Shown here: positions 1 to 56,875 of the stretch, one piece after another
Numbering within the stretch: position 1 is the stretch's first letter
How the letters are laid out: each line of letters begins with the position of its first letter
Assembly (NCBI RefSeq): GCF_001904725.1
Contig: NZ_MRCE01000044.1
Location: 1-56,875 of the forward strand
DNA: 56,875 nucleotides
Source of the DNA: Phormidium ambiguum IAM M-71
GTDB lineage: Bacteria > Cyanobacteriota > Cyanobacteriia > Cyanobacteriales > Aerosakkonemataceae
Direction of reading: 5' to 3'
Program-made: the position numbers and the translations under genes
Notes under the pieces: generated by a model
Databases searched by the model: none
What the model was told of the DNA's origin: nothing
Seen by the model: the letters and a program-made list of their open reading frames with translations, nothing else

Positions 1-70
1 TATCACTATTCTTTTGCGGAACTCAAGTGAATATGCTTTCATTAGCTTTGGCTACAAAATGATATTTTAT

Positions 71-99
71 TGTACCTCATAACAGCGCAAAGCGCTGTA
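71..99. repeat. 29-bp hairpin repeat, copy 1
   Basis: A perfect hairpin with 7-bp arms, ACAGCGC AAA GCGCTGT, lies at 83-99. A 29-bp stretch including it (71-99) recurs in inverted orientation at 39234-39262, and the hairpin alone recurs at 39290-39308. It sits directly before the point where reverse-transcriptase homology begins (about 111), so it may mark the truncation boundary of the intron reading frame. No function can be assigned. It looks like a dispersed palindromic repeat. Confidence 0.75.
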
Positions 100-131
100 A
101 ATCATACGTCAATAACTGGAAGCACTCCCGG

Positions 132-1319
132 TTGAGAGAAATTCCCATACCAAAGAAAGATGGGTCAACCCGGATTCTCAAAGTGCCTACTATGGCAGAC
201 AGGGCTTGGCAATGTCTCGTCAAATATGCCTTAGAACCTGCACACGAAGCAACATTCCATGAACGGAGCTATGGATTCAGACCAGGTAGGGCAGCACACG
301 ATGCCCAGAAAATCCTGTTCTTAAACCTAAGCTCAAAAGTAAAAGGAATCACCAAAAGAGTCATCGAACTAGATATCGAAAAATGCTTTGACCGAATAAG
401 CCATACTGCCATAATGGAAAAACTCATAGCCCCTTCAGGCATCCGCAACGGCATATACCGTTGCTTGAAATCAGGAGTAAATCCAGAGTTCCCAGAACAA
501 GGAACACCTCAAGGCGGAGTAGTTAGCCCACTGCTAGCAAATATTGCATTAAACGGTATCGAAAAGATACATCAATCAATAAGATACGCCGATGATATGG
601 TGTTCTTGTTGAAACCTAAAGATGACGCTCAAAAGATACTTGAGGAAATCGGTCAGTTCCTTACTGAAAGAGGAATGAAGGTTAGTGAGAAAAAGACGAA
701 AATAACCGCAGCGACAGATGGATTTGACTTTCTAGGATGGCATTTCAAAGTGCAAAAGAACGGAAAATTTCGGAGTCAGCCCTCAGAGGAAAACTTCAAA
801 AAGTTTCGTGAAAAAGTCAAGAAAATCGTCAATAACTCGAATTATGGGGCAAGGGTGAAAGCTCAAAAGCTAGCACCTATTGTTAGAGGTTGGAGAAACT
901 ACCATAAGTTCTGTAAGCTGGATGGCTCAAGATTTAGTTTATGGCACATCAGCAAAAGAGCTTGGACGGTATTCAACAAAGAAAGGAAGCTTAACCGATA
1001 TCAGATTAATGAACTGATAAACAAAGCATTCCCGGCTGTCCCCTACCACGAAAATAAGTTCGTAAATGTCAAAGGAGACAAGTCACCTTTTGATGGAGAT
1101 ATCCTGTACTGGGGAAAACGCAACAGCGATTTATATGACAGTACAACCTCAAAGATGCTGAAAAAGCAGAGCCATACTTGTGGATATTGTGGACTTTTCT
1201 TCATCGGAGAAGAAAGAGTGCATCTACATCACATTGACGGTAATCATAGCAACTGGAAAGTTAATAACTTGATGGTAGTCCATGAAAGCTGTCACGACTA
1301 TATCCACATGAGCAATTAG
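132..1319 (+). CDS. ltrA-like: Group II intron reverse transcriptase/maturase with HNH domain, 5'-truncated
   Basis: Intron-encoded protein that would splice the intron RNA and drive retrohoming by reverse transcription. Visible features are a finger/palm with GTPQGGVVSPLLANIALNG, the catalytic YADD (about residues 150-155), a maturase (X/thumb) region around VRGWRNYHKFCKLDGSRFSLW (in parts), and a C-terminal HNH-type endonuclease with two CxxC-like pairs and the HLHHIDGN motif. Homology starts abruptly at about nucleotide 111 (NNWKHSRLREIPIPK), and an in-frame stop lies at 60-62. The N-terminal roughly 80-110 residues of a normal maturase are therefore missing or lie in another frame, next to the hairpin repeat at 71-99. 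The listed TTG start is only the first start-like codon. Domain V/VI follows immediately at 1328-1403. The protein is probably non-functional or made from a start outside the window. Confidence 0.9.
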   Translation: MREIPIPKKDGSTRILKVPTMADRAWQCLVKYALEPAHEATFHERSYGFRPGRAAHDAQKILFLNLSSKVKGITKRVIELDIEKCFDRISHTAIMEKLIAPSGIRNGIYRCLKSGVNPEFPEQGTPQGGVVSPLLANIALNGIEKIHQSIRYADDMVFLLKPKDDAQKILEEIGQFLTERGMKVSEKKTKITAATDGFDFLGWHFKVQKNGKFRSQPSEENFKKFREKVKKIVNNSNYGARVKAQKLAPIVRGWRNYHKFCKLDGSRFSLWHISKRAWTVFNKERKLNRYQINELINKAFPAVPYHENKFVNVKGDKSPFDGDILYWGKRNSDLYDSTTSKMLKKQSHTCGYCGLFFIGEERVHLHHIDGNHSNWKVNNLMVVHESCHDYIHMSN

Positions 1320-1327
1320 ATTGTCGG

Positions 1328-1403
1328 GAGCCGTGTGCGGGGAAACTTGCACGCACGGATCTAAAGGAGAGGGGCGGGAAATAATATTCCCCCTCGACTC
1401 CAC
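1328..1403 (+). ncRNA. Group II intron domains V-VI and 3' splice site
   Basis: Domain V is the 34-nt hairpin at 1328-1361. It begins GAGCCGTGTGCGG, has a GAAA-type loop and closes with GCACGCACGGATC, which is the classic catalytic-triad hairpin layout. Domain VI is the GC-rich stem at about 1369-1399 (GAGGGGCGGGAA...TTCCCCCTC). The intron should end at about C1403, because the downstream reading frame (CAT AAG TTT TGG...) is open and in the frame of the kinase exon from 1404. The boundary is inferred from the frame and the usual AC/AY 3' end. Confidence 0.85.
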
Positions 1404-2244
1404 CATAAGTTTTGGTTTGAACATGAAGAGTTGGGTCTTTGTCTGTACAAACAAGCGCGAGAAAACATAGGCGAAGATTGGGCTGAAAAAGTAGCATCTC
1501 AGTTGTGCGAATTACTCGGACTTCCTCGTGCTGTTTATGAATTAGCAGAAACTTGGGAAGGAAATTGTGGTGTGGTTTCGCCCTACTTTTTACCAACAGG
1601 AGGGACACTCGTTCATGGCAACGAACTTCTTACGCCCATCGTGCCCAACTATCCCACCTCTGGAACCTACAAGGTGACACAACATACAATTGATATCGTA
1701 CTAAACGTTATTGAAGATGATTCTGTGAACCTTCCTATTGGTTGGACAGCACCGAATGGTATCCAAAGAGCAGTGGAAGTCTTTGTCGGCTATCTCCTGT
1801 TAGATGCGTGGATTGGAAATGGCGACCGCCATCACGAAAACTGGGGAATAGTCAGAACTTATGCGCCTAATTCTAGAGAAAGAATTTACCTAGCACCCAC
1901 ATTCGACCATGCTTCAAGTTTAGGACGTGACCTTGATGATTCTCAACGGCAGAAACGTTCAGTAGAAGCTTATGCCAACAAATGTTTTTCAGCATTCTAC
2001 GGGAATATTGATGACAAAAAGCCCCTCAAAACGTTTGATGTGTTTCAGCGAATTGCTCATCTTTATCCTGAAGCTGCCCAGATATGATTGTCCCGACAGA
2101 TAAGCATTTCTCAACCAAATATAATAGCAATTTTTCATCGAATTTATGACAAAAAGCATCTCGTTTATTGCAGCTGAATTTGCTCAAAAAATTCTCGAAT
2201 TCAACCAACATAAACTACTTAGTTTGAGGGATTCACTACCTTGA
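1404..2244 (+). pseudogene. HipA-like kinase C-terminal part, interrupted by intron, stop and frameshift
   Basis: This is the 3' exon of a HipA-like Ser/Thr kinase, a family related to the toxin HipA. The frame from 1404 reads KFWFEHEELGLCLYKQAR, then GNGDRHHENWGIV (catalytic loop, about 1815-1850) and LAPTFDHASSLG (metal-binding segment), which are the two signature motifs of HipA-type kinases. The 5' exon lies outside the window beyond the intron. The frame stops at TGA 2085-2087, where a Trp codon is expected (AAQI-stop-LSRQIS). About 60 nt later the recognisable C-terminus (ISFIAAEFAQKILEFNQHKLLSL) continues in another frame to TGA 2242-2244. This makes three separate lesions, so the gene looks dead or is very unusually expressed. 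The stop overlaps the next gene's TTG start. Confidence 0.8.
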
Positions 2245-2999
2245 AAACACTATTTTTAGCTTGGCTTGACCCAAACAGTCGCTCCTGGTTTCCCATTGGT
2301 CGGTTAACATTTGATGGAGCCAACTATCAATTTGTTTACACCCAAGCGGCAAAAGAAGCTCAAGAAAAATGTGGTTTTCAACCTTTGTCATCGTTTCCAC
2401 ATTTAGATGAAGTTTATAAATCAACCCACTTATTTTCTGTATTCTCTAATCGGTTGATGCCGCGAAGTCGTCCTGATTACTCAAGTTTTATTCAATGGTT
2501 GAATCTTCCCCAACATGAAAACGACCCAATTGCCATATTAGCTCGTAGTGGTGGACAAAGAGAAACAGATACACTTACAGTTTTTCCCAAGCCAGAACCA
2601 GATGAAGAAGGACGATTCCAGATTCATTTTTTCGCTCGCGGACTGAGGTATCTACCAACCAGTGCAATTGAGAGAATTAATCGCTTTTCACCAGGTGAAA
2701 AGTTATGGTTAGCCCAGGATTTTCAAAATACAATTGATTCTCCGGTATTGACTATTAACACAGAAGAGCGTTATATCGTCGGGTATTGTCCGCAATATTT
2801 GAATAGTGAAATTTTGGCACTTCTACTGAGAAATCCCAGTGAAGTAGAGGTGCGTGTCTTGCGTGTTAATCAACCGCCAACACCACTTCAGTTTCGCTTG
2901 TTATGTCAGCTAACCGCACTGTGGAGTGATGAAAATCGTCTCTTTTCTAGTGCTCAGTATCAACCCCTGATAGCTGAAGTGGCGGCTGCTATATCTTGA
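2241..2999 (+). CDS. HipA-N/HIRAN-like partner protein
   Basis: A 252-aa protein encoded right after the broken HipA-like kinase. Its TTG start shares the bases TTGA with the end of the kinase reading frame, which suggests translational coupling. The N-terminal 120 residues resemble the small N-terminal subdomain of HipA proteins (FPIGRLTFDG near the start, then LSSFPHLDEVYKSTHLFSVFSNRL in parts). Residues about 150-200 (PGEKLWLAQDFQN, TINTEERYIVGYCPQYLNSEI) look like a HIRAN domain, a fold linked to DNA-end binding in repair proteins. It resembles split HipA systems in which the N-subdomain is a separate protein that antagonises the kinase. That role is inferred, and with the kinase broken this gene may be an orphan antidote or a relic. 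Confidence 0.6.
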   Translation: MKTLFLAWLDPNSRSWFPIGRLTFDGANYQFVYTQAAKEAQEKCGFQPLSSFPHLDEVYKSTHLFSVFSNRLMPRSRPDYSSFIQWLNLPQHENDPIAILARSGGQRETDTLTVFPKPEPDEEGRFQIHFFARGLRYLPTSAIERINRFSPGEKLWLAQDFQNTIDSPVLTINTEERYIVGYCPQYLNSEILALLLRNPSEVEVRVLRVNQPPTPLQFRLLCQLTALWSDENRLFSSAQYQPLIAEVAAAIS

Positions 3000-3347
3000 A
3001 CAAAAATATTGAGTGCAGTCCCCAACTAAAATTTGTGATGCAAGTTAACAGTTCTTACCAACAAAAACTTGCGTTATAGGTGCGGGGGATTGGGGGATAC
3101 CCCCAATACTGCTCGGTTAAGGGGAGAGGGGGGAGTTTGTTCGCGTTTATCGAACGAGAACAAAAGACCTAAAGAATAAGACTATTTCATCCTCTGAGTT
3201 TAAGCCAAGAAAAAATTGAATTAAGTTAATTATGTAGAGGATTCAAAACATGAGAAACTCTTAGCTAAAATATTAATTTGTAGCTAAAATGAATAAATAT
3301 GTTTATCTTGGCAGATAGAATCGTCAGAATCGGGAGTATTTTCTATT
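3000..3347. other. Intergenic region with one GC-rich hairpin
   Basis: No gene is visible. A perfect 8-bp hairpin, ATTGGGGG-ATA-CCCCCAAT, lies at 3089-3107. It is not followed by a T tract in either direction, so it is a doubtful intrinsic terminator and more likely a dispersed hairpin repeat or RNA-stability element. The rest is AT-rich and featureless by eye. Confidence 0.5.
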
Positions 3348-3551
3348 TTGGCGAATGATGGTAGAGGAGAGTTATTAAGAATGAGGGAAGATAGTAGCGG
3401 TGTGTCAGAGTTGGAGTTGGCTTCTAAAATTACTTATTCTGATGTTGAGCGATGGAATCAAATTAACCAACAGCTTTTTGAGTTAGAACGTATTCGTCAA
3501 TTAGAAGTGGAACGTCAGAAAACTTTGGACGATAATCAAATTGAGTATTAG
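3348..3551 (+). CDS. Small hypothetical protein, 67 aa
   Basis: A short open frame starting with TTG and ending TAG at 3551. The product is charged, with a predicted helical second half (VERWNQINQQLFELERIR). No family is recognised and no clear ribosome binding site is seen. It lies alone between the HIRAN-like gene and the first giant kinase. It may be a real small gene or a chance frame. Confidence 0.3.
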   Translation: MANDGRGELLRMREDSSGVSELELASKITYSDVERWNQINQQLFELERIRQLEVERQKTLDDNQIEY

Positions 3552-3767
3552 CAATTGAGACGGCTATCAGTCATTAAGTAATCACAAAAACCTATGCAAC
3601 ATAAGGTTTCACCGCTCAATTAAACAGAAAATTTACGCCTCAAGTTCAAGCCGAATTCCATTCCTTAAAACCCTTATAAAGCAACAATTCCAAGTCTTAC
3701 CTTGCGGTTCATATCAGCCTCGCTAGTTTTGTGGCAGTTACGAAGGTTATTATCGTTCTAAAGGCAG

Positions 3768-6700
3768 ATGACAGAGATGACAAACTTAATGGTTACACTT
3801 CCAGGCTATCGGGTAAACGACAAAATCTATGATGGCTCCAGAACCCTAGTTTATCGCGGGATTAGAGAATCAGACCAACAACCCATTGTCCTCAAACAGC
3901 ACAAAAGCGAGTATCCCACCTTTGCCGAACTCGTGCAGTTCCGCAATCAGTACATTATTACCAAAAACCTCAACCTACCTGGAATTATCTCCCCCATTAG
4001 CTTAGAAAACTACCGTAATGGTTTTGCACTAGTAATGGAGGACTTCGGTGGCATCTCCCTCAAAGAGTACACTAACTCCAGAAACCTGAGCCTGGAAGAA
4101 TTTTTCCATATAGGCATTGCCATTGCCGAAACTTTAGAAGGGCTATATTTAAACCGAATTATTCATAAAGATATCAAACCACACAATATTTTAATTAATC
4201 CTGAAACTAAGCAAATAAAACTAATAGACTTCAGCATCTCCTCTCTTTTACCTAAAGAAAATCAGGAAATTCAAAATCCTAACGTCCTAGAAGGAACCCT
4301 AACTTATATGTCCCCGGAACAGACGGGACGAATGAACCGAGGTATTGATTATCGTACTGATTTCTATTCTTTAGGAGTAACATTTTACGAACTGCTAACC
4401 AACAGACTCCCTTTTCAGTCAAATGACCCAATGGAGTTAGTTTACTGCCATATTGCCAAGAAACCAACTCCTCCCATCGAGGTCAATCCAAGCATTCCCC
4501 AAATGGTTAACGACATCATCCTGAAATTGATGGCAAAAACCCCGGAAGAACGTTATCAAACTGCTTTTGGACTCCGGTACGACTTAGAAAACTGCTTGCG
4601 ACAATGGCAAACGAACGGTGAAATTCCCTCATTTACTTTAGGACAAAGAGACATTTCAGACCGCTTTTTTATTCCAGAAAAACTCTACGGTAGAGAAACA
4701 GAAGTTTTCACTCTGCTAGCAGCTTTTGACCGAATTAGCCAGGGAACCAGCGAAATGATGTTAGTAGCAGGTTTCTCTGGAATTGGTAAAACCGCCGTAG
4801 TTAATGAAGTTCACAAACCTATTGTCCGCCAACGCGGTTACTTTATTTCTGGTAAATTTGACCAGTTTAAACGTAATATTCCTTTCTCTGCCTTAGTGCA
4901 AGCCTTCCAAAATTTAATGCGGCAGTTACTAACAGAAAGTGCCTCATCTCTTGCTTCATGGAATAGCAAAATTTTGTCAGCATTAGGAGAAAATGCACAG
5001 GTAATTATTGATGTTATTCCCGAACTAGAACGAATTATTGGCAAACAGCCAGCAGTCCCAGAACTTCCCCCCACCTCTGCCCAAAACCGTTTCAATATAT
5101 TATTTGAAAAATTCATTCAAGTATTTGCTACCAAAGAACATCCGCTCGTTATCTTTTTAGATGACTTACAATGGGCAGATTACGGGTCATTAAAGTTAAT
5201 TAAGTTATTAATGACCGAGGGTGAAATCGGCTGTTTATTGGTAATAGGAGCCTATCGGGACAACGAAGTTAATTCTACACATCCCCTAATGTTGACATTA
5301 GATGAAATTCGGAAAAATCACGCCATAATTAATCAAATTAACCTCACTCCATTAAATGTAGATGACCTAAATCGCTTAATTGCTGATACCTTAAATTGTC
5401 CTCCAGAAAGAGCATTAGCATTAACAGAGTTGGTGCATCAGAAAACCCAAGGTAATCCATTTTTTGCTAATCAATTTCTTAAATCTTTACATCAAGAGGG
5501 CATAATTTCTTTTGATTTTAATTCTCGGTACTGGCAGTGTGACATTGCTCGTGTCAAGTCTTTAGCAGCTAGCAATAATGTAGTTGAATTTATGGCTGCC
5601 CTTCTTCAAAAATTACCAAGAAAGACTCAAGAAGTATTAAAACTGGCAGCTTGTATTGGCAATCAATTTGACTTAGATACTTTAGCAATTGTTAGTGAAA
5701 AATCACCAGCAGAAACAGCAACAGATTTGTGGTTGGGGTTACAAGAAGGTTTAGTTTTACCTCAAAGCGAAATTTATAAGTTATTTCAAGACGAATCATT
5801 CAGTAGTCAAACCCAAATCACAGATAACCGAGAAAAAATTGTAGTTTCTTATAAATTTTTGCATGACAGAGTGCAGCAAGCCGCTTATTTCCTCATTCCC
5901 GAAGACCAAAAACAGTCCACACACCTGAAAATTGGACAACTACTTTTGAGAAATATTCCTCTACAACTACGAGAAGAAAAGATTTTTGAAATTGTCAATC
6001 AATTGAATATTGGGCAGAGTCTTCTTAATCAGCAAACTGAACGAAATGAACTAGCTCAACTCAATTTAATTGCTGGAACTAAAGCGTTAGCTGCAACTGC
6101 GTATACTGCTGCTACTAAATACTTAAATGTCGGAATAGAACTTTTAGCCACTGACAGTTGGAATCAGCAATATAACCTAACGTTAGCATTATATGAAAAA
6201 GCCGCAGAAGCAGCTTTTCTTGGCACTAGTTTTGCCCAAATGGAGCAATTAGCTGAGGTAGTCATTCAGAAAGCAAAATCACTTTTAGACAAAATCAAAA
6301 CTTATGAGATCAAAATCCAAGCCTATACAGTGCAAAACCAACTGTTACAAGCAGTACAAACAGCTTTATCAGTAGTTCAATTATTAGGAATCAAATTCCC
6401 AGAAAAGCCAGGTAATTTGAACATTATTTTGGGAATGTTAGGCACTAAGCTAACCCTAGCTAATAAAAAACCAGCTGATTTAATTAACTGGCCATTGATG
6501 AGCGAACCATTGAATTTAGCAGCAATGCACGTTTTGTTAAGCGTACAATCAGCTGCTTATTTAGGTGCTCCTCAATTGTACCCGTTAATTATATTTAAAC
6601 AACTCAAACTATCAATAAAATCCGGCAATACTGCTGGTTCTGTAGTTGTTTATGCCACTTATGGACTAATACTTTGTGGCATAGTTGGAGACATTGAAAC

Positions 6701-9551
6701 TGGTTATCAATTTGGACAATTGGCTTTAAGTTTATTAGAACGTTTAAATGCCAAAGAAGCCAAAACTAAAACCCTATTTCTTGTCTATAATTTTATTTTG
6801 CATTGGAAAAATCATGCCAAAGAAGGAGTAAAACCTTTATTAGATGCTTACTCTAACGGACTGGAAACAGGAGATTTAGAATATGCTGCGTATTCCGCTC
6901 ATCAATACTGCTTTCGTTTGTATGCTATTGGTAAGGAATTAGCCGAACTTGCCAAAGAAATGGCGACTTATAATGATGCTATAACTAAACTCAAACAAGA
7001 AACTGCTCTGAATTATAATAAAATTTATCATCAAGCAATTTTAAACTTAATTGGAACCCCAGAAAATCCTTGTATTTTAAGTGGGGAAGTGTATGACGAA
7101 CAGGTAATGCTGCCAATTCATCTGTCTGTAAATGACCAAACTGCTACTTTTAATTTGTATTTCAATAAACTTATTCTCTGCTATTTATTTGCTGATTATA
7201 GACAAGCAATTGAAAACGCTGAAAAAGCCCAAAAAAATCTCGGAGCAGTGGTAGGTTCGCCCTTTGTTCCCCTCTTTTATTTTTACGATTCTTTGTCGAG
7301 ACTGGCGCTATATCCAGATACCTCAAAACCAAAACAAAAACAACTTCTGGCGCAAGTCCAAGCTAATCAGAAAAAAATGCAGAAATGGGCAGAACTTGCT
7401 CCAATGAATTATTTGCATAAGTTTTATTTAGTAGAAGCAGAACGCGATCGAATTTTTGGTCAAAATGTTAAAGCAATGGAGTATTACGAACGTGCTATTG
7501 CTGAATCTCAAAAATATGAGTATATCAATGAAGAAGCTTTAGCTCATGAATTAGCAGCGAAATTTTATCTTGCTTGGGGTTTCCAACCAATTGCTCAAAC
7601 TTATTTAATTAATGCTTACTACGCTTATGCTCGTTGGGGAGCAAAAGCCAAATTAGTAGATTTAGAAAAACGTTATCCTCAATTACTCACCCCCATATTT
7701 AACCGTGAAACTAACCTCAATACTAGGGATACTCTCTCCCAAATGACAAAAGGAACTCTAAGTTCCACTAGCCAAAATAATTCGGCAGTTTTAGATTTAT
7801 CAACGGTGATTGAAGCTTCACAAGCTCTTTCTGGGGAAATTATTTTAGAGCAATTGCTTTCAACTTTGATGCAAGTGGTGAGTAAAAATGCCGGAGCACA
7901 AAAATGTGCTTTTATCTTACAAAAAGCCGGAAAATTGGTAACAGAAGCTACTGGTTTTACTGGTGATACTGGTTTAGAAATGTTGTGCTTAACTTCTTTG
8001 TTGGAGTCAATTCCAGTTGAATTTAGTTCAGAAGTTCCAGTTAGTTTAATTAATTATGTCTCGCGCACATTAGAAACTTTAGTATTTGATAATGTGACAA
8101 CCCAAACAAGTTTTGCTGCTGACCCCTATATTATCCAGCATCAACCCAAATCAGTATTATGTTCTCCTATTATCAACCAAGGGAAATTAGTTGGCATTCT
8201 TTATTTAGAAAATAATTTAACCACAGGCGCATTTACTCCTGATAGATTGGAGGTTTTAAAAGTTTTATCTTCTCAAGCAGCGATATCGATCGAAAATGCC
8301 CAACTTTATTCCGAAGTAAAAGAAAGCGAAAGGAGGTTAGCACAATTCTTAGAAGGTGTGTCAGTAGGCGTATTTGTGGTGGATAGCAATGGTAAACCTT
8401 ACTACAGCAATCGTACTGCACAACAGATTCTTGGTCAAGGAGTAGTTAGCCATACTTCTAGCGAACAAATAGCCGAACTTTATCAAGTTTATTTAGGAAA
8501 AAATCCCAGAGAACAGGATGCTTTAATACAGGCATTAAAAGGGGAAACAACAACTGTTAACGATCTAGAAATCTGCCTAGCAGACAAAGTTGTTCCTATA
8601 GAAGTTTGGGGAACACCAATATTTAATGAACAAGGCAATATTGATTATGCTATTATCGCTTTTCAAGATATTACGGAACGCAAAAAAGCCGAAGCAGAAC
8701 GGGAAAGATTCACTAATGAACTATTTCAACTTAACCAAGCTTTTTCTCGCTTTGTGCCGCGTCAGTTCTTGCAATTGTTGGAAAAAGAAAGCGTTGTTGA
8801 TGTCAAATTAGGCGACAACGTACAGCAGGAAATGTCAATATTATTTTCTGATATTCGTGATTTCACTAGTCTATCAGAAACTATGACCCCGGAAGATAAT
8901 TTCAAATTTATTAATTCCTATCTGAGTCGTATGGAACCTGCCATTATCGAGAATCAAGGTTTTATTGATAAATATATTGGCGATGCAATTATGGCATTAT
9001 TTAATCGTAGTGCTGATGATGCGATAAAAGCTGCTATTGCTATGTTGTCAAGAGTAGTTAAATATAACCAAGACCGTCAAAATAGTGGTTATCCAGCGAT
9101 TCAAATTGGGATTGGCATCAACACAGGTTCTTTGATGTTAGGTACAGTCGGGGGACAAAACCGCATGGATGGTACTGTAATTAGTGATGCTGTTAATTTA
9201 GCATCCCGTATTGAAGGATTGACTAAAAATTATGGGGTGTCGCTGTTAATTAGTCACCATACTTTTTCGCGGTTGGAAAATGCTAACCAATACCATATCC
9301 GTCTGATCGATCGCGTAAAAGTTAAAGGAAAATCAAAATTAGTATCAGTTTTTGAAGTCTTTGATGCCGACTTGCCAGAACTACGAGAAGGTAAGTTAGT
9401 TACTCGTTTAACATTTGAAGAAGGATTACTGCTCTACAATAAAGGTTCCTTTAGCGAAGCAGCAGAACGTTTTCAAGATTGTTTGCGCAGTAACCCAAAA
9501 GATAAAGTCCCGCAACTTTATCTAGAACGCTGTCAGCAGTATAATCAATAA
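3768..9551 (+). CDS. Giant Ser/Thr kinase-AAA-GAF-PAS-nucleotidyl cyclase
   Basis: A 1927-aa cytoplasmic multidomain signalling protein. Residues about 10-275 form a Ser/Thr kinase domain: Lys in VLKQHK, catalytic loop IIHKDIKPHN, metal loop LIDFS in place of DFG, and a degenerate glycine loop. Residues about 300-640 form an AAA_16-type NTPase with Walker A GFSGIGKT (about 335) and Walker B VIFLDDLQWAD (about 460). A long helical, TPR-like region follows to about 1300, then GAF (about 1340-1515) and PAS (about 1523-1640). A class III nucleotidyl cyclase spans about 1687-1870 and has both metal-binding Asp sites (FSDIRDFT and DKYIGDAIMALF). The Lys in DKYIGD suggests ATP as substrate, hence cAMP output. 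The next gene, 137 bp downstream, is a paralogue with a different output domain. The ligand or signal is unknown. Confidence 0.93.
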   Translation: MTEMTNLMVTLPGYRVNDKIYDGSRTLVYRGIRESDQQPIVLKQHKSEYPTFAELVQFRNQYIITKNLNLPGIISPISLENYRNGFALVMEDFGGISLKEYTNSRNLSLEEFFHIGIAIAETLEGLYLNRIIHKDIKPHNILINPETKQIKLIDFSISSLLPKENQEIQNPNVLEGTLTYMSPEQTGRMNRGIDYRTDFYSLGVTFYELLTNRLPFQSNDPMELVYCHIAKKPTPPIEVNPSIPQMVNDIILKLMAKTPEERYQTAFGLRYDLENCLRQWQTNGEIPSFTLGQRDISDRFFIPEKLYGRETEVFTLLAAFDRISQGTSEMMLVAGFSGIGKTAVVNEVHKPIVRQRGYFISGKFDQFKRNIPFSALVQAFQNLMRQLLTESASSLASWNSKILSALGENAQVIIDVIPELERIIGKQPAVPELPPTSAQNRFNILFEKFIQVFATKEHPLVIFLDDLQWADYGSLKLIKLLMTEGEIGCLLVIGAYRDNEVNSTHPLMLTLDEIRKNHAIINQINLTPLNVDDLNRLIADTLNCPPERALALTELVHQKTQGNPFFANQFLKSLHQEGIISFDFNSRYWQCDIARVKSLAASNNVVEFMAALLQKLPRKTQEVLKLAACIGNQFDLDTLAIVSEKSPAETATDLWLGLQEGLVLPQSEIYKLFQDESFSSQTQITDNREKIVVSYKFLHDRVQQAAYFLIPEDQKQSTHLKIGQLLLRNIPLQLREEKIFEIVNQLNIGQSLLNQQTERNELAQLNLIAGTKALAATAYTAATKYLNVGIELLATDSWNQQYNLTLALYEKAAEAAFLGTSFAQMEQLAEVVIQKAKSLLDKIKTYEIKIQAYTVQNQLLQAVQTALSVVQLLGIKFPEKPGNLNIILGMLGTKLTLANKKPADLINWPLMSEPLNLAAMHVLLSVQSAAYLGAPQLYPLIIFKQLKLSIKSGNTAGSVVVYATYGLILCGIVGDIETGYQFGQLALSLLERLNAKEAKTKTLFLVYNFILHWKNHAKEGVKPLLDAYSNGLETGDLEYAAYSAHQYCFRLYAIGKELAELAKEMATYNDAITKLKQETALNYNKIYHQAILNLIGTPENPCILSGEVYDEQVMLPIHLSVNDQTATFNLYFNKLILCYLFADYRQAIENAEKAQKNLGAVVGSPFVPLFYFYDSLSRLALYPDTSKPKQKQLLAQVQANQKKMQKWAELAPMNYLHKFYLVEAERDRIFGQNVKAMEYYERAIAESQKYEYINEEALAHELAAKFYLAWGFQPIAQTYLINAYYAYARWGAKAKLVDLEKRYPQLLTPIFNRETNLNTRDTLSQMTKGTLSSTSQNNSAVLDLSTVIEASQALSGEIILEQLLSTLMQVVSKNAGAQKCAFILQKAGKLVTEATGFTGDTGLEMLCLTSLLESIPVEFSSEVPVSLINYVSRTLETLVFDNVTTQTSFAADPYIIQHQPKSVLCSPIINQGKLVGILYLENNLTTGAFTPDRLEVLKVLSSQAAISIENAQLYSEVKESERRLAQFLEGVSVGVFVVDSNGKPYYSNRTAQQILGQGVVSHTSSEQIAELYQVYLGKNPREQDALIQALKGETTTVNDLEICLADKVVPIEVWGTPIFNEQGNIDYAIIAFQDITERKKAEAERERFTNELFQLNQAFSRFVPRQFLQLLEKESVVDVKLGDNVQQEMSILFSDIRDFTSLSETMTPEDNFKFINSYLSRMEPAIIENQGFIDKYIGDAIMALFNRSADDAIKAAIAMLSRVVKYNQDRQNSGYPAIQIGIGINTGSLMLGTVGGQNRMDGTVISDAVNLASRIEGLTKNYGVSLLISHHTFSRLENANQYHIRLIDRVKVKGKSKLVSVFEVFDADLPELREGKLVTRLTFEEGLLLYNKGSFSEAAERFQDCLRSNPKDKVPQLYLERCQQYNQ

Positions 9552-9688
9552 ACTTCTAAAGTTATCGGAAAACTTAAAATTCAATAGCTAAAATACCAAA
9601 ATGTTGAAAGTGAGCTTTTGACTGATATGTTTGCCTTCCTATTTGACTATACCTGAAAGTAACTCAAGTTTTTGTTCCAGGAGGCAGT

Positions 9689-12600
9689 ATGTTACAAAAT
9701 ATTGTTGATCAAATAAAAATCAAAGCCAAAATTTATGAAAGTTCCAATTCCACAGTTTATCGAGGCGTGCGGAACTCAGATCAATGTCCCATAATTTTAA
9801 AAATTCTCAAACAAGACTATCCCACCCCATTAGAATTAAGTCGTTATCGGCAGGAATATGAGATTACCCACAATCTTAATATCGCTGGAGTTATTCAGAC
9901 TTATGGTTTTGAAAAATATCAGAATAAATTAGTAATTCTATTTGAAGATTTTGGCGGCGAATCCTTGAGAATCTTGATGGCAAATCGCCAGCTTTCCCTA
10001 ACCGAATTTTTCAATATTGCCATTCAAACTTCCCAAATATTAGGTCAAATTCATCAACAACATATAATTCATAAAGACATTAACCCCGCCAACATCGTTT
10101 TTAACCCGGACACTGGACAAATTAAATTAATCGACTTCGGGATTTCCACCGTTTTACAACTCGAAAATCCAACACTGAAAAACCCTAATATTTTAGAAGG
10201 TACATTGCCTTATATTTCTCCCGAACAAACAGGGAGAATGAATCGCACCCTGGACTACCGCACAGATTTTTACTCTCTCGGTGCGACCTTTTATGAATTA
10301 CTAACTAAACAACGCCCATTTTCTGCGACAGACCCCTTAGAAATGGTGCATTGTCATTTAGCAAAACAACCAATCCCCGTTCATAAATTAAATCCTAAAA
10401 TTCCGCCAATTGTTTCTCATATTGTGATGAAACTGCTAGCAAAAAATGCCGAAGAACGTTATCAAAGTGCTTATGGTTTAGCAGCTGATTTAGAAAATTG
10501 CTGGAGACAATTACAAATTAATGGGAACATTACCGCATTTCCTCTAGCTCAACAAGATATTACCCAACGCTTACAACTTTCACAGAAAATTTATGGTAGA
10601 GAAGCAGAAATTCAAGAATTATTGACAGCTTTTGAAAGAACTAGTCAAGGTAATTGCGAAATAATGTTAGTGTCGGGTTATTCAGGTGTTGGTAAATCAG
10701 CTTTAGTACAAGAACTTTACAAAGCAATTACTCAACAACGAGGATATTTTATTACAGGGAAATTTGAAGAATATCAACGAAACATTCCTTACAACGCCAT
10801 CATTAAAGCCTTTCAAGAATTAGCCAAACAAATATTAACTGAAAGCGAAATTCAACTGAATCAATGGCGAGAAAAATTGCTCTCCGCTTTTGGTGCAAAC
10901 GGTCAGGTAATTACCAATGTGATTCCCGAAATAGAATTGATTGTTGGAAAACAACCAGCCATCCCTACTTTGTCACCTGCGGCAGCGGAAAATCGGTTTA
11001 ATTTAGTCTTGCAAAATTTCCTTCAAGTATTTACACAAGCCGCACATCCTTTAGTTTTATTTTTAGATAATTTACAATGGGCAGATAGCGCATCTCTGAA
11101 ACTGCTACAACAAATTTTAACAACACCAAATAGCAGTTACTTTTTCGTAGTTGGCGCTTACCGAGATAACGAAGTTAACCCTACTCATCCTTTAAATATT
11201 ACTCTAGAAAAACTCCAAAAAGAAGCAGTTACTATCAATCAGATTAATTTATTGCCACTGGATTTGTCACAGCTTCAACAACTGATTGCCGATTCCTTAC
11301 AATCTTATCCAAATCAAGTAACTGAGTTAGCAGAATTAGTCCAGATAAAAACCAAAGGAAATCCTTTTTTTGTTAATGAATTTTTAAAATCTCTTTATAT
11401 TGAAGAACTCCTATATTTTGACGAAAAACCCAGAACTTGGCAGTGGGATTTATCACAGATTCAAACTAAAGGTTATACAGATAATGTGATTGACTTAATG
11501 GTAAGTAAAATTCATCAACTGTCAGAGTCAACACAGTCACTTTTGCAGTTAGCTGCGGCAATTGGTAATCGATTTGATTTGCAAACATTGGCTATTGCTA
11601 ACCAAACATCACTGTCACAAATAGCCCTAGCATTGCAAGAAGCATTGATAGCGCAACTTATTTTTCCTCTAAATGATGACTATCCAGTAACCTTTCTTTT
11701 TGAAACAAATATAGATGAAAATGATGAAAGGTTTTTAACTCAAGCTTCCGAGGTTAGTTATCAGTTTACCCATGACCGGATTCAACAAGCTGCCTATTCC
11801 TTAATTCCCTTAACACAAAGACCAGCACTGCATCATCACATCGGTAAATTCCTACTAGAAAATACGCCAAATAATCAGCTAGATTCTTGCATTTTCCAAC
11901 TAGTAAACCAGTTAAACCTGGGAATCACTCATATTGTACAACCCGTAGAACGCTTGCAACTTGCTTCCCTCAACTTGATGGCAGGTAAAAAAGCGAAATC
12001 AGCTGCCGCTTATGAATCGGCTTTTACTTATTTTATTACCGGAATCGAATTATTAGGAAAAAATTCTTGGCAAACTGAATATGAACTAAGTTTAGAACTT
12101 TATATATTAGCGACAGAAACAACTTATTTAGTACCCGACTTTCAACGGATGGAACAGTTAGCATTAGTAGGAATTGACCAAGCTAAAACACTTTTAGAAA
12201 AAGTCCCAATTTATGATATCCAAATTCGAGCTTATATAGCACAAAATCAATTATTAACAGCTATCAATAAAGGATTAGAAATTTTAAGGTTACTGGGAGT
12301 TAAGTTTCCGAAAAAACCTAGCCAATTGGATAGCATTCGGGGAATGATGCGTACCAAAATAGCGTTGTTAGGGAAATCGATAGAAAGTTTAGCTAATTTG
12401 CCAGAAATGACTGACTCTTTGCAGTTAGCTAAGATGCAGGTTTTGTCTACCCTGAGTACCGCTGCATACTTGGGAATGCCTAAACTTTATCCCCTGATTG
12501 TTTTCCAGCAATTCCGGCTATTAGTAAAACATGGGAATTGTGTAGAATCAGCTTTCATTTATGCCACTTATGGTTTGATTCTTTGTGGAATTTTAGATGA

Positions 12601-14755
12601 CTTAGAATCTGGCTATGAATTTGGACAATTGGCACTACAAATGTTAAATAAATTTGATGCTAAAGAGTTACAATGTAAGACATTTTTTATAGTTAATACT
12701 TACATTACCCATTGGCGGGAAATGCCCGCGGGTGCAGATAAACTGCGAGAAGCTTACTTACGAGGTTTAGAAACGGGTGATTTTGAATTTGCGGCTTTTG
12801 CAGCACATCAGTATTGTTTTCGACTGTTTGCATTAGGAGAAGAGTTAAGCAAAGTCAAAGCAGAGATGGCTGCTTACAGTCAAGAAATCAAGCGGTTAAA
12901 ACAAGAAACTGCTTATAATTATCAGCAAATTTATTATCAATTAATCTTCAATTTAACTGAGGAATCTGATGATTTAGTTAGCTTGGTTTATGATGCAGAA
13001 AAGATGCTACCTATTCACTTAGCTGCTGGGGATGGGATGGCTCTCTTCAATTTCTATTGTAGCCAAATGATGCGGAATTACTTGTATCAAAATTATAGCC
13101 AAGCTTTAGAAAATGCCAGAGAAGCTGAAAAATATTTAGGGGTAGTTGCAGGCTCAGTTTATGTTCCTATTTTTTACTTATATCATTCGTTAATTCACTT
13201 GGCAGTAATTGCTGAATTGCCCAAAAATGAACAAAAAAAATATTTAGCTCAGGTAGTTGCTAACCAGAAAAAGTTAAAGAAGTGGGCTGATTATAACCCG
13301 AAAAGTTATTTGCCTAAGTTTTATTTAGTAGAAGCGGAAAAGTGTCGGATTTTTAAAGAGTCAAATAAAGCTATAGATTTATATGATTTAGCGATTCAAC
13401 AAGCTAAACAAAATCATTATTTGCATGAAGAAGCATTAGCAAATGAACTAGCGGCTAAATTTTATCTTTATTGCGGAAAAGACGCGGTGGCATCTGCCTA
13501 TTTTACGAATGCTCGTGCTTGCTATCTTTACTGGGGCGCAACAGCTAAGGTCAGAGATTTACAAACAAGATATCCTCACTTATTCCTAAGACAAGATGAC
13601 AACGAAGAAGTTAGCAATGTTGAGCCAGTCACTTCTTCATCTAGCACTCAAAATCGATTAGATTTAGCGAGTATTTTTAAAGCATCACAAGCTATTTCTG
13701 ATGAAATTCAGATGGCTAGTCTCTTAAATAAAATCATCAAAATACTTACGGAAAATGCTGGGGCAGAGGCGGGATATTTACTTCTTTATCAAGGAAATGA
13801 ATTGATAATTGAAGCGGTAAATTATATAGAGTGCGTCAATTATATACCTCGTCAAGCTAAAGAGAATTTACCTGAAAGTTTGATTAACTATGTAGCGAGA
13901 ACTCAATCTACTGTGGTGTTGGATAATGCAGTAGAAGGCGGAGAATTTATGCAAGATTCATGTATTACTCGACGGCAGATAAAGTCGCTTTTGTGTATGC
14001 CAATTCTCAATCAAGCAAAGCTGATTGGCATTCTTTATTTAGAAAATAACCTAGCAACAGCAGTATTTACTCCGGCTCGGTTAAAAGTTTTACAATTGTT
14101 AACTTCTCAAGCAGCTATTTCTCTAGAAAATGCGCGACTTTATGCGGAAAAAGAACAATATGCACAGACACTGGAACAAAAAGTAGCCGCACGCACAGCA
14201 GAATTAGAAAAAGCTAATCAAGAATTACAAAGACTTGCTACTTTAGATGGTTTAACAAAAGTAGCTAATCGTCGTCGTTTTGATGAATATTTAGCTCAAG
14301 AATGGCAGAGAGCGACTAGAGAAAAACAACCTTTAGCTTTAATTTTGTGCGATGTAGATTACTTTAAACGTTACAACGATTATTACGGACATCAAGGCGG
14401 TGATGATTGTTTGCGGCAAGTTGCTTTAGCTATGAGTCTGGCTGTGAAACGTCCGGCAGATTTGTTAGCGCGTTATGGTGGCGAAGAATTTGTGGTGATT
14501 CTGCCTAATACTGAGATTGAAGGTGCTGCTTCTGTCGCCCAAGCAATCAGAGAAGAAATGCAACAATTAAAAATGCCTCATGCTCAATCTGATGTGAGTG
14601 AATATGTTAGTTTGAGTTTGGGAGTTTCTAGTGTAATTCCCAGTCAAAATTTAGCGCCGGAAACTTTGATTGCTACTGCGGATGAGGCACTTTATGAAGC
14701 CAAAAAACAGGGTCGAAATCGCTTTATTCTTAAAAGTGTTGAGCCTTTAAATTAG
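9689..14755 (+). CDS. Giant Ser/Thr kinase-AAA-GAF-diguanylate cyclase
   Basis: A 1688-aa paralogue of the preceding gene. It has a kinase domain (about 10-275; HKDINPAN catalytic loop and a canonical LIDFG), an AAA_16 NTPase with Walker A GYSGVGKS (about 329) and Walker B VLFLDNLQWAD, and the same long helical middle region. A GAF domain (about 1325-1490), a short coiled coil (EQYAQTLEQKVAARTAELEK) and a GGDEF domain (about 1515-1685) follow. The active-site motif RYGGEEF (about 1595) and the metal-binding CDVDYFKRYND are both intact, so c-di-GMP synthesis is likely. No RxxD inhibitory site is obvious. A good Shine-Dalgarno (AGGAGG, 9678-9683) precedes the ATG. The TOMM precursor begins 95 bp downstream on the same strand, so read-through or co-regulation is possible but not shown. 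Confidence 0.93.
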   Translation: MLQNIVDQIKIKAKIYESSNSTVYRGVRNSDQCPIILKILKQDYPTPLELSRYRQEYEITHNLNIAGVIQTYGFEKYQNKLVILFEDFGGESLRILMANRQLSLTEFFNIAIQTSQILGQIHQQHIIHKDINPANIVFNPDTGQIKLIDFGISTVLQLENPTLKNPNILEGTLPYISPEQTGRMNRTLDYRTDFYSLGATFYELLTKQRPFSATDPLEMVHCHLAKQPIPVHKLNPKIPPIVSHIVMKLLAKNAEERYQSAYGLAADLENCWRQLQINGNITAFPLAQQDITQRLQLSQKIYGREAEIQELLTAFERTSQGNCEIMLVSGYSGVGKSALVQELYKAITQQRGYFITGKFEEYQRNIPYNAIIKAFQELAKQILTESEIQLNQWREKLLSAFGANGQVITNVIPEIELIVGKQPAIPTLSPAAAENRFNLVLQNFLQVFTQAAHPLVLFLDNLQWADSASLKLLQQILTTPNSSYFFVVGAYRDNEVNPTHPLNITLEKLQKEAVTINQINLLPLDLSQLQQLIADSLQSYPNQVTELAELVQIKTKGNPFFVNEFLKSLYIEELLYFDEKPRTWQWDLSQIQTKGYTDNVIDLMVSKIHQLSESTQSLLQLAAAIGNRFDLQTLAIANQTSLSQIALALQEALIAQLIFPLNDDYPVTFLFETNIDENDERFLTQASEVSYQFTHDRIQQAAYSLIPLTQRPALHHHIGKFLLENTPNNQLDSCIFQLVNQLNLGITHIVQPVERLQLASLNLMAGKKAKSAAAYESAFTYFITGIELLGKNSWQTEYELSLELYILATETTYLVPDFQRMEQLALVGIDQAKTLLEKVPIYDIQIRAYIAQNQLLTAINKGLEILRLLGVKFPKKPSQLDSIRGMMRTKIALLGKSIESLANLPEMTDSLQLAKMQVLSTLSTAAYLGMPKLYPLIVFQQFRLLVKHGNCVESAFIYATYGLILCGILDDLESGYEFGQLALQMLNKFDAKELQCKTFFIVNTYITHWREMPAGADKLREAYLRGLETGDFEFAAFAAHQYCFRLFALGEELSKVKAEMAAYSQEIKRLKQETAYNYQQIYYQLIFNLTEESDDLVSLVYDAEKMLPIHLAAGDGMALFNFYCSQMMRNYLYQNYSQALENAREAEKYLGVVAGSVYVPIFYLYHSLIHLAVIAELPKNEQKKYLAQVVANQKKLKKWADYNPKSYLPKFYLVEAEKCRIFKESNKAIDLYDLAIQQAKQNHYLHEEALANELAAKFYLYCGKDAVASAYFTNARACYLYWGATAKVRDLQTRYPHLFLRQDDNEEVSNVEPVTSSSSTQNRLDLASIFKASQAISDEIQMASLLNKIIKILTENAGAEAGYLLLYQGNELIIEAVNYIECVNYIPRQAKENLPESLINYVARTQSTVVLDNAVEGGEFMQDSCITRRQIKSLLCMPILNQAKLIGILYLENNLATAVFTPARLKVLQLLTSQAAISLENARLYAEKEQYAQTLEQKVAARTAELEKANQELQRLATLDGLTKVANRRRFDEYLAQEWQRATREKQPLALILCDVDYFKRYNDYYGHQGGDDCLRQVALAMSLAVKRPADLLARYGGEEFVVILPNTEIEGAASVAQAIREEMQQLKMPHAQSDVSEYVSLSLGVSSVIPSQNLAPETLIATADEALYEAKKQGRNRFILKSVEPLN

Positions 14756-14850
14756 ACAGAATTAACCATTTCCTATAAAATTTCTGAGTTTTTAGAAAAT
14801 TGCTGTATAATCCATCTCAGTATCACAGCAAAGTCGTTAAACAAAACAAC

Positions 14851-15177
14851 ATGGTACTAAAAACAGAATGGAAAGAAATTGGCTCGCGCGTTTCTCAACT
14901 CATTGCCAGAGCATGGCTAGAGGAGGAGTTTCAGGGAAGATTAATTGCTGACCCTAGAGCAACGTTGGAGGGGGAAGGTATAGAAATTCCTCCAGACGTA
15001 GCGGTGATTATTGACCAATCCATTGATAACTGGAGTATTGGTTTAGAAGGGGATAGTGTAGTTTGGCGGATACCTTTACCGCCAAAACCTACAGATTTTT
15101 CTGAAGAACAGCTATCAGCTTGGACCAGAGGTAACGTGACTCCAGAACTAACAGCAATGATGCCCAACTGCTGCTAA
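14851..15177 (+). CDS. TOMM/RiPP precursor peptide with nitrile-hydratase-like leader (NHLP)
   Basis: A 108-aa precursor of a thiazole/oxazole-modified peptide. The leader matches the nitrile hydratase alpha-subunit-like family: KEIGSRVSQLIARAWLEEEF, a RLIADPRATLE block, and VVWRIPLPPKPTDFSEEQLSAW at its end (given in parts). In this family the leader usually ends LSDEELEAVAGG. Here the matching stretch ends FSEEQLSAWTRG, so the deduced core is NVTPELTAMMPNCC (residues 95-108), with two terminal Cys as the obvious heterocyclisation sites and two Thr. An upstream TTG at 14800 is in frame, but family homology begins only after ATG 14851, which is preferred. The gene is followed 29 bp later by the oxidase and then by the cyclodehydratase and dehydrogenase. 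The core boundary is inferred by analogy because the Gly-Gly is replaced by Arg-Gly. Confidence 0.85.
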   Translation: MVLKTEWKEIGSRVSQLIARAWLEEEFQGRLIADPRATLEGEGIEIPPDVAVIIDQSIDNWSIGLEGDSVVWRIPLPPKPTDFSEEQLSAWTRGNVTPELTAMMPNCC

Positions 15178-15206
15178 ACATCGCCATTTTTAGTAGAGAA
15201 AAAACG

Positions 15207-16895
15207 ATGACTGCGAGTGAAGCGACGGGTGTAGATGCCAGCAAAATTATAGATGTAGCAGTTGTAGGAGGTGGAGTTTCAGGAACTTATATTGGCTGGA
15301 GATTAGCTACCTCCTTGAAGTACGAAAAAGTGCATTTGTATGAGTTAAGCGATCGCATTGGTGGACGACTTTTATCAGTCCCCATGCCAGAAATGCCCCA
15401 CGTCATCGCCGAATTTGGCGGCATGGGCTTTCTCGGCTGTCAAGAAATCGTTTCTCAACTAGTCACTCACTTAAACATCCCCACCAAACCCTTTCCCGTA
15501 GGCAGTCCTAACAACCTTTATTACTTAAGAGGAAAACATCTCTACCAAACACCAGAAGACATCACCGACCCAACAAAAGTACCTTATAATCTCCGTCAAG
15601 ACGAACAAGGGATTAATCCCGGAGAACTAACAACCAAAGCTTTTTTACAACTAATACCAGAACTAAAAAACATTCAACCAGGAGAACAAGCCAGCTTAGA
15701 AAAGTGGCAGCAGTTGCGGGAAACCTGGCAAATAGATGGTCAATACCTTTACAATATGGGTCTTTGGGAATTATTGCTCAAAGCCCTCAGCCATGAAGCC
15801 TATAAATTTAGCGCCGATACCGATGGCTACTTCTCCTACTACGGCACTTGGAATGCCGCACAAGCAATAGAAGTACAAATGATCAACCCAGGTTTAAAAA
15901 GCCGCGATGCCTGGAACGATGCCAAAACCCTACAACAGGGATATCAAAAATTACCAGAAACCTTAGCAACCGAATTTCAAAAACACAACGGTCAGATTCA
16001 CCTTCAACATCGTCTGATTAGTTTTGCACCGCACAACAATTCTAAAAACCCCTTATTAAAACTAACTTTTGAAGACAGAACCCAAAAACATCAAATTACA
16101 GTATTCGCCAAGCATCTCATTCTCGCCATGCCCAAACGCTCTCTAGAGTTGCTTGACCAGAATAACTTCTTTTTTCAAAATCCTCAATTGCGCCGCAACC
16201 TGCAAGCCGTAAGCACAGATCCAGCCTTCAAATTGTTTCTCTGTTATCCCTATCCTTGGTGGAGAAACTTAAACATTCAAGATGGGACATCAATCACTGA
16301 TTTACCCATTCGCAATTGCTTTTATTTTGGCACAGAAGGCGAACAAACAGGAGCAACATCACCCCTTCCAGAGAATATGAATTCTCTAATGATGGCTAGC
16401 TTCACCGATGGCGCTGTTACCGATTTTTGGCAAGCGATGAAATACGAGTCCCAATTTCCCCAACGTCGTCGTTTGTTCCGTAAATCAGAAACAATAAAAC
16501 CTTTGCTTACCACTTTTTTGAAAGCCGATGGTTCAGCATATACAGAACACCTGCAAGCTTCAGAAAATATGGTATTTACTGCCCAACAGCAGCTTAAAGA
16601 ATTGCATAATTTAACAGATTTGCCCACACCATACGCGGCTTTTTATTTAGATTGGACAAAAGATCCTTATGGGGGAGCTTGGCACACTTGGAATCCTCTT
16701 TGCAAACCTTGGGAAATTATCCCACAAATTCGCCGTCCGCTCCCAGAGCAGAATATTTATATTTGCGGAGATTGCTATTCAAATGTTCAGGGATGGGTAC
16801 AAGGCGCTCTCAATAGTGCTGAAAGAGTCTTGCAAGACCACTTCAAATTAACATGGCCTGATTGGTTAAACAAAAACTATCAATTAGGGCCATGA
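15207..16895 (+). CDS. FAD-dependent amine oxidase-like enzyme of the TOMM cluster
   Basis: A 562-aa flavoprotein of the flavin monoamine oxidase/L-amino-acid oxidase type. The N-terminal Rossmann fold has VVGGGVSGTYIGWRL (about residues 18-33) followed by ELSDRIGGRL, the usual ribose- and FAD-binding pair. Near the C-terminus, ICGDCYSNVQGWVQGALNS (about 518-537) matches the family's second FAD-contact motif. No signal peptide or membrane segment is visible. It lies between the precursor and the YcaO gene, overlapping the latter by ATGA (16892-16895), so it is almost certainly in the operon. Possible roles are oxidation of the peptide, for example at a side chain or the new N-terminus, or supply of a modified substrate. 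The actual reaction is unknown. Confidence 0.85.
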   Translation: MTASEATGVDASKIIDVAVVGGGVSGTYIGWRLATSLKYEKVHLYELSDRIGGRLLSVPMPEMPHVIAEFGGMGFLGCQEIVSQLVTHLNIPTKPFPVGSPNNLYYLRGKHLYQTPEDITDPTKVPYNLRQDEQGINPGELTTKAFLQLIPELKNIQPGEQASLEKWQQLRETWQIDGQYLYNMGLWELLLKALSHEAYKFSADTDGYFSYYGTWNAAQAIEVQMINPGLKSRDAWNDAKTLQQGYQKLPETLATEFQKHNGQIHLQHRLISFAPHNNSKNPLLKLTFEDRTQKHQITVFAKHLILAMPKRSLELLDQNNFFFQNPQLRRNLQAVSTDPAFKLFLCYPYPWWRNLNIQDGTSITDLPIRNCFYFGTEGEQTGATSPLPENMNSLMMASFTDGAVTDFWQAMKYESQFPQRRRLFRKSETIKPLLTTFLKADGSAYTEHLQASENMVFTAQQQLKELHNLTDLPTPYAAFYLDWTKDPYGGAWHTWNPLCKPWEIIPQIRRPLPEQNIYICGDCYSNVQGWVQGALNSAERVLQDHFKLTWPDWLNKNYQLGP

Positions 16896-19108
16896 TTCAT
16901 CAACCAAGATTCAAACATTGCTTTCATATAGAAATAGTAGAACCAGAAGGAGTCTTTTTACTTTGGGAACAAGACCCCATATTTTTAACTGGTAAAATCT
17001 ACAAAAAATTAGCTCCTTTATTGGATGGTTCTCGCACCGTAGAAGAGTTAGTGCATTTACTAGTAAATGAAGCATCCGCCCCAGAAGTTTACTATGCTTT
17101 AATGCGCTTAGAAAAGCAGGGCTATATTGTTGAAAACACTCATAATATATCTCCTGAACCCAGTGCTTTTTGGGAGAGTTTATCCCTAGATAATCAACCA
17201 TTAGCTTATTTACAAACAAATGCTGAGGTAGGAATAACAACCTTTGGTAACATTCCCACTCACCTATTTACTTTCAGTTTAGAATCGCTGCATATTCCGG
17301 TAAATCAACCAGGAAAATATCAGGTTGTTTTAACAGATGATTACCTGCGCGATGAATTGGCTATTTTTAATCAAAAAGCACTGCAATTACAGAAACCTTG
17401 GATGTTAGTTAAACCTGTAGGAACGGAAGTATGGATCGGGCCAATTTTCCAACCCGGAAAAACAGGTTGTTGGGAATGTTTAGCGCAACGATTAAGAGCA
17501 AATCGTCCAGTGGATGCGTTTATCAATCAAAGAAAAGGAAAAACATCTTTTTTTCCGACTTCTAAGGCTATATTATCTTCTACTCTGCAAACTGCATTTA
17601 GTTTAGCGGCTACAGAAGTAGCGAAATGGATTGCACAAACAGAAAATCAACAATTAGAAGGTCGAATAGTAACATTAAATCTCAGGACGCTAGAAATGGT
17701 TTCCCATCAGTTAGTTCCGCGTCCACAATGTCGTAGTTGCGGTCAACCTGAATTATACTCTCCTACTCGCCCGACGATTCCCATCCACTTACAAAATCGT
17801 CCTAAAACCTTTCTCGAAGATGGCGGTTATCGTAGCATTACAAGTGAAGAAACCCTAGCCCAATATGGACATCATATCAGTCCGATTACCGGAGTAGTGC
17901 GAAAACTCGATCGCCTTTCTCACCCCACCAATCGCTGGAATCACACCTATATAGCCGGACACAACTTTGGTTTAATGTTCGATGACCTTTATTTTCTCCG
18001 CCAAACCATCAGAGGGCGCAGCGGCGGTAAAGGTAAAACCAGAGAACAAGCAAAAGCCAGCGGTTTGTGCGAAGCAATAGAACGCTACTCTGGCACATTT
18101 CAAGGCGATGAAATCAGGAAAAGCGCCACCTATCAAGACTTAGGTGAAACAGCGATTCATCCCCATACCTGCCTCAATTTTAGCGCCAAACAATATCAAA
18201 ATCGACATCATTGGAATGCCCATTGTCCCCCGCATCAAAAAATACCAGAACCCTTTGATACTACAAAGATAATTGATTGGACTCCCATTTGGTCTTTAAC
18301 CCATCAAACCTTCAAATATTTACCTACAGCTTATTGCTATTACGGATATCCTCGCGCTGAAAATCCATATTGCTGGGCAGACTCCAACGGAGCCGCCGCT
18401 GGAAATAATATAGAAGAAGCTATCCTGCAAGGTTTCTTGGAATTAGTAGAGCGGGATAGCGTTTGTTTGTGGTGGTATAATCGCTTGCAGAAACCCGGTG
18501 TTAATTTAACTAGTTTTGATGACCCATACATTCAGGGATTACAAAAATATTACCGCACAATTGAACGTTTAATTTGGGTTCTCGATGTCACCAACGATTT
18601 TGGCATTCCCACCTTTGTCGCTATTTCTAGCACAATAGATAAAAAAGTTAGTCAACTATTGTTTGGTTTTGGCGCACATTTCGATGCCAAAATAGCAATT
18701 ACCAGAGCCTTAACCGAAGTTAATCAAGCACTTCCTCCAGTTTTAGCAGCACAATCAGCAAACCATAATGAATCAGATCGAACCACTATTGAAGATCATC
18801 CCTATTTTCTTCCCCATCCTACTTTGACAGAAAAGATTTACTCTGACTATCCCCAGTTTTGGCATGAAGATTTGCGAGATGACGTTTTAACTTGTCAAAA
18901 AATTGTTGAAAAGCAAGGAATGTCGATGTTAGTGCTAGATCAAACTCGTCCCGATATTAATTTAAGCGTAGTCAAAGTGATTGTTCCGGGAATGCGCCAT
19001 TATTGGCGGAGATTAGCCCTCGGACGACTTTACAACGTCCCCGTACAGTTAGGATGGCTCTCAGAACCACTACCAGAAGAAAAACTAAATCCCCAATCAA
19101 TTTTCTAA
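16892..19108 (+). CDS. Fused E1-like/YcaO TOMM cyclodehydratase
   Basis: A 738-aa fusion that would activate the precursor backbone with ATP and cyclise Cys/Ser/Thr to azolines. The N-terminal half (1-300) contains a winged-helix-like leader-recognition region and an E1-like partner domain with a four-Cys zinc site (GCWECL about 191, CRSCG about 280). The C-terminal YcaO domain (about 330-738) shows the ATP-binding signature SGGKGKT...ASGLCEAIERYSG (about 377-400) and ADSNGAAAGNN...GFLELVERD. The usual C-terminal proline-rich PxPxP tail of TOMM YcaO enzymes is not obvious (it ends EKLNPQSIF). ATG 16892 is preferred over the upstream GTG-type frame at 16862 because it forms a perfect ATGA overlap with the oxidase stop. 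SagB follows after 8 bp. Confidence 0.93.
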   Translation: MIHQPRFKHCFHIEIVEPEGVFLLWEQDPIFLTGKIYKKLAPLLDGSRTVEELVHLLVNEASAPEVYYALMRLEKQGYIVENTHNISPEPSAFWESLSLDNQPLAYLQTNAEVGITTFGNIPTHLFTFSLESLHIPVNQPGKYQVVLTDDYLRDELAIFNQKALQLQKPWMLVKPVGTEVWIGPIFQPGKTGCWECLAQRLRANRPVDAFINQRKGKTSFFPTSKAILSSTLQTAFSLAATEVAKWIAQTENQQLEGRIVTLNLRTLEMVSHQLVPRPQCRSCGQPELYSPTRPTIPIHLQNRPKTFLEDGGYRSITSEETLAQYGHHISPITGVVRKLDRLSHPTNRWNHTYIAGHNFGLMFDDLYFLRQTIRGRSGGKGKTREQAKASGLCEAIERYSGTFQGDEIRKSATYQDLGETAIHPHTCLNFSAKQYQNRHHWNAHCPPHQKIPEPFDTTKIIDWTPIWSLTHQTFKYLPTAYCYYGYPRAENPYCWADSNGAAAGNNIEEAILQGFLELVERDSVCLWWYNRLQKPGVNLTSFDDPYIQGLQKYYRTIERLIWVLDVTNDFGIPTFVAISSTIDKKVSQLLFGFGAHFDAKIAITRALTEVNQALPPVLAAQSANHNESDRTTIEDHPYFLPHPTLTEKIYSDYPQFWHEDLRDDVLTCQKIVEKQGMSMLVLDQTRPDINLSVVKVIVPGMRHYWRRLALGRLYNVPVQLGWLSEPLPEEKLNPQSIF

Positions 19109-19116
19109 TATATCAA

Positions 19117-20538
19117 ATGTCTGAAACTTCTATTCTTTCTTTTTTACCTAACGTATCGCTCCTTCAGCAAAATGAGGAATGGGTACTTCACTATCAAAGT
19201 GCTACCTACTCCAAAAACACCATTTCTTTACCTAATTGTACGCCTGGAATATTGCAGGCTTGGCAGATTTTGTGCGGCAATGGAGGTACAAGGGAACAGC
19301 TGAGTTCTCTGGTTCAAGAAATTGATGGATTGTCCAAATTACCTGAATTTTATTATTATCTTGCACAATTTGAACGCCTTGGCCTTATCTGTCAAACTTT
19401 CTTTGTAGATGGAACACCGCTAGCAACATTTATTCCCCTTGTAAGAACACCGATATTTAAAATTCCAGAAGTTTTTCCCACACAGTCTTATATTTTATCC
19501 CGGTTTGCTTATTTGCATCGCCAGAACAATCAAATAGTACTGGAATCCCCTCTATCTCAGGTGCAGTTGATAATAGCTGATTGGCGGGGAGGTGCTATTT
19601 TAACCGAACTTAATCAACCATGCTCTTATGCTGAATTATGCCAAAAGATACCTAGTATTTCAGCAAATGCCGTGCAACAATTCCTCAATTTGCTGGATGC
19701 TGCCAAAATGCTTTCCCATGTAAAAATCGGGGGAAAAATTGCCGAAGAACGAGAGGATGCGCTTGTGCAATGGGAATTTCACGACTTACTTTTCCATAGT
19801 AAGGTGAGAACGGGAAGACATCGCCAACCTGTAGGGAGAACCTATCGTTTTTTAGGCAAAATTCCCCAACTTCCGGCGATTAAAACCCAAGTGACAGACA
19901 CTATTATTTCCCTATATCGACCGGATATTGAAGATCTTAAAAAAAATGATTTACCTTTTACTCTAGTTTTAGAAGAGAGAAAATCAATTCGACATTATGG
20001 AGAGCGAGCAATTACAGATCGCCAACTGGGAGAATTTCTTTACCGTTCCCTGAGAGTGAGAAATATCATCAAAACCGAAACAGAAGAACTAAGTAATCGA
20101 CCTTATCCTAGCGCGGGAGCTTGTTATGAATTAGAAGTTTATCTAGCCATTAATCATTGTGATAATATTTCCCCTGGTTTGTACCATTACCATCCCCAAG
20201 AACATCAACTTTGGCAAATTTCTCCGAAAACCTCGCAAGTAGAAGCTTTACTTTTAGAAGCAACGCAGAATAATCCTCAGCGACAAACTCCGCAAATTCT
20301 GATTATTTTAGCGGCACGTTTTCAGAGAATTTCTTGGTATTACCAGTCGATCGCATATTCTAGCATTCTGAAAAATGTGGGTGCTTTATTTCAGACTATG
20401 TATTTAGTAGCAACTAGTCTGGACTTAGCACCTTGCGCTATTGGTTGCGGCAATGCAGATCTCTTTGCCTCTGCTTTCGGAACAGACTACTATACTGAGT
20501 CCTCTGTTGGCGAATTCGCACTATCAAGCCGAGTGTAA
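19117..20538 (+). CDS. sagB-like: SagB-type FMN azoline dehydrogenase
   Basis: A 473-aa enzyme expected to oxidise azolines to thiazoles/oxazoles using FMN. The C-terminal half is a nitroreductase-fold SagB/ThcOx domain: LEERKSIRHYGERAIT (FMN phosphate contact), SNRPYPSAGACYELEVYLA, YSSILKNVGALFQTMYLVA and the terminal SSVGEFALSS. The N-terminal roughly 200 residues are a separate region that includes LQAWQILCGNGGTREQLSSLV, probably a small winged-helix or docking module. The frame is open from 19003 inside the YcaO gene, but ATG 19117, 8 bp after the YcaO stop, is the natural start. It is the last gene of the visible operon. No transporter or dedicated protease gene follows. Confidence 0.92.
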   Translation: MSETSILSFLPNVSLLQQNEEWVLHYQSATYSKNTISLPNCTPGILQAWQILCGNGGTREQLSSLVQEIDGLSKLPEFYYYLAQFERLGLICQTFFVDGTPLATFIPLVRTPIFKIPEVFPTQSYILSRFAYLHRQNNQIVLESPLSQVQLIIADWRGGAILTELNQPCSYAELCQKIPSISANAVQQFLNLLDAAKMLSHVKIGGKIAEEREDALVQWEFHDLLFHSKVRTGRHRQPVGRTYRFLGKIPQLPAIKTQVTDTIISLYRPDIEDLKKNDLPFTLVLEERKSIRHYGERAITDRQLGEFLYRSLRVRNIIKTETEELSNRPYPSAGACYELEVYLAINHCDNISPGLYHYHPQEHQLWQISPKTSQVEALLLEATQNNPQRQTPQILIILAARFQRISWYYQSIAYSSILKNVGALFQTMYLVATSLDLAPCAIGCGNADLFASAFGTDYYTESSVGEFALSSRV

Positions 20539-20626
20539 AGTACCTACACCAAGGCCGTGTTTTCATGATACGCTTGCGATAAGATTTTTTTAGGAATGCT
20601 CAGTTAATTTGATATTCGACAAATAG

Positions 20627-21490
20627 TTAAAAATCCAATTCAATGTTTCCTAACTCCTGACGAATTCGCCGCATCCCAATCCCGGAAGCTAACACTTGCT
20701 TCAGTTCGCGATCGCTTTCTTCTAGAATCCATCGTGCTTGCCATTCTTGGGATGGTATCGAACCATATTTTTCAGGTATAACGACACCATGATAGGCGTA
20801 CACGCTAAATCCATCGGTGAACTGAATTGCTGGCATCCCTTCTCCGTGAAGTCGTCGTTCGTTATCAAAACTTAGTTTTGACGGTCGATCGCAAACAAAG
20901 CAAGTTTTCTTCCACGGGAAAATCCAACCGCACTCTTTCGCTACAGACTGAAGTGCTTGCCACTTTTGCGGTGAGTATTCACAATTTAAAACCGAAATAC
21001 AATAGTCAAATGCACTAGCATAAACGGCCCATAGTTCGGGTTGTATGCAGTTGTCATTTTGACTTGTAAGTTCCTTCCTCAGTTGCTTCCACAAAGAATT
21101 CCCCAGTTGAAACCCCAGTTGATTTGCGATCGAAGTCCAGAGATATCTTTTTAGTTGGTCGATCGCTTCGATTTCCAAGTTTTTCTCTACCAGGCTTCCC
21201 AATTGGCTACCCGGCGGAATTTCCAATTGCTTCTCGATTTTGCCCCTCAACAAACCTCCCAGGAAACTCCCCAATAGGGAGGGAGGCTTCTGCAAAGCTG
21301 CATAAGGGCTATCAAAAAATTGGATTGTAGGTTTCTGAAGACCGATCGCATTGTAAACAGCTTCGATCGCTAAAGCTGCTTTCTGCCGATCGATCCGATC
21401 GGTAGAAATGGCGATCTCTCTCCATTTGTCCCGATACTCTCGAATCAGAAATACTTGCTCGGTCGTCAGTTGTTTAATCCTGGCCTTCAA
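20627..21490 (-). CDS. DUF6745-type protein, C-terminally short
   Basis: A 287-aa protein of the cyanobacterial DUF6745 type. Recognisable blocks are IREYRDKWREIAISTDRIDR near the N-terminus, FFDSPYAALQ, a Gln/Leu-rich segment with QLGSLV/QLGFQLGNSLW, and a CFVCDRPSKLSFDNERRLHGEG block. As I recall the family, it continues for about 100 residues beyond GIGMRRIRQELG. Here it stops at IELDF, and the downstream sequence does not resume the homology, so the 3' end may have been lost. The start is TTG with no strong ribosome binding site. The function of this family is unknown. It points away from SagB and is probably unrelated to the RiPP operon. Confidence 0.7.
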   Translation of the reverse strand: MKARIKQLTTEQVFLIREYRDKWREIAISTDRIDRQKAALAIEAVYNAIGLQKPTIQFFDSPYAALQKPPSLLGSFLGGLLRGKIEKQLEIPPGSQLGSLVEKNLEIEAIDQLKRYLWTSIANQLGFQLGNSLWKQLRKELTSQNDNCIQPELWAVYASAFDYCISVLNCEYSPQKWQALQSVAKECGWIFPWKKTCFVCDRPSKLSFDNERRLHGEGMPAIQFTDGFSVYAYHGVVIPEKYGSIPSQEWQARWILEESDRELKQVLASGIGMRRIRQELGNIELDF

Positions 21491-21537
21491 TATAATGCCA
21501 TTCCTGTGCTTGTAAGCTAACTGGAAAATTCCCTGAC

Positions 21538-21575
21538 AAAAAAAGCCATTTTACGGCTGGCAGGGGAATGGCTTT
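21538..21575 (-). terminator. Rho-independent terminator after UbiA gene
   Basis: Read on the minus strand, arms AAAGCCATT and AATGGCTTT (21567-21575 and 21542-21550) flank a 16-nt GC-rich loop and run directly into a T tract (the A run at 21538-21544 of the plus strand). It lies about 85 bp after the UbiA stop and before the DUF6745 gene, so it separates these two minus-strand genes. Confidence 0.75.
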
Positions 21576-21659
21576 GTTAGCAATATGACATCTTTAAATA
21601 TAACTATCTCTATAGGGCAGTGTCTCTACGTAGAGGTTAAAAACAAAAAATACCTGGGT

Positions 21660-22574
21660 TTAAATAACTGCGATCGCACAACCGAGTACCGAACAAAACC
21701 AATAGGTAAATAACATATAACTATAATGATCTGCTTTTGGGAAGCGGTAAGAAATCAATCGCACCGCGATCGCTAAACTCAAAACTGCCAAAAAAATATC
21801 GCACAATATAACATTCCCGGTTAAACCTACTGGCATCATCAGTCCGAAATGTGTCACCAAAGGTAACAGTGCAAAACCAGAACTTAATACAACTCGACTT
21901 GCAGTTTCTCCAAAAGCTATAGGGAAAGTGTTTCTGCCAATTGCGCGATCGCCATCGATATCCCGCAGATCCTGAATAGCCGCTAAAAATAGCCACACAC
22001 CAGCTACCACTAAGATCCACTGCCAAGCGATCGATGTAATTGGTGTCACCAATTGCCAAGCCGCTGCAAGTAATGCAACTGTACCTACTCCCATATACAA
22101 ATTTTTAGTAATCCAATGTTTAGAACCGCTACCTAAGTTGTGCAGAATAATACAACCTTGCCAAAGTAACGCCCACTCTAAAACACCAAACCACCATCCC
22201 ACCAATCCAAACAGCACCATCGTCACAGCCAACCGCACCTTTGCACCTAGAGGTGAAACATCACCTTTCACCAGTGGACGATGGGGTTTATTAATGCGAT
22301 CTTCATCAATACCGACTATTTGGTTTGATATGCAAAACGGCATGATATACAACCAAAAGTAAACAATGCCGCGTCCCAGTACAAGCAATAAGTCAAGCGC
22401 ATTAGTCGGATGAGTTTTCCACGCCGCCATCATAAATAGCAACCCAGGTATCATCGATGCTGAAAGATCGCCGCCGATGAATTGCCAACTCAGACACGCT
22501 TCATGTCGGAGGCTTCGGTAGATTTTTGCAATTAAAGCCCGAACGGATGACAACACTTTTGCTTGTACTGACAA
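21660..22574 (-). CDS. UbiA-family prenyltransferase
   Basis: A 304-aa integral membrane enzyme of the UbiA superfamily, which transfers or cyclises isoprenyl diphosphate chains on acceptors. Both Asp-rich Mg2+/diphosphate motifs are present: NQIVGIDEDRINKPHRP (about residue 84) and DLRDIDGDRAIGRNTFP (about residue 200). Eight or so hydrophobic segments alternate with them, as expected. The TTG start is supported by a GAGG/AGGA ribosome binding site 7-8 nt upstream. It is transcribed away from the P450 gene across a 332-bp gap and ends at its own terminator. The acceptor is unknown. The cyanobacterial context allows a terpenoid, a quinone-like product or a tailoring role, and nothing ties it firmly to the TOMM cluster. 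Confidence 0.88.
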   Translation of the reverse strand: MSVQAKVLSSVRALIAKIYRSLRHEACLSWQFIGGDLSASMIPGLLFMMAAWKTHPTNALDLLLVLGRGIVYFWLYIMPFCISNQIVGIDEDRINKPHRPLVKGDVSPLGAKVRLAVTMVLFGLVGWWFGVLEWALLWQGCIILHNLGSGSKHWITKNLYMGVGTVALLAAAWQLVTPITSIAWQWILVVAGVWLFLAAIQDLRDIDGDRAIGRNTFPIAFGETASRVVLSSGFALLPLVTHFGLMMPVGLTGNVILCDIFLAVLSLAIAVRLISYRFPKADHYSYMLFTYWFCSVLGCAIAVI

Positions 22575-22736
22575 TTTTTTTCCTCACACCCTGTAAACCA
22601 GAATTTTCCCCATCAACTAACTGACACCATAGGATTATTCTGTTAATCTTTATTTGTCGGTGATCTGTGTCACTGAACATGGTCAATCATATCAGTAAAT
22701 CTGCCATTTAGTAGATTTACTGTAGTCAAATGTTAT

Positions 22737-22768
22737 TTGAATACATTAACTTAACAAAAAAATATAAT
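22737..22768 (+). promoter_or_regulatory. Possible promoter in the UbiA/P450 divergent region
   Basis: The 332-bp AT-rich gap 22575-22906 separates two divergent genes. It contains a perfect TATAAT at 22763-22768 facing the P450 and a TTGAAT 20 bp before it. The spacing is longer than ideal, so this is a weak candidate. No operator is obvious. Confidence 0.3.
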
Positions 22769-22906
22769 AAATTTTTCTAATGTCACTTTTTACCAAGCAC
22801 GGGAAAAGCCGATCGCAGCTTTATTAGCTTAATCGTCGTAAGGCTTAATGGATAAGGATTTCAATTAAATAAAAAGCTCGTGAACTATTTTGCTGCGGCC
22901 TAAAAT

Positions 22907-24325
22907 GTGCAAAGTCGATCGCACAAACCAAACTCAAGGCATAATACCCAATCAGCATCTACTTTTACACAAAAAGGAAAAAACCTCTTGAAACTCCCTG
23001 ATGGCCCCCAGACTCCAGTTTGGTTAGAGACACTTCAGTTCGTTCTCCGTCCCATAGAATACTTAGAAGCACGGCAAAAGCGCTACGGCGATGCTTTCAC
23101 TATAGGAAGGAATACTGATTCTCCAGTGGTGTATTTAAGTCACCCGCAAGCGATCGAAGAAATTTTTACAGCCAATCCAAATTTGTTTGAAGTTGGCCAT
23201 GCCCAAAAACCAGTTGTACAACCACTTTTTGGAGAACGTTCCTTAGCGCTGCTAGACGGCGAACCTCATCAACGCTATCGCCGTCTCCTCATGCCACCCT
23301 TTCATGGAGAACGGATGAAAGCTTACGGTCAAATTATCTGCGATATCACCAGACAAGTAATCAATGAGTGGACAATAGGGAAAAGCTTCTCAGTTCGTTC
23401 TGCAATGGAAGAAATTTCTCTACGTGCGATCTTGCAAACTGTTTTTGGTTTGTATAAAGGACAAAGATACGACTTGCTTAGACAGCAACTCATTTTATAT
23501 CTAAACGCAATAGGGTCTGCTACTACCGCCAGTTTTCTATTTTTTCCTATGCTTCGACAAGATTTAGGTTCTATAAGTCCTTGGGGAAAATTTATCCGAC
23601 TTAAGCAATCGATCGATCGATTACTCACTAGCGAGATCCAAGAACGTCAACAGTCAATTGATTCTGAACGTACTGATGTTCTATCCCTTTTATTAAATGC
23701 TAAGGATGAAGCTGGTCAGCCCATGACTGATGTGGAATTAAGAAGCCAATTACTTACCCTATTGGTTGCAGGTTATGAAACTACTGCAACTGCTTTAACA
23801 TGGGCGTTGTACTGGATTCACTATCTCCCAGAAGTTAAGAGCAAACTTTATAGCGAAATGAACACTATTACTTCTGATACAAACCCAAGCGAGATAGCAA
23901 AATTACCCTATTTAAGCGCAGTATGTACTGAAACTCTGAGGTTATACCCAGTCATCTTAGCAACTCCTAATCGTAAATTGAATTCTTCATTTCATTTGAT
24001 GGAATATCAGTTTAAGCCTGGTAATATACTGATTCCGTGCATTTATTTGACTCATCAACGAGAAGACTTATATCCAGAACCAAAACGCTTTAAACCAGAA
24101 CGTTTTCTAGAAGGGCAATTTTCTCCTTATGAATATTTGCCCTTTGGAGGCGGGAATCGTAGTTGTATTGGCATGGCATTTGCTATGTTTGAAATGAAGT
24201 TAGTGTTGGCTACTATTTTGCACGAAAAACAATTAATTTTGGCAAAACAATACCCCATCAAACCTGTACGTCGCGGCCTTACTATTGCCCCTCCAACAAG
24301 CCTGCAAATGCTCGTAAAAAATTAG
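22907..24325 (+). CDS. Cytochrome P450, CYP110-like
   Basis: A soluble bacterial P450 of about 445-472 aa. It has the I-helix oxygen-activation motif VAGYETTATALTW (about 285-297), the K-helix ETLRLYP, the PERF segment (FKPERFLEG) and the heme loop FGGGNRSCIG with the ligand Cys at about residue 420. The N-terminal LKLPDGPQTPVWLETLQ is typical of cyanobacterial CYP110 enzymes, which hydroxylate fatty acids or terpenes. The start is uncertain: GTG 22907 opens the frame, but TTG 22988 is preceded by AAAGGA and begins right where family homology starts. It lies divergent from UbiA, which would fit a prenylated or terpenoid product. The substrate is unknown. Confidence 0.93.
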   Translation: MQSRSHKPNSRHNTQSASTFTQKGKNLLKLPDGPQTPVWLETLQFVLRPIEYLEARQKRYGDAFTIGRNTDSPVVYLSHPQAIEEIFTANPNLFEVGHAQKPVVQPLFGERSLALLDGEPHQRYRRLLMPPFHGERMKAYGQIICDITRQVINEWTIGKSFSVRSAMEEISLRAILQTVFGLYKGQRYDLLRQQLILYLNAIGSATTASFLFFPMLRQDLGSISPWGKFIRLKQSIDRLLTSEIQERQQSIDSERTDVLSLLLNAKDEAGQPMTDVELRSQLLTLLVAGYETTATALTWALYWIHYLPEVKSKLYSEMNTITSDTNPSEIAKLPYLSAVCTETLRLYPVILATPNRKLNSSFHLMEYQFKPGNILIPCIYLTHQREDLYPEPKRFKPERFLEGQFSPYEYLPFGGGNRSCIGMAFAMFEMKLVLATILHEKQLILAKQYPIKPVRRGLTIAPPTSLQMLVKN

Positions 24326-24370
24326 CATCATCCTACTATCATAAAGTACTATTAGCATAGTATCCTGATA

Positions 24371-27300
24371 TCAGGAATTAACTTGCATCAGCAACTTTGT
24401 GGTTTCTCGTCTTAGGGGAATCATAATCACAAACTCTGTTCCCTCTCCCGGTGCAGAAATACACTCAATTTTACCTCCGTGTTTCTCCACTACAATTTGA
24501 TAACTAATTGACAAACCCAAACCAGTACCTTTACAGATAGGTTTAGTAGTAAAGAAAGGATTGAATAACTTAGTACGTACTTTTTCTGTCATACCGGGGC
24601 CGTTATCCTTAATCCGAATTATAACAAATTGGTAATTGGGAATTGATGAATAGTTAGACTCTTCCTCGTTGATTATCAATGGCCTATTTTCTAGTTCGGT
24701 GCGAATCCGAATTTCTTTTTCATTAGAAACTCTTTCCTTTTCCATTGCATCAATCGCATTTGCCAAAATATTCATAAACACCTGATTCAATTGTCCGTTG
24801 TAACACTCAACTTTCGGCAAATTACCGTACTCTTTGACCACCCTAATTGCTTTTAATTCTCCCTTAGCTTTCAAACGATGTTGCAAAATCATCAACGTAC
24901 TTTCTAACCCATCGTGGATATTTACTGACCTTGCACTCCCATCATCAACCCGCGAGAAATTGCGTAAAGACTGCATAATTTCTCTAATTTTATCAGTACC
25001 AACTTGCATCGAAGAAAGCATTTTAGGCAAGTCTTCCCTAATGTATTCCAGTTCCATTGTTTCTATCTCTGCTTGAATCTCTGCTGGAGGACTTGGGAAA
25101 TGATGCTGGTAAAGATTCAAAAGATTCAACAAATCTTGTACGTACTCAGAAGCATGATGCAAATTGCCATTGATAAAACTAACCGGATTATTTACTTCAT
25201 GAGCTACACTTGCCACCAGTTGTCCTAAACTAGATATTTTTTCAGTTTGCACTAATTGAGCCTGTGTCTGTTGCAGCTTGTGCAAATATTTTTCCAGAGC
25301 TTCGTTCTTTTCTTTTAACTGCACTTCTGACTTTTGTAAAGCCTCATTTTTGTTATCCAATTCTTGATTTTTTGCTTCCAGTTGTTGAGAATAAGTTTGC
25401 AACTCCTCGTAAAGAGTTGCATTTTCTAGAGAAATAGCTGCTTGTGCTGCTAAAAGTTTTAATACAGACAACCGCGCTGGCGTAAAAGCACCCACACTCA
25501 AGTTATTTTCTAAATAAAGAATGCCCGTAAATTTTCCTTTATGAGTAAGCGGCCAGCAAAAAATTGATTTCGGTTGAGCTTTCAGGATGTAAGGATCGTT
25601 AGTAAACAATCCCTCAACTGTCGCATTATTTAAGACTACAGTTTGTTGGCTTCTTTCTACGTAATTAATAATCGATAATGGCAAATCCGGACGCGATTCA
25701 ACGGGAACCGATGGCAGTACGCGCACCTTACTTTTTTCCACAGCACCTTCTGCTACCAGCACCAACTTACCAGATTTTGACAACAACAAATAACCTTTAG
25801 AAGCACCAACATTCTCAATCGTGATCTGCATTAACTTAGAAAGCAACTTGTCTAGAACAATTTCTGAAGAAATTGCTTGGGATGCTTTGGTCACCGTAAC
25901 TAAATCTAGAGCAGATGAACTTCCTCCTGTGGTCGAAGTAGTAGTACGAGTAACATTGAAGCCAGCGTCTTCCCGCTTCAGTATTTTTAAGAAGAAGCCA
26001 GGATATCTTTGTTCTAAGTCTTGAACTTTTGCCTTTGCTCCCCACCTAATGTAGCTATAATAGGCTTCTGTTAAATATGTTTGAGCAACCTTCTCTCTAT
26101 TACGGGAAAAATAAAACTCAGATGCCAGTTCATTAGCTAGTGCTTCTTCCTGAATAAAACCTTGTTGCTTGGCTCCTTGTATAGCTCGGTCATAATACTT
26201 CATTGCTAGAACATCTTGACCTAAGATTCTAGATTTTTCTGCCTCTACTAGCTCATATTTATTCTGACAATTAGATGGAGCATGAAAAGCCCACTTTTTT
26301 AAAGCTTTTTGATTTAACTTTACTTGAAATAAATATTGCTTTCGATCGGTTTTTGAAACATAAGAATAGTGAGCTAAAAGAGCTAGCGAATAGTATAATT
26401 TATGATTGGTCACTGCGCTCATTCCGCTTACTTTATCTAAATACTTCTCTGCGAGCCTAGCGTATTCAATAGACCGAGCGTAGTCTTTGAATAGAAATAA
26501 CATCCAAGCTTTTAAAAAGTATACATTAAAAGTTGATATACCATTATTGTTTTTTATCAACAAAGGTAAAGTTTCTCTTTCGTTAAAACTCTCACCAACT
26601 AAACAATATTTATCAGGAGATTTGCCTGCCAAATTCAAAACAAATTGAAACCATATTTGAGTATTAATTAACTGAAAATCTTGCTTGAGCTTTAACATTA
26701 CATCCGTATATTTGCGCTGTTCTTGTTCTACTAATTCTAGAGTTTCTCCTCTAATTAAAAGATGACTGCAATAGTTCATTGCATTATGACAAGCTGATTC
26801 TAAATCTCCTACTTCTAATGCTGTTTGAATTCCCTCAAACAAAGGCTTTATTGTTTCTTTAAACGGTTCTTTCCAAGCCTTTAAACCTGTATTAAATAAT
26901 AGCTCTACTTTTGGCTGAATTTCTCTAGCATAAAATTTACTTAATACTTGCAAAGAAAGTTTGCCAAATCTATATCCAGAATCAATATCTCCCAGTCCGC
27001 CACACAACATAAAAGCATAATAACCATAAGCATAAGCAGCCAAATGTGAATTTCCATAATTAACACTTAATTTAATTAGCGTAAATATAACCAACGGCAA
27101 AAGATCTGGTTTGGCGATGAAGGTAGCCGGAGTAACGGTGATTAAAATTCGCATAGACGCCAGTTTATATGGGTCTGTCATTTCTCTTAAATCTGCTAAC
27201 TCTTCAATCAGCTTTCTTGCGAAGATTATTTTAGTTTGAATCAATCCTACTAAAATATTCAACTTGCTAGGGTTTTTGGGCAGAGAAACTCCCAGCATTT

Positions 27301-29926
27301 TAAGAATTGGAAGTGCAGTATCTATCGCAGCTTGCATCTGATTTTGCGCTATGTAAAACTGAATTTGAGTCTCGTAAACAGGGACTTTCTCTAACAAAGT
27401 TTTTGCCCGTTCTAATACGACATCAGACAATTGCTTGGCCCGATCTAAGTTAATATTGAGATACTCCGCAGATGCCGTTTCTACAAATAAGTCTCGCGTC
27501 AATTCATACTTTCTTTCCCAGCTATCTGGGGGAAGTAATTGCAATCCCACATTTAAATACCTAGCAGCAGCATCATAAGCAGTAGCAGCTAAAGCTTTTC
27601 TTCCTGCCATCAAGTTTAATTTCGCCAGTTCTTCTTGCTCTGCTTCTTTGGTAATAAACTCTCTTCCTATGTTCAATTGATTAACAATATCAAATATGTT
27701 TTCTGCCAAAGCAAACTTAGCCGTTTTCTGTAACAGCAATCGACCGATTTTTAAATGAGTGACTTTTCTTTCCGATTCCGGTATCAGAGAATAAGCTGCT
27801 TGCTGTACTCGGTCATGTAAAAATTTATAGCTTACTCTTAAATCCTTATCTTGCAAATACCTTTGTTCTAATTCATCAACAAATAAGGGAATTTTGTAAT
27901 CTGATGAAAGAGGCAAAATCAACCCAGCTTGCAATGCTTCCCACAACTCATCAGCAGTAGTTAATAAAGATTGCTCATTCACCACTGCTAGATTATCTAA
28001 ATTAAACGTATTACCGATGCAAGCAGCTAACTTCAAAACCTCCTGCGTAGTCTCAGGTAATTTTTGAATATTTCTAGCTACCAATTCAACCACATTGTAA
28101 TCAGTAATACCGAGAGCTTGAATTTGCTCTAAATCCCACAACCAACGACCCTCGGTAAAATCAAACGTTAGCAACTTATCAGAGTACAAAGTAGACAGCA
28201 AAGTAGTCAAAAAGAAAGGATTTCCCTGAGTTTTGTTGAAAAGTAACTCAGCTAAAGGTCTTGTCCTTGCTAATTCGGTATTTTTCGCTTTCTTTAAATG
28301 TGAGGATGAGACTGTTTCAACTAAAGTATCATTCACTAAAGCCAAAATATTTTCCAAGCTCAAAGCTTCTAAAACAATATTATTAACAACTGCTCCAGTT
28401 TGTTGAATTTTTTCTATAGTTTGAATTGTGGCATGAGTTGGATTAACTTCATTGTCTCGATAAGCTCCGATCAGCAATAAAAACTGGCTTGCTGCATCAG
28501 TAATTATCAATTCAATTAACTTTAAAGAAGCCGAATCTGCCCATTGCAAGTCATCTAGAAATAGGACAAGCGGGTGTTCCTTTCGGGCAAATACACTTAT
28601 AAACTTTTGAAATACTCCAGTGAAACGATTTTGGGATTCTGTTGGCCCTAATTGTACTACTTCTGGTTGTTTGCCAATAATCCATTCTACTTCCGGAATT
28701 ACATCAATAATTACTTGTCCGTTTTGTCCTAATGCTTCTAATAATTTTAATTGCCAAACCGCTATCTTTTCTTGATTTTCTGTTAATAGCTGACGCATCA
28801 ATTCAGACAAAGCTTGAATCAAAGCAGAATAAGGTATATTCCGCTTAAATTGATCGAACTTACCCGATATAAAATAACCGCGTTGTCGTACAATGGGCTT
28901 ATGCACTTCGTTGACTACGGAAGTTTTGCCAATCCCGGAATAACCCGAAACTAGCATCATCTCAGTTGCACCAGCAGCAACGCGATTAAAAGTTTCTAAT
29001 AGTTCGGTAACTTCTTCTTCCCTGCCATATAGTTTTTGCGGAATCAAGAATTGGCCGGATTTATCCATCTCTCCGGGAACGAAGTTGAGAATTTCACCAC
29101 CCAAGACTAATTGATTAAAACAAGTTTCTATATCTGCTTTTAATCCCAAAGCGCTTTGATATCTATCCTCAGCATTTTTCGCCATTAACTTCATCACTAT
29201 CTCGGATATCGCTAGGGGAATCTCCGGGTTAACCTGATGAGGCGGTACAGGTGTTTTCGCTATGTGGCAGTGTACTAATTCCAGAGGGTCATTAGTTTTA
29301 AAAGGCAGTTCTCCCGTAAGTATTTCGTAAAAAGTAACGCCCAAGGAGTAGAAGTCAGTGCGATAATCAAGGGAGCGATTCATCCGCCCGGTTTGTTCCG
29401 GCGACATATAAATGAGCGTACCTTCTAGCAAGTCAGGATTGCTAATTGTAGGAGTTTCTCTGGATAAGCGAGATGCGATACTAAAGTCAATCAGTTTAAC
29501 GAGCCAGTTTTGAGGGGTTATCAGAATATTTTGGGGTTTAATATCTTTATGTATAATATGGTTTTGATGTAGTTCGTGGAGAGTTTCAGCTAACTGACGA
29601 GCAATCGATAAAAAAGCAAGTATAGATATTTTTTGGGTGCTAATTAATTTTTTGATGGAGCCTCCCTGAAAATCTTCTAATATCAGAGCTAAACCATTTT
29701 TATAATTTTCTAAACCAATTGCTTTGGGAATTCCTTGGATATTTAGTGAGAAAATAATTTTATATTCGTGCCGCAGTCGGGATATTTCTTCTAAGGTAGG
29801 GTACTCTGCTAGGAGAGTTTTGATGATTACTGATGTCTGTGAAGGTAGTTTAATGCCACGATATATAACTGTTTTAACCCCTTCATGAATAGCTTCGGTA
29901 AGTTGGTAACCTGGAAGTGTTAACAT
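24371..29926 (-). CDS. Giant Ser/Thr kinase-AAA-GAF-histidine kinase (HstK type)
   Basis: A 1851-aa dual kinase, the third paralogue in the window. It has a Ser/Thr kinase domain (about 5-270; IIHKDIKPQN, LIDFS), an AAA_16 NTPase with Walker A GYSGIGKT (about 325) and Walker B VLFLDDLQWAD, a long helical region, and GAF (about 1335-1500). A coiled coil (about 1505-1565) follows, then a HisKA domain with phospho-acceptor VASVAHEVNNPVSFINGN, and HATPase_c with N box NAIDAME, GPGM and GTGLGLSI. The architecture matches the cyanobacterial HstK family, which combines Ser/Thr and His kinase activity. No receiver domain or response regulator is adjacent. It is convergent with the P450 (45-bp gap). 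Confidence 0.93.
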   Translation of the reverse strand: MLTLPGYQLTEAIHEGVKTVIYRGIKLPSQTSVIIKTLLAEYPTLEEISRLRHEYKIIFSLNIQGIPKAIGLENYKNGLALILEDFQGGSIKKLISTQKISILAFLSIARQLAETLHELHQNHIIHKDIKPQNILITPQNWLVKLIDFSIASRLSRETPTISNPDLLEGTLIYMSPEQTGRMNRSLDYRTDFYSLGVTFYEILTGELPFKTNDPLELVHCHIAKTPVPPHQVNPEIPLAISEIVMKLMAKNAEDRYQSALGLKADIETCFNQLVLGGEILNFVPGEMDKSGQFLIPQKLYGREEEVTELLETFNRVAAGATEMMLVSGYSGIGKTSVVNEVHKPIVRQRGYFISGKFDQFKRNIPYSALIQALSELMRQLLTENQEKIAVWQLKLLEALGQNGQVIIDVIPEVEWIIGKQPEVVQLGPTESQNRFTGVFQKFISVFARKEHPLVLFLDDLQWADSASLKLIELIITDAASQFLLLIGAYRDNEVNPTHATIQTIEKIQQTGAVVNNIVLEALSLENILALVNDTLVETVSSSHLKKAKNTELARTRPLAELLFNKTQGNPFFLTTLLSTLYSDKLLTFDFTEGRWLWDLEQIQALGITDYNVVELVARNIQKLPETTQEVLKLAACIGNTFNLDNLAVVNEQSLLTTADELWEALQAGLILPLSSDYKIPLFVDELEQRYLQDKDLRVSYKFLHDRVQQAAYSLIPESERKVTHLKIGRLLLQKTAKFALAENIFDIVNQLNIGREFITKEAEQEELAKLNLMAGRKALAATAYDAAARYLNVGLQLLPPDSWERKYELTRDLFVETASAEYLNINLDRAKQLSDVVLERAKTLLEKVPVYETQIQFYIAQNQMQAAIDTALPILKMLGVSLPKNPSKLNILVGLIQTKIIFARKLIEELADLREMTDPYKLASMRILITVTPATFIAKPDLLPLVIFTLIKLSVNYGNSHLAAYAYGYYAFMLCGGLGDIDSGYRFGKLSLQVLSKFYAREIQPKVELLFNTGLKAWKEPFKETIKPLFEGIQTALEVGDLESACHNAMNYCSHLLIRGETLELVEQEQRKYTDVMLKLKQDFQLINTQIWFQFVLNLAGKSPDKYCLVGESFNERETLPLLIKNNNGISTFNVYFLKAWMLFLFKDYARSIEYARLAEKYLDKVSGMSAVTNHKLYYSLALLAHYSYVSKTDRKQYLFQVKLNQKALKKWAFHAPSNCQNKYELVEAEKSRILGQDVLAMKYYDRAIQGAKQQGFIQEEALANELASEFYFSRNREKVAQTYLTEAYYSYIRWGAKAKVQDLEQRYPGFFLKILKREDAGFNVTRTTTSTTGGSSSALDLVTVTKASQAISSEIVLDKLLSKLMQITIENVGASKGYLLLSKSGKLVLVAEGAVEKSKVRVLPSVPVESRPDLPLSIINYVERSQQTVVLNNATVEGLFTNDPYILKAQPKSIFCWPLTHKGKFTGILYLENNLSVGAFTPARLSVLKLLAAQAAISLENATLYEELQTYSQQLEAKNQELDNKNEALQKSEVQLKEKNEALEKYLHKLQQTQAQLVQTEKISSLGQLVASVAHEVNNPVSFINGNLHHASEYVQDLLNLLNLYQHHFPSPPAEIQAEIETMELEYIREDLPKMLSSMQVGTDKIREIMQSLRNFSRVDDGSARSVNIHDGLESTLMILQHRLKAKGELKAIRVVKEYGNLPKVECYNGQLNQVFMNILANAIDAMEKERVSNEKEIRIRTELENRPLIINEEESNYSSIPNYQFVIIRIKDNGPGMTEKVRTKLFNPFFTTKPICKGTGLGLSISYQIVVEKHGGKIECISAPGEGTEFVIMIPLRRETTKLLMQVNS

Positions 29927-30070
29927 GGCGGTAATTATCGTATTATTACTGAGATCGAAAAGTGAGATTTTAACAGTATTCTCTCGATCGGCTTCTTTAG
30001 TTTTACCGATCGGAGCAGTTGAAGAATTAGCTTATTTCAGATTAACCTTCTTTTTCCTGACCGCCAAGGA

Positions 30071-30832
30071 TTAGTTGGCTTTATATGTTATATACTTTTG
30101 CCCGATCGAGGTATGATTGTATCTTTTGGCTACTGCGTGCCAAATATGCAGTGGAACCCTTAAAAAGAAAGCGCGAGTCTCAGTTTTTGGTGGATGTTCG
30201 TATTTGATGGTTTTTCTTTCTCGATCTAGGGGGTTGAGTAGCAACGGATACTGTTGGCGAACTTCACAATCCACCTCTTTTGGTGAGAAAACAGGCGAAT
30301 GAAACAGTCGATTCAGGGTCCGAATCGCCGCCTCTACATGAGTTGAATCGGTTCGTTGTTTGCCCCTCTCCTTTAACCACCCTCTGTCTCTAAATTGCTC
30401 CAAGAGTAAGTCTAAAAGCTTTTGTTGTGCCTCACCTCTAATCAGTCGGTTTCTAAATTCACACAGAACAGTGAAATTAAAGCCAGAATCTGTCAACTCT
30501 AACGATAAAGCATATTTCCAGTCAATGCGACTGCGAACTGCTTCTGCCGCTTGTCGGTCTGATAATCCTTCAATAAATTGCATCACACAAATTAATGCCA
30601 ATCGCCAAGGGCAGACAGCAGGTTGACCGTCTGTAGGAAACAAAGCGGCAAAGTCCCAATCACTGTAGAGTGTCCCAATTTCATCCCGCATCGTTAGATA
30701 TAAGTTGCCGTTAGGAAAAGCAGCTTGAGCAACTTGACTGGTTATTAGGGGAACTGGGGGGATGCCGTGCGGGTGTAGAGACATAGCTGCTTTCCTTTCT
30801 CCTTTCATAGCGGCGATAGCTCTTCTGAGCAT
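30071..30832 (-). pseudogene. IS1182-family transposase, truncated
   Basis: The N-terminal roughly 175 residues match IS1182 transposases: MSLHPHGIPPVP, DFAALFPTDGQPAVCPWRLALI, GLSDRQAAEAVRSRIDWKYAL and RQRTDSTHVEAAIRTLNR. The likely true start is ATG 30784. After IRTLNR the sequence switches to unrelated residues encoded partly by a 59-bp segment that recurs inverted at 31331-31389. The remaining roughly 250 residues with the downstream catalytic sites are missing. The element is therefore a remnant created by a rearrangement. It lies at the boundary between the chromosome-like signalling region and the plasmid-like region. Confidence 0.8.
30247..30305. repeat. 59-bp inverted repeat, left copy
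   Basis: Exact 59-bp match, in inverted orientation, to 31331-31389. The pair encloses the IS1182 remnant's 5' part and the small gene at 30904. Recombination between the copies would invert a roughly 1.1-kb segment. It lies inside the 3' part of the transposase remnant. Confidence 0.9.
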
Positions 30833-30903
30833 ACCTCTCTCGTTGTATTACGTGGTCAAACCAGTTAAACTAAATCCATGTATCACATGGTTGGGGGAGA
30901 GTC

Positions 30904-31260
30904 GTGAAGCGAGACATTCAGGGCAAGTTTATCCTCAAAAATGATGACTATCGGCAAGTGAGGACGCTGAGACTCACAGATGCGACCTGGAAGGCATTAG
31001 GTATTGCCGCAGAATGCCTTGGCATGACCAGGGCTGATTTACTTGAACAGGTAGTTAGGGAAAATAATCTGACCTTTCCCGTTACTCCCGTTTTCAACCC
31101 GCCTCTTTCTCCCCATCAAAATGTTGAACAATTGACTGTTTTAGCCGAACAAGTTTTAGACGAACTCAGGCTAGGCAAACAAGCTTCCGGTTACAAGTCG
31201 GCTCAAAAAGCCCTCAGACGATTAATCGAATTAACTACTACATCAACTACCACTTCCTAG
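30904..31260 (+). CDS. Small ribbon-helix-helix-like DNA-binding protein
   Basis: A 118-aa protein starting with GTG. Residues about 18-55 (YRQVRTLRLTDATWKALG, then IAAECLGMTRADLLEQVV) look like a ribbon-helix-helix/CopG-type unit. A beta strand with alternating side chains precedes two helices, and the ML-TRADLLE pattern is common in plasmid RHH proteins. The C-terminal half is low-complexity (Leu/Lys, then Thr/Ser-rich). It sits between two 59-bp inverted repeats and near a transposase remnant, 0.9 kb upstream of parA. A regulatory role in plasmid copy number or partition is possible but unproven. Confidence 0.6.
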   Translation: MKRDIQGKFILKNDDYRQVRTLRLTDATWKALGIAAECLGMTRADLLEQVVRENNLTFPVTPVFNPPLSPHQNVEQLTVLAEQVLDELRLGKQASGYKSAQKALRRLIELTTTSTTTS

Positions 31261-31330
31261 TAATACTGGGAAAATCCCCTTATCCGTGTATTACTTGGAA
31301 AAAGATTTTTTCTTATTCCACTGTTGGCTA

Positions 31331-31389
31331 GTTTCATTCGCCTGTTTTCTCACCAAAAGAGGTGGATTGTGAAGTTCGCCAACAGTATC
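31331..31389. repeat. 59-bp inverted repeat, right copy
   Basis: Reverse complement of 30247-30305 over 59 bp. It keeps the same partial coding sequence (HSPVFSPKEVDCEVRQQY) but on the plus strand, and the sequences diverge immediately outside on both sides. Confidence 0.9.
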
Positions 31390-32054
31390 AGCAACGGAAC
31401 AGGAAGTTACGCTAAGGCTGAAACCGATGCTCAGCAAGGGTTTCAAAAAGCAGTTTTCAATCTCAATGAGATGTACCAGTTAGCCTAAAGTTTAACTGGT
31501 ACAAAAAATTAGGACGAGATATCAGGGTTTCAGGCTTCTAGTTTTCAGCAGGTTCAATTGGTACACCGTTTAGCGTAAGTTTCTGTTCGGATGATACTCA
31601 AACCCCAACAATGGTAACTTCTCCACTTCTTTCTAAAAACTCTAGCCATTCATATAAAGTTTTATGCGAAGCTTCGCTCGTCGCCAGCATTGCCTCTCCC
31701 CGAAAAACTAGTTATTTTGTACTATATTTTGATTTTCAAAATGGGGGTTAATACTCTATTTATTTCAAAATGAGAATTGCTGCATGATCACTTGGGTAAA
31801 GACTTGCTTGATGATATCAATCCTTTTGGAGTCACTGAGTTTAACATCCTCAAAACTCCAACTGGCGACTAGCATCTCCAACCCAAGGTTGTAGACAAAT
31901 CTCCGAAAGCCAGCAATGCCAAGCATTAAAGAGGTTTCTTTGTTATTTAGTTTTAACTCTCTTCCCTGAGCAATTGCTCAGTTCTTGAAAATTGCCAGAG
32001 GAACGGGAGAACCCTACTTGCATAAATAGTCCAAGCTAATTGATACTAACTGAT

Positions 32055-32086
32055 AACTAAAATTTTGCTTGTAGCCAATTTTAGTT
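32055..32086. promoter_or_regulatory. Inverted repeat upstream of parA, candidate operator or parS
   Basis: Arms AACTAAAATT (32055-32064) and AATTTTAGTT (32077-32086) are perfect inverted repeats with a 12-bp spacer, ending 59 bp before the parA start. A separate palindrome TGAGCAATTGCTCA lies at 31967-31980. Such sites before par operons often bind ParA/ParB or a repressor. The role is inferred only from position. Confidence 0.35.
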
Positions 32087-32145
32087 GTTAACCAGAAAAT
32101 TCGCTTCACTCGAATTGTTCTGAAGATACCTGCAACCTTACGAAT

Positions 32146-32760
32146 ATGATTATTACAACCGCATCATTCAAAGGTGGAGTGGCGAAAACTACTACTGCGA
32201 TTCATTTAGCGGCTTACCTTCAAACCAAAGGACAAACCTTACTCATCGACGGCGACCCGAACCGTTCTGCTACTCGTTGGGCAGAGCGTGGCATTGCTAA
32301 CGCAAAACCATTACCTTTCAAAGTAGCTGGTGTCAACCAATCTGCTCGTTATAGCAAAGGATGCGAGCATTTCATCATCGACACGGAAGCAAGGGCAGAA
32401 GAAGACGACTTGAAGGAAATTATTGATGGCTGTGACCTACTGGTACTACCAACAACTGCCGATACCTTATCCCTCGATGCTTTAATTCAAACTGTAGAAT
32501 TGCTCAAATCTATGGGTACCAATAATTACAAAATTCTCTTGACCCGGATTTCTCCGCCTCCCAGACGAGAGGGTGAGGAAGCGAGGCAATTTATTAGCGA
32601 AGCTGGCTTTCCCTTATTCAAAAGCCAAATCAGAGAAGCAGTAGCATTTCAAAAAGCAGCAAATGATGGGATTTTGGTGCATCAAGTAAGCGATCGGCGT
32701 GCCAAAATAGCATGGAGTGATTATCAAGCAATTGGTAAGGAAATCTTCAGTGGCAAATAA
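32146..32760 (+). CDS. parA: ParA-type partition ATPase
   Basis: A 204-aa Walker-type ATPase for plasmid segregation. The deviant Walker A KGGVAKTT sits at residues 9-16, followed by LLIDGDPNRSATRWAERG (Walker A'-like) and IIDTEARAEEDDLKEII, with DLLVLPTTADTLSLDAL later. It is short, like the small ParA (type Ib-like) proteins, with no N-terminal DNA-binding extension. The end overlaps the parB GTG start by 11 bp, a typical par operon arrangement. It would act on the nucleoid with ParB bound at a centromere. Its presence suggests that this DNA is, or was, part of a plasmid or an integrated conjugative element. Confidence 0.92.
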   Translation: MIITTASFKGGVAKTTTAIHLAAYLQTKGQTLLIDGDPNRSATRWAERGIANAKPLPFKVAGVNQSARYSKGCEHFIIDTEARAEEDDLKEIIDGCDLLVLPTTADTLSLDALIQTVELLKSMGTNNYKILLTRISPPPRREGEEARQFISEAGFPLFKSQIREAVAFQKAANDGILVHQVSDRRAKIAWSDYQAIGKEIFSGK

Positions 32761-33712
32761 ACCAAATCGCTTTCACGGACTAATGCAAACCATACGGCAG
32801 GAGAGTTCCGCTCCACCTGATGAAACAGTGGAACAACTGCCAACAGCTAGCCATACTCCAACGGGCGTGGTATTAGTTCCCCTGGACAAAATTCACCCCG
32901 ACCCCGACCAGCCTCGCCGCTATTTTGATGAAGGAGAACTCAACAAAATGGCTGTATCAATGCGGGAAATTGGCGTAATTGACCCGCTCACCGTCCGCCC
33001 CAAACCAAATAGCAACGATTTGGAGTACGATTTGCTGGCAGGAGAGAAGCGTTGGCGGAGTGCGATGATGGCCGGATTGCAAGTGGTGCCAGTCCGCATT
33101 TTTGATGTGGACGATCGCACTGCTCTTGATATCAAGGCGATTAGTAACCTCCAGCGTTCTGACTTAAATGCTTGGGAGGAAACTCAAGCCATCATGGGAA
33201 TGCTGATGCGGAACTTGGAAAAGTCACAAGAGGAAGTCGTTAGCCTACTCAACCAAGCTGCCAATCAGAAACGTGGACTTACGGATAACGTTGTCCGTAA
33301 GTCGGATTGGGAGATAGTCGAGGATGTTTTCAACTTAGTGGGAAGGCTAACGCCAGAGAGTTTTCGCAAGCATCGAGTGCCATTACTGAAACTCCCCCAA
33401 TCGATCGAGTCAGTATTGCGTCAGGGAAAATTGCAATACACCAAGGTAAATGAAATTCTCAAACTTAAGTCAGTCGAGCAGCAGGAAGCACTTTTAGATG
33501 AAGTAATGGCAGCTAACTTATCGGTAGAAGAAATTCGTCAGCGAGTCAGAGAACTACGCCCTAGCAAGACAGCAAAGGAGCAGTCGCCCAATTTATCGGG
33601 GCGATTGACAAGTGTTACTCGTGCTATCAAACAAGCTAAGATTTGGCACGATCCGAAGAAGCAAAAAAGGCTAGAGAAATTGCTTGGTGAATTGGAAAAT
33701 TTGCTGCAATAA
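32750..33712 (+). CDS. parB: ParB-type partition protein
   Basis: A 320-aa centromere-binding protein. The ParB/Srx N-terminal domain contains IHPDPDQPRRYFDEGELNKMA, LLAGEKRWRSAMMAGL (the CTP-binding GERRxRA-type patch) and ISNLQRSDLNAWEETQAI. An HTH-like middle and a C-terminal coiled region with Arg/Lys follow. The frame is open from 32717, but GTG 32750 has AAGGAAA 6-7 nt upstream and is the likely start, overlapping parA's stop. A tandem parAB pair with an inverted repeat upstream implies self-contained partition. The parS site itself is not identified. Confidence 0.9.
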   Translation: MANKPNRFHGLMQTIRQESSAPPDETVEQLPTASHTPTGVVLVPLDKIHPDPDQPRRYFDEGELNKMAVSMREIGVIDPLTVRPKPNSNDLEYDLLAGEKRWRSAMMAGLQVVPVRIFDVDDRTALDIKAISNLQRSDLNAWEETQAIMGMLMRNLEKSQEEVVSLLNQAANQKRGLTDNVVRKSDWEIVEDVFNLVGRLTPESFRKHRVPLLKLPQSIESVLRQGKLQYTKVNEILKLKSVEQQEALLDEVMAANLSVEEIRQRVRELRPSKTAKEQSPNLSGRLTSVTRAIKQAKIWHDPKKQKRLEKLLGELENLLQ

Positions 33713-33788
33713 TGCCAATTAATTACAGATAGCTGGACTACTGCAACGGATAGTCTTAATCTGGTGAAAAGTTCTTGAATGATGTTCC

Positions 33789-34580
33789 ATGCCTTCTCCC
33801 GAACAGGTGGCAACAGCCATCCAAACCATCGACCAATTATCAACTTGGCTCTTAAGTGCCGGACTGAGTAATGCCGCAATTGCTCAATTCAAATTCAATG
33901 CTTTAGCCACCATGTATCCAGAACTCAAAGAAATAGCAGAATTAGCTAAATCTTTGATTGGTGCAACTCACTCGCTACCAGAAGAAGGAATGAGTGCCAC
34001 AGAAGTAGCGGCGCTATTAACAGAAAACTTAACCGTTAAAATTAAGCCAGAGCAAGTAAATACAGCATTAGTCAAGCTGGGATACCAAGAAAAAAATGAC
34101 GAAAAACGAATTTGGATACTCACGGAAGCTGGTTCTGAACACGGTGTCAGTTTGCTTGCTACTTCTAAAACTAACAAATGGCAGGGGTCACAGTTAAAGT
34201 GGTATCGTTCGGTTATTCCAATTTTAGAAGATTACTTTAGACAACCAGATAATTTAGCCGATGTTGCCCAAGGGAGAAATGGTTCGTCACCAGAAACTGA
34301 AGCTAATAATCAAACTAACAATAAAGCTAATACTAAAACAAAGAAAGCTTGGACAGTAGCAGAAAGGTTAAAAGAAAAGGGCATTAAAAGTAACCCAGAC
34401 CAAATCCAGCTAATCCAAAGTTTCGCTGATGGCTACTATACAGAGAAACATGGCACTAAACCACCAAAATTAACCAACAGAAAAATCCCCGTATCGAGTT
34501 ATCCAGGTGAGGAATCGATTGATTTAATTGATAAAGCGATCGATACTGTTCTCAATTCCAGAAAAAAAACAGAATCTTAA
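33789..34580 (+). CDS. Plasmid-type DNA-binding protein, KilAC/antirepressor-like middle domain
   Basis: A 263-aa protein encoded 77 bp after parB in the same direction. Residues about 60-150 (MSATEVAALLTENLTVKIK, VNTALVKLGYQEKND, WILTEAGSEHGVSLLAT, LKWYRSVIPILEDYF) resemble the winged-helix C-terminal domain of phage antirepressors (KilAC type), with the typical LGYQ...W.LT.AG..HG pattern. The N-terminal 55 residues are helical and the C-terminal part is basic and Lys-rich. No catalytic motif is visible. It may regulate replication or partition. I recognise the domain only by pattern, so the assignment is tentative. It is convergent with the hybrid kinase. Confidence 0.5.
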   Translation: MPSPEQVATAIQTIDQLSTWLLSAGLSNAAIAQFKFNALATMYPELKEIAELAKSLIGATHSLPEEGMSATEVAALLTENLTVKIKPEQVNTALVKLGYQEKNDEKRIWILTEAGSEHGVSLLATSKTNKWQGSQLKWYRSVIPILEDYFRQPDNLADVAQGRNGSSPETEANNQTNNKANTKTKKAWTVAERLKEKGIKSNPDQIQLIQSFADGYYTEKHGTKPPKLTNRKIPVSSYPGEESIDLIDKAIDTVLNSRKKTES

Positions 34581-34598
34581 ATGTGAGTAACTTTGTTT

Positions 34599-36998
34599 TT
34601 AACCCAGTGAGTCAATTAATCCCTCGCTTTCAAGAGAAAACTTAGTGAGGTCGCTAATAGTATCCAATCGCAGTTCTTCCACCAACTGAGCCAGTGCAAT
34701 TTTGAGTGGATTGTGAAAATCTTGAATCTGCTCAATAAGTTGTTTAGCGGTTTGGTCATCCCCAAGCTCTGCTGCTTGGTGAAGTTGAACGAGCAATTCT
34801 TGAGGCAACACAGAAAGCGATTCAGGAGTGATTTGTGGAACTAACCGATGCTGGAGATGGGAAGATTGAGTTTCGTAGAGGTAGCGAACACCCAAGTGAA
34901 GTGCCATCTTTTCAAAAATCACCGCCTCTGGGCAAGGTTTAGCTACAAAGTCATTGCAACCAACATCAAAAGCTTGTTTCCGCTTCACATCAAAAACGCT
35001 AGCCGTCAAAGCAATAATCACCGTCTCTTCACCGTTTGGCTGTTTTCTGATGTGTTGAGTTGCTTGATAGCCATCCATTATCGGCATCCGAATATCCATC
35101 CAAATCAAGTGCGGTTTGTGTTGCTGCCACAACTCAATAGCTTCCTTGCCATTGGATGCTTGCCAAACTTGAAAACCCACTTCCTGACAACACTCACTTA
35201 AAAGCAGCCGATTTTCCCATTGGTCGTCAACAACCAAGATGCGGTACTTTTGTTGGTTGGGAGCTAAACCAATAACTCTAGGAGATAAGAGATGATTGTC
35301 TACTTCCCGAGCATCAGCCAAACCAACTCGAATATAAAACCGAAAAGTGGTTCCTTTTCCTAATTTGCTTTTCACTCGAATATCACCACTCATCAGCTTA
35401 ATAAATTGACGACTAATGGGCAGCCCCAATCCAGTTCCGGTTTGAGAGCGCTTGCCAGTTTCAGTTTGCACGAATGGTTTAAATAAAGATTCTAATTCCT
35501 CTCGTGCAATACCGGAACCTGTATCGCTAATACAAAAAAGTAAAGCTTTAACTTTTGATGATTTCTGGTTAAGAGATAGACGTAAACGGTCAGTTACTTG
35601 AACTTGAAGTGTGACGCTGCCGGAGGAAGTAAATTTGATGGCATTTTCTAAAAGATTCATTAAAACTTGGCGCAATTTGCTTTCGTCAGTCCGTACATAT
35701 TGCGGAACTTTTTCAGAGCGTTGGAAAATTAATTGCAAACCTTTCAAGCTAGCTTTGGGCAACAACATTTGTTCGATGTCATCGAGTAAAGCATAGAAGT
35801 CAAAAGCGGTTTCATCAAGCGTCATCTGACCAGCTTCGATTTTAGATAAAGACAAAATATTATTAATCAGTTTCAATAAATGAGAGCCACTTCGATTGAT
35901 AACATCCAACCTTGACTGCTGAGAGGGAGTCGTTAGCTCGTGACGAGTCATCTGTTGAGCAAAACCAAGAATTACATTAAGGGGCGTTCTCAATTCGTGA
36001 CTCATATTAGCGAGGAACGTAGTTTTAGCATGATTAGCCGCTTCAGCTGCCTTTTTTGCTTTTTTGAGTTCCCAGTTTTTCTGTTTTAGTTGGCGAGTTT
36101 TAGATTCGACTCTCCGTTCCAGGATATTAGAGTAGTACTCGGATTGAGAACGATATTTTTGCAATTGTTGGCTCATCTGGTTGAAAGCACGAGCCAGATA
36201 TTCTAGTTCGGCGACATTACTTCCCAACACCTCTTGGTTCAGGTTTCCTTGGGCAATTGCTTGCGTAGCCTCAATTAATCGCCGTAATTTGAGTTCGATT
36301 CTTAAAGAAATAAATAAAAGGAGTGCGATAGAGAGAATCAGCGCTAGCAAGCAAAGCATGAATGTGACACGGGTGTTGGCGTTCACCTGGTTCATAAAAT
36401 CACTTTCAGGGACGACAGCAACAATTAACCAATCTATACTGTGCTTGTTCTCCAAATCTGATTCGGAAAAAGGTTTGACCTGGAGTAAATATTTGTTACC
36501 ATTAGCAGTAAAATTGAGCGTTTCACTCTTTTCGATCGCATATAGATTATCGAAATTTTTTATCAAAAATTGGACTGAATATTTAATGATACTTTGCTGG
36601 TGAATTAATTTTTGTGCAACTAGATAATCGGGAATATCTTTCGTAGTAGGAGTAGAATAAGCAATAATTTTTCCCGAACGGTTGAGAATAAAAATTTGAC
36701 TATTAGGGCTGATTTGTAAATCTTTTAAAACCGACTGTCCGCTCTCTTGAGCGACCTGGTTGGCATTAGGCAAACTATCTAAGTAGTCTAAAGGTTCCGA
36801 GATGCGTTTAGTTGCTTGTTGAAGTAACTGTGCCACCAAGTCGTTCATTGTCTGCTTGCTAGCAATAAAAGATATCCACCCAGTTAACGCAACGGATGCA
36901 GTAATCAAAAGAGCAAAGGGAACTGTTAAGAGTAAGCGCAATGGTAAAGGCGGCGAATTCTTTTTAAGCTTATTTTTTAGATGTTTCATCACCCTCAA
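34599..36998 (-). CDS. Membrane hybrid histidine kinase with receiver domain
   Basis: A 799-aa sensor. TM1 (about 20-45) and TM2 (about 210-230) bracket a roughly 165-residue extracytoplasmic sensor of double-helix/Cache-like type. HAMP (about 230-285) and a coiled coil follow, then HisKA with phospho-acceptor NMSHELRTPLNVILGF (about 330-345) and HATPase_c (NLLENAIKF, DTGSGI, GTGLGLPIS). A receiver domain (about 580-700) carries ILVVDDQWENR, the phospho-acceptor in WMDIRMPIMDG (about 635), and ALTAS/AKP. A C-terminal roughly 90-residue helical tail follows and might be an Hpt-like remnant; no clear Hpt His motif was found. The gene stands alone between parAB and the secretion genes. Its input signal is unknown. 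Confidence 0.93.
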   Translation of the reverse strand: MRVMKHLKNKLKKNSPPLPLRLLLTVPFALLITASVALTGWISFIASKQTMNDLVAQLLQQATKRISEPLDYLDSLPNANQVAQESGQSVLKDLQISPNSQIFILNRSGKIIAYSTPTTKDIPDYLVAQKLIHQQSIIKYSVQFLIKNFDNLYAIEKSETLNFTANGNKYLLQVKPFSESDLENKHSIDWLIVAVVPESDFMNQVNANTRVTFMLCLLALILSIALLLFISLRIELKLRRLIEATQAIAQGNLNQEVLGSNVAELEYLARAFNQMSQQLQKYRSQSEYYSNILERRVESKTRQLKQKNWELKKAKKAAEAANHAKTTFLANMSHELRTPLNVILGFAQQMTRHELTTPSQQSRLDVINRSGSHLLKLINNILSLSKIEAGQMTLDETAFDFYALLDDIEQMLLPKASLKGLQLIFQRSEKVPQYVRTDESKLRQVLMNLLENAIKFTSSGSVTLQVQVTDRLRLSLNQKSSKVKALLFCISDTGSGIAREELESLFKPFVQTETGKRSQTGTGLGLPISRQFIKLMSGDIRVKSKLGKGTTFRFYIRVGLADAREVDNHLLSPRVIGLAPNQQKYRILVVDDQWENRLLLSECCQEVGFQVWQASNGKEAIELWQQHKPHLIWMDIRMPIMDGYQATQHIRKQPNGEETVIIALTASVFDVKRKQAFDVGCNDFVAKPCPEAVIFEKMALHLGVRYLYETQSSHLQHRLVPQITPESLSVLPQELLVQLHQAAELGDDQTAKQLIEQIQDFHNPLKIALAQLVEELRLDTISDLTKFSLESEGLIDSLG

Positions 36999-37196
36999 AC
37001 AACTACTTCGTCTGTCTTTTTCGTTGATAACTCAGTCCTAATAACTTACGGTTCAGTCGGAAGTGATAAACTTCTGTTAGATTTTATTTAAGCTGGACAT
37101 ATTCCAATATTTCTTCGATTGTCAATAGTCCAATTGTTAGATTTTGAAAGAAATTGGGCTTTACTTCTTATCAATTAAAAAAAGGATACCTCAATC

Positions 37197-37230
37197 TAAA
37201 AAAACTCCCATCCCTTTGGACTAGGAGTTA
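37197..37230 (-). terminator. Putative terminator of the secretion operon
   Basis: In the gap 36999-37332. On the minus strand, AACTCC (37224-37229) pairs with GGAGTT (37203-37208), and the stem runs into a T-rich tract (the A run at 37198-37204). It lies about 100 bp after the VirB9-like stop, as expected for the end of the minus-strand operon. The rest of the gap is AT-rich 5' sequence of the hybrid kinase with no other visible element. Confidence 0.55.
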
Positions 37231-37332
37231 GTTTTGTAGAAGTGTAGGCAATGCTTTAGAAGAAACTGTTAAGAAATATATTTCGTTTAGCTATGCCTAA
37301 AGGCGATGGGCTTGCGCTTTTTAAATAATCTG

Positions 37333-38058
37333 TCAACCTGGTTCTTCTTGAGCAATCTTGACAAGTTCAATAATTACTGAAAAATCTACTCCTACCTCTT
37401 GGGCAGCATAGGTTGGGGATAAGTTTTGATTTCTCAGTTTATCTAAAAACTGTTGCACTTGATAAACAACAGGGTCATTAGCTGTGGTGTACCTTCTTTG
37501 GATCGCAATTGACAACCCTCTTTCTACTTCTGATGTTTTAATACTCTGACCTCTACTAATATCCAAACTAGCGGGATTTCCAGATTGTTGAACTGTAGCA
37601 ATCCGAATTCCTAATTGGTCTTGCCGATTATTAGTTGGTACGACATTAAAAGTATAAAGTCGCTGTCTACCTCTAGAGTCTACTGTTTTTATGGAAAGGC
37701 TGGTGATTTTGGCAGTAGTAGCACCAGGGAATCGCAATGGTAGAATCGAGCGCAAAAATACAGTTTTAGCACGACCGTCTGATAGTTTTGTATCTGTACT
37801 GAACACAAGACGAGAAGGGTCGGCAATCATTACGTAACTAACCACTTCATCAGTTTGGCTGAAGTCGATCGCACTTGCTCGCCCTGGATACACTTTGACA
37901 TCGATCGCACCATTAGCAGCAACATCGCGATTTACTATTTGATAACCACTTGATGATTGGGCTAAGGTGGTTATCGGGCAGGTGCCAGCAGCGATCGCTG
38001 CTGTTAGCAAAGACCAACCAAGAATTTGAAGATGGGGGAATTTCGTGCAATTCTTCAT
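37333..38058 (-). CDS. virB9-like: VirB9/TrbG-like type IV secretion protein
   Basis: A 241-aa exported protein. It has a signal peptide (about 1-34, ending TTLAQ) and a VirB9/TrbG-like N-terminal beta domain with DVKVYPGRASAIDFSQTDEVV and IADPSRLVF (in parts). Repeated beta-strand segments (LSIKTVDSRGRQRLYTFNVV) and a helical tail follow. In type IV secretion systems VirB9 forms the periplasmic/outer-membrane ring with VirB10. The gene begins 5 bp after the stop of the VirB10-like fragment, matching the usual B10-B9 neighbourhood, although this order is reversed relative to classic vir operons. It is intact. Confidence 0.7.
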   Translation of the reverse strand: MKNCTKFPHLQILGWSLLTAAIAAGTCPITTLAQSSSGYQIVNRDVAANGAIDVKVYPGRASAIDFSQTDEVVSYVMIADPSRLVFSTDTKLSDGRAKTVFLRSILPLRFPGATTAKITSLSIKTVDSRGRQRLYTFNVVPTNNRQDQLGIRIATVQQSGNPASLDISRGQSIKTSEVERGLSIAIQRRYTTANDPVVYQVQQFLDKLRNQNLSPTYAAQEVGVDFSVIIELVKIAQEEPG

Positions 38059-38063
38059 GGGTT

Positions 38064-39209
38064 TTATCGATTAACGTTGAGAAAACTATTGAGAACGAGC
38101 GAAACCTTAGTTCCTTTCGGAAGCATTGCAATATTGGGGCGATTTAAAAGTTCTTCGCTCGCTTTATCGGAGCGTTTTTCAAGTCGTCTGGCTAGAGGGG
38201 TAAAAAAGCCATCAAGGACGGCAGACCAAATTTGAGGGTTTCGGCTTTCTACAGTAATGGTGTCAGAAGAAAACCTGCCGCTGCTAAAACTGCTGCGGCT
38301 TCTCACTTTGGGTTCGGTTAAAGCTTCTCCAACTCGTCCGGCTCCAGATAGCAGAGAAATCAGAAGATCTTGCTTGGCGATATCATCACCAGGATCGAGA
38401 TAACCTTTGGCAATCAACGGTTCTCCATTTTCACCTGCAATCAAAATTGCACCACTAGGAATTTCTTGCTGTTTGACTTGTCCCGATTCATCGGTATAAA
38501 CAATCCCGATCGCACTCGCTTGTACCATCCGATTTTCTTTACCGATACGATTGGCTTTAGCAATAATAACCGTCCCAGCTTTTAATACTACTGAGCCGTC
38601 TGTGGCTAAAATGTTTTCAGTTAAGGTAATGGCAAATCGGTTATAAAGCTGCTCCTGGCTATCTTCATCCCACAGCAGGGGAACTGATACTGTTCCAGAA
38701 ACTGTAGTTCCGAGTGTCACCTGTGCCGTTTCCGTTGGTTTTAGAGATTGGGGCGTTCGAGTGAGAATCCCGATCGCGCCCGGTGAGAGATTGGTGCGTG
38801 TGAGTTGTTTGTTTTGTGGTGAATTGCCGAGCGCAACTGTCAAAATTTCGGAAGTGCGATCGCTAGAAGTTGGTAAAGAGCCAGATAAGGCAGATTCTTC
38901 GGCGATATCTCCCAATCTATTTATTGAGGCTTGTTCTTTACCAGTTGGTTTTGAGGATACCTGAATTTCAGAGATTAACGGTGCTTCAGAAGGAGGAGTG
39001 TCCGCGCCAGTCGGTGTTGAAGCGTTTTGGAGTCCAACAGAAGAGTCGCTCTCAACGTTTCCCCTAGTTTGACCCAACTGCGCCAGCTGGTTCCAACGCT
39101 CGAAAGGGTCAACTTTTTCGGTAGGAGTTGCTATCGGTTTGGGAATTGGTTCGGGGGTGGATACAGGTACGGGTTTGGGCAGGGCTAATTCATTGTGAGG
39201 AAAGAAAAT
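38064..39209 (-). pseudogene. virB10-like: VirB10/TrbI-like gene, 3' fragment
   Basis: Carries the C-terminal beta-barrel-type domain of VirB10/TrbI: GTTVSGTVSVPLLWDEDSQ, RFAITLTENILATDGSVVLK, a GTVIIAKANRIGK block, and the terminal AMLPKGTKVSLVLNS. The listed TTG start (39075-39077) is not natural. The frame is open to 39209 and reads, before it, a Pro-rich linker (LPKPVPVSTPEPIPKPIA) and VDPFERWNQLAQLGQ. The first half of the gene, with its transmembrane segment and Pro-rich linker, lies at 39958-40399, beyond a 765-bp insertion. As it stands, full VirB10 cannot be made. Confidence 0.75.
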
Positions 39210-39233
39210 TTATCCTAGTCCAAAGCGGATAGA

Positions 39234-39262
39234 TACAGCGCTTTGCGCTGTTATGAGGTACA
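39234..39262. repeat. 29-bp hairpin repeat, copy 2
   Basis: Reverse complement of 71-99 over 29 bp, including the hairpin ACAGCGC-TTT-GCGCTGT. It lies inside the insertion that splits VirB10. Confidence 0.8.
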
Positions 39263-39289
39263 GTAGCAGCAACGAGCAAACCAATTTCT

Positions 39290-39308
39290 TACAGCGCTTT
39301 GCGCTGTA
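39290..39308. repeat. Hairpin repeat, copy 3 (short)
   Basis: A 19-bp hairpin TACAGCGCTTTGCGCTGTA identical to the core of copies 1 and 2, but with different flanks. It lies 27 bp after copy 2 and thus forms a pair, as many palindromic repeat families do. Confidence 0.75.
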
Positions 39309-39393
39309 TTTTATTGGCATCAAGCCAGGGTCGTTAACTCGGATTTACTAGAGTAGTATAAAGTATAATCGTATTTATTTTGGGATAAGATAA

Positions 39394-39849
39394 ATGGCCA
39401 ATTATATATGTAAATGGTGTGGTAAAAACTACAGCTATAGTTATTATCGAGATAGGGATTACAAAACACAATCTTATTGCTGTCAAAAATGTCGTGTAGA
39501 AGCTGAAGCGGCAGATTTGGATAGATATTACGTAGCTCCTAGTTCAAGCAGCAAAACAAATCATAAAGAGCCTGATAATCCAATCGCAGGAGGTTTAGGC
39601 TGTTTAATAGGTATTCCATTATGGCTGTTTTTGGTGCAGGGAATTTATGTTCCTATAATAGTGTCAATAGGTAATTATTTAAAACATTGTGATTCTGTCG
39701 TCGATAAATGTGGAATTTTTGCTAATATTTTAGCTATAATTGGTTTCCTATTAGCTATTCCCGGTATTTTTCTTGTGCTAGGATGTCTTGTTTGGATTCC
39801 TCAAGCTACAGCTTTCTTAATACATCAGCTTATGAATAATTCAAAATAA
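39394..39849 (+). CDS. Zinc-ribbon membrane protein carried by the insertion
   Basis: A 151-aa protein encoded opposite to the VirB10 fragments. The N-terminus has a zinc-ribbon-like set of Cys (ICKWCGKNYS and SYCCQKCRVEA), followed by a Ser-rich linker. Two or three hydrophobic segments follow (about 67-95 GLGCLIGIPLWLFLVQGIYV and 110-140 IFANILAIIGFLLAIPGIF), so a membrane-anchored protein is likely. ATG is preceded by GGGATAAGATAA, with no strong ribosome binding site. No function is recognised. As the sole gene in an insertion without transposase it may be a passenger. Confidence 0.65.
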   Translation: MANYICKWCGKNYSYSYYRDRDYKTQSYCCQKCRVEAEAADLDRYYVAPSSSSKTNHKEPDNPIAGGLGCLIGIPLWLFLVQGIYVPIIVSIGNYLKHCDSVVDKCGIFANILAIIGFLLAIPGIFLVLGCLVWIPQATAFLIHQLMNNSK

Positions 39850-39883
39850 AAACTTTTATTTATAGTTGTACATTACCTTAGTG

Positions 39884-40399
39884 TCACTTGCAACATAATT
39901 TGGCGTAAAAGGCCAAGTTATACTTTACAAAAGTGTAAGCCAATTTATACTTCACAACCGGGGGAGGAGTTGGTTTGGCTTCGGGTTCTGTTTGGGGTTG
40001 TCTCTCAGTCTTTGGGTTTTGTGCTACCAGTTTTTGTTGGTCAACATAAGCTAACCTAGCTAGCAGTTCTGGCTTTTCATCTTTAATGAGAGATTCTTTA
40101 GTTTCCTTGGGTATGGTTTGAGCGATCGGTTTGATAGCCGATTTGGGTTTAACAAACTCCCAAATTACTAGCCCCAGTAATATCACTCCCCCAGTTAACA
40201 ACAGCATCACTACCATTCGAGGAATACCTCTTTCAGAAACAGGAGGAGGTAAGGGTTTCTCTTCATCTTGAGCGAGTTGGTATTGAGCTTCAAGTGATAG
40301 TGGAACATTGGGATTGAAGCCAGCAAATTCGTTGAAGTCGATATCTTCTTCTGAAGAGGAAGTGGTTGAAGTGGGAGAAGATTCAACTTTCGATACCAA
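39884..40399 (-). pseudogene. virB10-like: VirB10/TrbI-like gene, 5' fragment
   Basis: The 5' half of the VirB10-like gene. It has an acidic, low-complexity cytoplasmic N-terminus (VESSPTSTTSSSEEDIDFNEF), one transmembrane segment (about 60-85, MVVMLLLTGGVILLGLVIWEF) and a Pro-rich periplasmic linker ending AKPTPPPV. From about 39957 the frame reads into the insertion's terminal repeats (VKYKLAYTFVKYNLAFY) and stops at 39884. The apparent TTG start overlaps the truncated VirB6-like frame, so the natural N-terminus may also be lost. Together with 38064-39209 it would make a VirB10 of normal layout. Confidence 0.7.
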
Positions 40400-40638
40400 G
40401 ATTGTTTTTCGATGATTTCCTTACCGCTAGTAACAGCTAAGTAAATAACGGACATACCTGCTAAAATTAATCCCAGTTTCACTAAGGCAATCCACAAAGC
40501 AGATTCTTGGGTATTGAAAGTGTTAAACCATAGTAAATTCCAAGATTCGACTGTTTTTTGGGAAACTTCTATGGCATTAGAAAGGGTATCTAAAGCTTGT
40601 CCTGCTGTGCTTGTCTGGGCAATAAATAGTGCAAACAT
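40210..40638 (-). pseudogene. Truncated VirB6-like membrane protein
   Basis: A good AGGAG ribosome binding site precedes ATG 40638. The first roughly 78 residues (MFALFIAQTSTAGQALDTLS, then a hydrophobic segment ALVKLGLILAGMSVIYLAV and EIIEKQSW) look like the N-terminus of a VirB6/TrbL-like inner-membrane channel protein. Right after EKQSW, at about 40400, the same DNA becomes the N-terminal part of the VirB10-like gene in another frame, and the remaining codons are an out-of-frame read of it. The several further membrane segments of VirB6 are missing. A deletion joining virB6 to virB10 is the simplest explanation. Confidence 0.5.
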
Positions 40639-40718
40639 TTTCTGACTCCTAGATGCTTAGTCACCAGTCAATTTCAATTACTAATAAAGACTGACCGCTA
40701 ACTAACTTCTCTTTGAAC

Positions 40719-41585
40719 TTATTCTTTTTCTCCTAACGTAATGCCACCCGGCATTTGAAACAGTCCGGCTTGCGTAGAAGAAGCAGTACCAGCCGCCGCA
40801 TCTTGTCTTCGCTGAGTTACATTTAGTTCGCTAAGTTCTTTAGCTTGTTGGGCGCTTAAAGTATTGGCAAGGGCGCGATCGATCTGCGCTTGTTGGTTCT
40901 GAAGTACAATCACGCCTTGATTCTGCGCCGTTAGTGCGGTTTGTTGAGAAATGTTACGCATGATGTGTTGCGTCACATCTTGGTTTTGTGATTCTTCACC
41001 CAGTTGAATATTTTTACTAACATTTTGGTCAACCATTTGTGCCATTTGAGCTTGCCTATCCTGAGCAGCTTTACTGAGAGTGGCATCTGAAGCGGTTGAA
41101 GTTGCTGTTTGCTGTTGGGCAAGGTTAGCTAAATCTGATTGAATGCTATAAGAACCTTGCGGTTTATTCTCTAAAGTTGCAGATAGTTTAGTACCTTCAT
41201 TATCGGTGAAGTTACCACTCATTATTTTAGCTACAACTTCTTGTAAATCTGGAATTTCGAGGGAACCTACGAATGATTGCAGCATTTGGTCGAGTTGCGT
41301 CGTAATTTTAGCGATCGCACCCGATACTTTATCAATTGGATTCTTAACTTGACCTAAAAACTCTTGAGAATCTTTTTGAATTTGTTGCTCGATTTGTTGG
41401 GTTTGGGAAGGAGGAACTGTAAAGCTGTCAGGATTCAGATTATTCAAACTAGAATTAGGAACCGTAGTTGTAGTGTTGGACTTATCAGAACTTTGAGCTT
41501 GTGCTTCAACAGAATTTAACATTAATGCCAATACCATTACTGGAATGGTGAGAACAAGTTTCATCAAAATTGTTTGGTTACTCAT
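40719..41585 (-). CDS. VirB5/TrbJ-like secreted protein
   Basis: A 288-aa protein with a clear signal peptide (LMKLVLTIPVMVLALMLNS...AQA, cleavage near residue 31), a Ser/Thr/Asn linker and a long helical region rich in Gln, Ala and Ser (about 65-260; QTQQIEQQIQKDSQEFL and QAQMAQMVDQNVSKNIQ). Size, signal peptide, all-helical character and position after the VirB4-like ATPase match VirB5/TrbJ pilus-tip proteins. Sequence identity in this family is always low, so the assignment is tentative. AGGGGA precedes the ATG. It is intact, unlike the neighbouring VirB6- and VirB10-like genes. Confidence 0.5.
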   Translation of the reverse strand: MSNQTILMKLVLTIPVMVLALMLNSVEAQAQSSDKSNTTTTVPNSSLNNLNPDSFTVPPSQTQQIEQQIQKDSQEFLGQVKNPIDKVSGAIAKITTQLDQMLQSFVGSLEIPDLQEVVAKIMSGNFTDNEGTKLSATLENKPQGSYSIQSDLANLAQQQTATSTASDATLSKAAQDRQAQMAQMVDQNVSKNIQLGEESQNQDVTQHIMRNISQQTALTAQNQGVIVLQNQQAQIDRALANTLSAQQAKELSELNVTQRRQDAAAGTASSTQAGLFQMPGGITLGEKE

Positions 41586-41629
41586 TGTTTAGTCCCCTTT
41601 GAAATTATTTGACACAATCAAAACAACTA

Positions 41630-44600
41630 TTAACTAGCTATCAGAGTAGGATGTTGTTTGTGCTGAATATTGCTAATAGAATTCTTGCCAATATTGGCAA
41701 GAGAATGTCCTTCTTTAATGGCTTGTACGTATTCAGAAGTAAACTGTTTGAGTGCTAATAATCGCCCTTTTAAGGTATCGGGATATTGAGCCATAACTCT
41801 AGCGCGAGCCATCAATTCTGTTTGATTATTTGCTACGCTCGCTAATACCATTTCGCCTGGATAAAATTGGGTTTGCCAAAAGCGCCCGCCTTTTTCAATC
41901 AGCCAATTTGAGCAGAGTTCAGTGGCTTTTGGAAGAAACGCTTCGGTAGCATTTTGAGCGATAATTTCTGATGGGTATCCCAAACGCTTAACCCAAGAAT
42001 TAACGGCATTAGATGTTAATCTCCCGGTAATGCGGTAAACCATGTTTTGCAGAATCATCGTTCCCGCGCTGCAATCGCAGATGCTATCGATATCTTGAGA
42101 AAGTAGCAACACCGAAATGCCATTTTTTCGTCCAACTGCACAAAGTTCGCCTACTACTTCAGCAAAGCCATCTTTTTTGAACAAAATCGAAAGTTCGTCT
42201 CCAATAAATAAACTTTTCGGGTGTGAAAGGGCATTGCGAATACAAGCAGCATGGGCGTTCATTGCCATTAAATATTGGTCTTGTTCGTTGCTCAAACCAC
42301 TTAACGCGAAAAACTTAATTGCAGGTGCGGGGGAAAAGGTAGAAGGTCTAGCGATCGCTTTTCCTAAAGGTGAAGCAAGTAAGGCATTACATTGAGTAAT
42401 AATCTGATTGATGGCAATGCGATCGAGGTCAGTAAAGTTTTGTAAATTTAATTGTTCCTTAGTGCAGAATTTGAGCAAATCTTTGAGGGTTGGTATTTCT
42501 TGCCATTCATTTGATTTCCAACCTTTTTCAAAAGCAGCATTGTAGCGTTCGATTATTTCTGGGTCTTCGAGAAACTTTTTCAAAGTCAGCAGCAGAATAG
42601 CATCAACTCGTTGTGCTAATTTAGGGTCATTTACCTTTCCCATGCTGATAATAGTCAGGGATTTTCTGATAAACTCTTTCCACTGGTCTAAACGTCGAGA
42701 GCGTTCTTGTTTATCAAAGCGTCGCAGGTCGGGGATTTCGAGTAAATTAGAGCTACCTTTGGTAATGTCGTAGTACGCACCGTCATCGCCTAAAAGTGCG
42801 ATCGCAGTTTCAAATGTGCTACCAGAACCGCTAGAAATATCCATGCCAACAACTGGAATGTTAGCAGCTAAAGCATCAAGAGCAAATCGCCATCCCAAAA
42901 CTGATTTACCGCTACCGCTTTCCCCAGTGATGACAGCACGGCTAGTTTGTTCGTGCATGAGGTCAACGCAGACGGGCTTACCGCCTTTAGTAATGAATTC
43001 GACACCAATTGGATCGATATCTCTCACCGCAGTTAAAGGTAAAACACCTGCAACGGTTTCTGTATCAAAAGTAAGGCGACGTTCGTTAATTAGGGAACTG
43101 CTGTGCAACAGCCAACCGAGCGTAATTGGTAAAGTTTCTAACCAAACTAACCAAGCAATATTTCGCTCTCTAATTACTTTGGCAGAACCGAAACTATTGG
43201 TTAACATTTGACAAGCTTGGTTGAGTTGTTCTGGGGTTGGTCGATAGACTAAAAAAACAACTGCGGCGTGCAATGCTTTTGCACCTTTGTACATTTTTTT
43301 CTGAGCATCAAAAGATTCTTCCTGCTTAACTTCAGCACCCACATCTCGCCCTTGCCCTTTTTCCAAAGCAAGTTTTCTAGCTGTTTTAGATTGTTTGGCT
43401 TGACGAGCTAAATTGTCTTGAATAAAAAAGTTAGAAGCTGCACTAATTTCCACAACTGCTTCGGTATCGTGAACGTAAGTAGAACTCATCACTTTCCACA
43501 ACCATTTCAATTGTTCTCTGGTATTAATCCAACCACCGGGACTTTCTTCCATTGTCAGCACGCCGCATTCCGTATTTCTGCCATTGAGCCAGATGCGCGA
43601 TTTATCTTGTTTGTGTTCTGGACAACTGGAACGACCGTGTTGACCTTCAATTAAAATGGTGCAAGCGTGTTTGTAGCTGTTGATAGTTTCCGTTAGTTTG
43701 TAGTCGGATGCAGTTTCTGACAAAGTGAGTAATTGCGGAATAGGCGATGCTGGTGTATTGTTGAATTTTTTCCACAAGTATGACCACAATTGTTCGGCAT
43801 TCAATGGTTGAATTTCTAACCCTATTTTGGTATTAAGTAAAATTTCCCAACTTAAGTAGCCTTGCTCGAAAGATTGCAGTAGTAATTGCTTGTAAAAGCG
43901 TTCTTTGTAAATCCGATCGTTTCCCGTAAACTGGGAAGCGATACTGCTAGCTGTATTTAAAATTCCATTGATGAATTTGCTCAAAGGGTCGTTAGATTTG
44001 GAACCAGATTGAGCATTAAATGTCCAAGTACAAAAAATTGTTTGATTCCACACCTGTCTGGTGCCAGTTAGCGTTAGTTCTTGCACGCGCTTTTGTTCGT
44101 TTCTGATTAACAGTGAAATTGGTTTGAGATGACAAGTTTCAACTTGTTCGTTTAGTTGCTGCTGTCGAATACTGTCATTGCTATAGCAACTTGTATGGAA
44201 TACTAACTTCTCACCTGAAGGGATATCTTTTAATCCTTCCTCTAAAGCACTAGCTGCGTTACTAACTTCTTGACGATATAGCAAATTATGCAACCCTTGA
44301 GTCTGGAAACCAAATACAACTTGGTACTGACTGCCTTCATTAAGCAAGTAACCCGATACTTCGCGGTTATCTTTTTTGATAGTCACTAGACACAGAAGAT
44401 TTTGATAATTTTGAAATGGCATAAGTCTGCTATTACCTCCTTGTTGATTCGGCGCAAGTTTTGGTTTGAGTTTGATGCGAACTTGCGAATCTTTAAAGCG
44501 AGTGCGAAGGGCAGGCGGTCGTTTTTCTGGTACGGGTGGTAAGTATGATAAATTGCCGTTGTACCATTCGCTACCTGGTGGAAATCTGAACTTATCTACA

Positions 44601-44830
44601 AACAGGTGAGGTTTCTTTCCTGTCAAAAACCACCAACTAATAATTAGCCAAAAGGTAGTAGTGAAAAACCAAGGCATTCCTAAGCTAAAAAAGCCGTTGG
44701 TAAATATGTATGAAACAATAACAATAGCCATCCAAGGAACGAGTTGTTCGGCTGGAATAAAGCCTATAGATGCTTGTTTTCCAAGGATTTTATTGACAGT
44801 CACAAAGTCTTTATCTGGGTCTTTGAGCAT
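41630..44830 (-). CDS. virB4-like: VirB4/TraC-like secretion ATPase with N-terminal membrane region
   Basis: A 1066-aa motor ATPase of type IV secretion. Residues about 28-70 form two membrane segments (AIVIVSYIFTNGFF and FTTTFWLIISWWFLTGKKP), resembling a VirB3 fused to VirB4. The central part matches the VirB4 N-domain in size. The C-terminal half holds the RecA-like motor with Walker A TGESGSGKSVLGW (about 636-648), MDISSGSG, and Walker B SLFIGDELSILF (about 877), followed by ISVLLLSQDI. It would energise pilus assembly or DNA transfer together with the VirB5-, 6-, 9- and 10-like products. No VirD4 coupling protein, relaxase or VirB11 is visible in the window. Confidence 0.88.
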   Translation of the reverse strand: MLKDPDKDFVTVNKILGKQASIGFIPAEQLVPWMAIVIVSYIFTNGFFSLGMPWFFTTTFWLIISWWFLTGKKPHLFVDKFRFPPGSEWYNGNLSYLPPVPEKRPPALRTRFKDSQVRIKLKPKLAPNQQGGNSRLMPFQNYQNLLCLVTIKKDNREVSGYLLNEGSQYQVVFGFQTQGLHNLLYRQEVSNAASALEEGLKDIPSGEKLVFHTSCYSNDSIRQQQLNEQVETCHLKPISLLIRNEQKRVQELTLTGTRQVWNQTIFCTWTFNAQSGSKSNDPLSKFINGILNTASSIASQFTGNDRIYKERFYKQLLLQSFEQGYLSWEILLNTKIGLEIQPLNAEQLWSYLWKKFNNTPASPIPQLLTLSETASDYKLTETINSYKHACTILIEGQHGRSSCPEHKQDKSRIWLNGRNTECGVLTMEESPGGWINTREQLKWLWKVMSSTYVHDTEAVVEISAASNFFIQDNLARQAKQSKTARKLALEKGQGRDVGAEVKQEESFDAQKKMYKGAKALHAAVVFLVYRPTPEQLNQACQMLTNSFGSAKVIRERNIAWLVWLETLPITLGWLLHSSSLINERRLTFDTETVAGVLPLTAVRDIDPIGVEFITKGGKPVCVDLMHEQTSRAVITGESGSGKSVLGWRFALDALAANIPVVGMDISSGSGSTFETAIALLGDDGAYYDITKGSSNLLEIPDLRRFDKQERSRRLDQWKEFIRKSLTIISMGKVNDPKLAQRVDAILLLTLKKFLEDPEIIERYNAAFEKGWKSNEWQEIPTLKDLLKFCTKEQLNLQNFTDLDRIAINQIITQCNALLASPLGKAIARPSTFSPAPAIKFFALSGLSNEQDQYLMAMNAHAACIRNALSHPKSLFIGDELSILFKKDGFAEVVGELCAVGRKNGISVLLLSQDIDSICDCSAGTMILQNMVYRITGRLTSNAVNSWVKRLGYPSEIIAQNATEAFLPKATELCSNWLIEKGGRFWQTQFYPGEMVLASVANNQTELMARARVMAQYPDTLKGRLLALKQFTSEYVQAIKEGHSLANIGKNSISNIQHKQHPTLIAS

Positions 44831-45011
44831 AGTTTCAAGGAAAAGAAGATGGGAGTGGGTGAATGGTTAAATGTATTTACTTAAATGTCGAGGTTAGAGA
44901 GCGGTAAAAGAGGAAAATATCTGTGTAACTCCTAATATGATTGGTTGAAATTAAGCAAGTTGTTAGCGTTTGACAAACCTCTACCCTTCTCCCACTCTCC
45001 CCCTCTCCTTT

Positions 45012-45623
45012 CTAGCCTCCAGCAACACCGCTACCATTACCAACGAACAAGAAAGTGACCACATCAATAGCAATTACAATTGCAAAAGCTAGTGCTACTT
45101 GGGTTACAATCGGTCTCCAATCATTGCCTTGTTGTGCTTGGTTATAAGCAAATAATGAAGCAGCAGCTACTAGCAAAAGAAAAGCGCCACGAATTAAGTT
45201 GAAAATCAAGGTAATTACTTCAGCAGAAATTGCTTGACCCCCAGCCGAAGCTGCGCCTTGTGCTAGTTGTTGCATAAATGCTTCTAAGCCTGATAAAAAG
45301 ATGGCATTAGCTGGAGAATCAAGTACAGAACATAGTGCAGTGGAGGTAATGATAGCGGTAGTGACGTGCCAGAATCGGATTTTACCACCGATATATCTTT
45401 CTACAATTGGAATAGCTCTGGCGATATGCCATAAGCTCAGAAATAAAATACTAGAGCAGCCTAGCGTTGTAATAAAAAGAGGTTGACGGATGGTAAAGTA
45501 AATTAGTGCTGCTATGCAAATAGCAATAAATACAAAATCGCCAGGGATGATTTTGTGTTGAATTAGCCAACGATTGAACAACAGTTTCTTACGGTGGTTT
45601 TTCGGAGTTTGGTAAACCGTCAT
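45012..45623 (-). CDS. Membrane protein with VirB2/pilin-like C-terminus
   Basis: A 203-aa protein. The frame is open from 45668, but ATG 45623 is preceded by GGAGA at 8 nt and is the probable start. There are two membrane segments at about 25-70 (FVFIAICIAALIYFTI; LGCSSILFLSLWHIARAI), a third near 85-105, and a C-terminal pair (NLIRGAFLLLVAAASLFAY; VTQVALAFAIVIAIDVVTFLFVG) separated by a short polar loop. This C-terminal pair is typical of VirB2/TrbC pilins, here on a longer protein. It lies directly upstream of the VirB4-like gene in the operon. A hairpin palindrome lies about 105 bp upstream (45719-45737). Confidence 0.55.
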   Translation of the reverse strand: MTVYQTPKNHRKKLLFNRWLIQHKIIPGDFVFIAICIAALIYFTIRQPLFITTLGCSSILFLSLWHIARAIPIVERYIGGKIRFWHVTTAIITSTALCSVLDSPANAIFLSGLEAFMQQLAQGAASAGGQAISAEVITLIFNLIRGAFLLLVAAASLFAYNQAQQGNDWRPIVTQVALAFAIVIAIDVVTFLFVGNGSGVAGG

Positions 45624-45718
45624 GGGAGTTTCTCCATTTATATGCTTTGATGCCAATTTAAGAGGCAATTGGTATTCGTAACTTCACCAGATACGGTAAA
45701 TTTAGATAGTTAGCATAA

Positions 45719-45737
45719 CCCCCTCTATTTGGAGGGG
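45719..45737. promoter_or_regulatory. Palindromic upstream element 1 (imperfect)
   Basis: Plus-strand CCCCCTCTATTTGGAGGGG: arms CCCCTC/GAGGGG around TATTTG. Its centre is about 105 bp upstream of the pilin-like ATG (45623). It is the imperfect member of a set with 48025-48042 and 51652-51667. Confidence 0.6.
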
Positions 45738-45803
45738 TAATATGCTATTTAGTTGTATTTTTATCTCAGACAATTCGAGGATGAGACTGAGGTAAAAAAT
45801 ATT

Positions 45804-47930
45804 TTATGCTTCCATTTCTAGTTCGGTTTTTTGCTCTTTATGTTGGTGAGGAGTCATAATTTGTTGCTTTTGAGAGAGGAGATATTTTACATCATCAATA
45901 GGGATATCACACTGAAGTACTTCGACTTTACCTCTAGCGATAGTTGCGTCAAAAACTACCTCATCGTATTGATTAAAACCTTGGATAGAAGCCGAAGACT
46001 TGGACTTGTCACTAAACTCAACTTCAAAGTCGAAGCGACGACCTTGCGAATTGGTAAAATTCATTTGTGTTAGACCGCTTTTCCCTAACACTTCAGCTAA
46101 TGTTTCTTGATGAATTGTTCGTTGCAAAAGGTCTAAGTCAGCGATTTCTTGTTTGTCTTCTTTGCTGAGGAAATCATTTATTACTTTCCACTGACCCTGC
46201 GAACAAGATGCTGAGAATAACTCTTCACCCCGTTGATTTTCTAATCTTACAGATGTTGAATTGTGTTGGTGAGTCTGATAAAGTTTGGAACTTCCTAATT
46301 CAACTCCATCTTCTAAAGTTTCACCTGCTGCAACTGCTTCTTCTTCAACTAGGTTATAAAGTTGTGCTAATAAGGGAGCAATTTGTGATGATTGAGTTTC
46401 AATTGAAGGTGACTTAGCCGCTTTTTTACCATTCGTATTGTCCATGTTTGCCAGCTTTAATGGAGAGGGTTTACTGTTGTTTGAATTTAAATCATTGTCA
46501 GGTTCAACCACTGATTCATTTATTTTGGTTTCAGTAAGAAAAAGTTTTTGTTCTAAAGCTTCAAGTCGTACTTCTAGAGTATCGAGACGCTTTTCTAGTC
46601 GGTCAAGAGCCTGATTAATTTGTGCAAGCTGTTTGTCAAAGCTAGCCTTGGTGTCAATGTTAATGGTTGCAGATTTTTCGGAAGTATCTGATTCTAATGC
46701 GATTGAAGTTTTATCAATTTTGTCGTTAATTTTGTTAACAGCTTCAGCCAAGATAACCCCTGCGTCTGGTACAGATTCTACCTTGTCTTTAGAGTTCGAT
46801 TCCTCCATTATCATGGGTGAGTCTGTTGGGGTTTCTGATTCATCTGATTCTTCTTGAGTCAAGGTTTTGACTCTTGTTGTGAGGGAATCAGCGCGTTGAC
46901 TTTGAGCTTTAAGTCTTTTAATAATATTGCTAACTTGACGTTCTCTTCCTGTTGCTTTAGCTGCTTCTAAAACTTGTGAAGCTGCCTTTTTGCCAATCAG
47001 AGTAGTAAGGACTGCAATTTGAGTGCTAAGTCCTCCAAGAGTAGTACCATCTACTTCACTTCCAGAAGTTGCTGCTCTGCTGCTAACCTGGGAGGTGGCA
47101 TCGAGTATATTATCGATATCTAAGTTGTTTGATGATTGGCGCTGATTGTTGGTTGGAGATTGGCTTTCATCAAGTAGCGGGTTCCGAACTGATTTCCTGT
47201 TATCCTTAGAACTGTCAGATATTTCATCTGATTCTACAGCGTCTTTTTGAGGTTGATTTTTAGCTTTAGACTGAGGTTTTGTTTGAGGCTCATTTTCATC
47301 TAATTCGTCTAATAAGTCATCTAGCTCATCTGTTCGAGATTGGTTCTTACTTTTAGATTTAGTTTGATGTTCTTCTAAAGCTAATTCATCTGAATCATTA
47401 CTCTTAGCTTTCCGCTGGTTTTGGGTTTTAGTAAACAGCTCATTTTCGTCTAATCCTGGGATGTCACTATGGTACGTCTTACTATTGAGCTTTGATTTAG
47501 ACAATACTTGAGGTTCATCGTCATCTAAATCATTTAACAAATCATCTTGCTGTGATTTACGATAGCTTTTCTGCGGATTAAGAATCGCTTCAACTCCTGT
47601 TTTAGTGAATCGGTTATCATCTGATTCACCTAAGTGTTCCATCATGTATTTGCCTGTTGTAGACCCATACTCAGGTCGGTCAGCCAAGCTAAGAATAATT
47701 CCGTTGTGCTTGATTTCTACATTAATGCTCGGTTTGCCGTCAGCTTCAGTTAGTTCCTCAACTGTATCAGCAAAATCTTCTACGCTTTTTAGTCCGTTTT
47801 CCAAGCAATAATCCAAAGCTTTTTCACAGCGATTTCTCAGGTATTTTAAAATCTTTGCACCTTCAGGTGTGTGGGGAGTAATATAATTGCCTTGGTTTCG
47901 GTTTCGATTTGATACTGTCTTTGTAGCCAT
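45804..47930 (-). CDS. 708-aa plasmid protein, coiled and low-complexity, partner of the polymerase-like gene
   Basis: I do not recognise a named family. The N-terminal roughly 130 residues are globular (EGAKILKYLRNRCEKALDYC; a beta-rich PSINVEIKHNGIILSLADRP). Residues 130-330 are a disordered, Asp/Gln/Ser/Lys-rich region with near-repeated blocks (DDLLDELDENEPQ, DLLNDLDDDEPQ). About 430-470 is a coiled coil (LAQINQALDRLEKRLDTLEVR). The C-terminal 200 residues seem to hold two copies of a small beta domain (SVRLENQRGEELFSASCSQG and NQYDEVVFDATIARGKVEVL in parts). A similar unit ends the polymerase-like protein upstream (CWVKDENDAPVFAADLKTG). It lies 158 bp from that gene and has the same palindrome in its leader, suggesting that the two products work together. 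Confidence 0.6.
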   Translation of the reverse strand: MATKTVSNRNRNQGNYITPHTPEGAKILKYLRNRCEKALDYCLENGLKSVEDFADTVEELTEADGKPSINVEIKHNGIILSLADRPEYGSTTGKYMMEHLGESDDNRFTKTGVEAILNPQKSYRKSQQDDLLNDLDDDEPQVLSKSKLNSKTYHSDIPGLDENELFTKTQNQRKAKSNDSDELALEEHQTKSKSKNQSRTDELDDLLDELDENEPQTKPQSKAKNQPQKDAVESDEISDSSKDNRKSVRNPLLDESQSPTNNQRQSSNNLDIDNILDATSQVSSRAATSGSEVDGTTLGGLSTQIAVLTTLIGKKAASQVLEAAKATGRERQVSNIIKRLKAQSQRADSLTTRVKTLTQEESDESETPTDSPMIMEESNSKDKVESVPDAGVILAEAVNKINDKIDKTSIALESDTSEKSATINIDTKASFDKQLAQINQALDRLEKRLDTLEVRLEALEQKLFLTETKINESVVEPDNDLNSNNSKPSPLKLANMDNTNGKKAAKSPSIETQSSQIAPLLAQLYNLVEEEAVAAGETLEDGVELGSSKLYQTHQHNSTSVRLENQRGEELFSASCSQGQWKVINDFLSKEDKQEIADLDLLQRTIHQETLAEVLGKSGLTQMNFTNSQGRRFDFEVEFSDKSKSSASIQGFNQYDEVVFDATIARGKVEVLQCDIPIDDVKYLLSQKQQIMTPHQHKEQKTELEMEA

Positions 47931-48024
47931 AACTCAATGAAGTTGAAGTGGATATTTTCTATGAAATTTGAGAGTTCGCTTAGTGACTTCACCAAATCAG
48001 TTAGTTTCTAACCATAAAATTAAC

Positions 48025-48042
48025 CCCCTCCAATTGGAGGGG
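48025..48042. promoter_or_regulatory. Palindromic upstream element 2
   Basis: Perfect 18-bp palindrome CCCCTCCAATTGGAGGGG. Its centre is about 104 bp upstream of the 708-aa protein's ATG (47930). On the minus strand it is followed by GTTAATTTTA, so weak terminator activity for the polymerase-like gene is also possible. Confidence 0.75.
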
Positions 48043-48087
48043 CTTAGTTTTGAAATCCCAAAGAAAATAAAGTTGAGGTTGCTACAA

Positions 48088-51000
48088 TTAAACTTGTACC
48101 TCTGCCATTTCTTTTTTTTCTTGTTCGGGAGTAATGTCAAAAACTTGTGCGAGCAATTTATCACAGTTCGTTGAAGAAAGCTCCTTAATAATTGTGCCAG
48201 TTTTCAAATCAGCAGCAAAGACGGGAGCATCGTTTTCATCCTTAACCCAACATCTAAGGTTGTTACGAACTTGCTTAATTTTAACGTTCCAATCCCCCAT
48301 TGCGAACTCAGTTTCTCCCGTTTGTTTGTAAAGTCCATAGATTGCATCCTTAAGTAATTGCGAAAATTCAACAGAATCTACTTTGCCAGTTTCATTTTGA
48401 ACTTGGTGATTATGTTGCTTTTGTTGATGGTTTTGCTCTTTCCTACCAATTAATTCATCTTCAAACTGTGGTTCAACTGTCTGAATTAATCGCACAGTTT
48501 TTGGATCAATATTCAGAAGTAGGCTACTACCTTTTGATGAAGGTTCGATAGTTGCTTCAAAGGTAGCACCAATTGGTAGTTTAGGCGAATTAGCAGAAAA
48601 CATAGCTAATTGTTTCCCATCAAGAAGCACAATCGGACTACCGTTGTACCTCAAATCAGAACTGTTAAACGAACCGACTTCAAAAGTTAATTTTCGACCA
48701 ATCCATTCTCGACTACTAAAATCAACATCTTTGAAATCGTTATGTTTCTGTCCGATTAATTCGGCTTTGTTAAATTGAAAATTTTGCAATTGCTGACAGA
48801 TTTCATCAGTAAATAAGTTAAGTACTAGCGCCGCTTTAGGTGTTTGATGCTGAGATTCCAGCCAGGTATATTCGGTAGGGGCTACAATCCGCGAACTAAT
48901 ATCTTGACTGCGACCCAAGCCATCGTGATAGGTTAAATCTAAGTTGTCGATGTCATTGGTATTGTTACTGTACCGTTTTTCCAAAATGTCGATTAGCTTA
49001 TCGCTGGGGTCGAGTAAAGCAAAGTTGACCATCGGTAAGTTGGGATGCAATGTCGCTTCGTATTCAATGTTTTTGCTATCTAGCCTCTCTTTCCACTGTT
49101 TAGCTAAATCTCGACCTATTGGTTTTCGTTGCTTGTCCGTGACAATTTTACCTCTGTCATCTTTGACAAATTCCTCAAAGGGAACGCTCAGAATATAGGT
49201 ATCTTTGGGTAGTGCTGAGTGCAATTGTTGATAATCAGATTCCAAATGAAATTCAATCTCAAGCTGGCGAGAAAGTTCTTTACCAGCTTTACGTGGAACA
49301 TCTAAATTAGGATTAGTAGTTTCTAAGTACCACATCGCACTGGCTGCTAAAAAGCGTTCTTGAGAATTGGGAAAAGCTTCTGCCACATCGCTTCTCAAAC
49401 TTTCATACAATTTGCTAACCGCCTCTTTTAAATTAGTAGGATTCTCCCCGTGTAATTCATAGATTTCGCCCATCCTTTCTCGATAACGTTCCTTCACTTC
49501 TTGCGCCCAACTGATGTAATGTTTTTCCCAAGTTTCTCGTTCGTCTAAATCTGATGGTGGGCTGAAAAGGTAACGAAATTCATCACGATGGCGGCTTTTG
49601 AGACGAGTCGGTTCCCAAGCTGGATTGACAGCAACTTTTGCGATCGCGCTAATTGCTGTACCATCTTCTGTAGGTAGCGGTACGCTTTTGTAAAGTCTGA
49701 GGTCGTCTTTGAAATCGAACAGGTGGCAAGGATGTTGTTGAGACCACTTGGAAGCTGTTTCTAGTAAATTAGGGTGGTGGTCTTCTAACCTAGTAGCACT
49801 TTTGGGGCTATCGACTTCAATTTGAAGTGCGTCGAATAACTTACCCAGCAATTTTTCTTTTCGTTGGTTGAATAAACCTTCTGGTTGTCCAGCTTCTGGT
49901 GCAGAAGATTGTACTCGTCCAATTAAAGTGGCTACCCAGCCGATTTTGTTTTTAGCGATCGCTACAGCAATCTGTCTCAGTTTGGTATACTTACGATTAC
50001 CATCTTCATCAGTAGCTTGAGTGTAATCAATTTTCGGGCGTTTTTCGATAGCTTCGTATTGATTTTCATCATTAGCATGAAGGGTTTCTTTGGCAATGTG
50101 AGGTAGTCTGGAAGCAGGTGTAATTACCAATTGGTCGCCATCAAAATCGCATTGGTGATGCTGCATGGCTTGGTCGGGACGAATGAAAACACAGCCTTTG
50201 TATTGCATGAGTTCGGGTTTCTGTTTGTTGTTAACTGTGTAGCGACGAATATTGTCTTTACTAACAATTGGGTAGCGAGTAACGATTACTTCCGTTCCAT
50301 GTCGTAAATGAGGTGCAACAATTGTTCCAGGTAACAAATCTTCACCAGGTTGAGCCATTGCCGAACCATGATGAATTGCTCCTTTAATAGCTAAATCTTT
50401 CCATTTCTTGGCAAGTTGTTCCTGCATGAAGTCAACAACTTTGGGAAAGTCAAGTAGCTGTCCTAATTTATCGTTTCTAAGAATAGAGATAAGGCGAGAT
50501 TCGTGACGTTTGGTTTGCTCATCACCTAAATCATTCAATTGAGTTTCCGTGTCATCTGCTGTTTGTCTGAAAGCTGCTTTCTTGTCATGCTGTTCGACTA
50601 GGTATTTAGCAAGTTGTATGCGGTTATTTTGCAAAGATGCTAGTTTTTGAGCTTCAACTTTAGTAGCAGGAACGATGTCAGCTTGAATTGCATTTTCCGA
50701 GTACCAAATCGAAAACTGCCAAGAATTTTCATACTCGGTTGTTTTGGCATTCCCGCGATTTCCTAATACAGCTTGAGGAAATTCGTAATCACCACAAGGA
50801 ATTAAGTCAGCTAGTTGTTTTTTATCAACTCCTTTGATGGAAGAGCGGTCTAGAATGATATCATAGCCAGCATTATCGGTTAATTGAGCATTAGGTAGCA
50901 AAGTTCCTTTCGCTAAAAAGCTAATTTCTGGAGTTTGGCAATCTTCCCGTGACCACTCTTTTAACCATGCCATGCGAAATTGGAAAGGTCGGTTGTGAAT

Positions 51001-51567
51001 TGCTCCTAATTGTTCAGCTAAAGCGGGTGAAATTTTACCATGACAGTCGCCAGTTTGCCACTTTTTAGCTAATGCTTTTTCCTTGGGGTTATCGCTTTGG
51101 GAGTCAACAATTTTTACTTTCAAGGTTTGACCATCTTCCGAACTATCTAAAAATTGCGCTCCTTGTATACAACTGCTGACTAAAAGTGAACCGTAACGAC
51201 AGGCGTGGTCGGGTTGAGTGGCAAAGATACTTAATAGTTTAGCTGAAAGTTCTTTGTCAGCGAAGTACACATTTTTACCAGAACTGAAAGTAGCCCTTCT
51301 AGGAATATCATCGCCAAAATCAATATTTTTGAGAGGGTCATAACTGTTATCATCGGGGTCGGGTTTAACAATTACTAACGATGTTAGCTCAGATGGTTCA
51401 AATAGCAGTTCAAGCATTGAGTTTCTCAACACTTCCGGTTCAGCTTGATAGCGACCTTTCGTTTTATTATCGGTCAGTGACATATCAAATACAGGGATTT
51501 TAAGGCCCTCTCCCTTAGCTAATTCAGTAGAGTGATAAGTTGGAGTAGAAAACGCTATTTTTTTCAT
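48088..51567 (-). CDS. Two-barrel RNA polymerase-like protein (DFDGD catalytic motif)
   Basis: A 1159-aa protein with the hallmarks of the double-psi beta-barrel polymerase superfamily (RNAP beta', QDE-1-type RdRP, YonO). QCDFDGDQLVI at residues 472-482 places three Asp (474, 476, 478) exactly as in the beta' NADFDGDQM metal site. Before it, GTEVIVTRYPIVSKDNIRRY and CVFIRPDQAM (about 424-468) parallel the beta' RAPTLHR...LHPLVC stretch. Earlier, GDCHGKISPALAEQLG (173-188) plus PFQFRMAWLKEW parallel the DGxGxIS...FQIR motif of cellular RdRPs. After the catalytic site, LFDALQIEVDSPKS resembles their LHSIAVDFPKTG. It is a single chain without recognisable sigma contacts. Candidate roles are plasmid-specific transcription, primer synthesis or copying of transferred strands. 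It is upstream of the 708-aa gene and has a palindrome 93 bp before its ATG. Confidence 0.8.
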   Translation of the reverse strand: MKKIAFSTPTYHSTELAKGEGLKIPVFDMSLTDNKTKGRYQAEPEVLRNSMLELLFEPSELTSLVIVKPDPDDNSYDPLKNIDFGDDIPRRATFSSGKNVYFADKELSAKLLSIFATQPDHACRYGSLLVSSCIQGAQFLDSSEDGQTLKVKIVDSQSDNPKEKALAKKWQTGDCHGKISPALAEQLGAIHNRPFQFRMAWLKEWSREDCQTPEISFLAKGTLLPNAQLTDNAGYDIILDRSSIKGVDKKQLADLIPCGDYEFPQAVLGNRGNAKTTEYENSWQFSIWYSENAIQADIVPATKVEAQKLASLQNNRIQLAKYLVEQHDKKAAFRQTADDTETQLNDLGDEQTKRHESRLISILRNDKLGQLLDFPKVVDFMQEQLAKKWKDLAIKGAIHHGSAMAQPGEDLLPGTIVAPHLRHGTEVIVTRYPIVSKDNIRRYTVNNKQKPELMQYKGCVFIRPDQAMQHHQCDFDGDQLVITPASRLPHIAKETLHANDENQYEAIEKRPKIDYTQATDEDGNRKYTKLRQIAVAIAKNKIGWVATLIGRVQSSAPEAGQPEGLFNQRKEKLLGKLFDALQIEVDSPKSATRLEDHHPNLLETASKWSQQHPCHLFDFKDDLRLYKSVPLPTEDGTAISAIAKVAVNPAWEPTRLKSRHRDEFRYLFSPPSDLDERETWEKHYISWAQEVKERYRERMGEIYELHGENPTNLKEAVSKLYESLRSDVAEAFPNSQERFLAASAMWYLETTNPNLDVPRKAGKELSRQLEIEFHLESDYQQLHSALPKDTYILSVPFEEFVKDDRGKIVTDKQRKPIGRDLAKQWKERLDSKNIEYEATLHPNLPMVNFALLDPSDKLIDILEKRYSNNTNDIDNLDLTYHDGLGRSQDISSRIVAPTEYTWLESQHQTPKAALVLNLFTDEICQQLQNFQFNKAELIGQKHNDFKDVDFSSREWIGRKLTFEVGSFNSSDLRYNGSPIVLLDGKQLAMFSANSPKLPIGATFEATIEPSSKGSSLLLNIDPKTVRLIQTVEPQFEDELIGRKEQNHQQKQHNHQVQNETGKVDSVEFSQLLKDAIYGLYKQTGETEFAMGDWNVKIKQVRNNLRCWVKDENDAPVFAADLKTGTIIKELSSTNCDKLLAQVFDITPEQEKKEMAEVQV

Positions 51568-51651
51568 GATTGAAAATGAGTGAACTACAAGTTTTCTGAG
51601 CGTGACAATTAAGGTTAAGCAAATAAAACCTGCTCTTGAATGATTTTTATA

Positions 51652-51667
51652 CCCTCCAATTGGAGGG
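51652..51667. promoter_or_regulatory. Palindromic upstream element 3
   Basis: Perfect 16-bp palindrome CCCTCCAATTGGAGGG, with one further G on the right. Its centre is about 93 bp upstream of the polymerase-like gene's ATG (51567) and 84 bp upstream of the divergent small gene at 51744. It is flanked by a T run on the left and an A run on the right, the wrong order for an intrinsic terminator. Confidence 0.75.
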
Positions 51668-51743
51668 GCTAAAAAAGCAAAGCAAGTAATGTGCTAACAT
51701 AAGGCAAAGTTAGCTAATCGTATTATCAAATGGAGAAAACATA

Positions 51744-51944
51744 GTGAAAATAGTTGATAGCGAAAATGCAATTAAAAGGGAGACAACATTTCTGTTTGAT
51801 TTGGATGTGGAGGTTAATTTAATTGCTGATTTGACTGAATATGAGGAAAATAGCATCATTAAACAAAGGAAACATTTATTATCAAAACTGTTTGATGTTA
51901 CCCCTGAGCAAGTGGATAACTCCCACTATTGGATTAATCTCTAA
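51744..51944 (+). CDS. Small acidic protein divergent from the polymerase-like gene
   Basis: A 66-aa protein with a GTG start and GGAGA about 9 nt upstream. No family is recognised. The last third (KHLLSKLFDVTPEQVDNS) closely resembles the extreme C-terminus of the polymerase-like protein (DKLLAQVFDITPEQEKKE), so the two may share an interaction motif or a common origin. It is transcribed divergently from the polymerase gene across a 176-bp gap containing palindromic element 3. It could be a small regulator or a competitor of that protein's C-terminal contacts (inference). Confidence 0.6.
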   Translation: MKIVDSENAIKRETTFLFDLDVEVNLIADLTEYEENSIIKQRKHLLSKLFDVTPEQVDNSHYWINL

Positions 51945-51995
51945 CTATCTGAAAATAGGGGAATAAGGATAATACCTTTGCTCCCCTAATCTAGC

Positions 51996-52634
51996 TCAAT
52001 CAGCTTTTTTACGTCGCTTTTTGGTAGGTTGCGGCTGATTTCCTAATGGTTCAACATCGACTATTGTGCTAGCTTGGTATTGAGGTAAATTGCTTGGTAG
52101 TAAGCTATAAATTACTTTACGCCTACGATAAACTTTTGTACCTTCTACAGGTATTCCTTGTTTCCAAGCATCAGTAATTGCCTTTTTATCAGCCGAAATT
52201 ATGGTTTTAGTTTCGACACGACGATATTGATCTGGGAGTTGAGAAGGGTCGATAGATATTTCACAAGTCGGTGGGTTTTCTTTGAGAGTAATTCGATGCT
52301 GTTTACCAACAATTTCAGCTGTAATGGCTCCAATCTGATTAAAATAAATAACAGTTTGGTCTAATCGCTCTCGCCATCCTTCCAATTTATCGATCGCACT
52401 TTGATGCAATTGGACTAAAAATTCCATTCTTGCTTTAATTGCTATAATTTCGGCATCAATTTGGTTGGCAAGTTCGGCATGAGCATCAATGGCAATTTTT
52501 TGTTTTTCTTGATTGTGCCAAATTGATTGGAATAAGCGATCGATTTCTTCATTTGTTTCGGCAATTTCTAATTGATGCCAAAGTTGGGCTGCCGTAATTG
52601 ATGTATGAGCTAAAGATTGAGTGGCTAAGTTCAT
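51996..52634 (-). CDS. Siphovirus Gp157-like protein
   Basis: A 212-aa protein. The N-terminal two-thirds are helical/coiled (EIAETNEEIDRLFQSIWHNQ; a region rich in Glu/Lys/Gln to about residue 115). The C-terminal part carries the Gp157-family signature: ENPPTCEISIDPSQLPDQYRR, then KAITDAWKQGIPVEGTKVYRR, matching the conserved NPP..EI....LP..YRR and ADKKAI...G..VPGA pattern. Gp157 proteins occur in phages and plasmids beside single-strand recombination genes. The founding member was reported in connection with phage resistance in streptococci. The ATG overlaps the stop of a 57-aa upstream gene (TGATG). The tail is very basic (PTKKRRKKAD). Confidence 0.8.
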   Translation of the reverse strand: MNLATQSLAHTSITAAQLWHQLEIAETNEEIDRLFQSIWHNQEKQKIAIDAHAELANQIDAEIIAIKARMEFLVQLHQSAIDKLEGWRERLDQTVIYFNQIGAITAEIVGKQHRITLKENPPTCEISIDPSQLPDQYRRVETKTIISADKKAITDAWKQGIPVEGTKVYRRRKVIYSLLPSNLPQYQASTIVDVEPLGNQPQPTKKRRKKAD

Positions 52635-52807
52635 CAGTATTTACTGTTAGTACAAGTGTGATAGTAATCGCGTTCGGCTTCTATTCGAGCTAAGATTGTT
52701 TCAGTTTCCCCATCAGGTTTAATAGGAATTGGTTTGACTGTAGAGGGTTCGTTGATGGCTTGATCGCCTTTTCGGTACTGAGGCTTTTTCTGAGTAAGTT
52801 TTGGCAT
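52634..52807 (-). CDS. 57-aa protein translationally coupled to the Gp157-like gene
   Basis: A short frame with an ATG at 52805-52807. It reads MPKLTQKKPQYRKGDQAINE at the N-terminus and ends YYHTCTNSKY. Its TGA stop shares one base with the ATG of the Gp157-like gene (TGATG at 52632-52636), the classic sign of coupled translation. The middle (KPIPIKPDGETETILARIEAE) has alternating Pro/Lys and an amphipathic helix. No family is recognised. It is antisense to an upstream extension of the divergent nuclease frame, which supports the later start chosen for that gene. Confidence 0.6.
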   Translation of the reverse strand: MPKLTQKKPQYRKGDQAINEPSTVKPIPIKPDGETETILARIEAERDYYHTCTNSKY

Positions 52808-52861
52808 TTATTTCAACTGGTTTTTTACAACAAAGCGCGACAGCGCTACCAAAAAAAGAAA

Positions 52862-53860
52862 ATGAATTATCCGATGGTCTTTTATCCAGAAGCGGTAACA
52901 AATTTCTGCCGTAAATATCCTTTAAACTTGTCTAGAGACAATCAGATAACAGTTGTTTTTGATAGTTCTTCATCTGTTAGCAAACCACAGTTACCGAACT
53001 TACCAGTAGTGCCATCTGTCGAATGGTTTGGTTTAATTTGGCTATTGTGGTTGGGTGGTGCGAGCGCACTTCCGTTACTGGCTGTTTCTTGGGGTTGGTC
53101 GTGGATAGAATTGCTGTTACTTGTCAGTGCTTATTGTTGTTTAATAGCAGCTGCTTACACATATTTACTGAGTTATCGTACTAAGCTGATTTCGCAGTAT
53201 CGACAGCAAATGTCCGAATACCAAATGAAGTTGGCAACGTATCAAAAACAGCAGATAATTTCCGAGCATTCACCTGAAATTAAAGCTCAAAAATCGTCAA
53301 TAAATTATAAGTTGCGTTGTCAATTATTGTCAGCTTTGATGTCAAATCGAGTTAACCCAATCGGTCATTCTCAAGCACGGCAAGGGGTGAGCGAAGAAGA
53401 ATTTATGCGATACTTACAATGCTATTTTCCTACCGCAGTACAGGGTGTTCAGTTCAAGATTCCGATGTCAAAGAAGTCTTATTCGGCAGATTTTACTATT
53501 GTGCACAATATCTTAGGCATTGGTATTGATGTGGAAGTGGATGAGCCTTATGCTGGTTTGTCTTTGAAACCGACACACTGCTGGGATAAAGATAGCGATC
53601 GCCGTCGCAATCAATTGTTTAATGAGTGGGGTTGGATTGTGGTACGATTCACGGAAAAACAGGTGGTGCAAGCACCATTAAGTTGTTGTAAATTTATAGC
53701 ACAGGTAATTTGGGAAGTGACGGGCGAGCGATCTTATTTGGAACTACTAGAATCGCAACCAAATTTACTTCCCGTTAAGCCTTGGACAACCAAAGAAGCT
53801 AGACGAATGGCTAAACAGAGATATCGTCAAAGCTATCTACCCAAACTAAGAGATAATTAA
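52862..53860 (+). CDS. Membrane-anchored PD-(D/E)XK-like nuclease
   Basis: A protein of about 332 aa. The frame is open from 52760, but its first 34 codons overlap the divergent 57-aa gene, so ATG 52862 (MNYPMVF) is preferred. Two adjacent membrane segments lie at about residues 58-95 and 100-125 (FGLIWLLWLGGASALPLLAV; ELLLLVSAYCCLIAAAYTYLL in parts), followed by a coiled linker. The C-terminal domain (about 165-330) has YSADFTIVHNILGIGIDVEV and DEPYAG, then RRRNQLFNEWGWIVVRFTEKQV. This is the D...ExD/E-V layout and RRNxxFxxxGWxVxRFxxxQ pattern of DUF559/Vsr-like nucleases. The Lys of the classic motif is replaced (DVEVDEP). Substrate and role are unknown; inner-membrane DNA processing during transfer or defence is conceivable. 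Confidence 0.6.
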   Translation: MNYPMVFYPEAVTNFCRKYPLNLSRDNQITVVFDSSSSVSKPQLPNLPVVPSVEWFGLIWLLWLGGASALPLLAVSWGWSWIELLLLVSAYCCLIAAAYTYLLSYRTKLISQYRQQMSEYQMKLATYQKQQIISEHSPEIKAQKSSINYKLRCQLLSALMSNRVNPIGHSQARQGVSEEEFMRYLQCYFPTAVQGVQFKIPMSKKSYSADFTIVHNILGIGIDVEVDEPYAGLSLKPTHCWDKDSDRRRNQLFNEWGWIVVRFTEKQVVQAPLSCCKFIAQVIWEVTGERSYLELLESQPNLLPVKPWTTKEARRMAKQRYRQSYLPKLRDN

Positions 53861-53895
53861 TAGTCTGTATCAGATTTAAACAAACATAGTCAGAA

Positions 53896-54240
53896 ATGGC
53901 TCATTTACCAGAAGAAATTACGACAACTGTTTTGGAATTGCAGCGACGGCTGTTAGTAATAATTAATCAAGCAACCGCCACTGGATTTGCTATTTTGCAG
54001 CAATATGGGGAGACAGAAACGACCATGATTGCACTAGAAGATTTGGATAATGTTAGAGATAGGGCAAACACTTATTATTCAAGATTTCATACGCTTTTAG
54101 TACGCATTGCTGAATCTCAACCCTTTGCTGATACTGCTATGCTAGAACTACTGAATCGCTCTATAGAACAAGCGCGAGCTACCGTAGAAGCAGCACAAGC
54201 GACGATTCAAGAAGAGAAAAGGAATTTTAACATACCATGA
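53896..54240 (+). CDS. Small helical protein, first of a coupled pair
   Basis: A 114-aa, wholly helical protein with repeating hydrophobic heptads (ELQRRLLVIINQATATGFAIL; LLNRSIEQARATVEAAQATI). No family is recognised. It begins 35 bp after the nuclease gene and its TGA stop overlaps the ATG of the next gene (ATGA at 54237-54240), so it is likely part of the same transcript. Nothing suggests a catalytic role. Confidence 0.6.
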   Translation: MAHLPEEITTTVLELQRRLLVIINQATATGFAILQQYGETETTMIALEDLDNVRDRANTYYSRFHTLLVRIAESQPFADTAMLELLNRSIEQARATVEAAQATIQEEKRNFNIP

Positions 54241-54467
54241 CTCAGGAACCGAAGCTACCCGATCTAGAAAAAGTCAAGCAGACTTCAGCCAAGATGAAGG
54301 AAATCTGCAATAAAGCCGATGCAGGGATTTTAGTTTTAGATAGTTTAATTGCTCAACTTGAAGAACAAATTCACTCTTCACCCTTATATCGCTACCGATT
54401 GAATAGAGCCAAGCAGTTGCTCAACATGAAACCAGACACTTCCGAAGATACAGAAGTTTGTAGCTGA
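54237..54467 (+). CDS. Small helical protein, second of a coupled pair
   Basis: A 76-aa protein with helical heptads (KVKQTSAKMKEICNKADAGI; LDSLIAQLEEQIHSSPLYRY). It is translationally coupled to the preceding gene by ATGA, which suggests that the two products form a complex in fixed ratio. No family is recognised. The C-terminal end has a Cys near the terminus (TEVCS). Confidence 0.6.
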   Translation: MTQEPKLPDLEKVKQTSAKMKEICNKADAGILVLDSLIAQLEEQIHSSPLYRYRLNRAKQLLNMKPDTSEDTEVCS

Positions 54468-54515
54468 TCGGGACTAGAGATGGTGAAGGTACAAGAAGCT
54501 TGAACTAAGACAGAA

Positions 54516-55022
54516 ATGGAAAAGCTAACGGAAGAAACAGCGGTTGATTTGATGCAACTGATGCTGGATGAAGATTGGGTTAGAGAAGCAGTCCGCATTG
54601 AGGAAGAGGCGGGATGCGATATTGGAGCAGGTTTTGAATTAGGAGCAAACTTAGGAGAATTTCTCCAAAATCCATCTGGATTCGCTGACTTCTTCGAGTT
54701 GCGTTCCGTCATTATCAGTGAGTTTCTTAAGCTATTGGCTTCTTGGAATTTAGGTGCAGGAATGGAAGCAGCAGTAGATTGTGGCAGACAGTTGCTTTTG
54801 CAGCGGTTACTCAATCCTTCTCCAGAAGTTCAAGAACGGCTATTAGCAATGTGGCCTCAAGAGTTAACAGCACAGCCAGGGATATCGGAAAATCAGCGTT
54901 CTGAACTACGTTTTCTGTTCCGCTCAATTCTAACTGAATCGGATTGGGAGGCGATCGCCACCGCAGCAGCTTCTGCGATTCGAGAGCAAGTGATGATACA
55001 GCAGCAGCAGGTGGTTGTGTGA
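54516..55022 (+). CDS. Hypothetical helical protein
   Basis: A 168-aa acidic, helical protein beginning MEKLTEETAVDLMQLMLDED, with an internal GCDIGAGFELGANLGEFLQN segment and a C-terminal WEAIATAAASAIREQVM ending in poly-Gln/Val. No family is recognised. It is the last plus-strand gene before RecG, 48 bp after the coupled pair, and may be in the same transcript. After it, 55023-55117 holds no feature. Confidence 0.55.
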   Translation: MEKLTEETAVDLMQLMLDEDWVREAVRIEEEAGCDIGAGFELGANLGEFLQNPSGFADFFELRSVIISEFLKLLASWNLGAGMEAAVDCGRQLLLQRLLNPSPEVQERLLAMWPQELTAQPGISENQRSELRFLFRSILTESDWEAIATAAASAIREQVMIQQQQVVV

Positions 55023-55117
55023 CAAAGACGAGTCTTTACTTAAACTTTGAGAGTAGTTTATGTAACTCGGTAGAATTGTGCGCCATGGCGCACATTTTCA
55101 CGCTGGCGATGCTGGAC

Positions 55118-56875
55118 TCAATTAAGTGCCGCTTCAGCATCTAGTTTGTCAAACGGTTGTCTTCGGGACAGTTCTTGCAAAAGCTCAGGCCATCGCTTCA
55201 ATGTCGGGTCTTTCCCGAGCGCTAATTGTGCCACCTCTCTCGCTTGTTCCAATAACACCTTGTCTTTGCTCAAATCAGCCAAAGCAAAATTTGGTAGCCC
55301 TGCTTGCTTGGTTCCTAACACTTGACCTGGGCCTCTTAAACGTAAATCCATCTCTGCAAGGAAAAAACCATCTTGGCAAGTCTCCATCACCTTTAAACGA
55401 GTTCTAGCATCTTCAGATTTAGAATTGCTTACCAGCAGGCAGTAAGATTTGTGAACACCTCTGCCAACCCGACCCCGTAGTTGATGCAATTGCGACAAGC
55501 CAAAGCGTTGGGCGTGTTCGATTAGCATGACAGTAGCGTTCGGGACATCGACACCAACCTCAACTACCGTAGTAGACACTAAAATCTGAGTTTGATGGTT
55601 AAGGAAACGAGCGAGCGCAGTTTCTTTCTGGGCTGAACTCATGCGACCATGCAATAGTCCAACTTTGTAATTAGGGAAAGCATTTTCACTCAAATGTTGG
55701 TACTCATCAATAGCAGCCTTCAAGTCCAGCTTTTCTGAAGCTTCAACTAGCGGCAAAATGATATATGCTTGACGACCCCGTTCTACTTCTTGTGCGATTA
55801 AACGGTAAGCTTTATTTCGGGTTCGCTCGGTCAATAGTTTTGTTTCTATTGGTTGTCTACCTGGTGGTAATTCGTCGAGCAAACTAATATCTAAATCTCC
55901 ATGCAAAGTCAGTGCTAAAGTACGGGGAATAGGAGTCGCCGTCATCGTTAGCAAATGGGGAGTGATGCCTTTTTGCGATAATTTGATTCTCTGTTCGACA
56001 CCAAACCGATGTTGTTCGTCAATCACCACTAAACCTAGCTGGTTAAAGTGTACGGTGTCTTGGATCAAAGCGTGAGTACCAACTAGCAATGACAATTTTC
56101 CTGATTCTAGTTCTTGCAAAATACACCGACGTTTAAGAGTGGAAGTGGAACCTGTCAGCAATGCTAGCGATATTCCCAACGGTTCCAGCCATGTTGATAT
56201 TTTCCTAAAATGTTGTTGTGCCAGCACCTCAGTAGGTGCCATCAGTGCCACTTGGTAGCCAGATTCAATTGCCGCTAGCATTGCAACTGCGGCAACTACT
56301 GTTTTACCCGCACCTACATCCCCCTGCACCAAGCGATTCATTGGTAATAAATGTTCCATATCAGAGAGAATTTCATTAATCACCCGTTGTTGTGCCTGGG
56401 TGAGAGTAAACGGTAGCTTTTGGTAAAGTTGAGCGAGCAATTTGCGAGTGGCTATCAACGGATATGCTGGTTGTTGTTGCACAGAATATCGCCTCTTTAA
56501 CAATCCCAGTTGTAGATAAAAGAATTCATCAAATGCTAATCTCTGGCGAGCTTTTTCCAAGCTATCGCTGTTTGGCGGAAAATGAATGTGTGCGAGCGCA
56601 GTTGCTAAATCAATCAGTTCAAAACGAGAGCGCAGTTTTTGAGGCAGCGGATCGAGCCATCCTTGAGTATGTGCGATCGCTGCTTCTGTACAATGCCGAA
56701 TTAACTCATTTGTGATGCCTTTAGTTAAGCGATAAATCGGTGTAATTGAATTAGTGCTAGCTTTAGCATCGGCTAAACTGACAACTTTAATAGTAGGATT
56801 GTTGATAGTTAGTCCGTAGCTAAGTAGTCGGACAAAAGAAAACGAGACTGTGTTAAGTTCTATTGAGGCTGGGAT
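55118..56875 (-). CDS. recG: RecG ATP-dependent DNA helicase, partial (N-terminus beyond window)
   Basis: Branch-migration helicase that rewinds stalled replication forks and processes Holliday junctions. The frame is open from the window edge (56875) to the stop at 55118. The residues before the apparent TTG start at 56560 are plainly RecG too (ITPIYRLTKGITNELIR; DPLPQKLRSRFELIDLATAL), so that start is not real and the 5' end lies outside. The helicase core shows Walker A GDVGAGKT, DEQH box VVIDEQHRFGVEQR, motif III TATPIPRTLALTL, and motif VI QLRGRVGRGVHKSYCLLV, with the C-terminal LRLRGPGQVLGTKQAGLPNF characteristic of RecG. It is normally chromosomal, which hints at integration of the plasmid-like block nearby, though a megaplasmid cannot be excluded. 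Confidence 0.97.
   Translation of the reverse strand: MPASIELNTVSFSFVRLLSYGLTINNPTIKVVSLADAKASTNSITPIYRLTKGITNELIRHCTEAAIAHTQGWLDPLPQKLRSRFELIDLATALAHIHFPPNSDSLEKARQRLAFDEFFYLQLGLLKRRYSVQQQPAYPLIATRKLLAQLYQKLPFTLTQAQQRVINEILSDMEHLLPMNRLVQGDVGAGKTVVAAVAMLAAIESGYQVALMAPTEVLAQQHFRKISTWLEPLGISLALLTGSTSTLKRRCILQELESGKLSLLVGTHALIQDTVHFNQLGLVVIDEQHRFGVEQRIKLSQKGITPHLLTMTATPIPRTLALTLHGDLDISLLDELPPGRQPIETKLLTERTRNKAYRLIAQEVERGRQAYIILPLVEASEKLDLKAAIDEYQHLSENAFPNYKVGLLHGRMSSAQKETALARFLNHQTQILVSTTVVEVGVDVPNATVMLIEHAQRFGLSQLHQLRGRVGRGVHKSYCLLVSNSKSEDARTRLKVMETCQDGFFLAEMDLRLRGPGQVLGTKQAGLPNFALADLSKDKVLLEQAREVAQLALGKDPTLKRWPELLQELSRRQPFDKLDAEAALN

Follow-up and report, generated by a model that had tools for sequence, protein, structure and literature searches.

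The gene at positions 48088..51567 (minus strand) of the window, the whole 56,875-nt stretch analysed here, encodes a 1159-aa homologue of the single-chain two-barrel RNA polymerases, and its polymerase motif is not a chance resemblance. The gene lies on a probable plasmid, and in the main clade of its family it is physically linked to transfer genes, a conserved arrangement that does not hold for one subclade (L098-L110). We suggest, with confidence evenly balanced for and against, that the protein is a plasmid-dedicated, DNA-dependent RNA polymerase for the transfer operons. As to the parts of this proposal, the protein very probably synthesizes RNA and its natural template is likely to be DNA; that the transfer genes are its targets is plausible but somewhat doubtful.

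The open reading frame begins at an ATG on the minus strand, and the plus strand of the same interval is full of stops. The initial annotation, whose interpretation as a whole is partly supported by our results, had rested on a set of motifs, of which the following were found at the residues it gave: GDCHGKIS (173-180), VIVTRYPIV (427-435), CVFIRP (459-464) and CDFDGDQ (473-479); residues 577-590 read LFDALQIEVDSPKS. It had taken the set as a mark of the superfamily, and this is true of D.DGD, which is clearly common to other families, but not of the remaining motifs: GDCHGKIS, FQFR, CVFIRP and LFDALQ...SPKS are kept inside the family only and were not seen by eye in the phage/YonO consensus. 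It had also staked its reading on the conservation of the three aspartates in homologues, and D474, F475, D476, G477 and D478 (codons at 50134..50148, minus strand) do not vary in alignments of 14 and of 43 sequences, although sampling for the triad is slightly biased because, of the two back-translated patterns with which homologues were sought, one contained the first D (with F). Two lysines, K220 (FLAKGTLLP; codon 50908..50910, minus strand) and K245 (DRSSIKG; codon 50833..50835, minus strand), likewise show no variation among the 43 aligned sequences, nor in a wider alignment across deep subfamilies, where 26 of 26 rows keep them. Assigned by motif order, they are the candidate catalytic pair of the beta-like barrel, and an equivalent of the KG motif at K220 can be seen by eye in the phage and YonO alignments. 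The initial annotation had left the second-barrel lysines unnamed. Within the close family R431 (TRYP motif) does not vary; in the wider set the position is R, T or C.

The annotation's proposed comparison of an AlphaFold model with known structures did return two-barrel polymerases: the AlphaFold2 model has the overall fold of the double-psi beta-barrel superfamily, with Foldseek matches that cover 900 alignment columns, best among them QDE-1 and RDR2. Among the best 20 rows, TM-scores by query are low (0.26-0.38) and rmsd values high (9-14). By profile, the protein matches phrog_4291 (hmmscan E 2.1e-7; hhalign E 1.3e-9), with clear likeness around the Asp triad, and, weakly, phrog_8308, the YonO family (E 0.0072). 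The family profile scored 92.4 in hhalign against the phage family named RNA-dependent RNA polymerase (control maximum 32.3) and 44.9 against YonO (control maximum 34.1; E 5.8e-4, probability 29%), scores reached by none of 40 controls (39 column shuffles and one reversal). A chance motif in a protein unrelated to polymerases would fit the absence of any Pfam or NCBIfam match at E<=1, and of QDE-1/RDR or any other polymerase among PDB chain sequences at E<=10 by phmmer and profile search; however, the 900-column fold matches, the PHROG match and the controls refute that reading unless the predicted model is wrong, and we give it practically no credence. The lone match of the profile search of PDB sequences, Rop (E 0.31), was taken as chance.

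The known enzymes of this kind differ from the plasmid polymerase in several respects. QDE-1 (Neurospora / Thielavia) and plant RDR2 are eukaryotic RNA-silencing polymerases with 11-14% identity to it, whereas the plasmid protein is bacterial, adjoins conjugation-type genes, has an extra C-terminal region (approximately residues 931-1159; the VIA rows end at about 931) and is not matched to them by sequence. YonO of Bacillus phage SPbeta is also a single chain and shares by eye the motif order KG, second Lys, D.DGD, then IG..(S/A), but it has 839 aa, belongs to a phage late-gene setting and is only weakly alike in sequence. Members of phrog_4291 (e.g. Lactococcus phage 1706 orf75 and Arthrobacter phage Gordon gp88) are carried by phages, and the three that were scanned have helix-turn-helix families near both ends, whereas the plasmid polymerase has none at E<=1. 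The RNA polymerases Phage P32 gp64 / P74 gp62 and P23-45 gp96, with solved chains of about 590-710 residues, are not plasmid-borne. Outside eukaryotic silencing, single-chain two-barrel RNA polymerases are described in a passage of PMC7281927 as mainly of phages and linear fungal plasmids. Publications already mention YonO-like proteins from cyanobacteria: passages of PMC5467207 place them in the main genomes of many cyanobacteria, and passages of PMC7598289 place RNAP homologues in likely mobile elements of some Cyanobacteria genomes. These proteins probably belong to the same broad group as ours, and the passages concerned do not speak of conjugative plasmids, secretion genes or a candidate promoter. 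The link to conjugation and the 55-nt element described below were not found in the literature searched. If the link is true, it would reveal a host-independent layer of transcription in plasmid transfer, and the family would supply bacterial relatives of gene-silencing polymerases for studies of their origin.

Downstream of the polymerase, the conserved genes begin with one for a 708-aa protein with a coiled coil (45804..47930, minus strand; cluster 1, 36 loci including the window), which has no match above curated cut-offs among family profiles; all 37 members of its family lie on the polymerase strand. A C-terminal domain common to this protein and the polymerase, suspected by eye, was unsupported (hhalign E 0.17). 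Next on the minus strand come genes for a 218-aa transfer-operon protein (45012..45668, probable start at the inner ATG 45623; cluster 2, 31 loci including the window), a 1066-aa VirB4/TraC-like conjugation ATPase (41630..44830; TIGR02746 E 7.2e-8, far below the curated cut-off; cluster 3, 25 loci including the window) and a 288-aa transfer-operon protein (40719..41585; cluster 10, 14 loci including the window). Upstream of the polymerase is a gene for a Gp157/Mu Gam-like protein (51996..52634, minus strand; PF05565 E 2.6e-11, phrog_253 E 3.5e-11; cluster 5, 20 loci including the window). The polymerase was located in 63 main-clade loci, 46 of which have at least 3 kb of downstream DNA. In 33 of these 46 the 708-aa family is encoded downstream on the same strand (22 times as the next same-strand ORF), in 23 the ATPase is so placed, and in 13 the locus DNA searched showed no member of the 708-aa family. 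The gap between polymerase and operon ranges from 29 nt to 7.4 kb and is often several kb. A second polymerase copy, on another contig of the same genome, has the same gene order. Among loci of the L098-L110 subclade with at least 6 kb, transfer-type downstream genes occur in none of seven, and some members of this subclade are on contigs titled as chromosomes.

All 78 retained genome loci with the family are cyanobacterial. The 81 matching plasmid records include 35 typed as non-mobilizable and 31 as conjugative; the three polymerase-bearing records inspected are all typed conjugative, MOBP and MPF_T, and have downstream genes of matching size and order. With regard to phages, a scan of viral contigs based on the 14-sequence alignment gave pattern matches in 62 stretches, none of which encodes a relative, and tblastn gave weak matches in phage records, so that phage carriers of the family may exist.

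Beginning from what was directly observed, that is fold similarity, conservation, gene order and recurrence of the 55-nt element, we propose that the single-chain, two-barrel enzyme is dedicated to a conjugative plasmid. D474, D476 and D478 of the beta'-like barrel would bind metals, and K220 and K245 would contact the substrate. With its own C-terminal extension, the enzyme would transcribe the plasmid's transfer operons, in parallel to the role of YonO on the late genes of SPbeta, and the 55-nt element is a candidate for the plasmid-specific promoter at which the enzyme would start.

Several other functions are conceivable for such a protein. It might instead be a primase-like RNA polymerase whose primers serve plasmid replication or the synthesis of complementary strands on single strands that have been transferred. 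The nearby Gp157/Gam-like gene favours this idea. So do nine loci that carry a member of a gene cluster from which one protein was scanned, a PolA-type DNA polymerase, and a contig of the same genome that encodes PolA, a clamp loader and a sliding clamp along with a coupling protein; moreover, QDE-1-type enzymes can initiate synthesis unprimed. Yet the commonest linkage is to downstream secretion-type genes rather than replication genes, and we judge priming to be an unlikely function.

An RNA template, as for QDE-1 and RDR2, is another possibility, perhaps for counter-defence or RNA amplification. In its favour, the best Foldseek matches are QDE-1 and RDR2, which are RNA-silencing enzymes, so that these matches do not decide the template, and PHROGs and records alike give phage relatives the name RNA-dependent RNA polymerase. 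The names in phage records, however, are annotation, QDE-1 structures with DNA templates also exist (by their titles), and no RNA-silencing protein was seen among the scanned neighbour families. Against both priming and an RNA template stands YonO, a studied bacterial relative, which is a processive, DNA-dependent transcriptase according to passages of PMC5467207; we consider an RNA template quite improbable. Finally, the protein could be catalytically dead or repurposed, e.g., as a structural or regulatory nucleic-acid-binding protein. Activity data were not found for the family, but the invariance of the Asp triad and both lysines makes this very unlikely.

Returning to the proposed plasmid transcriptase, a testable candidate promoter would be offered by a 55-nt element that consists of a hairpin (CCTCC-N5-GAGGGGG), 31 nt and GTGAAGT. 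One copy (47986..48040, minus strand) stops 55 nt short of the start codon for the 708-aa protein, and a second (45681..45735, minus strand) stops 57 nt short of the 218-aa protein's probable ATG; a third CCTCCAATTGGAGG hairpin, lacking the GTGAAGT part, lies upstream of the polymerase gene (51652..51667). The 7.41-Mb genome holds three copies of the full element (backward control, 0). Besides the two window copies, each ahead of a transfer gene, one precedes a short ORF whose gene cluster includes a coupling protein of the VirD4/TrwB type. Across the phylum, the element was found in 1 of 194 genomes, the own genome, in a set that does not contain the nearer genome G336 (polymerase 76% identical); among the collected loci it otherwise occurs only in the close relatives L033, L035, L036, L066, L067 and L288. 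That it is the polymerase's promoter is a tentative and rather doubtful assignment. The hairpin also passes a terminator-like scan, and instead of a promoter for this polymerase the element may represent an operator, a regulator site or an ordinary terminator-promoter pair. A sigma-70 promoter was sought at the two elements, and no site lies on that strand between element and either gene start, which is weak evidence, the scan giving 17 sites versus 15.0 in shuffles, no excess. More speculatively, and with little confidence, hairpin-type promoters on supercoiled or freshly transferred single-stranded DNA might drive transfer genes independently of the host polymerase, possibly in the recipient immediately after entry.

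By eye, no clear conserved block precedes the corresponding gene in the groups L044/L045/L046/L064/L070 and L074/L075/L077/L096, the exception being two near-identical members. A structured RNA in the Nostoc-clade block found no support (weak consensus fold, -3.6 kcal/mol). In another clade, a different conserved block stands before the corresponding gene; its core repeat recurs, with 1 mismatch, ahead of a ParA-like gene, a pattern that a DNA-binding regulator would explain at least equally well.

The polymerase is encoded on the minus strand at 48088-51567, where a reading frame specifies a product of 1159 aa; the plus strand across the same interval is closed, with no open frame. The initial annotation had named a series of two-barrel polymerase motifs in this protein, and these were located at the residues it gave. 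No model in Pfam or NCBIfam matches the protein at E ≤ 1, and its matches in PHROGs are to phrog_34895 (1.8e-22, unknown function), to phrog_4291, labeled 'RNA-dependent RNA polymerase' (2.1e-7, residues 411-520), and to phrog_8308 (0.0072), the family of the SPbeta phage polymerase YonO itself. When an alignment of 43 family members was compared with these groups by hhalign, it scored 92.4 against the phage group of phrog_4291 (E = 1.3e-9) and 44.9 against the YonO group (E = 5.8e-4, probability 29%). Forty controls (one reversal and 39 column shuffles) gave maxima of 32.3 and 34.1, respectively, and none reached the real scores.

Invariant columns of the 43-sequence alignment include D474, D476, G477, D478, K220, G221, T222, S242, S243, K245, G246 and K512. 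A wider alignment set the polymerase beside 25 cyanobacterial homologues that are partial or more distantly related; here K220, K245, K512 and G543 are identical in all 26 rows, and R431 is not. The Asp residues, a criterion of selection for this set, are left out of the count. The wider set includes giant homologues, which measure 1614-2272 aa wherever a long reading frame could be traced and were cut at 1300 for the alignment. By eye, the polymerase and the consensus sequences built from 81 phrog_4291-group and 61 YonO-group proteins have one motif order in common, namely KG, a second Lys, RYP or RSP, D.DGD and IG/MG..(S/A), with the KG motif appearing as LAKGTLLP, YLKGMAMY or WVKGLLVP and the second-Lys motif as SSIKG, NTNK or TKSQFK. 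The protein is almost certainly a real single-chain two-barrel polymerase in its fold class, and it is probably active.

Homologues occur in 37 of 386 sampled cyanobacterial genomes, that of P. ambiguum IAM M-71 included. A scan of genome contigs confirmed 98 stretches, of which the best 80 were retained as 78 loci, all with cyanobacterial titles; among these best 80, the closest named relatives are a protein of Phormidium sp. LEGE 05292 (94%) and one of Argonema antarcticum (96% over residues 1-681). The search match is broken near residue 208 by an additional stretch in three loci (L009, L010 and L011), and a long homologue, L071, was grouped with them solely on its similar length. The IAM M-71 genome itself (7.41 Mb, 90 contigs, the window being contig C44) carries a second copy on contig C17 and a third, giant homologue of 1609 aa on the minus strand of contig C20 (49149-53975). 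Giant homologues of 1614-2272 aa in other cyanobacteria (L273-L277) have the KG, second-Lys and D.DGD motifs, and one of them sits on a 5.7-Mb contig.

Plasmid records matching the polymerase number 81, with at least 80% query coverage in 13; 31 are typed as conjugative, 15 as mobilizable and 35 as non-mobilizable, and all of the 40 matches listed are annotated as hypothetical proteins. Downstream of the polymerase, main-clade loci often carry same-strand genes for, in turn, a coiled-coil protein of the 708-aa kind, a counterpart of the 218-aa protein, a VirB4/TraC-like ATPase and a counterpart of the 288-aa protein. The polymerase was positioned through its DFDGD motif in 76 of the 78 loci (63 in the main clade and 13 in the L098-L110 subclade). 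At least 3 kb of downstream DNA was available for 46 main-clade loci; the 708-aa family is present in 33 of these, the 218-aa family in 29 and the ATPase in 23; the 708-aa family was not found in the examined DNA of the remaining 13, and in 22 of the 46 it is the next same-strand ORF. The distance from the polymerase to the downstream genes ranges from 29 nt to 7.4 kb, and the genes therefore do not in every case form a single operon. None of these downstream genes was found in the seven L098-L110 loci with at least 6 kb. Upstream, a Gp157 protein is encoded in 20 loci, and genes whose scanned representatives are of PRTRC ThiF, B and A types, all scoring under NCBIfam curated cut-offs, in 15-22. 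The C17 copy has the order Gp157, PRTRC-like genes, polymerase, 708-like, 218-like, ATPase and 288-like. The ATPase assignment in the window comes from weak model scores (TIGR02746, 7.2e-8, far under the cut-off). In pOSC7112.02, pANACY.01 and p057_B the genes agree in size and order; all three plasmids are typed as conjugative, MOBP and MPF_T, and two also have TrbI/VirB10 downstream. Its gene content and the named plasmids sharing its gene order suggest that C44 is plasmid DNA. The most likely role of the polymerase, proposed tentatively, is to serve the plasmid transfer genes.

Two papers (PMC7824862, PMC7598289), in the portions available, treat the superfamily and report homologues from probable mobile elements in certain Cyanobacteria; the corresponding portions of three others (PMC7281927, PMC5512222, PMC12645912) contain no mention of this polymerase family. 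No published link of such a polymerase to cyanobacterial conjugative plasmids was found in the full-text literature searched, so far as its contents were available, a body that leaves most subscription journals outside. The conjugation link is what is new here; the single-chain two-barrel kind was already known.

A 55-nt module, consisting of CCTCC-N5-GAGGGGG, 31 nt and GTGAAGT, precedes both the 708-aa and the 218-aa gene, ending 55 and 57 nt, respectively, before the probable start codons. When the pattern is loosened to a gap of 25-45, the 7.41-Mb genome yields three sites, constant in total length, and the backward control yields none. These three are also the only places where the hairpin is present with all five G; requiring three G adds a single site in the window, which lies upstream of the polymerase gene. 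The third element lies on contig C32, 59 nt ahead of a 72-aa ORF that is followed on the same strand by ORFs of 702 and 232 aa and a TrwB/VirD4-type coupling protein (PF10412, 1.6e-29), one opposite-strand ORF interrupting the run. PolA, a sliding clamp and a clamp loader are likewise encoded on C32, which we infer to be part of the same plasmid as C44. The element is present again in six close-relative loci and in no other genome among 194, a sample that holds few close relatives.

We consider the element a candidate promoter. A second clade (the L049-L089 group) has a different block of ~100 nt before the 708-aa-like gene, strongly conserved in 16 of 16 aligned loci and holding two GCCA repeats 23 nt apart; conservation upstream of the next two genes is lower by eye. 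Searched for in 15 genomes, the core pattern of this block has eight exact matches, spread over 7 of them, and with up to two mismatches it occurs in 11 (four only at two mismatches; one match in the backward control). In two genomes (L308 and L310), one-mismatch versions stand before a gene that by eye is ParA-like, which points to an alternative reading of the block as a regulator site. Because of this possible reading, the 55-nt element stays a candidate promoter, unproven.

Other genes in the window include, at the contig end, a group II intron-type reverse transcriptase with maturase and HNH domains (132-1319, plus strand), and two ORFs resembling, by eye, plasmid ParA and ParB (32146-33712, plus strand). 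Three giant protein kinase-AAA-GAF proteins of 1688-1927 aa, with cyclase, GGDEF or histidine-kinase domains at their C-termini, are encoded at 3768-14755 (plus strand) and 24371-29926 (minus strand). Side by side at 14800-20538 (plus strand) are a weak match to an NHase-alpha/Frankia-type peptide precursor, an amine oxidoreductase, a YcaO cyclodehydratase and a ThcOx-type oxidase, which together look like a ribosomal peptide natural-product cluster.
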